Assembly (NCBI GenBank): GCA_947650365.1
Contig: OX393555.1
Location: 16,666,251-16,730,250, forward strand
Source: Chamaelirium japonicum
Taxonomy: Eukaryota > Streptophyta > Magnoliopsida > Liliales > Melanthiaceae
Direction: 5' to 3'
Length of the DNA: 64,000 nt
The position numbers were made by a program, and so were the translations under genes. Shown piece by piece: positions 1 through 64,000 of the stretch. The notes beneath the pieces are model-generated. The model had not been told where the DNA came from. It was given only the letters and a program-made list of their open reading frames with translations, and did not search any database. Every line of letters starts with the position of its first letter. Within the stretch, counting starts at the first letter, position 1.

Positions 1-1790
1 TGGGAGGTGCGTTCCTTGGTCTGACCTACGTCGTATTAAACCCTGGCCAGGTGGTCATCAGTTCGACTGGTGACGGATCCGGTTACTTGGCAGAGTTATC
101 GGAGGTACGATGTACGTGGTCAACCTGGAAGGAACCGAGTCATATGAGCACTCGAGTCTGACGGTATTCTCCACCGCTCGAGTTGCGTCATGGCACCAGT
201 GGAGGGACAGCGAGTTTACCATACTAAGCGGAGAGCAGGGGTATGTGGGAGAACATAGTAAGTCCGGGGGGATTGGAGTGCAGCCTGCGTCGCACTCTGG
301 GTGGCTACGCAGGTTAACTCGGACTCAGAGGATCGATGGTACACTCGGGTAGTGTGTCGATCGAGTCTGAGTTGGAAGCCATGAACCCTGGTCCCTGAAG
401 GTTCCACCTTATCGACATTATGTACGGTTCTTATACCATCTCCTCGAAACACAGAACGTAGTTAGAGGAAGCGAGAAGTCCAAGCATACGCTCCGTGAGT
501 GCTTCGCACTAGTGCACGGTAGATGCGTAGCTACGTGTGTGCACTAAGGGGAAACCCTAGGTTAGTGCAGAGACGCATGTAGCAATTCCTTGCCATAAGT
601 GGACTTTGCCACATGGGTGCGATGCACCGGGACATGTTGCGAGTTGACTAGTTGACTTCACTAGGGGCACCCTACGGGAACCTCAGAGAATAGTGAAATT
701 ACTGGTGCACTTCACTTATGTGTGCCTTGCAAAGTCTCGTACACGAGGAACGGTCAACTAGTGGCATAAGGGCGTTTTGGTCATACCATGCGCCACTATG
801 CACTAAGGGGGCCGGCCCTAAGTGTTGAGAGACTGGTCAAGGCCGGCCCCATTAGTTTCGGGAGGTTGTTGCCTCCGATGAAGGGGCCGGTTATGAGGCG
901 CAGAAAACGGGCTGGTTTTGACCGTTTTCGAAAACAAGGAAAGGATAGAGATAAAGAAGAGATATATAGGGATAAGGTTTGAATCAATCATCCTTATCCA
1001 TACTGTCCTTATCCATATGGATAGGCCGGCCCTATATATGAGAAGGAGAGAGAGGGTGCACGAAATTGGTAGCATGGGCAAGCCCTAGGGCCGGCCATGC
1101 AAGCCATGGGGAAACCGAAGCCCCTCTTCTCTCTTCGCATCTCCTCTCTCGTCTCTCTCTCCCTCGCTTGCGCCATTGGATGGTGACTCGTCTTCCTCGC
1201 ATGGTGTTTCGTAGAAGGAGAAGGCTCGTCGTATGGAGGCACTCATAGATCCATCGACGAGGTGCCGTGCATCGTGTGAGATCGGGTGAACTAGAAGGAG
1301 TCTCCCGCAATATTTTGCTGTCCAGAATCTGCACAGAAAATCAACGTTGTTTCTGCAATTCCTGGAGCTACAGAAGTCCAAACAACGTGAAACTTGTTGG
1401 AAAAGTTGCGTCTCGAAGTTGGCTACCTGCAGTCCAAATTTCAGCCCAATCGGAGTTTGGAACAGAAAGTTATGGCTGTCGTACCGAAGCTATGTCGAGC
1501 AGATCCGTAGCCCGTCTCCATCGACAAAGAAGAAATTTGTCGCGGTGAAAGATTCCGCACGCATGTATGATCTCTAACAAGTAGATCTAACATAATTAGA
1601 ACATGCATTCATGCTAGATTGTTCTTTTGCGTTAGATCGTCGTTAGGGGTTCGAGTAGTTGCCATGCTAGTTTCATACACGCATATGTAGATCGTTTCGA
1701 TGAAATTTTTGATATGTAACGCACACCGCTCTCGGTCCTCGGACCTATTCTTTGCTTCCGCTGCGGGCCTCTGCCATGGAATTATTTCCA
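1..1790 (+). mobile_element. Copia LTR (family A), plus-strand copy, truncated by window edge
   Basis: The sequence from 1 to 1790 is the reverse complement, with indels, of 8548-6963, the 5' LTR of the neighbouring copia element. Blocks around 216-452 and 8090-8330 pair clearly. It ends TTCCA at 1790, the same end as the other LTR, and abuts pol sequence directly with no primer-binding site. It is therefore the 3' LTR of a plus-strand element, or a solo LTR, inserted into the pol of a minus-strand relative. About 545 bp of its start should lie left of the window. It contains several GGCCGGCC palindromes and a TATATA at 1033-1038. The short ORFs across it are not genes. Confidence 0.85.
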
Positions 1791-4700
1791 ACATACACTT
1801 CATAGCTGTCCAGTGATCTGGACCCGGATTCGACTGAAACCGACCCATCATTCCTACTGCGAAACAGATATCAGGCCTTGTACAATGCATAACATACATT
1901 AGACTACCTAGTGCTGAAGCATAAGGTATCTTCTGCATTTCTGCTCTCTCCTCAGGTGTCTTAGGACATTGATCCTTAGACAGTTTTACGCCATGTCTAA
2001 ATGGCACAAAACCCTTCTTGGAGTTTTGCATGTCAAATCTAGCCATAACCTTATCTATATACGCAGTCTGTGATAGCGAGAGAATCCTGTGGCGATCACG
2101 TGTTACCTTGATCCCCAAAACATAACTCGCTTCACCTAGGTCTTTCATATCGAACTGTGTTGACAACCAGACCTTTACCGTTGACAATGTTCCTACATCA
2201 TTCCCAATGAGTAGAATATCATCTACGTAAAGTATCAAATATATCACTGTAGTCTTATCACTCCTCTTGTATACACATGGTTCATCCTCGTTTTGAGTAA
2301 ATCCATATGACTGGATTGCCTGATCAAAACGGATGTTCCAACTTCTAGATGCTTGCTTTAGTCCATAAATGGACTTCTGCAACTTGCAAACTAGATGTTC
2401 CTGACCCTCTGATTCAAAACCTGGTGGCTGCATCATATAAATGTCTTCTTCCAAATTCCCGTTAAGGAATGCTGTCTTGACATCCATTTGCCAGATCTCC
2501 CAGTCATAATGGGCTGCAATGGATAGAAGGATCCGAATAGACTTTATCATAGCTACCGGCGAGAAGGTTTCGTCAAAGTCGATTCCTTCTCTCTGGGTAT
2601 AACCCTTGGCAACTAATCTAGCTTTATAAGTCTCTATTGTACCATCGGATCCTTTCTTCTTCTTGTACACCCACTTACACCCAATAGGTTTAATATTGGA
2701 TGATGGTGTAACTAGAGTCCAGACAGCGTTATGGGACATTGATGCAATTTCTGCCTCCATGGCCTTTTGCCAGTCAGAGCTGTCAGAAGCTCCCACTGCC
2801 TCATCGTAGCTCAGTGGGTCATCCTCCTGACCCTCTGGATCAACCAATAAGGTTTCTCCATAGTATCTGTCAGGAGCTCTGATGTTTCTCCCACTGCGAC
2901 GAGGTGGTGGTGGTGTTACAGGATTAATAGGTTCTACAGTATCTGGTATATTATTATCTGTAATGTCAGCTCCCACTATGCTTTTGGATGCGCTCTCTGA
3001 TCTAGTACCCAGTAGCTCATCCAGAACTACCTTACTAGCAGGCTTGTGGTCCATAACATAATCATGTTCTAGGAAAATGGCATTCGTCGAAACGATTACC
3101 TTCTTTTCCTCAGGATCATAAAATAGTCCACCTTTAGTCTCTTTGGGATACCCTACAAACAGACATGCTTTGGACTTTGGCTCCATCTTTTCCCTCTTGT
3201 CAATCCGCACATGTGCAGGACATCCCCATATTCTGAAGTGCTGTAGTGTTGGCTTTTGCCTTGACCACAGTTCTCTAGGGGTCTGAGGCACTGATTTAGA
3301 TGGAACGTGGTTCAGAACATATGCTGCTGTTTGAAGGGCATATCCCCAAAAGGTCGTTGGTAAACAGGCATAACTCATCATGCTTCGAACCATGTCCAAC
3401 AAGGTTCGATTCCTTCTCTCAGAGACTCCATTCTGTTGTGGGGTACCTGGAGCAGTTAACTGGGATGTTATCCCATGCTCCACCAAATACCCAAGGAACT
3501 CGTCAGATAGGTATTCACCTCCTCGATCAGATCGAAGGGTTTTTATACATTTACCTGTCTGCTTTTCTACTTCAGCCCTGAACTCTTTGAACATGTCAAA
3601 GGATTCCGACTTCCGATGCATAAGGTAAATGTAACCATATCTTGAGTAATCATCTGTAAAAGTGATGAAGTACTCATGGCCTCCTATCGCCTTGACGCTC
3701 ATGGGTCCACATACATCTGAATGTATTAACTCCAATACCTCAGTAGCTCTTACTCCTTGGCCTTTGAAGGCCCTCTTGGTCATCTTGCCTTCCAGGCAGG
3801 ATTCACAGGTGGGAAGGATCTCCGTAGGATCTGTTTCCAGAAGCCCGGCCTTTACCAACCTATGGATCCTATCTAAGGCAATATGCCCAAGCCGTAAGTG
3901 CCACAATTGGGTTAAATTCTCCGAAGGGTTCTTACGCTTAGATGAATTAACATTAAATGCTGAAGTTATTATGTTATCTTTTTCAAATTTAGGACTGAGA
4001 ATATAGAGATGATTCTGAACCATTCCTCTTATTATAAAAGTTCCATTCAGTTTAAAAGACATACCAGAAGTATCAAAATAAACTGAATAACCTTCATTAA
4101 CTAAAGAAGAAACAGAAATTAAGTTACGTCTCAAGGACGGTACATAAAAGACATCTCTAAGAGTCAAAGTCTTATTATTCGAAAAAATAAGAGTAACATC
4201 TCCTATAGCTTCAGCAGCAGCCACGGCCTCAGTTCCCATGCTCAAGGTCACCTCTCCATCAAGCAACCTTCTGCTTTCCCGAAACCCCTGAAGAGAGTTA
4301 CAGGCATGGTTAGTGGATCCTGAATCCACAATCCAACTAGCAAAAGAACTATTACTTGAAAGAAATGATTCAACAACTAAGAGTTGTAGATTACCTTCTC
4401 CAGCATTCTGAGGCTTCTTGCAGTCCTTTTTCCAATGACCCTTCTGGCCACACCGGAAACACTTAGTGCCCGGTTTCTTTGATTCTCCAGACCCAGAGGC
4501 CCCATCAGAGTCCTGCACAGGCGCTGACTTAGGTTTCTTCTTATGTTTCTTGCCTAGAGGTTTACCAGGCTTCTTGAAGGATCTGCGTTGCACGTGAAGT
4601 ACTTCGCCCTTCTGCTTGAAGCCATCCTCCGCTGCCTGGAGAGCTCCCAGAAGCTCTGCATTTGTCATAGCCAACTTGTTTAAATTAAAGTTGGTGACAA

Positions 4701-5244
4701 AGCCTTCAAAGGCTCCAGACAGTGACGAGAGGAAGATGTCTGTCATCACCTCGCCTTCTAGCACAATGTCCATGGTCGCTAGTTCGTTCTGGAACCCAAA
4801 CATTTTCATCATATGTTCCCGAACCAGCGTTCCATTGGACATCTTAGTGCCGACGAGTTTCTTGATGGTAAGGTATCGCGTAATGCGATTGTGACCTTCA
4901 AACATCTCCTTCAGATACAACATCATATCAGAAGCGTCGGGCATCTCCTCGACTTGCTTCTGCAGAGTTGTTTGCAAGGATGCTATTATATAGCATTTAC
5001 ATATCTCATTAGATTCCTACCAGTCAGTGAATGCCTTTAACTGTGCCTCTGTGGCATTGGGTCCTGGCAAATCTGGCTCAGGGTCATTCAGGGCTGACAT
5101 GTGTTTACCTATCCTTAAGACTAGGTACAGGTTGCGCTTCCAGTCCTCATAGTTGGGACCGGTAAGTTTGTGGTTATTTAGGATAGCGGACAGGGGGTCT
5201 AACTTGGTCATCTGAAAATAAAAGACTGAATATATGAGATGCAT
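1791..5244 (-). pseudogene. Copia A gag-pol polyprotein, broken
   Basis: One reading frame from about 5244 (or ATG at 5211) encodes the retrotransposon polyprotein. A TAG at 5019-5017 interrupts gag, and the frame resumes in phase immediately after it. Numbered from 4977: zinc knuckle CFRCGQKGHWKKDC about 173-186; protease DSG about 218; GAG-pre-integrase HLRLGH about 360 and CESC about 391; integrase D about 420, D about 484, E about 520; reverse transcriptase about 752-1000 with YVDD about 918-921. The frame crosses into the inverted LTR at residue 1062 (base 1790), so RNase H is absent and the last 60 residues are LTR-derived. The enzyme domains are otherwise uninterrupted, suggesting fairly recent loss. 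It cannot move on its own. Confidence 0.92.
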
Positions 5245-6945
5245 TAAAAACTTATTTTATGGATTTTTAAAACAAGCTAATTATATCCATATGACAACGC
5301 TACCCTCAAGCGGAGCCATCTCTATGGATTAATTAACCATGTATGTAAGATCTCGGAGTAGGCTACACCTGTCCGAGGGGGCAGTGTGCAGGTCTTCCGC
5401 TTACACGGGTCTTTCCCTTGACCCTATCCAAATCTGCCAACTACGGGCTTTGATGGACCATGGTTATCTTTTGGCCAGTACCACGTGATCACCGTTGTCT
5501 TCGCAACGAATACCTCACGCGTACTTAGGATGTTTACCCACGAGCTTAGGCAATTACGACACGGGAATTCTAACGGCCCCCACGAGGGTGAGTAAAGCCT
5601 GAACACTTGGCACCGTAACCGCCATATCCCGAAGGAGATCACTAAGTAGCTTGGCATAGAAAAACACAGCTCTCACCCGAGGGGGTTGTTGAGTTATGCC
5701 CTTCCACCCGAGTACGAAGTGATTAGCCGTGGAGGCCAGAGGATCTCTAAAAGTCCTTTATTACATCCCTTATAAATATTTGAGGGTTATTTTGCGAGTA
5801 TGAATTTATGCAAATGCAAAGGTAGCGACCTCCTAAATACTAGACCCTGGTCACACCATGCTCCCACTAGCGTTCAAGCCCTTCGCCTAGCATTAATCAT
5901 TCTCGGAATATCATAGTCCCTGCTTCAAGTGGATTTCTCCATTCAAGGGTCACATTACATATTCCGAGAATATCGATGCTCTGCAAAACTGGTCATCACG
6001 CTAATGCTCTGGAGCTAATCCTAGAGTCAGACTCACTGGAAAGGACTCCCACTAGTCATGGCGCCTCGCTTATAGATTTGACAATTGATGTTCAATGGAT
6101 CTCCATTTCATCTTTGATTTCGATGCTGGCCAAATAGGCACACCCGACTAGTCGGGTGCTCTCCTAATGGTGGCATAACCATATGTGATGGGATCCCACT
6201 AACATCAAAAGTCAACTAAATAATAGACGTCATCTAGCGGGATCCTATCCTCAAACAGTCACTTGGACCGGAGGGGAAAGGCTTCCCTCTAAAAACAGAT
6301 AATAGCATTATCTCATCGGGGTTCGATATGAAGCATAAAGAACTAATTAAAGAAAGCAACCAGAAAAAACTGAATTAAGTTCAGGGTCCGACCCCTGAAC
6401 CTAATTAGCACAGCGCAGGCCTCTAGCTTTCTTCGCAAGGTTCCTCGGTCCGGCTTCTCCGTCGCACTCGCGAATACTTTGCCGGATCGTCTTCATCCTC
6501 CAGGGTTCCGCTTCCGCTCCCGATGGTGGATTTCTTTGGCACATCTTTCTTCTCAATCTGTAACCGAAAATTCTAGTACGCTTCGAGCAATTGCTCGCTC
6601 GTACACAATTCCTAGAAAGAAAAGAAAAAACACACCTAGGAAAAGGCCATGGGAAACCGAGGATAGGCAAGCCCCATCACTCGCCCAATCTAAGGCTCAA
6701 TTACATATCCACACATAGAAAGCAAATCCAGACTTTTTGCTAACTCGGGGTCCGACCCCCGGTAGCAAGCACAAAGCATAGATCTAGATTTTTTATAGCG
6801 GCGCCCTGCAAGAATGATTAATAGAACAAGCACAATCTATACATATGCATGATCTAAGCGTATGAACCCCGATGATTTCGCGCATTCATCATGCGCACAC
6901 ATGTTCGTTTCATGAAAAAAACGTGAAACGCACACCACTAATGCG
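5245..6945 (-). other. Copia A 5' leader, non-coding
   Basis: 1.7 kb between the primer-binding site and gag. I see no convincing coding region in it. Two similar GC-rich motifs (around 6387 and 6748, GGTCCGACCCC) recur. A long leader is usual for elements with large LTRs and would carry packaging signals, but none can be pinpointed. Confidence 0.6.
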
Positions 6946-6957
6946 GCTCTGATACCA
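6946..6957 (-). other. Primer-binding site, initiator tRNA-Met type
   Basis: The minus strand reads TGGTATCAGAGC, the standard plant Ty1/copia primer site complementary to the 3' end of initiator tRNA-Met. It begins five bases after the LTR end at 6963 and fixes both the orientation of element A and the inner edge of its 5' LTR. Confidence 0.93.
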
Positions 6958-6962
6958 ATTAT

Positions 6963-9093
6963 TGGAAGTTAATCCGGGTCAGAGGCTCGCAGCGGAAGCG
7001 ATTTGGCGGTCGAAAGACCGTTCATGGTGCACGTTACACTATTTAACTTTTTATGGAAACTAATCTACATATGTGTGCATGTGTATGCACGAGAATCAAA
7101 AACCCCTAACGGCAATCTAGCGTAATGATTAACTAGCATGGATGCAAATCATAATGCTCGCTAGATCTACATGTTAGATTACACATACCTTTCGTACGGA
7201 TCTTTTAACCGCGGAGAATTGTCTTCTTTATCGATGGAGACGGAAGATCGTTCACGAAGATGCCGACGGTACGAATGGAGGTGTTGCCTTCTTGTTCACC
7301 CGATCTCACACGATGCACGGAACGTCGCTCTCAGATCTCTGAGTGCCTCCGATGAACGACCCTTCTCCTTCTTCAGAACTCCACGCGAGGAAGACGAAGT
7401 AGCAAGCGAGAAACGCGAGATGAATCGGGAGAGAACTAGAGAGATGAGAGAGAGGGGGGTTCGGTTTCTGTAGCACATGGGGCCGGCGCCCATAGGTGCT
7501 TTTATAGGGCCGGCCACCCCCCCTTGGACAAGGATCCAAGGGGATAATGACCCCCTTATCTCATCTCTCCATTATCTCCTTTTTATCTCTCCGCGTATTT
7601 ATCCGTTTTCCCACTTTTTAGGGCTCGATCTTAACCGTTTTTATCGCCCCATCCCTATCCATATGGCCGGCCCTATAGATGAGGGATTCTCATCCCTACA
7701 TCATAGGGCCGGCCCTAGTGAGGTGTCCCATCACTAGGGTCGGCCAACAGTGAGGTCCGGCAGAGTGAGGTTTTTACCAAAACGCCCCGACGCCTCATTT
7801 TGACCATTTCTAGCGTGCGATACCTAGCGGCCATTACTTAAGTGATATCTACTAGTTACTTACTATTAACTGAGGCCACCGGAAGGTGCCTCTAGCAAAG
7901 TCAACTAGTCAACTCGCAACATACCCCGGTGCATCGCACCTATGTAGCGAAGTTCACTTATGGCTAGGGATTACTACATACGACTCCGCACTAGTCTCGG
8001 GCTCAACCCTTAGTACTCGTATGTAGTTACGCATCTACCGTGCTCTAGTGCCAAGCACACACGGAGCGTATACTTCTTTCTTCCTCCTGCTTATGGTGTT
8101 CCGAGGAGACGGTTCAAGAACCGTACATAATGTTGATAAGGTGGAACCATCAGGGACCGGGGTTCATGGCTTCCAACTCAAGCTCGATCGACACACTACC
8201 CGAGTGTACCATCGATCCTCTGAGCTCGAGTTAACCTGCGTAGCCACCCAGAGTGCGACGCAGGCTGGACTCTAATTCACCCAGACTTACTATGTTCTCC
8301 ATCATACCCCTGCTCTCCGCTTAGTAGTGGTAAACTCGCTGTCCCTCCACTTGATGCCATGATTCACTTCGAGCGGTGAAGACTACCGTCAGACTCGAAC
8401 GATCATATGACTTGGTTCCTTCCAGGTTGACCTATACATCGTACCTCTGATTACCCCGTCGAGTAATCGAACCCGGTCAACAGTCAAACTGATGACCACC
8501 AGGCCTGGGTTTGGTACAGTGTAAGTCACACCAAGGAACGCATCTCCCATCAGGGGTGTGGATGGCCTGCAGGAGTGACACGCTAATGCAACGCCAGCCG
8601 GGTAACCCAGTACACCGTGGTTTTGGATCACTGCATATGGACCCTCACACATTGGTGCGCCAAAGTACCACGCAACTGGTTAGTCCATCAGTCGTGGTTC
8701 CTCAGGGTTTAGGACCGTTTTACCCTAAGCAGAAACACGGCTTAGTGTACCAGTGTCTGCTCACTGATCTGTACACCGTGTTAGTTCCGTTCAGCCACAG
8801 ACATTGTGCCTGGTGATGACCATGGTGAAGACATCCCATGAACTGTCATCGCCAACAGCTTATCATGATGAGGCGACCAACCTGATCATAGCTGCGAACT
8901 TATTTAGGTTATACGGGACCAATCCACTTAGTCTTCAACTCAGTGGACTACCATATAACCATGGCTCTCTGTTCTCTAAAGAACACGTAACTATGTTACG
9001 CACCTATATGCATCTCATATATATTAATAACTATCAATCTCTATTAGACCAAAACTTAAAGTTTTACAAGCTTAGAACACATCAATCCTAACA
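6963..9093 (-). mobile_element. Copia A 5' LTR
   Basis: 2131 bp. On the minus strand it starts TGTTAGGATTG at 9093 and ends TTAACTTCCA at 6963, giving the TG...CA ends expected of an LTR. The inner edge is set by the adjacent primer site, the outer edge by the TG terminus at the join to a hAT-like sequence at 9094. It matches 1-1790 in reverse complement. It holds GGCCGGCC-type palindromes and a TATAAAAG at 7506-7499. Confidence 0.87.
7499..7506 (-). promoter_or_regulatory. Candidate TATA box in copia A LTR
   Basis: The minus strand reads TATAAAAG just after a GGCCGGCCC palindrome. The position, about 540 bp from the LTR end, suits the U3/R boundary. The other LTR copy has TATATA at the comparable place (1033-1038). 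Confidence 0.45.
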
Positions 9094-9366
9094 GGGTTGG
9101 CTCAACAGAACCCATGTAAACCCACCGGGTTGGGTCAAGACAAGTTGGATTGGGCCGGATTTGATCGGATTGGGTCGGGTTGACACGACCCATTTGGTAA
9201 ACTAGTCAAGTCGGGTCAATCGGGCTATAAGTACAAACTCGAACCCGACCCATTAAATAAACGGGTCAATTGGGTTGACTCTTATATGACCCAAACCAGT
9301 TTAGGCCAAATCTAAACCCGCTAACTTCGGGTCGCGTTCGGGTCGGGTCAAGGATTGCCACCCCTA
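9094..9366. mobile_element. hAT-like MITE remnant, cut by LTR insertion
   Basis: Rich in GGGTC/GACCC motifs and ending GATTGCCACCCCTA at 9366, which resembles the TAGGGGTGGCAA terminal repeat of many plant hAT MITEs. The left end is missing because the copia LTR joins at 9093/9094. Confidence 0.55.
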
Positions 9367-9367
9367 C

Positions 9368-10300
9368 CTTCAAGTGCCAGTCAACTGCATGGGGTTTATT
9401 TAAGAGTGGAGTGTATTCAAGAGTGCATATAATTAGGGTATATTTAAGGGGGTATGTGTTTGATTGAGGTATAATCAAGTTGGAGCGGGCTATTTAATTG
9501 GGGTGTATTGAAGGTGGGGTGTAAGGGGGAAGGGCATTTTTGGGATAAGAATGGGGTATGAAAAAAAAAGAAAGTGTGGGGGGTAAAGTAAGTTTTTGGG
9601 GTAAAGTAAGTTTTTGGGATAAGACGGTGAGCTGACTGAACAGTTATTTTTGAGGGGTAAAGTCTAATTAATGAAAGTGTGGAGGGTCAAGTCTAATTCA
9701 ACGCAATATTTGGGGGGCAAAGTCAGAATAACCCTTTTTTTAAGGAAATTTTTATTCATACCCCAAAAATCTGTAATTAGCCCCGCCTCCCTATCGTTTC
9801 TCAATAACTTACTCAGCGATCCTTTAATACCAACAATGCCCTTTCTTTTGTACCCCAAACCTCAAAGCCCTAACTCAGCGTCTTTTGTACCCCCAACCCA
9901 AGGTTTGTTTGAACTTTCTTAGCCCAAGCCTAATCCGTCGGATTGGCTGAGTTGATCGGGTTGTGCGGGGTGGGTTGACCAGCTTCAATATGGTAGAGGA
10001 GAAATAATTCGGGTTGGGCTCGGGTTAGGATCAGGTTAGCCTGCCCAAATTCGGGTTGGGCTTGGGTTGGGTTCCGTTTGGCCTGCCCAAGTTGCAGCCC
10101 TACGTCTGCCTTCTAGTACCAACCAACTACATGGGGTTTATTTAAGAGTGGGGTGTATTCAAGAGTGCATATAATTGGGATATATTTAAAGGGGTATGTG
10201 TTTGATTGGGGTATAATCAAGTTGGAGCGGGCCGTTTAACTGAGGTCTATTGAAGGTGGGGTGTAAAAGGGAAGGATATTTTTGGGATAGGAATGCCGTA
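9368..10300 (+). repeat. Direct duplication of a ~190-bp segment (9368-9560 and 10108-10300)
   Basis: Both copies start just after a hAT-like end and share a long stretch beginning near ATGGGGTTTATTTAAGAGTG. A block at about 9737-9782 also recurs inverted at 10345-10386. A larger composite unit (hAT end plus flank) was apparently duplicated and then diverged. No coding sequence is seen. Confidence 0.7.
9920..10102. mobile_element. hAT-like fragment
   Basis: GGGTTGGGC-rich stretch ending GTTGCAGCCCTA at 10102, the same type of end as at 9366 and 10790. Its left boundary is unclear and no target duplication was found. Confidence 0.4.
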
Positions 10301-10400
10301 TGAAAAATAATTTGGGGTGTGTTCAAGTTTGTTGGAAATGGGGGCTAATTACAGATTTTTGAGGTATGAATAAAAATTCCCTTCTTTAAACCTAGCAAAC

Positions 10401-10790
10401 AAGGGGGGCAACCCGGATACGACCCATTTAACTAATCATGTCTAGATCCTAAACCCGTACCTGACCCGCTAATAAACGGGTAGACCCGATAAGACCCGGT
10501 AAGATCCATTTACCACCCGGGTCTATTCAGTTGACCCGATCCGACCCAATCCAACTCGACCCAACCTGACCCGAAAGACCCGCAGGTATTATATATTATA
10601 GTATCGGATTGCGGGTAGACCCGACCCGCTGAATACTAAACGGGTCTTCCCGGGTCTACCGTGTCCATATCCTAAACCGGACCCGACCCGTTTATTAAAC
10701 GGGTCTATCGTGTCAACCCGTTAACGACCCGAAACCATTTAGTCCTGACCCAGATCCGCTAACTGACACGGTCCAAATTTGCCAGCCCTA
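10401..10790. mobile_element. hAT-like MITE
   Basis: About 390 bp of GACCCG/CGGGTC-rich sequence. The right end TTTGCCAGCCCTA (10790) pairs loosely with the left end AAGGGGGGCAA (10401). The interior closely resembles the better-defined MITE at 32290-32685. No matching 8-bp duplication was found, so the ends are approximate. Confidence 0.55.
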
Positions 10791-10837
10791 ATATAAGGTG
10801 TCTTTTGTTCTGTGGCATACAGCTCATAGCAGGTTAA

Positions 10838-11874
10838 GGGGGTGTTAGTCAATTAGGATTTGGTGAAGAGTTCCTTGTATTTAGGATTACATCATTAGTG
10901 GTTATGAACTTCTATGTGGTATTGTAGATTTAAGCGTTAGTGGTTGCGGAGTCCACAACGTGAACTTCTGATCCAGGCGTTAGTCAATATTTTATATGAC
11001 CTTGAACTCCTAAGTTAGGCGTTAGTCAATAATCATGGTACAAGTCCATGACTTCATAACAAAAGGGATTTACAAACCCAAGTATATATACTTTTTGCCC
11101 ATCAAAAGTTCCACCTCAAAGGTGGAATTGTAAATCCCCTACGTGAGACTTTCTCTTTGAAAAGGTATCATCAGCATCTCCCGGAACCCTAGCACCCGAG
11201 CTCATGATCATGGAAGCCAACGTCGGATCCCCAGCAACCATCATTCTCCTCTTCCAGGTATCTCTCTATCTACCTCCTTCCTCTTCTTTGGGTATGCCCA
11301 ACCCCTCTCGACCGCCCTCTCCCTTCGCTCCCCCCCCCCCCCCGTCGGAACAAAATACAATAGAAAGAGAGAGGGAGGGAGAGAGAGAGACCCTCGGGAT
11401 CCGTCCGGTTCCAATCACGACCCCCGTCTGGTGCCGATCCACGACACCCATCCGGCTCCGTCGTGACGCCTGCCTCCTCGATCATATATTGGACTTATTA
11501 TTTTAATTAGTATGTTACTTCCAATTTGTATGCTATTTGTGGAAATGATCTATAAATCGAGCTTAATTTTGATTCATTGTTCTTGTACATTTTTTTAATG
11601 AACGTATTAAAACTTTTCGTATTAGGCCTTCAAAATTCATCAAAATTGTTCTTCAAATGTGCTAGTCAAATGGGATTTTATGTCTAAGTCCACAACAAAA
11701 ATCCCACGTGAACTCCTAAAAAAGGGATTTATGAGACTGTGGACTTCTCAAAAAAGTCTGCAGACTCCTAAAAAAACCCAGAGACTCTTTAAAAAAAGTC
11801 CACGGACTCTCAAAGACCGCAAGTCCACGAACTCATGAATAATGATTTTAAAATCCCAATTGACTAACACCCCC
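10838..11874. mobile_element. PIF/Harbinger-like non-autonomous element
   Basis: 1037 bp with near-perfect terminal inverted repeats: GGGGGTGTTAGTCAATTAGG at the left against the complement of a right end reading CCCAATTGACTAACACCCCC. It is flanked by TAA on both sides (10835-10837, 11875-11877), the 3-bp duplication typical of this superfamily. Subterminal copies of GCGTTAGTCAAT and AGTCCAC/AGTCTGC occur. No transposase is seen. A short open stretch (11204-11254) ends at a possible GTATCT donor and could be captured coding DNA, but it is not recognisable. Confidence 0.75.
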
Positions 11875-12393
11875 TAAGGGAATCTCGGGATTTCAACGCT
11901 GGGTTGCAATCCAATTTATTATCCAGAATCTCCTATCTGGATGTTGTATCATTAGGCACTTTTATACATTGATCAGCATATGAAAAGTTATTAACACTTT
12001 CCTCTTAGGATGTGTTATTTTGGGCGAAAATAAGAGTGGAAATGGATCGATTTGTTAACTTTGTTTCCATTTTCATTATTCTTTTCATTTTAAGTCATTG
12101 GAAAGGAATCAATCTACGGTCTTCATTTCCTACTGTGGGCATCGAAATTAACCCACGGGTCGAACCCGATTTGTACACGAAAAATAGGCCCGCACTCAAC
12201 GGCCTTCGGGTCGAACCCGACTCGCCCATGCGCACTCGACCCGCGTGCAAACTCGGCTCGCGCGCCGCAGCCCAACTCAAAGTAAGCGGGTCCCACCGGA
12301 CCCACTACCCGAACACAAAGAGGGGAGGGCTACCGGCCCCCCTTCTAGAAAGCCGTGCCCCCCTCCTCATGGAGAGGTGGGGCCGGCCATAAG

Positions 12394-12430
<37 letters not shown>

Positions 12431-12744
12431 GAAAAAGAAATCAAAACCGCCTCGATGCGGGGGGAGGTGGCGTGGACGTCTACGCAGCCGTAGATCCGCG
12501 ACGATCCCTTGATCCAACGGACAAGATGACATTGTGTCGCCATCCGATCCAAAAGTGCAACAAAAATAATAACTCAATCTTTAAAGGATCGAGTCACATC
12601 TGGCCCGTAACCACCCCAACTAAAAAGGAGGGGATCGGGTTTGTTTCCTTGGATAAAGGAACAATATCTTGATGGTTATGGGGGGAGATATCGGATGAAA
12701 CAAAAAGATTTCAGCCATATCTCCCCCAACCGCCCCCCTTTGCC

Positions 12745-12752
12745 TATAAATA
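12745..12752 (+). promoter_or_regulatory. TATA box of Tat 5' LTR
   Basis: TATAAATA in the context GCCTATAAATAGAGGGGG, a strong plant TATA consensus, conserved in the other LTR at 27555-27562. It would start the genomic RNA about 30 bp downstream, in the AAGGCACAAAGGGTC region. Confidence 0.75.
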
Positions 12753-13129
12753 GAGGGGGTGGGGGAAGGCACAAAGGGTCCGAAAGCCGAAGACGAAAGA
12801 GCTCCGCAAGAGAAGCTCCAACGCTCGACGACCGAAGGCTTCACGAGGCACGGCAAGCACGTCCTATGGGAATCCTTGGCCCTTCAAGTCCTCATCAACG
12901 TGAAGACCTTGCACTCGAAGGTCAAAGCTTCGACTCCTCGCACGAAGAAGAAAGCGTGGAGAAGAAGACCCGGAACCGTCATCACCCGATTGCTCCAACG
13001 ATCTTCATCAGCTCCGAAGACGCCATAAGCAAAGGCCGGAGAAGAAGATCGAAGCCGACAACGCCCGTCGTCTTCAATCAAGGCATCGACTCCTCGCACG
13101 AAGAAGAAAGCCGGGAGAAGAAGGCCTGA

Positions 13130-13300
13130 AGCCGGTGCTACCCCTGCCGTCTTCGTCAACAAAAGCCGACGCTACAACCGTCGCACGGAAGCCGGTGCTA
13201 CCCCTGCCGTCTTCATCAACAAAAGTCGACGCTACAACCGTCGTACGAGGATCGGTGCTACCCCCGTCGAAAAGCCAAGCCGACGCCACAACCGTCGAGG
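13130..13300 (+). repeat. 60-bp tandem repeat in LTR
   Basis: Units starting GAAGCCGGTGCTACCCC at about 13130 and 13190, with a diverged third at about 13250. The same array is in the 3' LTR from about 27940, so it was present before insertion. Confidence 0.85.
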
Positions 13301-13983
13301 AAGCTGAAAGAATAAAGAAGCCTTGAAGAAGTAGCCATCGCCGTTTGAGAAGAAGATCAAGTCAAAGCTGAAGTCAAAGCCAACGCCAGAAGCCAAAGCA
13401 GACGCACTGGTAAAGCCCGTGCCAAAGCAACGCACGTGCCGAAGCCAAGCAACTACGCCGGTCACGAGCAAAGCACCGCACGTTCTAGCCGATACGACAC
13501 AAAGTCCGGAAGAACTAAAGCATCGCAAGTCTCTACCCGCCTACGTTCAAGCGCAAGCGCCAAAGCAAAGCAAACGCCAGAGCCACGCCAAAGCTACGCC
13601 AAAGCCGAAAGCTAAAGCCAAAGCTGACGCCAAAAACACGATCGACGCCGCGAACCGACGATCAAGGACGCCGAGGTCGAGCAAGGATCGAGGAAGACAC
13701 GAAGACCGAGGAACGAAGCCCAAAGCCTCCCTAGCTGAGAAAGCACGAAGCACGGAAGGGACAAAAATCAACGGCCGATATTCCTTAGCCTCTCAAGAAA
13801 CCCTCACCCTGTAAAGACCTCTGTCCTGGGCAACCCCTTCAGAGCTCTCGCACGAATACCACGTGGAGACGCGGATCAAAGGGACCCTCCAGAGGATCTC
13901 TCCCACAATCTCCTGATCAAAAATTTGTAATCTCGTGTGATCCGCAACAAAGACGACCCGAATCTTTTTCTGCGTCCACAGAT

Positions 13984-14004
13984 TTATGGCACGCCCGGTG
14001 GGAC
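13984..14004 (+). other. Probable primer-binding site of Tat element
   Basis: Directly after the 5' LTR lies TTATGGCACGCCCGGTGGGA. The position suits a primer site and resembles the GGCGCCC-type sites of other Tat elements. I could not assign a tRNA by eye. Confidence 0.45.
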
Positions 14005-14052
14005 CTCCTCTCCTTTCATCCGTACGTTTGAAGGAGTTGCTTCAAGTTCGCC

Positions 14053-15450
14053 ATGGCCGGAACGAATGATGATACGTTTGCTCCAACAAGCCTCTCACCT
14101 ATCGCCGAGTCTCCACTACTCCAACACGGTGATCCAGAAAACTCGGAGGATGTCATTCCCCCGGTAGTACGCGTCTACACTCGGCGTACTCAAACTCTTG
14201 CGGACTTCTTCACGCCAGAAACTGCTGCCGAAGATGCCCGCCAAGGTGCCAATGAGGCCTTGGTGCATGAAGAAATGAGCCTCAATCCTGGAACATCTGT
14301 CCAGAAATTTGGGGAGGACCAGCCCCAACCCCGAACCCGTTCGGGTTCTCCAGCGGACTTTGCACCTCCCTTGCCGGGGGCAAACATCCGTCATCAAGCA
14401 GAAGCAAGTCAGCGTAACTATATCTCCGACGACGATGGCGAGAGTGCGGGCATGCAACATCGAGACGTCCTGTGACATCATCCTCCGTCCGCTCTCCAGC
14501 TCCAAGTCATGCAAATGGGTGAACACATGGCTCAGCTCACCCGACTAATGGAAGAGAAAGATCGTCACATCAACACCTTGCTTCAAAGGCTGAGTGTCAG
14601 GGATGTCGCAACATTCGGTCAACCTCCTGCTTCTCCAGTAGCTGCTCCAACCCCGTCTCCAACTCCTGCTCTTGCAGAAGTTGGCCCGGCAACACTAGCA
14701 ACTACTCCTGCACTTTCCTCGGCTCTCGTGCCAGTCTCGGTGGCCGCGCAACCTTTAGTGGCAGCAACGATGAATGCCCAGCAAATACAATCACTAGTGG
14801 CTGACATGATGCGTTCCCACGGCGGCAGCCTGCCTCCGATTACGGCGGCATATTCAAAGCCTTACACCATAAGGATCCAACAGCTGCGCTTCCCTACCGG
14901 GTTCCAGCCACCAAAGTTTCAACACTTTGACGGAAAGGGGAACCCAAGGCAACACATTGCCCACTTCGTCGAAACTTGCAACAACGCCGGCACATACGGC
15001 GATGAGATGGTGAAGCAGTTCGTTCGCACACTCAAAGGTAATGCTTTTGACTGGTATGTTGATCTCCCTCCAGGATCCATCGACAGCTGGGATCAGATGG
15101 AGAGGGAATTCCTCAACCGCTTCTACAACACTCGGCGTATCATTAGCATGACCGAGCTTACTGCCGTCAAGCAAAGGAAGGACGAATCAGTAATCGACTA
15201 CATCGATCGATGAAGGAATCTCGCCCTGAATTCACGAGACCGTTTGTCGGAAGACTCGGCTATCGAGATGTGCACCCAAGGCATGCACTGGGGCTTACTC
15301 TACATCCTCAAGGGGATCAAGCCTCGGTCCTTCGAAGAACTCGCAACTCGAGCCCACGACATGGAGCTCAGCTTAGCAAATCGCGGGGACTCAAAGACCA
15401 AAGACTTCCTAAAGGTGGAAAAGAAAGACAAACCGCCGGCACCCAAATCA
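14053..15450 (+). pseudogene. Tat gag, N-terminal part, two in-frame stops
   Basis: One frame from ATG 14053 encodes the capsid protein. It is interrupted by TGA at 14473-14475 and TGA at 15211-15213 and stays in phase across both. The capsid core spans about 14900-15400 (FPTGFQPPKFQHFDGKGNP, then FDWYVDLPPGSIDSWDQME, LNRFYNTRR), the usual retrotransposon gag fold. An Ala/Pro/Thr-rich linker precedes it (14600-14780). Near 15450 the frame shifts: this frame meets TAA at 15499-15501, while the next frame continues the protein. The second TGA sits where relatives have Trp, and the first could derive from CGA. Confidence 0.88.
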
Positions 15451-17026
15451 AAGCAAGTCCGACATCGCCTCGGCCTCCAAGCCACTCAAAATCAGCGGTA
15501 AGTCGGATCAAGAAAAGGGAGCTGTCATACCACCGCCTCCACCCCAAAGACAGTCGAAGATGACTCTAGAAGAACTCGAGGCCAAAGAGTATCCCTTTGC
15601 AGACTCGGAAGTCTCCTCCATGTTCGATCAACTGCTACAAGAAAAGATGATCGAGCTTTCTCCTTCAAAAAGGCCCGAACAGATGCATCGTGTCAACGAT
15701 CCGCTCTTCTGCAAATACCATCGGCTGGTTAGCCATCCTATTGAGAAATGTTTCGTCTTCAAAGAAAAGATCATGGCGCTCGCAAAGCAAGGAAAAATTG
15801 AGATCAACTCCAGCGACGTTGCAACAGCAAACATGACGTCCATCACCTTCGGTTCGTTTCAACCAGTACTCGTTGCTGCCCACCAGAGAAGGCCCAAGTT
15901 GCGCATCAATTGCCAAAGACCAATTGCGAAGTTAGCTCCACGACGGAAAGTCTCAAGACGACAACTGTACGCTCCTAAGCTCGCTGAGGAAGAAACGTCA
16001 CTGCCCTGGGGGCAACCGTCGCCTACATTGACGTCTCTCTCAAACAAAGCTATGTCCCAACGGAATCTCCAGACAAGGTACGAGCAAGGAGACCCGGAGG
16101 TCGGTCTGTTAGGCCAGCCCTCAGGTAAATTCGACTACTACGTCCTCTATTCCAGACCTTCGCCTGTCTCAATAGAAGAAATCAAGCCCACCGGCTGGGA
16201 GTCAGAAGGCGAACCACCAAGGTCCCCAGAGGAGCAAGGCTCCCCGACTCATGGAGAACCCATAAATCTCCAGACAAGGTACGAGCAAGGAGACCCGGAG
16301 GTCGGTCTGTTAGGCCAGCCTTCAGGTAAATTCGACTACTACGTTCTCTATTCCAAACCTTCGCCTGTCTCAATAGAAGAAATCAAGCCCACCGGCTGGG
16401 AGTCAGAAGGTGAACCACCAAGGTCCCCAGAGGAGCAGGTCTCCCCGACCCATGAAGAACCTACAGCTGCCACTCCAGACCTTCACCTTGGTAACGAAGA
16501 ATCCACTGATGAAGATGCATGGGTCATGTTGCCTCGCAGACGAAGGCCATGGATGACAAGAAGTCGCAAGCTCGATCGGGTAACAAGAAAGCTTCCGGAA
16601 CGAAGAACTTACAAAAAGAAAAGCAAAGCTCCAGGAAGGAAGGCGTTCAAAGTACCGCCAGCAGATCCTGATGATCTCCTCCTACAAAACCCTCCAGAAC
16701 CGACAACGTTGCAAGAGTTCTTCCCCGATTACTTCCTCCCAGCTAATCAGCAGCACGAAGCCTCCTGTTGCATGGTTGAGATTCACGTGGCACCAGAAGA
16801 AGAAGATAGGATCAAGCCTTCCAAAGAAAGCAACACCGACAACGAGGAGGATGATTCCGACAAAGACGGTACTGCTGCTTGCGACGAGGCAATCCTGCAC
16901 TTGCCACTTATAGAAGCACTACACCTCCCAGAGAAATCTCGCCTAGCAATGGCCGAGGCTTTGACAGACCCAGACAGTTACAAAAGAAAGAAGAAAAACA
17001 TCGAGAACGACAAAACTATTGTCTAA
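15451..17026 (+). pseudogene. Tat gag C-terminal / nucleocapsid region
   Basis: Open frame in phase with the downstream pol, clearly usable from at least ATG 15560. It has a Cys/His cluster, FCKYHRLVSHPIEKC (residues about 49-63 from 15560), typical of Tat gag proteins in place of a classic zinc knuckle. Then follow a 67-codon tandem duplication (16064-16465), a basic stretch (about 16540-16650) and an acidic tail. TAA at 17024-17026 separates it from the protease, but the frame continues without shift, so this is probably a nonsense change in one gag-pro-pol frame. Confidence 0.8.
16064..16465 (+). repeat. 201-bp tandem duplication within gag
   Basis: Units at 16064-16264 and 16265-16465, nearly identical and a whole number of codons (67), each beginning NLQTRYEQGDPEVGLLGQP. 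Reading frame is preserved. High similarity suggests a recent duplication. Confidence 0.93.
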
Positions 17027-19372
17027 TGTAACGCAGCAATAACTTTCTCGGACGAAGATCTGCAGCTCGGAGCACGACTGCACAATCGACCTGTCTATGT
17101 CTCGGGATACATCAACGAGAAGCCGGTAAATCGAATCCTGTTGGACTGCGGCTCCGCCGTCAACATCATGCCTATCCAAACAATGCGCCAGCTTGGCATC
17201 ACCACCGACCAGCTCTCGCAAAGCCAGCTGGTCATTCAAGGGTTCAACCAAGGAGGACAGTCCACCATAGGGATCATTCGTCTAAAACTCTCTATCAGTC
17301 AGCTTGACACGACGGTTCTTTTCCACGTCATTGACTGTCAAACATCATATCACCTTTTGCTGGGAAGACCGTGGCTGCACGAAAACGGTGTCGTAGTGTC
17401 TACCTGGCACCAATGCCTCAAGTACTACGAGGAAGGTCTGGAAAAGTGCATTGTTGCAGACGACAAGCCATTCAATGAGGCTGAAACGCACCTCGCCGAT
17501 GCCAAATTTTACCAAGCAAAGGACCTTGTTGCAGAAGTCCTTCCAGCTAAAACTCCTCGAACTCAGAAAGCTAAAAGGATGGGGCAGGATGAAGCTCTGC
17601 CAACTCCAAATCCAGTACCACCATCTAAGGCGATACACGAAGCCAAAGAAGTGCTAGCGCTGAGACGAAGAATGCGCATCAGCTCCAAGCCAAGATCCAT
17701 GAAGCATACTCCATTACATGTCCAAGCTACGACAGTCTTACGCCTCACGCCTCAGTGGCTTCGCAAAGATGAACCACCACCTTTTGCCTCGCCAAAAGGG
17801 ATGGTCCAGCCGCTATCAGAAGCTAATGTCATCACTCTGCAAGAGATGACACTGCCACTACCTAGCTTGGGGCAAGCTTCAAGTTCGCCAAAACCCATAA
17901 ATCCCTTCGAATCCAGCCAACTCACATTCAAGCCAAAAGGAAGCTGGGGGCAAAATGCCGCCAAGCTGCTCTTCAAAGCTGGCTACGATAAAGACAGTGC
18001 TGCACATATGAGTACGCTTCTGCCAGCTCCAATACCACACGGAATGACTAAGACTCAAGCCCATTTACTCCAGGGTGGCGAGCAGATCCCACCAAATCGG
18101 CGAGGCATCGGCTCTCGTCAAACCCCGATGGTCATCAAGATAACAGGAGAGAAGACCTTCACCTCTAACTACATTGAGGTGAAGTTGGTAGATGAAGCGG
18201 AAGAGGGATCGTCAGCCTCCGATGCACACTCCACCAATATCATTCATCCCGCTACAAAGGGCGCCAAAAGAAGGCGATATCGAGCTCGGCGTCGAACAAT
18301 ACCTCAAAAGCAAAAGAAGAGCGTCACAAACCAGGCAAGTCAAAATCCCATATCAGTATTCAAAAGACTTGGGCCAATCGGACAAGCAAAGCGAAGGTCA
18401 GTATTCGACCGTTTGGGAAAGCCACCCACTGAGGTGAGAAAAATCATTCCCACCCACCCACCCATGTCATTCTTTCAAACTGCCAATGTTCCCGATATCA
18501 TTCTGGTCTCTCTTAATCATATCACAATTGCGGACTCCTCGGTCGATGGCACTTCTACTTCGGACGACAAGCTGCCAGATGCACCGCCAGTCCTCGAAGA
18601 AGGGGGGCAATCTACCGTCGATGATCTGAAAGAAATCAACTTGGGGACACAGGAGGATCCTCGACCCACATTCGTAAGTGCACTCCTGACTCCTGAAGAG
18701 GAGGCCGCATACATCAAGCTACTCCAAGAATACAGAGATGTCTTCGCATGGTCCTACAAGGAAATGCCGGGACTTGACCCCAAGATTGCAGTACACCAGC
18801 TTGCTGTCAAACATGGAGCTAGCGCCATCAAGCAAGGACAAAGACGCTACCGGCCGAAACTGGTACCGCAAATAGAGGGCGAAGTCAACAAGCTCATTGA
18901 AGCCAGCTTTATCCGAGAAGTTAAGTATCCAACGTGGATCTCCAGCGTGGTCCCAGTCAAGAAGAAGAACGGCCAGATCAGAGTATGTGTGGACTTCAGG
19001 GACTTAAACAATGCATGCCCCAAAGATGACTTCCCACTGCCAATCGCAGAACTAATGGTGGATGCGACAACAGGCCATGAAGCACTAACCTTTATGGATG
19101 GATCCTCGGGCTACAACCAGATCCGGATGGCGCCCAAAGACGAAGAGCTTACGGCATTCCGCACGCCAAAAGGGATCTACTGCTACAAAGTCATGCCTTT
19201 CGGCTTGAAGAACGCAGGAGCCACTTACCAACGAGCCATGCAAAAAATTTTCGACGATATCCTTCATCAGAATGTAGAATGCTACGTCGACGACCTCGTG
19301 GTAAAATCAAGACAAAAGTCAACACATCTTCAAGACCTCGAGCTAATCTTCAAGCGACTTCGAAGGTACTAA
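17027..19372 (+). pseudogene. Tat protease and reverse transcriptase (N-part)
   Basis: Continues the gag frame after the TAA. The aspartic protease active site reads LLDCGSAVNIMP at 17134-17170, the D-x-G-S-A-V-N form usual in Tat elements. A long linker follows (17500-18650). Reverse transcriptase starts near 18840: KKNGQIRVCVDFRDLN, the motif A region TFMDGSSGYNQI, FGLKNAGATYQRAM, and catalytic YVDD at about 19283-19294. TAA at 19370-19372 stops the frame 25 codons after YVDD, and the frame resumes in phase. No frameshift is seen here. Confidence 0.92.
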
Positions 19373-21910
19373 CTCCGCATGAACCCGCTTAAATGTGCAT
19401 TTGGGGTCTCCTCGGAAAAGTTTCTCGGCTTTGTCGTACGCCATCGAGGCATCGAGATAGATCAAACCAAGATAGATGCTATCCTCAATATGCCAATCCC
19501 GAAAACCGTACGAGACCTCCGAGGTCTCCAGGGCCATCTAGCATATATCAGAAGGTTTATCGCCAACTTAGCTGGAAAATGCAGGCCCTTCAATCGCCTA
19601 ATGAAGAAAGGAGCATCATTCAAGTGGGATGAAGCTTGTCAGGAAGCCCTCCAAAACATCAGGGATTACTTACTCAAGCCCCCGGTTCTGACAGCACCAG
19701 TTCAAGGGAAGCCATTGGTCCTTTACATCAGCGCCCAGGAGCAGTCCTTGGGGGCACTCATGGCTCAAGACAACGAGCTAGGCAAGGAAACAGCATGCTA
19801 CTATTTGAGCCGCACTCTCATCGGCGCGGAGCTAAACTACTCCCCGATTAAGAAGGTCTGTCTGGCGCTCATCTTCGCTACAAAAAAGCTGCGACACTAT
19901 ATGTTAGCTCACGCCATCAGGCTCATCTCAAAAGCCGACCCGCTCAAATACATCATGTCGAGACCAGTACTCTCCGGACGTTTGGCCAAGTGGGCTTTGC
20001 TCCTCCTTGAGTTTGACATCACCTTTGTCCCTCGTAAAGCGGTCAAAGGTCAAGCTCTCACAGACTTCCTAGCAGAATACCCCCTTCCAGCAGAATGGGA
20101 ACTATCGGAAGATCTCCCGGACGAAGAAGTATTCTGCATCGACATCGCCCCTTCTTGGAAAATGTTCTTCGACGGTGCGGCCAGGCAAGACGTAGCAGGA
20201 GCAGGAGTTATCTTCGTCACACCAAACGACGAAGTACTTCCCTTCTCATTTCTATTATCAGAGCCATGCTCCAACAACAGGGCGGAATATCAAGCTCTGA
20301 TCATTGGCCTCGAACTCGCCAATGATATGAAACTCCAAGGGCTCATAATTTTCGGCGACTCTCAACTCGTCATTCAGCAAATATTGGGAGCATACGAGGT
20401 CAACAAAGAAGATCTCGTGCCATTGCACCTACGAGCTCTGAAACTCCTTGGTACACTCAAAGATGCTTCAATCCAGCATGTTCCCAGAAACCTTAATCAG
20501 CAGGCTGATGCGCTAGCAAATTTGGCGGCGACACTCCCGTTCCCAGAAAGAAGCCAACTCATCGTCCCTATCTGTAAGAGGATGGTGATCACCGAGGAAG
20601 ACCTCCCTATGGGAATCCCGGACCAAGTCAATGCAGTACACGTTCTCGTGACTGACGAGCTAGATTGGAGACAACCATTCATAGACTTTCTTGTCCACGG
20701 GAAACTCCCTGAAGATCCAAAGCGTAAGGTCGACATTCGTCGGCGGTCTCTGAAATTCTTCCACTTCAACAACGAGTTGTACCGTCGAAGCTACGATGGT
20801 GCGCTCCTGAGGTGTCTTGCAAAAGAAGAAGCGGAAACAGCACTAGAAGAAGTCCATGCCGGGATCTGTGGCTCACATCAGTCCGGTCCAAAGCTGCACT
20901 TCCGCATCAGGCGGATGGGGTACTACTGGCCCACTATGATCAAGGACTCCCTCGAGTTTACAAAAAGATGCAACACTTGCCAGCTGTATGGCGACTACAT
21001 CCGTCAGCCTCCGGAACCTTTGCATCCAACCATCGCATCATGGCCCTTCGATGGATGGGGACTCGATATTGTCGGTCCGCTACCCAAGTCATCCAAGCAG
21101 CATCTTTATATCCTGGCGGCAACAGATTACTTCTCCAAGTGGGCTGAGGCAGTACCATTGCGAGAAGTTACCAGGCACTCTGTCATCAACTTCATCCAGA
21201 ACGACATCATCTTCCGGTACGGCATCCCTCGCTATATCGTTACGGACAACGGGAAGCAATTCAAGAACGCCGCTGTCAGCCAATTTTGTGCCAAGTTCGA
21301 TATCAAGGAAAGGTGTTCAACCATGTACAACGCCTCTGCCAACGGCCTAGCTGAAGCTTTCAACAAAACACTCTGCAAACTTTTGGAGAAAGTCGTCTCA
21401 AAGTCGAAGAAAGATTGGCATGAACGCATGGGCGAAGCGCTATGGGCATATCGCACCTCTTTTCGCACGCCAACACAGGCGACTCCGTACTTGCTGGTAT
21501 ACGGAGTAGAAGCTGTCCTCCCACTTGAACTCCAGATCCCGTCACTCAGGATAGCCGTCCAGGAAGGCCTCGTCAACGGCGACAACGCTCAACTTCGCCT
21601 AGCAGAATTGGAAGCCCTGGATGAGAAGCGCCTCGAAGCCCAGCAACGCCTGGAATGCTACCAAGCCAGATTGACCCGAGCCTTCAACAAAAGGATTCGC
21701 CCTCGATCCTTCCAGAAAGGAGAATTGGTGCTCGCAGTCAAACGCCCCATCATCCTTTCGCATCGAGGAGGAAAGAAGTTCGACGCCAAGTGGGATGGAC
21801 CGCACGTTGTCAAAGAGGTCTACTCCAACGGCGCATATCTTCTCACCACGCCAGAAGGTCTTACACTCGGCCCCATCAATGGCAAGTACCTCAAAAGGTA
21901 CTATGCCTAA
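19373..21910 (+). pseudogene. Tat RT thumb, two RNase H domains, integrase
   Basis: Open to a TAA at 21908-21910 (843 aa from ATG 19379). Residues about 1-100 are the RT thumb/connection. 105-235 are a Ty3-type RNase H whose catalytic Asp region is degenerate (LYISAQEQS). 258-390 are a second, plant/archaeal-type RNase H with D265 (FFDGA), E303 (RAEYQ), D327 (GDSQ) and D377 (QQADALA), so apparently intact. 470-790 are integrase with an HHCC finger (H493, H500, C531, C534) and D563, D623, E659. The C-terminal region binds DNA in relatives. Dual RNase H is diagnostic of the Tat lineage. The only visible lesion is the upstream stop at 19370. Confidence 0.93.
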
Positions 21911-21929
21911 AAGCAGGGCTACTTTCCTT

Positions 21930-21931
<2 letters not shown>

Positions 21932-21966
<35 letters not shown>
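21932..21966 (+). repeat. 35-nt poly(A) tract after pol
   Basis: An uninterrupted run of A begins 21 bp after the pol stop codon, inside the element and far from any mRNA end. It separates pol from the antisense gene. Confidence 0.95.
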
Positions 21967-21969
<3 letters not shown>

Positions 21970-23153
21970 AACTACGTGTGACTTGATCCTTCTCAGTAAG
22001 GTACGTAGGCAGCCTGTAAAGGTTCAGTCCAAACAAAAAAAACACAACCAAGCTCTGCCATTCCAGAAGACAAGTCAAAAAAATAGATGCATGATATTAA
22101 GTTATCACCAGATAAAGAAAAGCAGAACTACAAGTCTGTTCAGCAAAAATGACAAGAAAGAAAAGGAAATGCGACATTGCTAGTAAAGCGAATTGAGTTC
22201 TTTGAGACGTTGGAGTAGCTCGCCGTCAGTAACCTCCATGCGCTGCAACTCTGAAGACCGAGAAGCTACCCGCTCCCGATGCGTCGCCAGCTCGATACGC
22301 TGCTTCGCCAGGTCTGCTCCAAAAGACTTCTCGATCATCTCAGCTTTCTCAAAAGATGCGCGAGCAGCCTCCAGCGTCTTCCGTGCCCGAACAAGGCTCG
22401 CGGTAGCAAGTGCATGCTGCTCCTCCAGTCGACGCTCCTCATTCTCAGCTTTTGCTAGTATCGAAGGAAGGTCATCTTCCATCGAAGCCCGTTTCAAGCA
22501 ATGAGCTTCACTATCCGCCAAGAGAACACGCATATGTGCCTCAAACAAAGAGCCATCTACCTGGAAGGCCGTCAGGTTCTTGCAAAACTCAGGCCCCTCG
22601 AGAACCCACCAGCTGCTCAAAGCGTCAAAGCCCTCTTCCTGGAAGGGTGCGAGCGTCGTCTGGATATACTTCCGACAGCTCTCCAAAAGAAGCACAGAGA
22701 GAAGGTCTCGCAAACTGCACTTTCTCCTGTCAGCCTCTGAGTGCACAGGCAAGGTGGGCTCCGGTCCTGAAGGCTCAAGTGTAGGAACTGCCTCCTGGAC
22801 CATCGCCGTGATAACAGTCAGCGGAACCACCGGAGCCGAAGGAGGAGACACAGGCAAACCTTCTGACAAAACGACTGCGGGAGTAGCCTCTGCCGGAGTA
22901 GCGGACCTAGCTGGAGGAGTCTGTTCTCTCCCTACACTGGAGACCTCATCCTCCTCCCCAAAGCCCAACTGCTCCACGTCAATATCATCCAGGTTGACAG
23001 CACTGCCGGCAAAATCTGCTCCACACGCTCCTAAAAGCTCCAAGTTATCCTAGGGAACATCCAGCCCGCCACCTTCAATCAATGTTGCTCTGATGGGAGA
23101 GCACTCCTGCCCAACCCCCTTCGGGGCAGACTCGCAGTCCGGTCCAGCAGACC

Positions 23154-23238
23154 CTGCCAAAATAAGAGCTGGACAACTCAGCCAACGAAGTAAGAGTACA
23201 AGCATAGAAATTCATGAGAAACTAGAAACAAGATATAC
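23154..23238 (-). other. Intron in the antisense PMD gene
   Basis: 85 bp, donor CAG|GTATAT and acceptor TTTTGGCAG|G. Removing it joins the exon 2 frame to the coiled-coil frame, leaving one TAG (23052-23050) between them. On the retrotransposon's own sense RNA these signals are reversed, so they cannot be spliced there. Confidence 0.75.
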
Positions 23239-25446
23239 CTGCAGCGTCCGATGAAGTTACCCCAGAAGGAGGGATTACCTCATCGGCAAAAAGCCCTGGC
23301 TCTCCCTCTCGAGCTGGCCCTGCCTCGCCAGCACCAGTCAAAGCTGCCTCACACAAGAGGTCCAACTTTCTCCTCTTGGGAAAAGCACACCCACTCCAAG
23401 AAGCCTGAGTCTCAGGAAGGCTCTGAACCTTGGAGGACGGAGCCATCTCAACTTCTTGCACAGAAAGTGAAGCTTGGGAAGTACTCTCTCGACGGCCACA
23501 AGATTTCTCTGACCATCGCTCCTCGGACCAAAGACGGCGATCCTCTGACCCCGCCAAAGAGTCAAAAGGAAAGTCAGCCCGCTCGCTGCTAGCAAGGACG
23601 TCTAGCGGAAGGCTAGCCAAGAGGGGAAGCACTGACCCGTTGACCCAGCGGCAATACTCAGGAGTTGCAGCATCCTTGCCGCCCGACTTAATCCCCGGTG
23701 AAAAAGTACACCCAGTAAATCGATCGTAAAGTGCTCCCTAGAGGCGGTACGCCTCCTGCGAAGTGTAACGTAACCGCAGGCGCAAAGGAGTCCCAGGCAA
23801 CTCCTGCCGAAAACCCTACTGGCGAGCGAACCGGTGGGGAGAGTACCGCGCCACTTCCACTACATCCCCACGACGCCAAACGAGATACCCGGGTCTGCAA
23901 CTCACCATACTCCAGTACAAGTGATCGGGCATCTCCTCCCCATCACATACCAAGGATCTTGTAGAAGGTGCAAGTGCGTTCTCTGATACAAATTCAAAGT
24001 CTGAAGGGCCCATACGTCTTAAACACTCTCGAGCACTGGGCCTCGGACGCTCCCATGCGTAATAAGCATTCATCACACCTCCCACGCAAGGAAGGAAGGG
24101 CACTGAAGTTGAAGGTCCACGCGCTGCAAAGATCCCCTTCGGAAAGTGAAGCCCAATCCAACCATAGAGGTAATGCAGGGGGCAAAAGGAACTGGCTCTG
24201 CCTACTTCCCCTCTTGCATTACCCGCACTCGATAAACTCCAGTAGGTGCCGCTAAGCCCGCCATACAACGAGCAGAGGATCGCCGGCGCCAGGTTAAGAA
24301 ACTCTCCAGTCACCATCCGAGCAGCTGCAAGGAAGGTCCCAGGGCGTATCACATCCCCTTCCCAGGGTAAAGCAAAGCGACAGAGAAAAAGTACCAACCC
24401 CGCTGACCAGTAAACAGCACGCCAGGCATCGCTGCATTCTTCAAGTCCCAAAACTTCCCAGGGACGTTGCGCCCCGGCCATAGAGCACCACTCTTTCTTC
24501 AGAGATTCAATCGGTCGCCGGAAGGTGCCAGGCGCCGGTCTCTTTGACGATGCATATCTCCACATCGGGTGACTCGAAGGGGGAGCGTGACGATACTCTC
24601 CTCGAAACCAGAAGTCCACCCAATCCGAGTGAAGTACCCGGTCTGACCGCTCGTGCGCCGCTATAATAGCATACGCCTTAAAAAGCAAAAGGCAGAAGCT
24701 AGAAGACTCATCTGGGTCCGTCAAAACCTCCAGAGAAGGAACCTCCTCCTGATAGTAGCTCCGAACTTCTGGACACCCAGAGATGACGTGCATGTCACGA
24801 AGGGTGATCCCGATTTCACCAGCTCCGGTCAAAAAGGTATTGGTCTCAGGGCACCACTGCTCATACAGAGCCCGGTACATACCGTCTGGTCGACTGTACT
24901 CCCAACAAGCTGGCTCCACAAAACCTCGCCAAACGCTCTATCCCTGGCTCTGCCTCCAACACGCCGGATAGCTCTCTCATCCAGTCCCGAAAACCCCCCA
25001 GATACGTGACATCTCCACGCGATTGAATTCCCACACCCCATCGCGTACGGCGGGAGCATATCTTCAAAGCAACAACAGGGACCGGAACTGACTCCTCGCC
25101 AGTATGATGGAACGGTAGCCCCAAACTAGGCCGGACGATTTGCCGAGAAGATCCTTCGTCAGTAAGGATACGCTCGCCAAGTTTCAACACTCGACAAGAG
25201 CCGTCGGTCACGTCGTCCTCGCAAACTCGCTCGTGCGTCAAAAGCTGAAGTACTGACAGTCTGGTCTCCTGTCTCGAAGCACGATGGTGGAAGACTTGCG
25301 CGAAAGGAAAGCGAAGATGCGTACTCCCGCGAGAGACCGCATCGACAATCCAGCCGGAACTTGGAAAGCTCTCGTAACTACGAGACCTGAAAAAGAAAGA
25401 AGACAAAGCCCAAGTTAGATAGATTCCACATGCAGAAACGAAGAAA

Positions 25447-25712
25447 GCAGGGGGGGCCTTGAGCAAATAAAAAAGAAGAGAGGGGGGGTCACGGCAAAAA
25501 GCCGCGACCCTCTCCTTCTCTCTCCTGTTAAAATTAGCAGGGGGGCCTTGAGAAAATAAAAAAGAAAAGAGGGGGGTCATGGCAAAAAGCCGCGACCCTC
25601 TCCTTCTCTCTCCTGTTAAAGTTAGCAGGGGGGCCTCGAGCGAATAAAGAAAAATAGAGGGGGGTCGTGGCAAAAAGCCATGACCCCCTCTCTCTATCTC
25701 TCCTATTAAACA
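25447..25712. repeat. Three tandem ~88-bp repeats
   Basis: Units start GCAGGGGGG at 25447, 25537 and 25625. Each contains GGCAAAAAGCC and a pyrimidine-rich CTCTCCTTCTCTCTCCTG. They lie in the proposed first intron of the antisense gene. Confidence 0.92.
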
Positions 25713-25839
25713 TGCAGGGGGGGTGCTATCGTCCTCGACCAACACCGGCCACCGCATCCCCCGCCGGCCCCCGCAGCCCCGGCCGTCTCCGCCGCCGACC
25801 TCCGCGGCCCCGGACGCCTCCTCCGCGCCCGCACCGCGC

Positions 25840-26340
25840 CGCCGCGCGCCGCTGCTGCACCGGCCCCCGCGCGCACGACCGTGCCGCCCCGGTCGCCGGC
25901 CCCCCTGCCTCTGCCGCTGCCGCTGCTGCGCCGGCCCCCGCGCGAGCGACCACGCCACCACCGGCCACCGTGCCGCCGCGCGCCGCTGCTGCACCGGCCC
26001 CCGCGCGTGCGACCACGCCACCGTCGCTGCCGCTGCTGCGCCGGCCCACCGCGCCCCGCGAGCACTCCGCTGCCGCTGTCGCGCTGGCCCCCGCGCACGC
26101 GACCATGCCACCACCGGCCATCGCGCCCCGCGCGCACTCCGCTGTCGCTGCCGCGCTGGCCCCCGCGCGCGCGACCACACCACCACCGGCCACCGCGCCG
26201 CTGCGCGCCGCTGCTGCACCGGCCCCCGTACGCCCGCACGCCGCTGCTGCACCGGCCCCCACACCGTGCGCCGCCGCTGCACCGGCCCCCGCGCCGTGCG
26301 CCGCTGCTGCACCGGCCCCTGCGCCCCGCTCCCTCCGGCC
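25840..26340. repeat. GC-rich minisatellite
   Basis: Imperfect tandem units of roughly 55-60 bp built from CCGCTGCTGCACCGGCCCC and GCGCGACCACGCCACCACC. GC content is very high, and long ORFs occur in all frames of both strands, giving Ala/Pro/Arg-rich translations. These ORFs are a composition artefact and are not annotated as genes. Confidence 0.85.
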
Positions 26341-26863
26341 TGCAGCCCCGTCGCGCCCCGCCTCCAGCCGCACCCTGCCGCTACCGCTGCCGCGCCCACG
26401 CCCGCACGCCGGCCGAACCCAGCAGCCCCCGGCCGCGCCCCTCCTCCAGCCCGCGCGCCGGCCTCACCATGCAGCCCCCGGCCGCGTCCCGTCTCCGGCT
26501 CGCACGCCGGCCGCACCCCGCAGCCCCCGGCCAAACCTCCACCGGCCCCTGCGCCCTCCCACAACCCACCTTGCGAAGAAGAAGAAGAAGAAGAAGAAGG
26601 AGGAGGATCACCTCGCCGGCAGCCCTCCGCCCTCCATGGGCCGTCGGTCTCCTCTTCTCCGCGAACCCCATGGCGTGACTGCCTTCATCTTCTGCGGCAT
26701 CGTCGCAAAGCGAGAAACCCTAGCAGAGCTTTCGCCTTCAAGCCGCCGGGAATTGCTGATAATGAAGAGAAACGAAAACGGGGGGCCTTTTAAAGACCTA
26801 ATCCCACACGAATACGCGACTCAAGTCCAAGCGCTACGCGTTTCCCACGGGCGCACTCGAACT

Positions 26864-26875
26864 TGAGGGGGCACT
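26864..26875 (+). other. Polypurine tract of Tat element
   Basis: TGAGGGGGCACT lies directly before the 3' LTR, with a G-rich core, in the position where plus-strand DNA priming occurs in LTR retrotransposons. Confidence 0.55.
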
Positions 26876-28779
26876 TGTGGGCATCGAAATTAACCCACGG
26901 GTCGAACCCGATTTGTACACGAAAAATAGGCCCGCACTCAACGGCCTTCGGGTCGAACCCGACTCGCCCATGCAACTTGGGCCCGCACACAACGGCCCAC
27001 ATGCGAAAATCTGGCCCATGCACAACAGCCCACATGCGCACTCGACCCGCGTGCAAACTCGGCTCGCGCGCCGCAGCCCAACTCAAAGTAAGCGGGTCCC
27101 ACCGGACCCGCTACCCGAACACAAAGAGGGGGGGGGGCCCACTGGCCCCCCTTCTAGAAAACCGTGCCCCCTCCTCATGGAGAGGTGGGGCCGGCCATAA
27201 AGAAAAAAAAAAGAAAAAGAAAAAGGAAATAAAAGAAAAAGAAAAAGAAATCAAAACCGCCTCGATGCGGGGGGAGGTGGCGTGGACGTCTACGCAGCCG
27301 TAGATCCGCGACGATCCCTCGATCCAACGGATAAGATGACGTTGTGTCGCCATCCGATCCAAAAGTGCAACAAAAATAACAACTCAATCTTTAAAGGATC
27401 GAGTCACATCTGGCCCGTAACCACCCCAACTAAAAAGGAGGGGATCGGGTTTGTTTCCTTGGATAAAGGAACAATATCTTGATGGTTATGGGGGGAGATA
27501 TCAGATGAAACAAAAAGATTTCAGCCATATCTCCCCCAACCACCCCCCTTTGCCTATAAATAGAGGGGGTGGGGGAAGGCACAAAGGGTCCGAAAGCCGA
27601 AGACGAAAGAGCTCCGCAAGAGAAGCTCCAACGCTCGACGACCGAAGGCTTCACGAGGCACGACAAGCACGTCCTACAGGAATTCTTGGCCCTTCAAGTC
27701 CTCATCAACGTGAAGACCTTGCACTCGAAGGTCAAAGCTTCGACTCCTCGCACGAAGAAGAAAGCGTGAAGAAGAAGACCCGGAGCCGTCATCACCCGAT
27801 TGCTCCAACGATCTTCATCAGCTCCGAAGACGCCATAAGCAAAGGCCGGAGAAGAAGATCGAAGCTGACAACACCCGTCGTCTTCAATCAAGGCATCGAC
27901 TCCTCGCACGAAGAAGAAAGCCGGGAGAAGAAGGCCTGAAGCCGGTGCTACCCCTGCCGTCTTCGTCAACAAAAGCCGACGCTACAACCGTCGCACGGAA
28001 GCCGGTGCTACCCCTGCCGTCTTCATCAACAAAAGTCGACGCTACAACCGTCGTACGAAGATCAGTGCTACCCCCGTCGAAAAGCCAAGCCGACGCCACA
28101 ACCGTCGAGGAAGCTGAAAGAATAAAGAAGCCTTGAAGAAGTAGCCATCGCCGTTTGAGAAGAAGATCAAGTCAAAGCTGAAGTCAAAGCCAACGCCAGA
28201 AGCCAAAGCAGACGCACCGGTAAAGCCCGTGCCAAAGCAACGCACGTGCCGAAGCCAAGCAACTACGCCGGTCACGATCAAAGCACCGCACGTTCTAGCC
28301 GATACGACGCGAAGTCCGGAAGAACTAAAGCATCGCAAGTCTCTACCCGCCTACGTTCAAGCGCAAGCGCCAAAGCAAAGCAAACGCCAGAGCCATGCCA
28401 AAGCCGAAAGCTAAAGCCAAAGCTGACGCCAAAAACACGATCGACGCCGCGAACCGACGATCAAGGATGCCGAGGTCAAGCAAGGATCGAGGAAGACACG
28501 AAGACCGAGGAACGAAGCCCAAAGCCTCCCTAGCCGAGAAAGCGCGAAGCACGGAAGGGACAAAAATCAACGGCCGATATTCCTTAGCCTCTCAAGAAAC
28601 CCTCACCCTGTAAAGACCTCTGTCCTGGGCAACCCCTTCAGAGCTCTCGCACGAATACCACGTGGAGACGCGGATCAAAGGGACCCTCCAAAGGATCTCT
28701 CCCACAATCTCCTGATCAAAAATTTGTAATCTCGTGTGATCCGCAACAAAGACGACCCGAATCTTTCTCTGTGTCCACA
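26876..28779 (+). mobile_element. Tat element 3' LTR
   Basis: 1904 bp, highly similar to 12134-13980, followed by the CCTAC target duplication. It carries 64 bp absent from the 5' LTR (about 26974-27037), the same TATA box (27555-27562) and the same 60-bp tandem repeat (from about 27940). Long ORFs shared by both LTRs are low-complexity and not genes. Confidence 0.95.
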
Positions 28780-28784
28780 CCTAC

Positions 28785-29178
28785 CAACGAGCCTACTTCA
28801 CATCTTCCCTTATTTGGACTAAAACCTTATTTCCATAAGCTGAGTGGAAATGAACTGATAAACAAATTTCCTTCCTCTTAAAAGAACAAGGAGTGAAAAT
28901 GAACAGATGAAACAATTTCCTCACTTAATGTCTCTTCTCTCATAAGAACAATGGACAGGATGAACAGATGAACGCACCCTTAATGGACTATGATTTGCTT
29001 GCTTAGGATTTATTGGAGAGAGCATCTCTTAGTGGATATACAGTCCCATTCATTCTCTTAGCATCTACCTATTTCAGAGCTCTCTCTCTCTGTGTGTGTG
29101 CGCGCGCGTGCGCGTGCATATTTTATCATTTATGCCTATTAAGATCATGACACAAACGTTTAGATAGAGGACTCAAGT

Positions 29179-29228
<50 letters not shown>

Positions 29229-29330
29229 GTGTAGAATAACCTACCAAAGTATGAGCCAAAGCATTAGAAGTGACAATAGAAGGGTACATATAGGGTTTTA
29301 TATCTAAATTTTTCGGTAAAGACCTAATTA
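28785..29330. other. Intergenic stretch with microsatellites
   Basis: No gene seen. It holds a CT/GT/GC alternating tract near 29082-29118 and a (GA)n run at about 29180-29224. The left 12 kb boundary sequence (before 12129) would have been contiguous with this DNA before the Tat insertion. Confidence 0.6.
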
Positions 29331-29508
29331 TCTATATAACATGGCACGACGGTTTTGTGCTGACTAGGACAAAATGAAACCAAAAGCTGACTAGACAAAA
29401 ATGAACGGATAGATCCGATCGTCTCTTGATCTAACCATAGAGTGGGGCTCATCCGTGCACAGTAAAATAGGCAAGAAAAAATCTCTCCGTATCTCTCTCT
29501 TCTCTCCC

Positions 29509-29510
29509 CG

Positions 29511-29550
<40 letters not shown>

Positions 29551-29709
29551 CCCATATCCTCAAAACTAAATACCCCCCCCCATTTGTCTCCTCTCTTCGG
29601 AGTCCCTGAAGGCAGGTTCGTCTCTCTCTCTCTCCTCTCTCCCCATATCCTCAAAACTAAATACCCCCCCCATTTGTCTCCTCTCTTCGGAGTCCCTGAA
29701 GGCAGGTTC

Positions 29710-29760
<51 letters not shown>
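29509..29760 (+). repeat. CT microsatellites and ~75-90-bp duplication inside Helitron
   Basis: A block with CATATCCTCAAAACTAAATA and GAGTCCCTGAAGGCAGG occurs twice (about 29550-29615 and 29640-29710), separated and flanked by (TC)n and (TG)n runs. Probably unequal exchange or slippage between the CT runs. Confidence 0.85.
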
Positions 29761-29929
29761 TGTGTGTGTGTGTGTTCCCGGCCTCCGTCTTCACCCCCCC
29801 CGGTTCCACCCTAACCGGACCGCAGCCCTTCTCTCTCTTTCTGTCTCTATCTCTCTCTCCCTCTCTCTCTCTCTCCACCCAGTCGCCGCCCCCGACATCC
29901 ACACTGCCGCCTCTACGTCAACTCTCAAA

Positions 29930-31085
29930 TACCACCCACACCACCAACCCCAGCACCAGCATCATCATCATCACCATCAGCAGCAGCAATCGGGGCGGGA
30001 GAACTCCGGCTCGCATTTTTCTTTTTTTTTAATGGAGATCACATCCCCTGTTTTTTGGAATGGTGATAAGGGATCAAAGTTTTGAATGGGATCGCTGATT
30101 TTTTTGGTTTTAAATTCAAGCTTTTTTTTTTTTTAGAATGGGATCGCAGTCCCTGTTTGGTTTTTTTTAGAATGAGATCACACCACCAACCCCAACCCCA
30201 TTACCATCATCATCATCATCACCATCAGCAGCAGCAGCCAGGGCAGGAGAACTCCGGCTCGCCGATCGGCAGCCGAGGCGGAGGAGGCGACGAAGGAGGG
30301 GGGGCACCGATCTGCAGCATTTCCATTTTTTTTTTAAATGGAGATCACAGCCCCTGTTTTTTGGAATGGTGATAAGGGATCAAAGTTTTGAATGGGATCG
30401 CTGATTTTTTTGGTTTTAAATTCAAGCCCTTTTTTTTTTTAGAATGGGATCACAGCCCCTGTTTGGTTTCTTTAGAATGGGATCACACCACCAACCCCAA
30501 CCCCAACCCCAGCACCAACATCATCATCATCACCATCAGCAGTCGGGGCGGGAGAACTTTGGCTCGCCGATCGACAGCCAAGGCGGAGGAGGCGGCGAAG
30601 GAGGGGGGGCACCGATCAGCAGTATTTCCCTTTTTTTTCTAATGGAGATCACAACCCTATTTTTTGGAATGGTGATCAGGGATCAAAGTTTTGAATGGGA
30701 TCGCTGATTTTTTTGGTTTTAAATTTAAGCTTTTCTTTTTTTAGAATGGGATTGCAGCCCCTGTTTGGTTTTTTTTAGAATGGGATCACACCACCAACCC
30801 CAACCCCAGTACTACCATCATCATCATCACCATCAGTAGCAGCAGTAGCAGTTGGGGCGGGAGAACTCCGGCTCGCCGATCAGTAGCTGAGGCGGAGGAG
30901 GTGGCGAAGGAGGGGGGGCACCGATCGGCATAATTTCTTTTTTTTTTTAATGGAGATCACAGCTCCTGTTTTTTGGAATGGTGATAAGGGATCAAAGTTT
31001 TGGATGGGATCCTTGATTTTTTTGGTTTTAAACTCAAACTATTTTTTTTAGAATGGGATCGCAGCCCTTGTTTGGTTTTTTTTTT
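29930..31085 (+). repeat. ~305-bp tandem array, four units
   Basis: The landmark GGGCGGGAGAACTCCGGCTCG (or a close variant) occurs near 29993, 30240, 30546 and 30855. Each unit has a CACCACCAACCCCAACCCC / (CAT)n / (CAG)n segment, then G-rich and T-rich parts with AATGGAGATCACA. In one frame the CAT/CAG part reads as a His/Gln-rich peptide, so the ancestor may be a captured gene segment. No intact gene is present. Confidence 0.88.
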
Positions 31086-31293
31086 TTAACCCTGAGTTCA
31101 AAACAGGGTGCAATGGACGGCTGTGACTTGGGGGGTAGACAATGGGGCAGATAAATAGGGCAGAAGATTTGGGTTCGGGGATTGGGGGGGCGGGGTGGGG
31201 CGGGGCGGGGGTTGCCCGCTTCGTGCCAATCGGGGGGTGTCTTGCTGCCGAAGGTGGCCCATTGCAGTGCCGACAGGCACGGGCATGCACTAG

Positions 31294-31839
31294 TTTACTA
31301 ACAATAGAAAGGGGATCTCTATTTGCAACTCCTGGTTTACTAACTGTGCCACGCTCTAATTTTCATCTCCAAAATACCCTATGGTGCCCTTAGTAAACCT
31401 CCACGCGAGTTACTCCCGTCGCTTGCATCCGCGACATTTCTTGTTGCCCACCTCCTCAACCCGTCGCCGACTACGCTGTCACCGATTCCATGCAACCCAC
31501 CGCCACGGCCTCCATCCACCTCCCTGCTCCTTCTCCCCTTCTTCCCCGCCCTTCTAAAAAAGAGACACTCAACCATCACTGGCTAATTACATCTACAACG
31601 CATTCAATCAACATTTGACTGAATGTATTATAAATGCATTTAGCTTTCAATGGACAAGTGTCTCTATTTCTCGAAAGGAGGAGGGAGGAGGACGAAGAAG
31701 GAGATGAGGAAGGAGGACAAAGAGTTAGCATCAATGGCTTGCTTCAAACCGACGGTGGTGGGTTGAGGTGGCAGGCTGCATGGAGTGGCTGGGGACGAAG
31801 AAGCAGCGTTGGGGTGAATGGCACAGAGTTCCTGGTGGT
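31294..31839. other. Unassigned intergenic sequence
   Basis: No gene seen. A short inverted pair AGAGACACT (31561) / AGTGTCTCT (31657) may belong to a decayed MITE. The purine-rich part after 31670 gives ORFs without recognisable content. Confidence 0.4.
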
Positions 31840-32016
31840 TAGGTCCGGCTCAACTATAAGGCTATTTAGACAGTCGTCTAAGGCCCCACATGGAAAGAAT
31901 GTCTTTAAGTTTTTAACCAACTTAAATAGTCTTAGGTCCTATGGAAAATAAAGCTTAAGTAGCTTAAAAACAGTGAGTTTTAGCCTTAGGCCTCAACTTG
32001 TATTGAGCCGGCCCTG
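31840..32016. mobile_element. hAT MITE (177 bp)
   Basis: Terminal repeats TAGGTCCGGCTCAA and (complement) CAGGGCCGGCTCAA, flanked by a perfect 8-bp duplication CTGGTGGT (31832-31839 and 32017-32024). Confidence 0.85.
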
Positions 32017-32078
32017 CTGGTGGTGTAGGTTTATTAAGGGACCACATGACAACTTTAGCATAAAAAAAAAACTATCGC

Positions 32079-32996
32079 TAAGGTGCAACTCCGATCGAGT
32101 AGGTTCGGGTTTGGTTCAAATTGAAGCCCAACCGGCCTAGTTCGGTTGTACCAAATTCAAACCCGACCCAACCTAGCCGGGTATAGTCCCAGCTTGGCCC
32201 GCACAAAGGTTAGGTTGGTTCTCGGGTTGACAAGTCTAGACTGTATGCACGGAATAGTGACTGTGCAGTATGCATTGAATAGTAAATATTAAGGGTGGCA
32301 ATGGGTCGTGTCGGGTTCGGGTTGTGTCTAGTTTTGGGTCGTGTCCAACACCCCTGGACCTGGAACCAGACCCGTTTAAATAATCGTGTCAAGACCCTAA
32401 ACACGTACCCGACCCGCTTATAAACGGGTAGATCCGATAAGACCCGTTTACCACACGGATCTATTCAGTTGGTACTATATATAATAGTATTGGATTACGG
32501 GTAGACCCAACCCGACCCGACCCGTTGAATTTTAAACGGGTCTTTCCAGGTCTACCGTGTCTAGATCCTGAACCCGGACCTGACCCGTTTATTAAACGGG
32601 TCTATTGTGTCGACCCGAACCGGTTTTATCCTGACCCAGACCCAAATCCGCTAACTTCGTGTTGGGTCCAAAATTGCCAGCCCTAATAAATATGTAATAT
32701 TCAGATAATAGTGAATATGTAATATGTTATGTATGTCGCCTACTATTAGATAATTGGTATACAGTTAAAAAACTTAATAGTCAAATAGTAACTTTAAAGC
32801 ATCTAATAAGTATAAATACTACAAAATTTATTATGTATTGTTTCAGTTTTCTGGGTGTTTCGGATTTTCTCGAGCCCTAACCCAGGATCACATGTCGTTA
32901 AACAGGTCAAGAAAAATGAGAACCAAACCAAACCCCCTACCCATGTAGACCGGGTTGGTTCGAACCTTGGTTTACTCGACTTAAGTTGCATCCTTA
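32079..32996. mobile_element. hAT-like element, host of a nested MITE
   Basis: Left end TAAGGTGCAACTCCGATCGAG and complement of the right end TAAGGATGCAACTTAAGTCG pair over about 20 bp with gaps. No clean 8-bp duplication is seen, so boundaries are tentative. The MITE at 32290-32685 lies inside it. Confidence 0.5.
32290..32685. mobile_element. hAT MITE (396 bp), nested
   Basis: Ends TAAGGGTGGCAAT and ATTGCCAGCCCTA form inverted repeats. The flanking 8 bp, GTAAATAT (32282-32289) and ATAAATAT (32686-32693), match at 7 of 8. The interior is rich in GACCCG/CGGGTC, like 10401-10790. Confidence 0.85.
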
Positions 32997-33004
32997 TGAA
33001 ATAG

Positions 33005-33471
33005 TCCCGGGAAGGTGAACTCGAGTTCACCATTTAAATAGTGAACTCGAATGGAGAAACTGCAACGTGTTCTTAGAAAGTCAATAATTACGATTGGAAG
33101 TATTTATATATACATATATATGATTATATATATAAAGAGGCTCGGGAAGCTGAACTCGAGTTCACCATTCAAATGGTGTAACTTAATCGAGAGGTTGCCA
33201 CGTATACGTTGAAAGTCAACAATTACGGCTGGAGTATATATATATTTACATACATATTTCCTTAGCAGCAATTGTTGACTTTTAACGCTCACGTGACAGC
33301 CTCTCCATTCAATTACAAAATTTGAATGGTGAACTCGATTTCACAAAACCCTTTCCATATATAACTATATATATCCAGCAGTAATTATTGACTTTTTTAG
33401 GACAAGTGGCATCTTCTCCAATCGAGTTCACCATTTGAATGGTGAACTCGATTTCACCAAACCCTTTCCCC
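33005..33471. mobile_element. Palindromic MITE containing a second copy at its centre
   Basis: The outer arms (GAACTCGAGTTCACCATT near 33020; GAACTCGATTTCACCAAACC near 33445) enclose an inner palindrome (about 33137-33352) with the same arm motifs. Flanks TTATGAAATAG (32994-33004) and TTACGAAATAG (33472-33482) match 10 of 11, suggesting a Mutator-like 9-bp duplication. Confidence 0.65.
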
Positions 33472-33513
33472 TTACGAAATAGCCGCAACAAAATAAAATA
33501 ATATCATTGGGTA

Positions 33514-34640
33514 TAGAGCTGGCAAATGAGTTAGGGTTAGGGTTGATGGGTTAAGATGGTTCAACCCTATCCCTAACCCGTTTATTAGTGAATTTTCGCA
33601 ACCCTAACCTTAGCTCACCCGATCCTATTAATCTCAACTTATCATATCCAACATAATCTAATGTTTCATCTAAAATTACTTATCATATACACCAAACGTA
33701 CCCTACCCATGAGCAACTTCATGCGAGTCTATGCTTCAATGACAGACTAAGGAGTCCTAACTTAGTGACCAACTTATAAGCTTTTTTTTGTTTTGTTTTA
33801 TGCATTTCAGGTGGACAGTCGGACATCTGGGTTGTAATTGTAGAGTACCACGTGCTCACGAGTCGCGACCCGGTTTGTTTTTTAAATCCTACGGCCTGCT
33901 TTTATAGCTACAAATAAGACGAGTCATACTTGTTATGTGGGTTTGACGGATTAGGTGGGTCAGGTCAGGTTGACGCATTTTTGGATGGGTTAGCTATTGC
34001 AGAGCCCTAATCCAGCCTGTTTAATAAACGGGTCGAGTTATGATCGGATTAGGCGTGGCGAATTAGGGTCAGGTTGGCGGGTAGGACCAGCTTTTGCCCG
34101 CAATAGGGGTGCACACGGTTTGGTTTGGATCGGTTAAGGGATGAACTAGGAACTGAATCGGTCCCACTGGTTCTCAAATATTTGGAACCGAAACCGGACT
34201 TAGGAAGCATGGAACCAGACCGGACCGAACCATATAAAACCGGTTCAGTTTGGTTCTCCGATTCCCCTAGTTTTTTGAAGTTAGAGTAGGTCCATTATTA
34301 AAGCATATAGAAATAAATAAAAATATTTAAAAACCATGGATACAACATGCAATCCCAAAGCTAGATACATAATACTATTGTGGTTATCAGTAGGGTCCGT
34401 TACATAATGATCCTACACGCATCATCCGTATTACTTGACCTATGAATGCAATATGCATGTTCATGAACCGGTTTAGTTCTGTTCGGAAAACCGGGAACCA
34501 AACCTGTTCTCTATGGTTCAGCATGAGCCAGAACCAAACCGATTCTGTTAGAAACCAAACCAAACCGCACGATCCAGACCGGTTCGGATCGGTTCTCCGG
34601 TTCCACCGGTTTTCTGTGCACCCCTAGCCCGCACTAAATT
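33514..34640. mobile_element. Possible degenerate hAT-like element around the next MITE
   Basis: Starts TAGAGCTGGCAAATG. Once 34104-34626 is removed, a TTTTGCCCGCACTA end remains, loosely its complement. No target duplication was found, so this is weak. Confidence 0.3.
34104..34626. mobile_element. hAT MITE (523 bp) just upstream of TRS33
   Basis: Terminal repeats TAGGGGTGCACAC and (right end) CTGTGCACCCCTA. Flanks GCCCGCAA (34096-34103) and GCCCGCAC (34627-34634) match 7 of 8. The interior is rich in CCGGTT/AACCGG. Its right end is 141 bp before the TRS33 ATG. Confidence 0.87.
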
Positions 34641-34709
34641 TCTATGCGTCAAAATCAGACCTGAGATCTGTCCTCCGAGCAGGATAATCAGTTCGTCCTC
34701 AACTCGCAC

Positions 34710-34710
<1 letters not shown>

Positions 34711-34743
<33 letters not shown>
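34711..34743 (+). repeat. (GA)n in the TRS33 5' leader
   Basis: AGAGAGAG run 25-57 bp upstream of the ATG. Such tracts are common in plant 5' leaders and core promoters. No TATA box is evident between the MITE and the ATG. Confidence 0.8.
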
Positions 34744-34745
<2 letters not shown>

Positions 34746-34767
34746 GGGCGGAGAACGGACGGCGGAG

Positions 34768-34919
34768 ATGGGGCGGGCTGTATCGGAGACCTGCATGGAC
34801 GGCTTGATGATCGAGATGGTGTCGGCGTACTGCACCCGCTTCTACTCCACCAAGCCGGAGCTCGCCGCCCGCCGGATCGAGGCCATTGGCTACCAGGTCG
34901 GCCACCAGCTCTCCGAGAG
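34768..34919 (+). CDS. TRS33: TRS33 exon 1
   Basis: Starts with ATG in the context GGAGATGGG and encodes the first helices of the subunit (MGRAVSETCMDGLM..., ending GHQLSE plus two bases of Arg). The donor GAG|GTGAGC is strong. GC-rich codon use contrasts with the AT-rich intron that follows. Confidence 0.93.
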
Positions 34920-37900
34920 GTGAGCTTACTGCCCCACTCGTAGCTTTTTCCCTTCTCGTTGCTGCCGTTCCCGTCTTTAGATCTGTTGTGCTCCCTTCAT
35001 TTCCACATATCTCGAACAATGTAATAAGAAAATGTTTTTTAGCATCACATCATGTGGTATTGTTCAATTATTTATCATTCTTTTATTTTCATTTTAACCT
35101 ATATTAGTTTCTGATTAATTTTGATTGTAATTTGTGTAAGATTTGTATCATGCCCAATTTTTACCCTTCAATCTGTGTTCTAGGTTTTCAATTTTAGGAG
35201 TTTAGCTGTTAACCCTGACCCTTGTGAGAATGGTTGATAAAGGGCCTAATGTATCCTTATTTTGTGTTCTTGTTGAACCCAAAGCTTGCTTGATCAAACT
35301 TGCAATGTATGTGAACCTTTTTAATGGAATCAAATTTTAATGGAAATTATAATGATAGTGAACCTCATTTCACAATCGATGACCAAGAAATACAACAATA
35401 TGATTGTTTTCAGTATGTTGGGTCTGTCATTCAGAGAATGGAGAGATAGATAATTATATATCCAATAGGATTAGAGCTGTTTGGATGAAGTGAAGAAGAG
35501 CTTCTGGACTGAGAAGTGTTATGCTTTCGCTTGGAAATAAATATCCTATTTCCAAATCTCATAGCAATCAAAACGTGAGATTTGGGAATCCGTCTTGGTC
35601 TTGTATTCTTTTGGGGCCTCTCGATGAGATGCTTCATTTGGATGAGTTAGAGGTACCAAACGGTTCTGTTTTACCAAGTTGTTAGGGTCACAAAGTGCTG
35701 ATGCGAGATTGAGACATGTCTTTTTTGTTTCAGTAAGTCGTATCTTTGGTTTAACAATGACGATTAATTTGTTAGATCAGTGGTTGGGATTAAGTTTAGG
35801 TCTCTTTATAGTTTAGTAATTGTGAGTCTGTGACATGGATATGCAAGGGTTAGGCAAACCCCAAATGACATGAGTTTGATGAATAAAAATGTTTTTTTTT
35901 TCTCTCTATCATATACTTGGTCACAATGCTTGCGAATTTTGAGTCAAGACCATGGATTCGGCCCTCTCCTTCCTCCTATGTCTAGATCATATTAGTGCCA
36001 TTGGAACCTTTTGTTTTCACGTTGCCCCCATCATTGAGTTACCCTCCCAAACCATGAAAACTTATTAGCAAAAGCTTTCGTAAAGCATGGATACGATAAG
36101 TAGTCTAGAAATGATTAAGATATTATGCAGAGTTTTGCGGTTTTGATGCATTAGTTCATTTGCCACATATCAAATTTTTGTGATGTTTATGCAGATTTCT
36201 GTTTCTATATAATGTTAAGCGTATCACACATCTAAACGTTGATGTCTGTAGTTTCTAAATTTTGTTGATCTAACAATAATCTGATCTGTCTGATAAAGTT
36301 AACACAACATTGGTGCACTAGCTATTTGTAAGACCAAAATCCTTTGTCTCAATATGCATTTTCAATTCCTATAATTTCTTAACCACTCTCGTCAAGTTTG
36401 ATTTATGGTAAAAACTAACAGTGGTCAATAATGCATCCCAAGAATCTCCTCGCAAATATGTCTCAAGGGTATGATATTGGTGTCTATAAATGTGCCTTTA
36501 TCAGCAGGAAGATTTATTTGTAGCTTCAGGACACTTCCTTGCATTGTTCCTTTTGGGTGGCGCATATATATATATATATATTATGAACATGTCTTCATTT
36601 CTTTGTGACATTGAATTGCCTTTGATGTAGGCTATCCAGCGCCAAAAAATAATTTTATGCTTCTTAATTGTTAAGCTGGTAAAGAATAATATCATTTCCA
36701 GAAAAGATGTTAGGATTAATGTGGTATCTTTTAAAGAGAAGCTAGTATAGGAGGGAAATTAGATTTTGGAAAGTACACAGTACACCAACTATAGTTGGGC
36801 TCGAACGACAAATTGTGTTAACGAGGATTGCTGGAGAAGTTCTTAGAGAACCTAGATGCAAACAAATGGTTAATATAGAGACTTAGTGGTGGAATGATGA
36901 CGCCAATCTCTAGCCCTGCCTAGGGCCCACGATGACACTTGTTGGACCCCCAACCAGTGTTTTTAGAGGCGGGGGCGTAAGGCGAGGCGTTTTGCCTGCT
37001 GTGGGGCGGGGCGTAAGCCCCATGAATTTTTATTTTTTTAATTTAAAAAAATATATATAAATAAAAAATATTATATAAAAGAGTGAAAATCGATTAAAAA
37101 CAAACAAAATAAAAAATACTATGAGCAAAGTTAGCAAACAAAGCATTTAAGCCTATAAACATGGTTGATAAATCATAAATATATAAAAAACGATAATAAA
37201 AATGAACTTGTCACTGTCTTTCAATATCATTTACGATCTAATTATAAGTTTCTAATCAAAATTCAAACTATCAATGTTTTTATTCCATAGATTCTACCAT
37301 TCCATACATGATACAGAACCAATTTAAAACAACTTTAGTTCCCAAAATATCATAATTGTCATTCAAAAGAGTAAGACACATATAAAGGATCACACGGTAG
37401 CAATCAAATCATTTTTTTTAACTATGCAAACAAACTCTAGTGGAGCATAAGCCCAGGCCATTGGGGCGTAAAAGGCGTGCCCGGGCGTTCGAGGCGTACG
37501 CCCCAGTGGTTCGGGCGTAAGCCCCATAGGAAAAAAACCCCAGCTGGAGCCGCCCCGGGCGTTTTAGGACCGCCCTGTCCCGGGGCGAGCCCCGGGCGTA
37601 CCCTGGGGCGAGTTTTTTAAAACACTGCCCCCAACCCTGCCTGGAATAGTTCTTAGAGGACCTAGATGCAAACAAATTGTTAATATAGAGACCTGGTGGT
37701 GAAATACTGGAATGATGACGCTAGTGGGACTCTCGAGTCCCATTGGACTGATGAGGATGTTGAGGTGGATGTGCAGTAAAACGAACTAACCAATTGATGC
37801 AAAATGATGGAAATCGAATTAAGATAACAGACAACGTCTCAAATTATTGTAGCGGGTTCAAGCAAGAGGGGAAGACCTAATAGAGCTATTATAGCATTAA

Positions 37901-40900
37901 TGGAAGTTATTAGAAAATCTTTAGAAAAGCTTACACTGACAACAAAGATAACCCTTAGCAAGAATGATTGGCGAAGTGGCAAAGGACTCATAAAGCCAAC
38001 CCCAAATATATGAGATTAGACTAGATGATTTAATGATTATGGTTTATTCACGTTTTGTTTAAGTTAGTTATTTTAAGAAATGCAACGTCAATCTGTGGAT
38101 TATTTTAATTTTTTATGGCATGAGATTTTGCATGTGACTTTTTTGGAAAAAAATTGTCCCGATCCCGTTCAGCCATTCAATCTCCTCGCTCTAAATCTTA
38201 GGTATTGAATTGTCTCTAGTTACTATTTTGGGCCAGCTTACTGAAATTATGTGCTGTTAACATTGCCCTACTAGAATTTTTGTAAAAATAGTGAACTTGC
38301 ATATCTAAGGAACATTTCCTTGTTGGTGGTTTACTTTCCTAAGTTCTTTTCGTTGGAAGTCTGACTCCAAAGCCTGACTCTTCTTATCCACTTTGTTAAT
38401 GAAGATCCCATATTTTGGTGAAACATGGAAAGCCCCTCAATTTCTTGGATATGCCGTATCACTTTTCCAATGCTACCAAACTCCCATCTTTTGAGTGCTG
38501 CATCCTTGAAGGTTTGTTGCTCAAGTCAGATCATACCCCCAGCATAAATGTAGAGATTTTTATAATTCATATTTGTTCAAGAAACTTGAACATGATGTGA
38601 CTGTTATTCAAGGTGATTGTTTGCATTAGATTAATAGCCTTTCTAAACGAGCAATGCAAGGAAAGAGTCCAACATGCAAAGAGCTGCGTTAATTTGATCA
38701 AGTGAGCTTCCCAAAAGACGTAGAAAATCAACAAGATTAAGGGAATTCACTAAGGCCGCGTTTGGTAGCTGGAAAGTGACAGAAAAGGGTGGGGATTCCA
38801 AATTATTTTATACCTAAATTAGTATAATCAGGGGAAAGTGAGGGGATTCTCTTTCCTCCCACTCCCGGGTGTGAACTTTTTCCCCTCAGGAGGGGAAGGA
38901 CATTCTTTTCCTTCAATGAAATTTTTCGGCTACCAAATGCGGCCTAAGGCAGTCAACTTTATGCTTGAAGGGTTTTGGCTGTACTGAATAGTTGTAAGAG
39001 ATTGCAAATTTGCATTTTTTGTGCTTAAAAACAGAATTTTTTATCCGTGGAATCGGGAAAGTCTGTTTTGGGTCAAATCCTTAAATTTACTTTTTTCACT
39101 TTTTTCCCTTCCTATCCTTACCATACCTTTTCAACTCCATTTTTGAGCAACCAAATTTCAGGGGGAAAGCCCAAATTTTAAAAGTTGAACTTTTTGTTTC
39201 AAAGGAACAAAGTTGTAGCCTGAATCACTTATAGAATAAACTTTATTTTTTTATGTTAGTTAGTGTCCTAGACATACTGGTATGCATAAATGAAGTAAAC
39301 CTAGGAACACATTTGACGCATATTATTAAGCATTAATTTAGGTTCTTATGGGTCTAATCTTGGATAAAGTCATAAAACCCATACCCCTCTGTGATTCTGT
39401 TGTTTCAGAGATGAACTATCCCCTTATCATTAGTGATAAGGTTGTCACCGGGATGCTTGATGAATGATAAGTTTTCTTTTGTTATCTTCCTTCTTCATGA
39501 AATCCCATTTGCTGGCTCTATCCATTTGGGAAGATCTTGATCCTTTCTTGTTTAAATGAAGATCTTTTGCTCCATCCATTTTTGTTTATTTTTGTGTAAA
39601 TGATGTGGTTTGTTTATTTTTTGATCAGAAGCAAGTAGGTGTCGATTCAAGTCATAATTCATGGAGACTTTCACTTTCTTGTTCCAGGTTATAAAATAAT
39701 TTTCTTACGATTTTAGGCCAAAAAGGACCTTTGTTTAATTTTGGAAACAAGAGGTGTTAATTACCAAAGCTCTGGGATATTTATAAGGAGTAGGTTCAAC
39801 AATTAGTTTAATCTATCTTTCCTTGATTTTAGGGATTGTAACCCTTAGTTTTTGGTCTTTTGGGAAGCTAACAACCTCCAATAGATCCAGTTAACATTCC
39901 CTATTGTTAAGGAAATGAGATCAAGCAGAACACTCTTTCCCTGGAGGGAAGAGAGTCCAAGGTCTCCTCCTTCCATGAGCATTGTTCATTGGAGCTCACG
40001 AAAACGAGTTCAGCTGAACTTTCCCTTGGTTTTTAAATTCTCAAGAAGAGTATGTGGTTGTATAGATATGAAAAGGATTTCCATCAAGAAATCAGTATCC
40101 AAAGCCATTAAGGCTCCTAAATAAGAGTTGCCTTATCCTCTTTTGCTGGAATTATGAATGCACAAAATAACCCAAAAGAATCATCGAAAAATAAGAATAA
40201 AAGAGAGATAAATGTAGAAAAAAGAAAATAAATGCAAAAAACTACAAAAGGTGGGTTAGAAGGGACTAAGGGACCATCTTTTTTAATTTTAGTTCCTACT
40301 TGTTAGTATATGAGTCCTAGTAGTGTCATGAACCAGAAATTACAACTAAAAGGGCTGTACACATTTAAATCATTTTTTTTAATGAATTGATGATTGATTT
40401 TAAACAATAATTGATTGTTGTTTTCCACTTTGTCTCAACCCTTATACTAAATTAACACTGCATGTAGTGCTTCTTCTCTTTTGTTATTGTATATTTAGTG
40501 ATCCATTCTAGTTGATCTTTCCCGACATTAGATTGGTATCTGGCCATATTAGTTGACAAAGCTACATTAATTTGATCTAGTTCTACATTATTTGGTATCA
40601 GAACAAGATTTTGTAGAACTTGTTGTTTATGAAACACATTCTATCAACTTGAAGACATGGTTTTGCAAAACTCTTGCAGTTCCTAAAACACAAAAAGTAT
40701 GTTTTAGTTAAATAGGTGTATTTTTTTTTACCAAGGACCAAAAAATAAATAAAAAAACACGAAAAATCATGAAACAAATCAATTTAGGCAAATATTTATT
40801 CGAAATCTGGCCTACAAAACCATCCATTGGGGATTGCAAAAAATTGCAATATATCTTAGAAAATCATAAAAAAAAATCGCAAAATGTTTAGAATGTTATG

Positions 40901-43900
40901 TAGATAGTTTAGAAAATAGTTGTTTCTTAGAGGTCTACGCTAGTAGATAGTATAGAAATGTTATTTGTGTTCCTAAGTGTGTCTATGTTTTATTTTACAT
41001 AGTTTCTTTGCAAAATATAATTAATTAATTGGTATTTCCTTCATTTCTATGTTTAGAATGTTGTGTTTCAGCTGAGAATACATAGAAATACATGTTATGT
41101 GAAGCTCTACACCTCTAGATAGTGTAGAAATTTGTGTATTTATGCTGGATAGTTGATATATGTTTATCTAGATGTTCATTTGCACAATTCCGTCAAAAAC
41201 TAAAGATTTGGATCATTTCTATGTCTAGACTAATGTGCATACGCACATCATGCATAATAATGCATGCTATGTGAAGCTCTATGCCCCTAGAGTGTAGAAA
41301 TTTGATCCAAGTGTTGCAAACTGTTTTTATATGCTTGTTTTAGGATTGTCCATAGCTTCGTTGATAAATTTCATCAAAAATGTATATTTCCACTGTTTAA
41401 TTTCATCAAAAAAATCTATATTTCCTCCACCGTTTATATAAAACAACAATATTCTACAGTATCGAAAGATTTCTACGCTATATTTCCATATCCAGAAGTG
41501 TCGATTTTTTTGGTCGATTTGAATTTCTAGAACTTCGATCTTTACTAAAACCGGATTTTCCAAAACCCAATACAACTTATTGGAACACCCCAAATGTCAT
41601 CTTCACCAATGTTTAAAAAGGCGAAAGGCGTACCGAGGTGTTTTTCCTCTAGAGAGGCGAGGCGTAAGCCTCAAGGCGCATTGAGGCGTAAGCCTCAAAT
41701 TTTTTTGAGGCGTTTTGGTAAAAAAAATTAAAGAAGAAAAACTTCAGAATAAATACTATTATTGAATGTGTAATAATAATAATTGAACTAGATATGCATA
41801 ATAAATCACAATGTATTAGAAAATATCTTATATGACACGATTGAGCACTCCTCGAGCAATCTAACAACAAAATAAAAAGTCAAATTGCTCAAACACGCTT
41901 AATTCTTTAATTTTCAAGATAATAATTAAAGTATCAACAAACAAGTAATAACAAACAATAAAATCTGAATATAGGACATGTTGGGAAAAACGTATTGGAT
42001 TATTCATTTACCCCCCTATATATAGGCATAATTGGAGGTTGGGATAGAGACGGGGAAATCTCCTATCCCATGAATCTAGGGGTATTTATCCGGTGGGCAT
42101 CCATATCTGATGCAACCACCGTTTCATAACACTCCCCCTTGGATGACCACCATTTATCAATGATTGCCTCATTAAAACCTTTGATGGAAAAACCCAGTGG
42201 GAAAAATCCTATCAAAGGAAAAAGAGTACAATCTTAGTTCTTCAGGAACTATGGTGGGTGCGCATAATGCTGCCTCGTTAAAACCTTTGATGGGAAAACC
42301 CTGTGGGAAAAACCCTACCAAAGGAAAAAGAGTACAGCGCGCATAAATTTGCATCTTCAGGATGCCCTCCGCCTAACTATTACATTATCACTATTACATC
42401 TCTCCCCCTGATTATATCTCCTCCTGATTACATTATTACATCTCTCCCCCTGATTATATCTCCTCCTTATTACATCAATTTGTTTGGTGATTGAGCCGTC
42501 GCAGTCCGATGCCGTACACCATCTTCTGGAAAGTAGACTTGGGCAAAGCTTTGGTGAAAAGATCCGCAAGATTGTCGCTTGACCGTACTTGCTTGACTTC
42601 AATCTCCCTTTTCTTCTGAAGTTCGTGGGTGTAGAAAAACTTTGGTGAGATGTGCTTTGTTCGATCTCCCTTGATGAAGCCAGCTTGAATTTGAGCAATA
42701 CATGCGGCATTATCTTCGTGGATAACTGTCGGCTCTTTGGTAACTGATGCCAACTGGCAACTGCTTCTGATATGCTGCACAAGTGACCTCAACCATACGC
42801 ATTCTCTACTTGCTTCATGCAGGGCTAATATTTCAGCATGGTTCGACGATGTAGCCACAAGTGTTTGTTTGGTCGATCTCCAAGAAATAGCTGCATTGTT
42901 ATTCAAAAATACATACCCTGTTTGGGATCGACCCTTATGGGGGTCAGAGAGAAAACCTGAATCTGCATAGCCAATCAAGTGAGGAGTACCACAAGAATAA
43001 AACAATCCCATATCAGTGGTTCCTCGCAAATATCTAAATATTTGCTTTATTCCATTCCAATGCCTAAGAGTCGGTTCTGAACTGTATCTAGCCAATAGAT
43101 TAACAGAAAAACATATATCTGGTCTAGTACATTGAGCTAAATACAATAAAGCACCAATAGCACTTAAATACGGTTTTTCAGAACCAAGAATAGTTTCATG
43201 TTCCTCTTTAGGTCTAAATGGATCTTTATGAATATCAAGAGGTCTAACTACCATGGGAGTGCTTAGTGGGTGACATTTATCCATATTAAATTTCTTTAAC
43301 AAATTTTCAGTATATAATGATTGATGTACTAAAATCCCACTAGAGTTACGCTCGATCTGCAGGCCGAGATAAAACTTAGTATCACCAAGTTCTTTCATTT
43401 CAAACTCCCTTTTTAGATAATCAGAAGTTTTCTTGAGCTCTTCAGGAGTCCCAATCAAGTTTATGTCATCCACATAAACTGCAATTATAGTAAATCCATT
43501 TTCTGATTTCTTTATGAAAACACATGGGCATATGGGATCATTCTTATAACCTTCCCTAGACAAGTATTCACTAAGGCGATTGTACCACATCCTTCCGGAT
43601 TGCTTCAGGCCGTACAATGCTCGTCTTAGTTTTATCAAGTGCGCACTCTTTGATGTTGCTTCAGGCAACTTGAATCCTTCTGGGACTTTTAATGTTGCTT
43701 CAGGCAACTTGAATCCTTCTGGGATTTTCATATAAATATCTGTGTCTAGGTTCCCGTATAGATATGCCGTTACGACATCCATTAGTCTCATCTCTAGTTT
43801 TTCAGAAACTGTGAGACTAATGAGATCTAAATGTAACTATATCCATAACAGGGGAATAGGTCTCTTCATAATCAATTCCGGGTTTCTGCAGGAATCCCTG

Positions 43901-46900
43901 GGCTACAAGCCTTGCCTTATATCTAGCGATTTCATTATTTTCATTTCTTTTCCTTACAAACACCCATTTGAAACCTACAGGGTTTACGTTATTTGGTGTT
44001 TGTACTATAGGTCCAAATACTCCACGTTTCTTGAGAGATTCAAGTTCAGCTTGAATAGCTTCTCTCCATTTTGGCCAATCAGTTCTATGTCGACATTCAT
44101 ATATACTACGTGGTTCATTATCTTCATCATCGCCCTTTGTTATTTCAGTAGCTACTTTGTATGCAAATATGTCATCGATGACTATTTCCTTTCGGTCCCA
44201 AATTTCACCCCTCATATGGAATATTGAGCTCTCATTATTTGGTACCGGTACCTTATCCATAATCACTGCAGGGATCTCTTCAGGAGTTTGAGGGAAATTT
44301 GGCCGTTGGGAAATATTTTCTTCTGGAAAAATATGGTCCATAATCTCTTCTGGAGCATTATGACCAGGTTCTTCTGGAACCTTAACTTCTTCTGGAGTTT
44401 TAGGGCATGATTTCTCATTCAACTTCCTCTTCCGGGGAACTGAATCTTTGGAACCTATAGGTCTGCCACGTTTCTGACGTGCAGCAGTTTCATTAGTGGG
44501 AGTTGGAATATTAATTCTTGCAGGTACATTCTTGGCTGGAACAAACGACTTAGTTACATTAGTTGCATCATTGAAGGCATCAGGTAATTGATTTGCAATA
44601 TCTTGCAAATGCAAAATCCTTTTTTACTTCTACCTCACATTGGGGAGATCTAGGATCTAGATGAGACATAGTGGAAGTATTCCACGATAATTCACGCCGT
44701 TCTTCGGGAACAGGTCGTTGTCTAGAAACTTCTTTATCTCCCCCTAACGGCGGGAAGACTGTCTCATCGAAATGACAATCTGCAAATCTAGCAGTAAATA
44801 GATCACCTGTTAAGGGTTCTAAGAATCTTATGATTGAAGGTGAGTCAAAACCGATATAAATCCCCAATCTACGTTGGGGACCCATCTTAGTTCTATTTGG
44901 AGGGGGAATAGGGACATGTACAGCACATCTAAACTTTCTAAGATGAGAAATATTAGGCTGAATACCTGACACAAGTTGTGCAGGAGAAAAATTATGGTAT
45001 GAAGTAGGTCTGAGTCTAACAAGATTAGCAGCATGCAAGATAGCATGCCCCCATGCAGAAATTGGAAGTCTGGATTGTAAGAGTAATGGTCTAGCTATTA
45101 ATTGCAAGCGTTTGATAAAAGCTTCAGCAAGGCCATTCTGGGTGTGGACATGGGGGACATAATGTTCGACTTCTATTCCGATGGATGTGCAGAAGTCATT
45201 GAAGATCTTAGAAGAGAATTCAGCTGCATTATCCAATCGGATAGATTTGATAGGGTTATCAGGAAAACTAGCTCTAAGTTTGATAATCTGGGATAATAAT
45301 CTAGCAAATGCTAAATTTCTAGTGGAGAGTAGGCTCACGTATGACCATCTAGTAGATGCATCTATTAGGACCATAAAATATCTAAATGGACCACTAGGAG
45401 GGTGTATAGGACCACAGATATCACCTTGAACCCTCTGCAGGAAGGTAGGTGATTCTGTCTCTATTTTCTTAAAAGAAGGTCTAGTGATTAACTTCCCTTG
45501 GGAACAAGGGTCACAAACACGGTCATTTGGAAAAGTCAAACTACGATTGTTAAGAGGATGACCATAGGAATTGTAAATGATCTTTCTAAGCATACCTGAC
45601 CCTGGGTGACCTAATCTATCATGCCAAAGGACCAAATCTTCAGGATTTGGGAACTTCTGGTTCAAGTGGGTGGCATAGGACTCCATAACCCCAATGTGGG
45701 TAAAGTATAACCCTAAAGATAGGGTTGAGCATTTTTCTAGTATTGAAATATGCTCTCCGTTTTTAGATGTGATGCAGAGGTATTCTAGATTGCCTTCATT
45801 TGTAGTTTCTAAATGATATCCATTTGCTCGGATGTCTTTGAAACTCAGTAAATTTCTTCTGGAATTTTCTGAGTATAGAGCATCTTTAATTAGCAAATGA
45901 GTACCATTAGGTAAAAGTATATGGGCTCTTCCGGACCCTGTAACTATGTCAGTAGGGCCAGCCACTGTAGTAACCATACGTGAATTATATTCAACATTTG
46001 TAAAGAATTTTCTGTGTTTCAGTATGGTATGTGTTGTTGCACTATCTATCAGGCAAATCTCTTTGCAGTTGGTCATAGTTCCTAAATGATAAGTTATGAG
46101 TCAATAAATACCATAAGAGAAGTATCAATGATAAAACTTACTAACACAATTTCTAAGTAAAATCACCAGAACGATAATATAAATTGATAATATCCAATAG
46201 AATATAAAAATTACTCAACAATGTCTGACAGAATAAAAACTACTGAGTAATGTCTGACTGGAAATAAAAACTACTTAGCAATGTTTGACAGTAAATAAAG
46301 ACTACTTAGCAATGTCTGACGGAATAAATAAAATAAAAACTAAAGTCTTCAGAGATCCCAAGATTCAGGGATTTAATGTGCCATCGTCTAACTCATCAAA
46401 GTAGTCTGAACTGTCCAGGTACGATGTCTTCAGGGCATCGGTCTGTTTGTGGTAATTTTCAGGCCACTCATTGTTATCTTCATTCATATTTGTCTCTGCA
46501 GGTACCCCTGTACTTTTGTACTTATTCTTCTCATGTTTACTAGCACGGCAGTTTCTGGATCAGTGTCCTTCCTTTCCACATTCAAAACATATGTCCCTCT
46601 TATCTTCAGGTTTAGAGGGATTATTCTTTTCTGGATTCTGAGGAGCGATCCACTTGTTTTTGAAGTGAGTGTCCTTCCTAGGACCATAATAATCATCTCT
46701 TCCAGGATGATTCTGACGTCCACCTCTTCCAGGGTGATTTCTACCTCTTCCAGGGTAGTTATTGCGCCCTCCTCTGCCGTGTCTTCCACCTCTCCTTCCT
46801 CTGCCTCTACCTCTACCTCTACCTTGGTAGAAATCATTGGCATTTGCTTCTGGCAATGCCAATGATCCAGTGGGTCTAGAATTATGATTCTTTACCAGTA

Positions 46901-49900
46901 GGGTATTATGTTCTTCAGCGATCAGGAGAACCTCTATGAGTTCCGAGTACTTCTGGTACTTCATCCCCCTGTATTGCTGTTGTAAAATAATGTTATTTGG
47001 GTGGAAGGTAGAGAGTGTTTTATCGATCATCTGAGCATCATCTATTTTCTCCTCACATTGTTTCAGCTTGCTGACGATGTTGAGTAACTTCGAGTTGAAC
47101 TCAGCCACAGTCTTGAAGTCCTGGAACCTGAGGGTGATCCATTCGCTCTTTGCTGCTGGCAAAGTGATCATCTTCTGGTGATCGTAGCGTTCCTTGAGTG
47201 CCTTCCAGAGATCTGCTGGATCTACTATGTTCATATATTCATTCTTTAGATCTTCGTGTATGTGGTGCCTAAGGAAGATGAGGGCTTTAGCTTTTTCATC
47301 CGGTTTCAATCCATTCTTCTCTTCTAGAGCTTTCTCTAAGTTCTTCGCTTGTAGATGTAGCAAACTATCTACTCGCCAATTCAGAAAATTGCTTCCATTG
47401 ACATTTAATGCATGGAAGTCTAATTTTGTAATGTTCGACATCTGAAGATTTAATGAATATTAACATTAATTACTATGATTACCATATTCAACATGTGAGT
47501 ATGTAGAGACATATTATAGAAAACAATTTGACATATCAAGTACAAAGCCTATTAATACTGGGTATTAATAGGGTCCTTTAGAAACCACTTGCCAAGGTAG
47601 AGCGGGTTCTATGGAACCGTCATGCGCATTGCCAAGCTTTTCTAAAAGGTTCTAATTAACTAAAGTACAGATAAAGAAGAAAATAACAATTTATGCACAT
47701 GGAATATGTAAGAAAATACAAGATATAAGTGCATCGTAAAGTCTGTTACAATTAAGGACAATTTAGTCCTTATTTGTAAAACAGATATTGCAAATTTGTC
47801 CCTTAGGGGCTAAACAGTTAAATACATAAACAGTGTGTATGAAATAGTAAAATCTGACCGTACCGATGCATTCGGAATAGTTCGGATACCCAAAATCTAT
47901 ATTTGGATCGAAACAGATAGGTATGGATCAGGTTTATAATAACAAAATTAAAATGAACGATTCACATTAAATCAGGTAGTCAACTATATGTGAATGCGTA
48001 CAAAGATGGACGGGTCGGATCTGCAATATGCAGTCGGTCGGGCACATACATTCAGTCGGGTCTGTATAAATCCAGTCGGGTCGGGTCTGTAGTAAATACA
48101 GTCGGGTCTGATACTAAATAAATATCGGATCTGAGGTTATGGCTCGGGTCGGGTTCAGTTTTAATCGGGTTTTAAAAACCCAATGAACAGATAACTGTTC
48201 ATCATCTTCTCCGCGTCGAAACCGGAGGAAAGAGAAAAAAAACTGAACTGCCTCCGCCGGCAGCCGTTCGGGCGCGCCGCCAGCAGCCGCTCGCTCGCAC
48301 CGCCCGCAGCCGCTCGCAGCGCATCCGCCGCCGCCGGTAAATGCAGCCGCCGACGGTTGCATGCGGATGCAGCCGCCGGCAGGCGTGCTAACGCAGCCGC
48401 CGGTCGTGCGGTCTGCTGCCGTCGGTCGTGCGATCTGCTGCCGCCGGTCGCCAGTCGTGCCGTCAGTCGAGCGCCGGCGGTCCCCGCCCGCCAGTCGTGC
48501 TGGGGTTGTGCTGGGGTTCGCAGTCCGCCGGTCGCCGCTCGCCGGTCGTGCTGGGGTTTGTAGCCGTAGCCGGTTGGTCGGTCGAGCAGTTTACAACCAC
48601 TGCCGCCGGCTGAGTTGCCGGACAACCTGGGCACGGTCGGAGAGGTCTCCGACCGGCTACTGCAACATACGAGAGAGGGCTCTCCGGGCGTACCTGGTTT
48701 ACTGTTCGGTGTTGCTGTTGCAATGAGTCGGAGCAGATCTTCTCTCTCTCCGATCTCTGTTCTGCGATCAGGTCGGCCGGACGTGGGAGTTGGTGTGGAG
48801 GCCTCTCTCTCTCCGATCTCTCTCCTGGATCGGTCGGGTCGATGGCTCTCGTGCTGATAACGTGTTGGGAAAAACGTATTGTATTATTCATTTACCCCCC
48901 TATATATAGGCATAATTGGAGGTTGGGATAGAGACGGGGAAATCTCCTATCCCATGAATCTAGGGGTATTTATCCGGTGGGCATCCATATCCGATGCAAC
49001 CACCGTTTCATAACAGGACAAACATTGTCAAAATTCAAAAAAAAAAAAAAAACAAGGATACAAATACATGAAATGGTAAAATACAAAGAAAAAATCATAG
49101 AAAAAACTAATAGAAGAAGCAAGTTCATGATTTATACCTTTAAATTTGAAACAAATCTTGATTTCTCACTTGTAGTTGGTAGACAATCCACAAAGAAGAA
49201 AAATAGAACGTCGGAATTAAAATCGGAAAAGAAATGAGCACTAAATCTTGATTTTGGGTCTTTGGAGGCAAAAAGGGGTTTCAAAACCTAAAATGATCTA
49301 AAATGGTTTAGGAGGTTTCAATAGGTGAAAAAGGTCCCATGGGGGCGATTTACATATCAAACCCTTTGTGCCCCTTTCACACCAAACATTGGTTTTAACC
49401 CCTCCCCGCCCTATGTTTCACGCCTGGAGCATGAGACTTACGTCTCGAACGCCTTGAGGCGCTCCTCGGACAAAGGCATACACCTTGATACAGATGTGTA
49501 AGTTTTTTATATGTGGCTGCTGAGGCGTGCGCCTCGAGGCAACACAGGACCGCCTCACTTCGAGGCGGGCCTCGAGGCGTAAGCCTCAAACGCCTTTTTA
49601 AACACTGATCTTCACTATCTTCTTCTCTTCATTCGTGATGGATCTTACTTCCATCGCCCTAATCCTCTCCCGCAATACCTCCACTCATACGGCCACACAA
49701 GCTCTCTGAGCATGCAAGAGCATAACAGCAATGTCTTCCATATCAACAATGACTTTTCCGGTAACGATTGGAATTCCTCCATTAAGTAAATCATCGATTA
49801 TTCCTTCGCTTCACATGTCGTCACTCCCAACGCCCCTCTCTCACACAACTACGTCATGGTAGTTTGACATGGTTTTTATAGTTTCAAAAAATTCAAGTGT

Positions 49901-52651
49901 CTTAAGGTTGATCAAGTCAACAATGTCAATTGTATTAATCTAATTGACCAAGTTGATCACAAGTGCATTAGGTGTTAAACTAATATTTACTGGATAGGTC
50001 TAATCTCACCATGGTCATTAGATTGATAATACATGGAACTAAACCTTAAGGAACCAAATAGGGCTCTATGGAAGATTAGGAAGTGTTTGGCATCATTCCT
50101 GAACTGTCAGTTTCTATTCCTAGTTCCAAAATCTAATAGTAACGGATAGTATTTGTTCCGGTGGAATGAAGACCTTGGGAACGATAATATATCACTCCGT
50201 GTGTTTCTATGCTAACCAGAAGCTGAACCATCGAATACATTAGAAATAATAATTGACAGGAATACCCTCTTCTGGATGAGGATTAAGCGGAACAACTGTT
50301 CCTCATGCCAAACACCCCCTTAGTTTATAGAACTTGTCTCATAAAATCGATTCAGACAAAATAAAAAAAAAGACACATTTTAATAGCAGTCTCTAAAACC
50401 TGGTTTTAGAAGAGTCATGTTTTAACCACAAATTTCCGCAAAAAAAAAAAAGTGTTTTAACCACGAAACCGATTCAGACCAAGACGGATTCCCTTGTAAC
50501 CAAGGAACAAAAAATCAATATATTTTGCTTAATATCGCGAAATATATCGGAAAAATGAAAATCCGATACAAAATACTACCTGCAATCTCGAGCAGAACTG
50601 TAAATGTCAAAATATCGAGCGGTTTCGCTAAATATCGCGATATTTCCACGAAATATTTCCATCTCCACGAAATATCGCGAGATTTTGACGAAATTTCACG
50701 AAAATTTTGAAAAATTTTGCGAAATATATCCGAAATTCTGTGACTGACTGGTTATAAAAGGGGACTGGGGGGCCTGGTTCTCAGCAGCTTATTTATATAT
50801 AATAACATTTAAGTAAATGTCGTTTTACTTAATTTTTATTTTCTCCATTTACTTTAAGTTATTATATGTAAATAAGCAAATACCCCCCCATTTGATTTCA
50901 ATAAAAATATCAAAAAAATCAAAAAACAAAGAAATCAAAAAGTAAACCTTCAGTTTTAGTAGAAGAAAATAGTTTTTATGGATTTTTATAAAATCTACAT
51001 GGTGAGAAAAATGATTAAATCAACTTATTTTTAGCTCAAAAAATTCCATAAGATGTAGAAATACGAGTGCATCTAGAAAACCATAGTCCGTCTTAGAAAA
51101 TTTTGAATGTATAAAAAATTTTCTATATAAAAACTCTTTTTTTTCAGACTTAGTAGAAAAATAGTGTTTCACAATTCAGCATAATTTTTGCACAATTTCA
51201 AATTTGCATAATTTTCTTGTTTTAAGTCCGCTTTCAAAATCGTTTGAAACATTATTTTAACAATCAACTAATCTTTATTTCAAAAATATTTTTATCCAAA
51301 AAAAAGATTAAAAAACATTTGAAAAATGTATATCAAAACCGAACCATATACGATTGCACAAGACTCACAGACTCAATACATTGAATACAAGTTATGTGAA
51401 GCTCTACACCCCTAGGTAGGGTACAAATATTATTTGAGTGTTCCAAAGTGTGTATCTATACTTGGTTTATGACTATCCGGAGTTTCACTAAAAAATTCCA
51501 TCAAAAAATCAATAGTTCCACCATTTCTACAAAATTGCAATATTTCCACACTGTCGAAATATTTCCACAAAATATTTTTATATCCAGAAGGTCGAAATTT
51601 CCACCGAAATAGAGATTTCGAACCTTGCTTGTAACCACCGCTGCTTAGTGCAGTTGGTAGTGGTACCGTTCCTTGTGAGCGCTAACTCGGGTAGTCGGGT
51701 TCGATACCCGCTCTCCGCTCGATGTGGCGCTCCCGCTCGCTGGTGTGGCGAATTCTTGTGGGCTAGGTGGGTTCTTCCTCCTGACTGTTTCGGCTCCTGT
51801 AGCTGTGTTGCTGTTCGCCTTGGGTCTAGCTAGGGCCCCACTATGTACCCCCCCTAAAAAATATGGATTCTCTCGTCTGTCTTTACTGGCTATTTGTTAA
51901 CCACAAGACTGAAGACTTTCCTTTGAAAGAAAAGGGTATTTGTGCTTTATATTATTTAATAATAAATGCCCAGTTAAGAGACTAATTGATTGAGTTAATT
52001 CTGAAGAAGAATGGTCGCACCGAACATTTCTAATTGTGAAATGCTCGCGTCCAATCCTAATCTGGCCAGGTACACCATGGACCGTCCACGATTCAGCGAT
52101 CATTTAGAGGCAATCAAGTTCATCTGCAAAGATTTCTGGTCGGAGATTTTCAAGAAGCAGATCGATAACTTGAAGACCAATCACCGAGTAAGTACCAAAA
52201 ACCGGAAAAAAAAAAAAAATCCACTGAACATCAACTTTTTATTTCAGAACTCTGAAGGCAATTACTGTCCTGTCATCTTCCAGGGCACTTTCGTGCTGCA
52301 AGATAATCAGTTCCGTTGGCTTAAGCGCATATCGATTGAACCCTCGGAGGAAAACCCGGATGCCCCTCAGCCCGACTCCTCGGCGCCAGCCGCGGATAGC
52401 AAGGGAGCCTCGACCGCAGCGAGCATGCATCTCTATTTCCCGTGCGGAATCATAAGGGGAGCCCTCTCCAATCTCGGAATCCCATGTGCCGTCTCTGCTG
52501 ACATATCCAACCTTCCGGCATGTAAGTTACGGTCTAACTATTCGATCTCTCCAGTGTCAACAGGTCCTTGCTCCTTTTCAAGCTCTTTCGTTAACCCTTG
52601 GTTTATTTTGACTGATCATCAGGCTCGTTCGTCGTACGGATCAAAGCTTAG
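34768..52651 (+). CDS. TRS33: TRAPP complex subunit Trs33/TRAPPC6, four exons, 178 aa
   Basis: Spliced CDS: 34768-34919, 52070-52187, 52284-52521, 52623-52651 (537 nt, 178 codons plus stop). All junctions are GT-AG and in phase. The product belongs to the Bet3/Trs33 family of small palmitoyl-fold subunits of the TRAPP tethering complex, which activates Rab GTPases in ER-Golgi and trans-Golgi traffic and works in the cytosol and on Golgi membranes. Recognisable stretches: GYQVGHQLSER at the exon 1/2 join, RPRFSDHLEAIKFICKDFW, IDNLKTNHR|GTFVLQDN, YFPCGIIRGALSNLG, ADISNLPAC|SFVVRIKA. The length is normal for the family, and the variable loop (about residues 106-133, Pro/Ser/Ala-rich) is where family members diverge. 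No stop or frameshift was found, so it is probably functional if the 17-kb first intron is spliced. Identification is by recall of conserved family motifs. Confidence 0.93.
36838..37720 (+). repeat. ~70-bp direct repeats flanking a hAT element
   Basis: A segment from TTCTTAGAG(A/G)ACCTAGATGC to GGAATGATGACGC occurs at about 36838-36911 and again at about 37648-37720, the second with an extra 10-15 bp. The hAT element 36955-37627 lies between. The copies look like a duplication that preceded the insertion. Confidence 0.75.
36955..37627. mobile_element. hAT-like element, CAGTGTTT family (673 bp)
   Basis: Ends CAGTGTTTTTAGAGGCG and TTTTTTAAAACACTG, with a perfect 8-bp duplication CCCCCAAC (36947-36954 and 37628-37635). 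GGGGCGTAAGCC repeats fill both ends and the middle is AT-rich. No transposase. Same family as 41607-49607. Confidence 0.9.
37640..38040 (+). mobile_element. RTE-type LINE 3' fragment
   Basis: A plus-strand frame around 37870-38010 reads GRPNRAIIALMEVIRKSLEK and then TLSKNDWRS, resembling the C-terminal tail of plant RTE LINE proteins. It is followed by AAGCCAACCCCAAATATATGAG, like the conserved 3' end of these LINEs. Heavily decayed. The 5' limit is unclear and may include the direct repeats. Confidence 0.6.
38754..38944. mobile_element. Tourist-like MITE (191 bp)
   Basis: Terminal repeats GGCCGCGTTTGGTAGC and GCTACCAAATGCGGCC, with TAA on both sides (38751-38753, 38945-38947), as expected for PIF/Harbinger-type MITEs. 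Confidence 0.85.
40732..41530. mobile_element. Second copy of the CAAGG hAT family, ends unresolved
   Basis: Starts CAAGGACCAAAAAATA, like the start of 50501-51627. It shares several blocks with it in the same order, including TATGTGAAGCTCTA, the ATCAAAAA-rich part, and TTTCCATATCCAGAAG near the right end. I could not define an exact right end or target duplication. Confidence 0.6.
41979..42131 (-). mobile_element. Copia B 3' LTR (153 bp)
   Basis: TG...CA ends, paired with 48863-49015. It contains TATATATAGGC on the plus strand (about 42016-42026). Confidence 0.93.
42132..42140 (-). other. Copia B polypurine tract
   Basis: The minus strand reads AAGGGGGAG directly before the 3' LTR start, the expected site of plus-strand priming. 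Confidence 0.85.
42162..42470 (-). repeat. Direct repeats in copia B 3' region
   Basis: A block with TAAAACCTTTGATGG and AAAGGAAAAAGAGTACA occurs twice (about 42172-42230 and 42278-42336). A CTCCCCCTGATTATATCTCC repeat follows (42403-42475). Similar duplicated blocks are known in the untranslated 3' part of related plant copia elements. Confidence 0.75.
42475..43822 (-). pseudogene. Copia B pol: RT (C-part) and RNase H
   Basis: Open frame to the stop at 42475. Near its start is a 13-codon tandem duplication (PEGFKLPEAT twice; 43653-43730). Then follow LYGLKQSGRMWYNRL, catalytic YVDD (about 43480), and the RT tail PLSTPMV ... YLAQCTRPDICFSVN. A full RNase H follows, with IGYADSGFLSD, SRRSTKQ-type region SWRSTKQTLVATSS, HAEI and VIHEDNAACI. 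It is separated from the upstream RT part by a 2-bp loss near 43822-43828. Confidence 0.9.
43817..44614 (-). pseudogene. Copia B pol: linker and RT (N-part)
   Basis: Carries the integrase-RT linker (Pro/Glu-rich repeats of PEE, basic RKRGRPIGSKD-like stretch) and the start of RT: DWPKWREAIQAELES, GFKWVFVRKRNEN, YKARLVAQGFLQKPGIDYEE, YSPVMD. It ends at TAG 43819-43817, caused by a 2-bp deletion just upstream. Confidence 0.88.
44580..46076 (-). pseudogene. Copia B pol: protease and integrase
   Basis: Starts at ATG 46076. Protease site LIDSATTHTIL (residues about 9-19). GAG-pre-integrase: HDRLGHPG (about 152) and CDPCSQGK (about 188). Integrase: GDICGP with Asp (about 219), RLDNAAEF with Asp (about 284), and NGLAEAF with Glu (about 321). 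The frame is lost at a T6 run at 44620-44625 (A6 on the coding strand), one base too long relative to the next frame. Confidence 0.9.
46077..46382 (-). other. Untranslated gag-pol spacer of copia B with ~31-bp tandem repeats
   Basis: About 300 bp with stops in all frames. At 46208-46350 four degenerate units contain (plus strand) CAATGTCTGACAG and AATAAAAACTACT. On the minus strand a pyrimidine-rich TTATCATTTAG lies just before the pol ATG and resembles a 3' splice site. No clear donor was found. Confidence 0.7.
46383..47441 (-). pseudogene. Copia B gag, stop inside the zinc knuckle
   Basis: ATG at 47441, then ALNVNGSNFLNWR, a UBN2-type gag core with SEWITLRFQDFKTVAEFN, and an Arg/Gly-rich basic region (about residues 210-255). 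The zinc knuckle starts CFECGKEGH, but the next codon is TGA (46562-46560), before the final Cys. The frame continues in phase to a second TGA near 46383, which is the likely natural end. Apart from this one nonsense codon gag is intact. Confidence 0.9.
47442..48862 (-). other. Copia B 5' leader
   Basis: 1.4 kb between the 5' LTR and gag. The LTR-proximal 48240-48620 part is very GC-rich with repeated CCGCCGGTCG-type units, and 48015-48170 repeats CAGTCGGGTC. The ORFs there are composition artefacts. The sequence next to the LTR (minus strand CGTTATCAGCACGAGAGCC) should hold the primer site and only loosely resembles the initiator-Met type. Confidence 0.6.
48863..49015 (-). mobile_element. 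Copia B 5' LTR (153 bp)
   Basis: Near-identical to 41979-42131. Its outer flank is the GGACA duplication. Confidence 0.93.
50079..50319. mobile_element. Tourist-like MITE (241 bp)
   Basis: Ends GGAAGTGTTTGGCATC and ATGCCAAACACCCCC are inverted repeats, flanked by TTA on both sides (50076-50078, 50320-50322). Confidence 0.75.
50501..51627. mobile_element. hAT-like element, CAAGG family (1127 bp)
   Basis: Ends CAAGGAACAAAAAATC and GAGATTTCGAACCTTG, with a perfect 8-bp duplication CTTGTAAC (50493-50500 and 51628-51635). Repeated CGAAATATCGCGA-type motifs lie near both ends. No transposase. A hairpin (50787-50877) is embedded. The related copy at 40732-41530 is in the same intron. Confidence 0.85.
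50787..50877. repeat. 91-bp near-perfect hairpin
   Basis: Arms 50787-50819 and 50845-50877 pair over about 33 bp with two or three mismatches (GCTTATTTA...TAAATAAGC), with a loop of about 25 nt. It is probably a tiny MITE nested in the hAT element. Confidence 0.8.
51638..51860 (+). mobile_element. tRNA-derived SINE
   Basis: An A-box-like TTAGTGCAGTTGGTAG (51645-51660) and a perfect B box GGTTCGATACC (51698-51708), spaced as in a tRNA, followed by about 150 bp of unrelated tail. It lies directly beside the hAT duplication at 51628-51635 and about 210 bp before exon 2. The fold lacks a good acceptor stem, so it is not a tRNA gene. Confidence 0.65.
52070..52187 (+). CDS. TRS33: TRS33 exon 2
   Basis: Acceptor TGGCCAG|GTACACC and donor CGA|GTAAGT. 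The first G completes the Arg codon begun in exon 1. It encodes YTMDRPRFSDHLEAIKFIC through IDNLKTNHR. Confidence 0.95.
52284..52521 (+). CDS. TRS33: TRS33 exon 3
   Basis: Acceptor TCTTCCAG|GGCACT and donor GCAT|GTAAGT, after a 96-bp intron. It encodes GTFVLQDNQFRWLKR, the Pro/Ser/Ala-rich variable loop, then YFPCGIIRGALSNLG to NLPAC. Confidence 0.95.
52623..52651 (+). CDS. TRS33: TRS33 exon 4 (last codons)
   Basis: After a 101-bp intron ending ATCATCAG. 29 nt encode the conserved C-terminus SFVVRIKA and TAG. The split Cys codon (T|GC) is in phase. The 3' leader follows from 52652; no canonical AATAAA is obvious. Confidence 0.9.
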
Positions 52652-53116
52652 TTCGTGCTTAAGTGGAGAGAGAGACAGAGTGGCGTGCCAGTTGTTTGAA
52701 GTGGTTCAAGGGGATTTTCAGTCATAGATTTGTAATTTTATCTCATTATGTATCTGATCTGAGGGAAATGTTTTTTCTTTTATATTTTTCCAATCCGCTG
52801 GTTAGATACTGAACAATCGATGGCGATCCAATGTCGGGGAGGGTGCGGTCTGATCTACTCTCTTTGCCTGAGCAGCTATTCTCTGCCCTTCAGTTCATCT
52901 GTACTGCTAAGCTTAGGCCGGCAGCTTGGTTTAGCTTTGCTATTGGGTTGCCTGAGGTCCTTCGGTTGGTTCATCTGTCCGATGCCCGATCTTTCTGAGG
53001 TCTTTTTTGTAGAGTTATTTCCACCTATCATAGCTCTGCTCCTTCGCCGGCTGGCAAGCAAAGGAACGGATGTGATTGGCCACGGCATTGGCTCCAGCTT
53101 GGCACCTGATCACTGA
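52652..53116 (+). other. TRS33 3' untranslated and flanking region
   Basis: No further coding sequence recognised. A 98-codon ORF at 52820-53116 has no recognisable domain. The next hAT MITE begins at 53117. Confidence 0.5.
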
Positions 53117-53640
53117 AAGGACTGTTAATGGGTTCGATTCATCCTGAAGCCTACTGAGCCTAGTTTGGAAAGGTTTAGCTTGGATTGGGCTGGGCTTGAA
53201 CATTCAAGCCTAACTGTGTTATGGGCCGGGATGAAAAACCACTAACCCGACCCAAAGCCCAAAAAATTTTATTTTTAATTTTTTATATACAATGATTATA
53301 TAATTTAAAAAGGGCCCATGTTACAAATATCAATACTTTGGGCTTTAGGAGTATTATTTCATGTATAACCTTTTTAATGTATATCATAATCAATGCTATT
53401 TTCTACTTTTATTGTGTGATCGAGAGAGAAAAAAAGATTTAGGTATATACCGAGCTAGAAATATAGGCTTAATTTGGGTTGGGTTTGGGCTTTGTAAAAA
53501 AAATATTGGGCTGAATTTGGTCAAAGCCTAAAAATTTTATTTTGGGCCTTGGCCAGATATGAGCAACACACATAAGTTTGGGCCGAGCCGGGACTTGGCA
53601 CAGGGTCGCCCAACCTGAACTCGGCCCATTAACAGCCCTA
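53117..53640. mobile_element. hAT MITE (524 bp)
   Basis: Ends AAGGACTGTTAATGGG and CCCATTAACAGCCCTA. Flanks ATCACTGA (53109-53116) and ATCACTGC (53641-53648) match 7 of 8. The interior is GGGCTT/GGCCC-rich at the ends and AT-rich in the middle. Confidence 0.87.
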
Positions 53641-54131
53641 ATCACTGCCCTCCCTTTGTCTGCTTGTTGGGACTGAAGTACAGGCAGCATGGAACACACA
53701 TGATCCATGGTTCGCCTTTATAAAGGTAGGAAGTGGATTAAGACCATGACTTTAGTAGGTAGGCAAGCGTTTTAAGTTTGCATCACTCTTAAAGGCACTA
53801 AGTATTATTATTAGTGGGTCTTTGGTCAAGGGTTCGAATAAGTGTGACGGCATTTTTTCTCCTGCTCTGTAGTGGCTGGCCTTCCTCCTGTCTTAGTAGC
53901 GAGCTTTCTTGTTTGTAGGGTTATTAAAAATCAGGGTATTTTTCTCGCTCCTATGACGAGTTTCGATCCTTGGCTTTTCTTGTGCTGACACACTAACAGG
54001 TGATGTATTGACCACCACTATGGTGATAACCTCTGCTGATAGCAACGCAAGAGATGAAGCGGACATGGTGATGTAACCATAATTTTTTTTAAAAAATGGT
54101 AGCATATGTATGTATGTATGTATGTATGTAT
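53641..54131. other. Unassigned sequence
   Basis: No gene seen. A TTTAGTAGGTAGG and AGGGTTCGAAT pair (53751, 53829) is faintly SINE-like. It ends in a (TATG)n run at about 54108-54132. Confidence 0.35.
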
Positions 54132-54274
54132 GGGGGAATGCTTAGGTGCGGTCTGCGGTCCGTGCGGTCCGCGTCCGCAGCCGTCCGATGCACCGACCGC
54201 GTGCATTCGATGCACGGAGTGGTGCATCGGATGGCTGCGAACCGTGGACTGCAGACCGCACCTAAGCATCCCCC
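54132..54274. mobile_element. GC-rich foldback MITE in a TATG microsatellite
   Basis: 143 bp. The left arm GGGGGAATGCTTAGGTGCGG pairs with the right arm CCGCACCTAAGCATCCCCC, and pairing extends inward. (TATG)n lies on both sides, so the target duplication length cannot be fixed, but a Mutator-like duplication is possible. Confidence 0.8.
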
Positions 54275-54349
54275 TGTATGTATGTATGTATGTATATATG
54301 TTTGAACTTTGAAGAGAAATTAATTAGGGAAAATCGTTTCTACAAGCTT

Positions 54350-54475
54350 GCGTACGTCTCATCTGAAGGAGGGTTAAGGTAGCTCCCTACTAGTCGGTGT
54401 AGGCAGGATTCGATCCTAGGATTCTTTGTACAACTACCAAGAGACCTTACCAGCTAAATCAGCAGGTCGCCGCGG
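54350..54475 (-). mobile_element. tRNA-derived SINE fragment, minus strand
   Basis: The minus strand has an A-box-like GATTTAGCTGGTAAGG (54459-54444) and a B box GGATCGAATCC (54416-54406) in tRNA spacing. The tail runs to about 54350. Confidence 0.6.
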
Positions 54476-55106
54476 GAGATCAAAGAGTGGTAAAGCAACA
54501 TATTAATCACTTTAGTGGCTTGAAGTAGTAGGATTCATTAACTAGCGTGGAAAGCACTCAAGGGTCATCTCTACTCTATAAAGAGAAAGGGCCTTATGAA
54601 AAAGAAAAAAAAAAAGTTTGTCTCTAGGAGAATCATTTATGGGGTTATGTGTCTAGATTCCTGACAACAGATCCGAGAGGCGAACAGGATAGGTAGCAGA
54701 TGGAAATAGCCTAAGGTCTCTGGACAGCAGATCAGTGCAGTGTAAAGGGCTACCGAAACTCGAAATTATCCTCACCAAAACGTAAAATGCCAAACCTATC
54801 TTCCGAGATCGATGACGAGCAGCGGAGACAGTAGCGCCTCGGCTTCCATGCCACCTCCTCCCCATTCCCCGACGTCTCCTTCCTCCTCAATAGTATGAGC
54901 AGCAGCGAGTAGCGAAGATAAGAGGCTGGCGGCAAACGAGGTTCGGTTCGGATTAGGTCTAGGGTTCATTCCATTGCAGGTAGATAGTAGGGTTTAGGAT
55001 TCAGTTTAGTTTACGGATGTTTTCGTCTTACAATTTCACTGTCCTTGAGTTCTTTTTGAACTTTTGACCAGGGCTGGACCCAAAGTCCCCCAAAAATTAT
55101 TGGCAG
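54476..55106. other. Unassigned sequence with a gene-like 54640-55020 stretch
   Basis: No confirmed gene. 54812-54898 is a 28-codon Ser/Pro-rich ORF after a purine-rich leader, and TAGGGTTCATTCCATTGCAG follows near 54959. It could be a decayed 5' exon. Confidence 0.3.
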
Positions 55107-55122
55107 CATAATGTTCTATTTC

Positions 55123-55514
55123 TTTTTTTTTTTTTGGTAGAAAACATTACACTACAAAGGCCACACCGGCACAAAAGATCACTACAATATCATTGTCTAC
55201 ATTTGCGCAGGACCCCGGTATCCTTTATATCGTGCCCTGCTATCACTTGTAATGGCCCAGGAAAATCCTCATACCAAATTTGTGATTGCCTGGAAATTCT
55301 GCCTCTTGTAGCTAGCCAGTCTGCCACCGAGTTACCTTTCCGGAAAATGTGAGAAATACGAACATGCCTCCGGAGCTGAATTAAGGCGCGACAATCTTCT
55401 AAGATTGGATCAAGAGGCTCATTTGAGAGTAGAAGTTGAATTGTGGATAACGAGTCGCCTTCGATCCATAGGGACGCCAATGGAAAACTTCTGAGACCCT
55501 CTTGCAATCCCGCC
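55123..55514 (-). mobile_element. 5'-truncated L1-type LINE with RNase H tail
   Basis: On the minus strand the ORF 55507-55190 reads SLWIEGDSLSTIQLL ... RRHVRISHIFRKGNSVADWLA, the C-terminal RNase H of plant L1 LINEs. A poly(A) tail (T run 55123-55135 on plus) ends the element. A perfect 16-bp target duplication CATAATGTTCTATTTC flanks it (55107-55122 and 55515-55530), the signature of target-primed insertion. Only the last ~390 bp were copied. Confidence 0.9.
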
Positions 55515-55583
55515 CATAATGTTCTATTTCAGCCCCTATAGAAATCCGAGGTGGGTTTGGATTGGTCAAAGAGCAATGCTTTT

Positions 55584-55766
55584 CAGCCAACCTCTTTTCT
55601 AACTTTTTTTTTTTTCCAACTTCTAACCGTGACACTCGATCACAATCGCCCCTTTGCCACTAGGACAGGACTGAGTGGGACTTACCGGCCAGGGTAGCAT
55701 GCAACTGACGGTGTGATCATGCCAAGTCAGAAAGTTGGAAAAAAAAGGTTGGAAAACTGGTTGGCC
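55584..55766. mobile_element. Foldback MITE (~183 bp)
   Basis: CAGCCAACCTCTTTTCTAAC with a T run and CCAACTT at the left pair with AAGTTGGAAAAAAAAGG and GGAAAACTGGTTGGC at the right. The two halves are inverted over about 40 bp. No target duplication identified. Confidence 0.55.
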
Positions 55767-56003
55767 GGGTAATATTTTCTGAATTTGTGCTTGAACTGAT
55801 TAGACTGGACCGGTGACGTTTTGACGCAGACCGGAATGAACGTGTCGATCACTTGCCGACACCAATATCCTCTCATCGTCTCATGCCCGAGATCCTGGTG
55901 TCTGTATAATAAGACAAAGAAGCCGTTTCAACTGTTCCGCAGGAACAGCTTTTCTGTTTGCTCCGGCTGAGGCACACGTGGACAGCCGGAGTACATAAAT
56001 TAA

Positions 56004-56347
56004 CTAGTAAAAAACCTGAGCAATGTCCGGATAATCTTGATGCACGCTACTTGATGCAAACGATATTACAGTCGTCCAAAAAAATGTGCAATCTGGAGTG
56101 AGTGGAGTGAGTGTGATTCACTCACTAGGGTATGATTCACTTGGTAGAGAGAGAAACATAATACTAATGATTTTTCTAATAACTATTAAATATTATTTAA
56201 TGGGTATTTATCATCTTTTTATAATAGGGTTTCAATAGGATTTATGAGAGAGGGTCACGTTCACACGGGAGAAGTAATTCTTTCTGGCTATTTGAAAGAG
56301 GTTCACATGTCACAACACAGAAGAGAGGCTTCCATTTTAGTATTATA
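56004..56347 (-). mobile_element. Short Helitron, array copy 1
   Basis: Plus strand starts CTAGTAAAAAACCTGAGCAA, a diverged minus-strand 3' end, and runs to GCTTCCATTTTAGTATTATA, where copy 2 interrupts or abuts it. Confidence 0.6.
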
Positions 56348-56602
56348 CTAGTAAGAAACCCGGGCAATGCCCGAATGTGCTTGATGCACGCCATTTGGCA
56401 AAGACGACATCGCAACTGTTCAAAGAAGTGTGAAATCCGAATGTATGATTCACTTGTTAGAGAGAGAGATTAACATCAAATGATCATTAAATACCATTGA
56501 ATGAAAATTTATCATCTTTATGGTAGCATTTTAAATGGATTTAAAAGACGTCCACGTGTCACAACACGGGAGAGAGGCTTCCATTTTAGTATATAGTATA
56601 GA
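56348..56602 (-). mobile_element. Short Helitron, array copy 2
   Basis: The minus strand starts TCTATACTATATACTAAAAT at 56602 and ends with hairpin CGGGC-ATT-GCCCG, then GGTTTCTTA and CTAG at 56348. This fits the Helitron pattern of a 5' TC, a 3' hairpin and CTRR. Confidence 0.75.
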
Positions 56603-56899
56603 CTAGTAAGAAATCCGGGCAATGCCCGAATGTGCTTAATGCATGCCATTTGACAAAGATGACATCGCAACTGCTCGAAGAAGTGTGAAATTTGAAGTGA
56701 GTGTGATTCACTTGTTAAAGAGAGAGAGATTAAATCAAATGACCATTAAATGCCATTGAATGAAAATTTATCATTTTTATGGTAGGTTTTTAAATGGATT
56801 TAAAAGAAAGACGCGTTCACACACGAAAGAAGAATTCTACCTCTTTAAAAGACGTCCACGTGTCACAACACGGGAGAGAGGCTTCCATTTTAGTGTGTA
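56603..56899 (-). mobile_element. Short Helitron, array copy 3
   Basis: The same family as copy 2. Its CTAG (56603-56606) directly abuts the TC end of copy 2. It has the same CACGTGTCACAAC...GGCTTCC block near its 5' end. Confidence 0.72.
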
Positions 56900-57216
56900 C
56901 TAGTAAGAAACCTGGGCAATGCCCAGATGAGCTTGATGCACAGCCATTTGGCACCAATGACATCACAACTGTTCGAAGAAGTATGAAATCTAAAGTGAGT
57001 GTAATTCACTTGTTAGAGAGAAAGAGAGGGAGAGAGATTAACATCAAATGATAATTAAATGCCATTGAATGAGTGTTTTATTATCTTTATGGTAGGTTTT
57101 TAATATGATTTAAAACTGAGCCGTGTTCACACATGGAAGAATGATTATGGTTCTTTAAAAGACGTCCACGTGTCACAACACGGGAGAGAGGCTTCTGTTT
57201 TAGTATATAGTATAGA
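56900..57216 (-). mobile_element. Short Helitron, array copy 4
   Basis: CTAG at 56900-56903, hairpin variant CTGGGC/GCCCAG, and TC end at 57216 followed by T on the plus strand, as expected of an insertion between A and T. Confidence 0.72.
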
Positions 57217-57474
57217 TAGTATTGAACCCGTGCAATACAATGAATAAAATATTAAAATTATAAGAGCATTAATGGGCATGCAGAGAAATGGATTTAAATT
57301 TCCATTTATGGCCACGGGCATCAGGAGAAATCACTACCATCCAAAAAAGAAATAGATCATGAGAACATTAATGGGCATGCATAGAAATAGATTTAAATTA
57401 AAATTAATGTTTTTAATGCTGTGCCACATAGCGGAAGCTCCTTGTAAGGCTTCCGTTTTAGTATATAGTATAGA
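57217..57474 (-). mobile_element. Helitron-like relative, array copy 5
   Basis: It shares the TCTATACTATATACTAAAAC start (57474) with the others, but the other end (TAGTATTGAACCCGTGCAAT) differs and lacks a clean CTRR. It may be a different subfamily or chimeric. Confidence 0.5.
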
Positions 57475-57755
57475 CTAGTAAAAAAAGTGCTTGATGCACG
57501 CCATTTGGCAAAGACGACATCGCAACTGTTTGAAGAAGTGTGAAATCTGAAGTGAGTGTGATTTACTTATTAGAGAGAGAGAGATTAACATAATAACATC
57601 AAATGACCATTAAATGTATTGAATGAAAATTTATCATATTTATTGTAGTTTTTTAAATGGATTTAAAAGAGAGTCGTGTTCACACACAGAAAAAGAATTC
57701 TAACTCTTTAAAAGACGTCCACGTGTCACAACATGGGAGAGATGCTTCCATTTTA

Positions 57756-57811
<56 letters not shown>

Positions 57812-57812
57812 T
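57475..57812 (-). mobile_element. Short Helitron, array copy 6
   Basis: CTAG at 57475-57478 without the usual hairpin, then the same interior as copies 2-4. Its 5' end is expanded into a (TA)n run at 57758-57811, so the exact end is uncertain. Confidence 0.6.
57758..57811. repeat. (TA)n microsatellite
   Basis: About 27 uninterrupted TA units, grown from the TACTATATACT end of Helitron copy 6. Confidence 0.95.
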
Positions 57813-60358
57813 ATTAGATGTCACGTAGGATTGAAACAATTCTGTGAGGGTGTAAAGTTCAAAATTTAGAAGAAGAAAAAATTGCAAAAGTTACAAAATC
57901 TAAATTATATAACATAGAATCTCTCTCCCATGTTGGAGAGGTTCCCTGTTCGACTCCCGGTATGGAAACCGTGGAGCAAACTTTGCCCCAAGATCATTGT
58001 GTCTTGTTTGCATGCATGCAAATCCAGATCGTTGATGTCATATTCATAGGATTATGAAAATAATAAATAGCAGCTACTGACTGCCTCCCTCTATTTCGAG
58101 CGCAATAGGAAACGATCCAGAGAGACTTAACGCTAACAACAAACATTAATTATCCTTAACCATTAACAAAATATGGTATAGCGACTGATCACTAATTTTC
58201 CCTATATCAAATCTAACACCAAATAACTTCAAATATACTATAATCTCTACTTCTTGGTAAAATTAAGATAAGAAAAAAAAATAAAAAAATAGAAAAAAAA
58301 AGAGGTATTGAAGGTAATATAACAACAAATGAGGATCTATCTGATCCCGATGCTCGAAAAGTATGAAGCAATTGAAGATAAAGCGATGGGAGATCATTCG
58401 GGATGATATAGTAATGTGGGACAAAGCACAAGACAAAGATTTTGCGTTAGAAAAAAAGGGAGGGACATGTAAGAAAATTCTTAGGTGGAAAGCATTTCCC
58501 AAATGCTTTAGGGAAATGACTATCTTCTTGATGATGAAACTTTTGTGAAGGGGGGGGGGGGGGGGGGAATCCCATTCAAGTAGAGAGAGTAACATGTCAC
58601 CAAGACTATTTCCTCACTTTCCAGAAAGTGACTTCCCATGGCGTCGGTTCGGTCGGCACACAAAGGCAACTTTATTTTTTTTGAAGAGGACATACCTCTT
58701 CTGGTTAGAACGACGCTGGTAAGTGCCATCGAGCAAGAGACGCTTTGAAGCCTGTCGATTGCAGGTGTGCAAATTATTTTTTTTCTTACCAAAGACCGAG
58801 TCTTATTTCTGCTCATGGGTGCCCACAAATACAAATTTAGAGTGGGGTGTGGTTTGCACACACAAATTGATAGGGGCACCCAAGCCCAAAATTTGATCCT
58901 AATAGAGGCACTCCAAGGACATTCCCTCCCCCCCCAATAAAAAAAATGATAATTTATAAAAAAACAAACCCTGAACTATCCTAGGTTTCACTTTGGTCGC
59001 TCAAGTTCCCTAGACTCGAGGAACAAAAGTGAAGCCGAGGAATAGTTCATTGGGTGCTTTTATAATTTTGGTTGTCACCCAACTCTCCCTTTCCTCCTCC
59101 TCCCCCTTCTTGCCTACCTCATCACTAACTCTAAATGCAATGCCGACAGCTATATGAGGAGAAATTGAAAAAGGAAGGAGGAAAGGGGGAAATTGAGGAG
59201 GATGATGAAGGAGGAGGAGGAGGAGACGACAAGCTACATAAGATTAGACAGTGAAAGCGGTGATAGTGGCGACGGACTGAACAAGCACCGACGGTGACAG
59301 TGACTAGGTGCCCTTATCAATATGGTCGAGAGCTTGAGAGGCCTCGAGGATACATTGTGCGTATTTTCAATTTTTAATTGGGTGCCCTTATCGGGTTTAT
59401 AGGTGCAAATAGCAACACCCTCAATTTAAGATTCCCAAAGATGACATATATTCGCAACTTTCACTTGAAAAATAAAAGGTCTCCTATCTTTCCAAATTTG
59501 CTAGTAATTTACAATGATTATGTATGATTATGGAGTTTCGTATTAATGGATCACACATTTCTATAAGTCTCAATTCTATATTTAATTAAGGGGGTTTGCC
59601 TATTTGATTGCGGTTTCATTTGTTCAGCATTTGATCCTCAATATACTTAGCAGTTGTTTCAAATATATCAGAGTAGACACACAATTTGATACATAGAGTA
59701 GTCAAATAAGGACAAAAAAATGTTAGTCCTTATAATTTGTAGTGAATGTGTACTAAGCTGGTCTCGAAAAAAGAACATGGTAGCTTTTGTAATGGATAGG
59801 GTATCAATCTGATATGTAGAGCAGTCGATGAAGGAAAAAAAAAAACGTTTTATAGTTTGTAGTGGACGTGGTAGTAAGTTGTTAAATTAATTTCGTACCG
59901 TAAGCTATCAAATTAGTTTCGTAATTTTTTCAATGACCAATAGTACGTGGGAAGGATTGTGGGGCCCATATCTAGGTAAAAACAAGAAGGAAGACAAAGG
60001 AGGGGATTACAGGGCAAACATCTAGGTTAAAAAACTACAAAAGTAAAAGATGGCAAAGGCATAGTGTTTCATTGACAAATAGTGGAAACGCTTGTGGAGC
60101 CCACATCTCCATAAAAAATGGAATAATTATAAAAACCTCCCCAACTAACAAACATTTTAAAGTATTTAACTTATGCTTACTCGAAAAAAGATATTTTTGG
60201 AATAAATTTTTATGGAGGGGGATAAATGCAGATAGAGCATCATGGGTTAAATTGTTCAACAACAGAAAAAGATTTGAAGGATCAATATCAAATGAGGTGT
60301 ATAGCTCAAGGAGGGGTTTTATCATTTCTATAAAAAAAAATTAAAAGAAGACAGTGAA
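57813..60358. other. 2.5 kb without recognisable genes
   Basis: AT-rich, with an 18-nt G run (58550-58567), a foldback at 58971-59049 and purine-rich tracts (59150-59240). A pair of GATAGGGGCACC/GGTGCCCTTATC motifs (58869, 59309, 59383) may be ends of a decayed MITE. The short ORFs do not look coding. Confidence 0.5.
58971..59049. repeat. Foldback hairpin (79 bp)
   Basis: CTGAACTATCCTAGGTTTCA pairs with the complement of TGAAGCCGAGGAATAGTTCA across a GAGTCTAGG-type loop. It resembles common plant MITEs of the CCCTGAACTAT type. A second such motif (CCCCTGAACTATGC) occurs near 63603. Confidence 0.65.
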
Positions 60359-60556
60359 TGTTGGGTTTGACCGCTGAAGGGTAGAAAGTACCAAAGACCC
60401 TTGGCCAGGCGAAGACCCTCGGCTAGACGAACACAGGCTGGCAGCGACGGGTCAAATTGTTCTTTGGGCAAGGAACGCCAGTTTTCACCCAGTTTGGTAA
60501 GTCGACTTCGTACGAGACTTCGTTTGGGATACGACATCCAACCCTAACCCTAATCT

Positions 60557-60564
60557 TATATAAG
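60557..60564 (+). promoter_or_regulatory. TATA box in copia C LTR
   Basis: TATATAAG about 200 bp into the LTR, upstream of GGAGAAGGGATGGGG, in the usual position for the U3 promoter. Confidence 0.6.
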
Positions 60565-60599
60565 GAGAAGGGATGGGGAGGCCATTGTGGGCTTGAAGG

Positions 60600-60720
<121 letters not shown>

Positions 60721-61116
60721 GAAGAAGGAGAGGAAGAGGAAAGAAGAAGGAAGGAAGAAAAGAGAGGAGATGTCTATTTCCGGTCATCTCTCAGTATTGC
60801 TCGGATACTCTTATGTACTCCTGTGGTTTGTCATGATCGTCGTATTATTGTTATGAGTGGAGGATTGAGATACATGTGCGGGAGTCCAACAAACGGTGAC
60901 CAATCGTCGGTGATTGTAGTCTCTTGAGAGTGGAAATCATATTCCTTAATTTTTGATATCCATTGTTTATTTGTTGTGCCATGTGTGGTGAGTACATCGA
61001 TCTTCTCTGTTTTGTGCAATTTAGGAAAACGTCGACCTTTAACCCCTCGGTAGATCACGCTTTTGTGAAAGACCGGGCGGCCAATTGTAGACTGTTTGAG
61101 CCTTTGTATCCAACAA

Positions 61117-61128
61117 TGGTATCAGAGC
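61117..61128 (+). other. Copia C primer-binding site
   Basis: TGGTATCAGAGC, initiator tRNA-Met type, one base after the LTR. Confidence 0.92.
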
Positions 61129-61199
61129 GAGGTTCTGATTGTCTGATCACCAACAAGTTTTGGCGTTCAGTGAGAGGCTTCGAAGTCGGTGGATCATAT

Positions 61200-61466
61200 A
61201 TGTCATTGAGCAAGACACTTGTCATGAAGTTCGATATTGAGAAGTTTGATTGGAAGATCATTTTTAGCTTGTGGCAAGTACAAGCCAGGGATACATTGAT
61301 CCAAACCGGTTTGTATAAGGCACTGAAGGGTGTGAAACTGGATGATATGAAGAATGCAGATTGGAAAGATATGACCATTGATAGGGCAACAAACTACTTT
61401 GCACCTAATAAAAGGCAGCTCACCACAAAATGGACAATTCTACACTGTTCATTTTATCAACACTAG
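61200..61466 (+). pseudogene. Copia C gag, N-terminal fragment
   Basis: The frame reads MKFDIEKFDWKIIFSLWQVQ and then IQTGLYKALKGVKLDD ... DWKDM, the start of a typical plant copia gag. It loses similarity after about 61395, and no downstream pol or 3' LTR exists in the window. The element is therefore truncated here by deletion. Confidence 0.8.
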
Positions 61467-61754
61467 CCAAATTACAAAAAGATGTGCATGTTTAAGTACA
61501 CGATAAAGATTAAACACTATCGAATCAATGTGTTAAAAGCCTTCTAGCACCATTTAAGCATGCATACATTTTCTTGAAACTTTTACTATGAAAATTTGTA
61601 AGTTATAGTTAGAACATATCAAAATGTTTGCTAACATAAATCGTAACTTTCTTCAATAGGTAATTTTATGGTTTAATCAAGGCCATTATGATTGAACGCT
61701 TCCAACAGATTAATTATTCAGCTAACTTTAATTTATAGATTTAACAAAACTCAC

Positions 61755-62016
61755 CTTTGGCAAAGAGAAAATGATGGATCTAGCGGAATGCATGCCGCCT
61801 CTGCATTGGCAGCCAAACGGTTTCCAAATAAAGGACCAAGAGGAGGTATTCCAGCTTTCCCACCAGTCCATGTTGCCAATTTCTGCAACTGTTGCATCTT
61901 CAATACAGAACTCACATTGACATGTTTTTTGCCAATGTTTTTCTCACGAAGTGTAGTACATTGATGCACTCCAAACTTTGTTGTTAAGGAGCTCTCTTCT
62001 CTTGTTTCCTCTCCAT
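61755..62016 (-). CDS. Isolated exon of an unidentified gene, minus strand
   Basis: Acceptor TTGTATGTAG at 62017 and donor AAAG|GTGAGT at 61754 frame a 262-bp open segment. It reads GEETREESSLTTKFGVHQC ... MQQLQKLATWTGGKAGIPPL, GPLFGNRLAANAEAACIPLD and PSFSLCQR. Codon use and splice sites look genuine. The end, ...FSLCQ(R/S), would suit the run-up to a Cys-pair zinc site in the next exon, and an RNase P Rpr2/SNM1-like family is a tentative idea only. No adjoining exon is seen within the window, so it is either part of a large-intron gene or a captured fragment. Confidence 0.5.
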
Positions 62017-62085
62017 CTACATACAATCAAAACAAATGAGTACTTTGTAATTTTCAAGGCAAATCATATATAGCATGTTTAAATA

Positions 62086-62606
62086 CTAGTGTATGCTCGT
62101 GCCTGTCGGCACTATAGTGGGCCGCCTTTAGCAGCAACACACCTGAACACCTTCGGCAACAAAACACTTTCGACAACAACATTTCCTCGTCCGTGCTGAT
62201 TGGCACGAAGTGGGCGCCTTCAGCGCTACCAGCTCTCCCTCCCCTATAATCGATCAATCTCAGCTGTCTCAATTCGAATGGATTCCTCGAGATCAACCCG
62301 ATGGTTTGGGGTGGCCGAAATTTTAGCATGCGGGTTTATAGCCGTTGATGCGAACAACGATCATGGGATGAACGGTCAGGCTTAGTGCAGTTTAAATGAG
62401 CCGGGATTTTAGGGGTTTAGTTCAGTTTAAATGGGTTGGGATTTGAAACCAAGGGGAGGAAGTTGGTTGACGGGGAAATAGAGATCGTGCATTGATTTTT
62501 GAACGAATGGTTAGATCTATTCAGTACATTTTTGTCCGGTCAGTTTGTCCTAGTCAGCTTCCGTTTTTTTTAGTCAGCACAAAACCATCGTGCCATGTTA
62601 TATAGA
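62086..62606 (-). mobile_element. Helitron (521 bp), same family as 29331-31293
   Basis: The minus strand starts TCTATATAACATGGCACG at 62606 after an A, and ends with hairpin GTGCC-GACA-GGCAC then CTAG at 62086 before a T. Both ends match the Helitron at 29331-31293. The tandem array of that copy is absent. Confidence 0.8.
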
Positions 62607-63367
62607 TATAGATATATCAACGAGTAACAATCAAGCATAGACCAACTATATATCCATGTGAAGGAGCACACAAATTAAAGATTTGGGGGTTATATCATCA
62701 TCATCATCAACATCAAAGTCGTATCCCATCAAGATGGGGTTGACTATGGATCACGACTCTAGTTAAGAAAGTTCCACAAAAAATCGACAAGAATTTTGTG
62801 ATCAGTTGTCTAAGTGTCAACCTAAGGCCAACCCTCTAAGTTTGGAACATAAAACCTGACAAATGTAACTTAATTACAGAAGGCCAACTGACGGGGAGGG
62901 AGACCTACCTTTCTAGTTACAATGCTTAAGCTCATGCGACCAAGGAGCAACACTCACAGATTCCTCAAGACTAGGAAAGTCTACACAAAGCGATTAGAAG
63001 GAAAAATAAAAAATAAGAAATTGGAGTGGCACAAAATAAAATCCAAAGAGTTCAGGCGCTATATAGGTCATGATACTCGATTAAATGCACTTTGGTATTT
63101 ATTCTCATATTAAAGAGTAGTCTTGATACCATTAAATAAAAAATAAGTAAGATATCAGTATCCAATGGTCCTTCTCATTAGAGAATATTACAGTAGCTCA
63201 TGAATGTACACTACAAGACATGTCATTGATTCCATAAGCATGTAGTCTTTTTGCTAAGAGGGCAACTCTTTGTAGCTTCATTGCTTTTAAGTATCGAATG
63301 ATTCATTGCACACACCAACACTTAACTCCATTACTTTAACACATCTATATAACATGCGAGCAAGAAG
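62607..63367. other. Intergenic region with LINE tail
   Basis: Apart from the RTE-like motif at 62695-62765 I see no gene or clear repeat here. Confidence 0.45.
62695..62765 (-). mobile_element. RTE LINE 3' tail, minus strand
   Basis: The plus strand reads (ATC)n, then AACATCAAAGTCGTATCCCA and GATGGGGTTGACTATGGATCAC. This is the complement of the conserved 3' terminus and GAT-repeat tail of plant RTE LINEs. The coding part is not recognisable to the right. Confidence 0.6.
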
Positions 63368-63454
63368 ATGAAGGTCGAGAATGGAGAGTTTCGCAACTCC
63401 AAATACTCCAAGATGCGCGCCATTGTCAAAGATCTTCGTCCTCTATTAATCGAG
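63368..63454 (+). CDS. Candidate exon of an unidentified gene
   Basis: ATG followed by 29 codons (MKVENGEFRNSKYSKMRAIV, then KDLRPLLIE) with normal plant codon use, ending exactly at a strong donor GAG|GTGAGA. It may be a first exon, or an internal exon starting at an upstream AG. The next exon would lie beyond the window. I do not recognise the family. Confidence 0.45.
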
Positions 63455-64000
63455 GTGAGACCCAAAATTTTCCGTTCTTGAAAGAGTTACTGATATTTTT
63501 TTCGTAGCAATTCCCCTCAAATCAAAGAGGTGCATCTTGCATTTCATTACCACTGGTAATGTTTTTTTATGTCTCATTTTAGTTTGGGCAAAATACAAAC
63601 AAACCCCCTGAACTATGCACCTAATTTTACATTGGTTCCTCACGTTTTTTTTGTACACCTTGACTCCCTAAATTATGCTATGTCTGTATTTTCATCCCTA
63701 CCGTCAAAGTTCAGCCGGCAAACTTAATTTTTATACAAACTACCCTCGTATAAAAATCAAGTAGACTTTAAAAGATCAGCATTTATTTTTCAAAGAAGGC
63801 ATCCAAATCAAGTACTAAGGTGGTAAGATGCATGGTTGGAGTGAAAGCATTTCTTATGAATATAAATATAAACATAAACCGATGTTCATGTTTATCAATC
63901 ATCCAAATGTCCAGTTTATAGTAGCATTTACGGATTGTGAGAATATAATTTAGCTGACCAGTGCATGTTCATGCAGTGTACAACTTTTTAAATTTTTTCT
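63455..64000 (+). other. Possible intron sequence to window end
   Basis: AT-rich. It contains a CAAACAAACCCCCTGAACTATG motif near 63594 and GTACACCTTGACTCCC, typical of a plant MITE end. No exon seen. Confidence 0.35.

Follow-up and report, generated by a model that had tools for sequence, protein, structure and literature searches.

The window analysed here, a stretch of 64,000 nucleotides of the Chamaelirium japonicum genome, harbours a retrotransposon of a high-copy Tat family that carries a plant mobile domain (PMD) gene antisense to gag-pol. The gene matches the PMD profile, contains a conserved 85-bp intron, has an open spliced frame in many copies, is under constraint similar to that on the integrase and keeps a constant place and strand. 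We consider it probable that this gene is a resident of the family, that it has three exons, is transcribed and spliced, and serves in the nucleus, perhaps in countering silencing.

The window element is one decaying Ty3/gypsy retrotransposon of the Tat lineage (12134-28779), flanked by the target-site duplication CCTAC on the left (12129-12133) and right (28780-28784). Its 5' LTR (1847 bp, 12134-13980) and 3' LTR (1904 bp, 26876-28779), both on the plus strand, are 97.9% identical (1796 of 1835 aligned bases), the differences being 37 transitions and two transversions. On the same strand lie gag-pol (14509-21910), broken up in this copy into several ORFs for gag, reverse transcriptase (RT), RNase H, a second RNase H of the archaeal type (aRH; RVT_3) and integrase, and a polypurine-tract-like stretch that was read by eye and precedes the 3' LTR (26862-26875). 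Pfam domains within a single window ORF follow the order RT_RNaseH (110-212), RVT_3 (264-383), H2C2 (482-537) and rve (556-651). The Tat clade is delimited by the second RNase H, which in Ogre and Retand sits between RNase H and integrase (PMC6317226), and the window element, with its aRH, complete LTRs and target-site duplication, is a member of this clade of plant Ty3/gypsy elements. It also contains the PMD extra ORF that is listed for Ogre, which is not decisive, since PMD is reported from 57% of Ogre (Neumann et al., 2019, PMC6317226). In family copies, gag-pol forms a single open frame around the integrase, for example of 2621 or 2628 codons, and for this reason we did not file the family as canonical Ogre. 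The RT of the window element is presumably close to that of Ogre. The antisense TRP28 ORF (PF04195) of Retand gave no match at E values up to 1 in the window and in an open copy.

The PMD gene occupies the minus strand between the integrase (ORF end 21910) and the 3' LTR, where the original prediction had placed it. PF10536 matches the ORF at 24919-23816 with an E value of 1.5e-13 and 51.1 bits, above the Pfam cut-off of 34.9, which settles the profile check proposed with that prediction; when TAG is read as a residue the match extends to profile position 299 of 347 (E = 3.1e-17), and an open family copy scores 60.9 bits. In the block FARQ-x-GFRQELPG, which had been recognized as PMD, the residue 'x' is an in-frame stop, and the window copy is broken. 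Its frame shifts near 24.9 kb and is interrupted by TAG twice in the PMD exon and once in exon 3; this copy is a dead pseudogene. The idea that its frames arose by chance in a GC-rich repeat has next to no probability. It may suit the large frames over 25.7-26.6 kb, which lie within tandem repeats of high GC content and are likely spurious, but for 22180-25386 it is refuted by the Pfam match, the intron and codon-position data given below, and simulation: none of 1000 sequences simulated at first order, with both strands read, reached the longest stop-free stretch of 373 codons (maximum 360), and three of the 1000 reached 287 codons.

Read on the minus strand, the gene would comprise an Arg-rich leader exon, a PMD exon and a helix-prone last exon. 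The putative coding part of exon 1 (26612-26700) starts with ATG, is rich in Arg and spans 29 codons plus 2 nt. It would be followed by intron 1 (25387-26611), which contains GC-rich repeats and tandem repeats of 88 bp (donor GAG/GTGATC, acceptor CTTTTTCAG), and by exon 2 (23239-25386), which would hold an N-terminal part, the PMD (PF10536 on 24919-23816 and beyond) and then the basic patch KRRKL. Intron 2 (23238-23154) is 85 bp long, T-rich (47% T) and in phase 1, and joins the PMD frame to that of the predicted exon 3 (22180-23153; acidic, then helix-prone), which ends with the stop codon at 22182-22180. Intron 2 has GT..AG borders in 30 of 30 copies, the window's own included, and a length of 85 in 28 of them; GT..AG was also present in 11 of 13 copies that a non-coding query had retrieved. 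The spliced frame is open in 15 of the 29 copies other than the window's and the unspliced form in none (1-22 stops), and 16 of the 27 copies of standard length are stop-free across the intron. The multi-exon structure with at least one phase-consistent intron that had been foreseen is thus conserved as far as intron 2 is concerned, while intron 1 is a candidate that would bring the number of introns to two. Its donor at 26611 has the right phase in 12 of 19 copies and reads GC instead of GT in the other seven; a donor at 26569 was rejected for its unsuitable phase.

A leader of the gene's own, thought probable in the original prediction, is likewise in agreement with the family copies. A TATA-like box (TTTAAAAGG in the window, 26786-26794, minus strand, about 80 bp to the inner side of the 3' LTR) with an ATG 94-95 nt downstream was seen in 19 of 20 copies, which were hand-picked, mostly for open frames, and are not a random sample. 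This ATG is in the correct phase. No Met is common to the 16 stop-free copies within the initial 135 codons of exon 2, yet these codons are constrained, and therefore an upstream start is needed. We infer that transcription would begin at the gene's own promoter on the inner side of the 3' LTR and that the transcript would be spliced and encode a nucleus-bound protein. On the genomic RNA the antisense introns would read CT..AC, would hence stay unspliced and survive each reverse transcription, so that antisense placement offers a simple reason for a retrotransposon to keep introns.

The family was surveyed in the same 1.52-Gb genome, with 111 copies scored (3296 candidates). For 39 of 96 integrase matches, the window's own counted, a listed PMD copy is located 1890-1952 bp downstream on the opposite strand; ten of the remaining 57 were looked at, and eight of these also have a PMD. 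Altogether, 47 of the 49 copies examined have the PMD next to the integrase and antisense to it, none of the 96 integrase matches has a listed PMD copy on the integrase strand within 10 kb, and the integrase is present at the predicted place in 10 of 10 PMD copies tested. Intact relatives devoid of the ORF had been named beforehand as evidence against the prediction; the relatives do carry the gene, to the extent given by these counts. Introns are usual in host genes and PMD genes occur in host genomes, as would be expected if one copy had captured a host PMD gene or if the element had inserted into an older host gene, but the recurrence of the antisense PMD beside so many integrases refutes single-copy cargo and leaves such a host origin extremely improbable. 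From the copy survey together with the constraint data below, we regard the PMD gene as an accessory gene that resides in the family and is under selection.

A second PMD-bearing repeat family, with at least 12 near-alike matches, was found in the same genome. In one 4-kb sample of it, whose low-coordinate end reads N, PMD similarity amounts to 50% over 32 residues, and a comparison with exon 3 gave no convincing similarity (best E 1.3). Relatives of the PMD protein were not found in the PDB, and the PMD had no match in IMG/VR. An AlphaFold model of the PMD piece, built without an alignment, was unusable (mean pLDDT 38.4). We know of no PMD fold or biochemical activity.

Selection was assessed on 16 stop-free copies (107 pairs), with stop codons skipped, 13 of 120 pairs less than 3% apart dropped, and the window copy and five of the 32 copies, which differed in length, left out. 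The dN/dS is 0.15 for the whole antisense gene and, by part, 0.058 for the PMD (similarity to the window PMD guided the choice of copies, which favours low dN there), 0.117 for the N-part, 0.275 for the C-part and 0.313 for exon 3; the N-part and exon 3 lie outside the PMD query and are still constrained. Two of the dropped pairs, less than 1% apart, gave 1.46. Variable sites common to at least two copies are distributed over codon positions 1/2/3 as 94/78/290 (p = 3e-38), and as 19/13/39 when transversions alone are counted, which is at odds with the random substitution by which the prediction was to have failed. Singleton sites (109/102/136) have a slight position 3 bias (p = 0.013). Among copies from the non-coding query, without the window's and 2 of 13 of other length, common variable sites of exon 3 have a weak bias (12/13/24, p = 0.017). 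In the same ten copies, dN/dS is 0.066 for the PMD versus 0.082 for the integrase region, four of the ten having stops in the integrase piece. Open copies thus appear to keep the PMD protein about as strictly as the integrase, and the element seems to need its PMD gene; constraint equal to that on integrase argues that such genes belong to the life cycle of the element.

The same data bear on whether the antisense RNA is what matters, as dsRNA, as siRNA or by transcriptional interference with gag-pol, with the protein being incidental. Antisense transcription of the region is reported for Grande, and a role as dsRNA has been put forward (PMC7264820). In our family, however, it is the protein that is constrained: changes at codon positions 1 and 2 are about one third as frequent as those at position 3, whose rate is matched by that of the intron (23 of 85 sites variable in at least two copies; p = 0.71). 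We therefore hold an exclusive RNA function to be very improbable, and the RNA may have a role beside that of the protein.

The product of the spliced gene would measure about 1,070 residues and consist of an Arg-rich start, the PMD, a basic patch, an acidic stretch and a helix-prone end. The basic patch KRRKL is present in 27 of 27 copies and is a possible nuclear localization signal. The last exon, predicted to form a coiled coil, does end in a helix-prone part (6 Pro/Gly in 123 residues), but its heptad signal is weak (p = 0.003-0.57, depending on stretch and copy), and a Fourier test gave p < 0.05 in 1 of 16 windows, that one outside the C-terminal part.

MAIN and MAIL1, which are relatives of the PMD protein, are nuclear factors in the silencing of transposable elements (PMC5418596, PMC7156037), and counter-silencing by an element-borne PMD has been suggested earlier (PMC8616336). 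We tentatively posit a nuclear factor, of chromatin or of transcription, by which the element would escape or tune host silencing; it would act on, or mimic, the host PMD pathway (MAIN/MAIL1/PP7L), a role suggested by kinship only. Given the same gene anatomy, the protein could instead serve transposition: it might bring the preintegration complex into the nucleus, select the site of integration or help to assemble particles, and the last exon would then be a dimerizing helix. Constraint equal to that on integrase would suit a part of the core machinery, as would the invariant KRRKL patch and the position of the gene, always adjoining the integrase of the element in copies that carry it. The antisense strand and separate promoter, however, part the gene from gag-pol expression, which is odd for a structural component, and most plant LTR elements, according to the literature consulted, move without a PMD gene; we consider a transposition role rather unlikely. 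Returning to the counter-silencing role, we would extend it with more reserve to the view that plant Tat elements maintain a true spliced gene of cellular type, complete with introns and a promoter of its own, in antisense to the genome RNA, the antisense place letting the introns survive, and that its PMD protein is the element's own counterpart of MAIN/MAIL1 and is needed for propagation as strictly as the integrase. The function of the antisense extra ORFs of Tat elements and of the PMD is called unknown in the publications on which we draw. The present family makes the question testable, as one high-copy system offers an open spliced gene together with a candidate promoter, the intron and the singletons as negative control, and the integrase as yardstick.

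Earlier publications already describe both gypsy elements with a PMD and Tat elements with antisense extra ORFs, and the 'distinct cargo system' envisaged in the original prediction is not supported in this respect. For the spliced architecture of the antisense PMD gene, the literature searched, though not exhaustively, yielded no earlier description. PMD-A1/A2 are likewise encoded by Ty3/gypsy elements, and are reported to be spread among angiosperms and exclusive to these elements (Ikeda et al., 2017, PMC5418596); the part of that paper used here does not describe strand, introns or last exon. Ogre resembles it in belonging to the Tat clade, in the placement of the second RNase H, in the PMD extra ORF, in the great length of the element and in tandem repeats, but is described with an intron-like region between two ORFs (PMC6317226) where open copies of the present family have one gag-pol frame. 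The aORF-3R of Retand, Grande and RIRE2 also occupies the antisense strand of the interval from pol to the 3' LTR, with tandem repeats there, and gene23 of Grande is equipped with a promoter of its own and encodes a nuclear protein; in contrast to our gene, aORF-3R encodes TRP28 (PF04195) in 61 of 63 clusters and not PMD, and the portions of these reports considered here do not describe splicing of the ORF, whereas our gene would be spliced (PMC11963269, PMC7264820). MAIN and MAIL1 share the PMD domain but are host genes (PMD-C), whereas the present PMD is borne by an element and has an extra C-terminal exon (PMC5418596, PMC7156037). With respect to how the protein may work, a comparable candidate is VANC of VANDAL, an element-encoded anti-silencing protein that is likened here by role alone, VANDAL being DNA transposons (PMC5735166, PMC10398659).

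The plant mobile domain (PMD) gene carried antisense by this Tat-lineage Ty3/gypsy family is a coding gene under constraint, with an intron as a conserved feature and a constant place in the element. The window copy is a complete LTR element (12134-28779) with CCTAC on both flanks. Its LTRs of 1847 and 1904 bp are identical at 1796 of 1835 aligned bases, and the 39 mismatches comprise 37 transitions and 2 transversions. Pfam profile matches order the pol domains as RT, RNase H, second RNase H (RVT_3 type) and integrase, the order that the accessible part of PMC6317226 describes for Ogre and Retand elements within the Tat clade. Gag-pol is broken into several ORFs in this copy, and the gag-pol region holds a near-perfect 197-bp direct duplication (16064-16461), in frame here. 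In many family copies gag-pol is a single uninterrupted frame of about 2,620 codons, an indication that the family has been active recently. Shortly after the element, at 30015-31083, a unit of about 305 bp is repeated in tandem. Elsewhere in the window are a nearly complete Copia-type gag-pol ORF of 1122 aa (1609-4977, minus strand; RVT_2, E 5.2e-77), a second, fragmented Copia element with gag, integrase and RT ORFs (42475-47441, minus strand), and an ORF with a TRAPP component domain (52011-52727, plus strand; PF04051, E 1.2e-25), which is probably a host gene exon.

Between integrase and the 3' LTR, on the strand opposite to gag-pol, Pfam matched the PMD (PF10536) at 24919-23816 (minus strand; E 1.5e-13). 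The match becomes longer once two in-frame TAG are read as residues, and the frame continues beyond them to 23222. A T-rich, 85-bp GT..AG intron in phase 1 (intron 2, 23238-23154, minus strand) joins it to exon 3, which ends at 22180 and has one further in-frame TAG. Since the protein part upstream of the PMD is read in a different frame, which extends to about 24.9 kb, the window copy is frame-shifted near this point; given the shift and the TAGs, it cannot make the full protein.

Using the PMD as query, copies were sought in the source plant's genome, which comprises 3253 contigs (1.52 Gb). The matched stretch is stop-free in 103 of the 111 matches scored, the best-scoring of 3296 candidates, with the window's own among the 103. 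Thirty PMD copies were read with 1.5 kb on either side; intron 2 begins with GT and ends with GCAG in all 30 and measures 85 bp in 28. Leaving the window's copy aside, 15 of 29 can be translated in the spliced frame with no stop over all 991-993 codons covered, beginning at the exon-2 acceptor; the unspliced frame contains 1 to 22 stops in every copy. For 39 of 96 integrase matches (21285 candidates), the window's among them, a PMD copy is listed 1890-1952 bp downstream in antisense orientation; for no integrase match is a same-strand PMD listed at a distance of up to 10 kb. From the other 57, ten were sampled over 360 bp at the expected place: eight contain the PMD; in the ninth, a shortened element, the position is taken up by sequence from upstream of the gene; the tenth gave no match over the 360 bp. 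The PMD is therefore carried by 47 of the 49 copies examined. A separate PMD-bearing repeat family, with at least 12 near-alike matches, is represented by the genomic locus L075 (C7:15038900-15042900). Its PMD is apparently intron-split, and this one sampled locus showed no convincing similarity to exon 3.

Three more copies brought the selection analysis to 32. Twenty-seven are of standard length, 16 of them stop-free. Across the 27, sites with a variant shared by at least two copies number 94/78/290 at codon positions 1/2/3 (p 3e-38), a strong position-3 bias that is only slight among singletons (109/102/136; p 0.013). Most shared variants date from before insertion, in still mobile copies, and most singletons from after it. 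Of the 85 intron sites, 23 carry shared variants, a rate equal to that at codon position 3 (p 0.71). Methylation-driven C-to-T change was ruled out as the source of the bias, because transversions alone at shared sites give 19/13/39. In 107 pairs among the 16 stop-free copies dN/dS is 0.15 overall: 0.058 for the PMD, 0.117 before it, 0.275 after it and 0.313 for exon 3. Ten copies read for both regions yielded 0.082 for integrase and 0.066 for the PMD. As these copies had been picked by PMD similarity, the test was redone with 13 copies found through a non-coding query (21967-22177). In these, exon 3 showed the same direction more weakly (shared sites 12/13/24, p 0.017).

Codon 136 of exon 2 is the earliest Met that all 16 stop-free copies share. 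The 135 codons before it are under constraint, so the start must lie upstream of exon 2. A TATA-like box stands 94-95 nt upstream of an ATG in 19 of 20 copies; the ATG opens an Arg-rich frame, which is followed after its 89th base by GTGATC (12/19) or GC (7/19). Because an upstream start is needed, this leader ATG is present and the donor phase agrees with the acceptor at 25387, we posit three exons. The coding part of exon 1 would span 26700-26612 (minus strand), followed by a 1225-bp intron 1 packed with tandem repeats, and the whole product would comprise about 1,070 residues. Most of this putative intron (25446-26532, minus strand) is filled by 88-bp repeats and several GC-rich minisatellites, and its length ranges from 876 to 1367 bp across the 20 copies as aligned. 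One of the 20, the genomic copy L033, has a different 5' region.

Pfam matched no family besides the PMD, no match to the protein was found in the PDB, and structure prediction gave no usable model. All 27 copies have a basic patch, KRRKL, on the C-terminal side of the PMD, which we read as a putative nuclear signal. The beginning of exon 3 is acidic, with a pI of 4.05 for the first 155 residues (joined numbering); its end is prone to helix formation and shows a weak heptad signal. The gene thus described would have its own promoter, be spliced and encode a nuclear protein. Its introns would be carried through reverse transcription because the genomic RNA does not read them as introns; sense-oriented ones would risk loss. 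According to the accessible text of PMC5418596 and PMC7156037, the PMD of the host proteins MAIN and MAIL1 has a role in TE silencing, and counter-silencing by element-borne PMDs was proposed earlier (PMC8616336, in part). That the PMD protein takes part in transposition itself ranks second, as somewhat less likely; counter-silencing is, tentatively, the most likely function.

We found no description of a three-exon antisense PMD gene, nor of constraint on one measured against integrase, in the accessible literature, and both appear provisionally new. As far as the accessible parts of the sources go, gypsy elements are known to carry PMDs, with exclusive PMD-A1/A2 clades (PMC5418596), and the domain occurs in 57% of Ogre (PMC6317226). 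Antisense ORFs between pol and the 3' LTR are likewise known: that of Grande has its own promoter and a nuclear product (PMC7264820), and those of Retand elements mostly encode TRP28 (PMC11963269).
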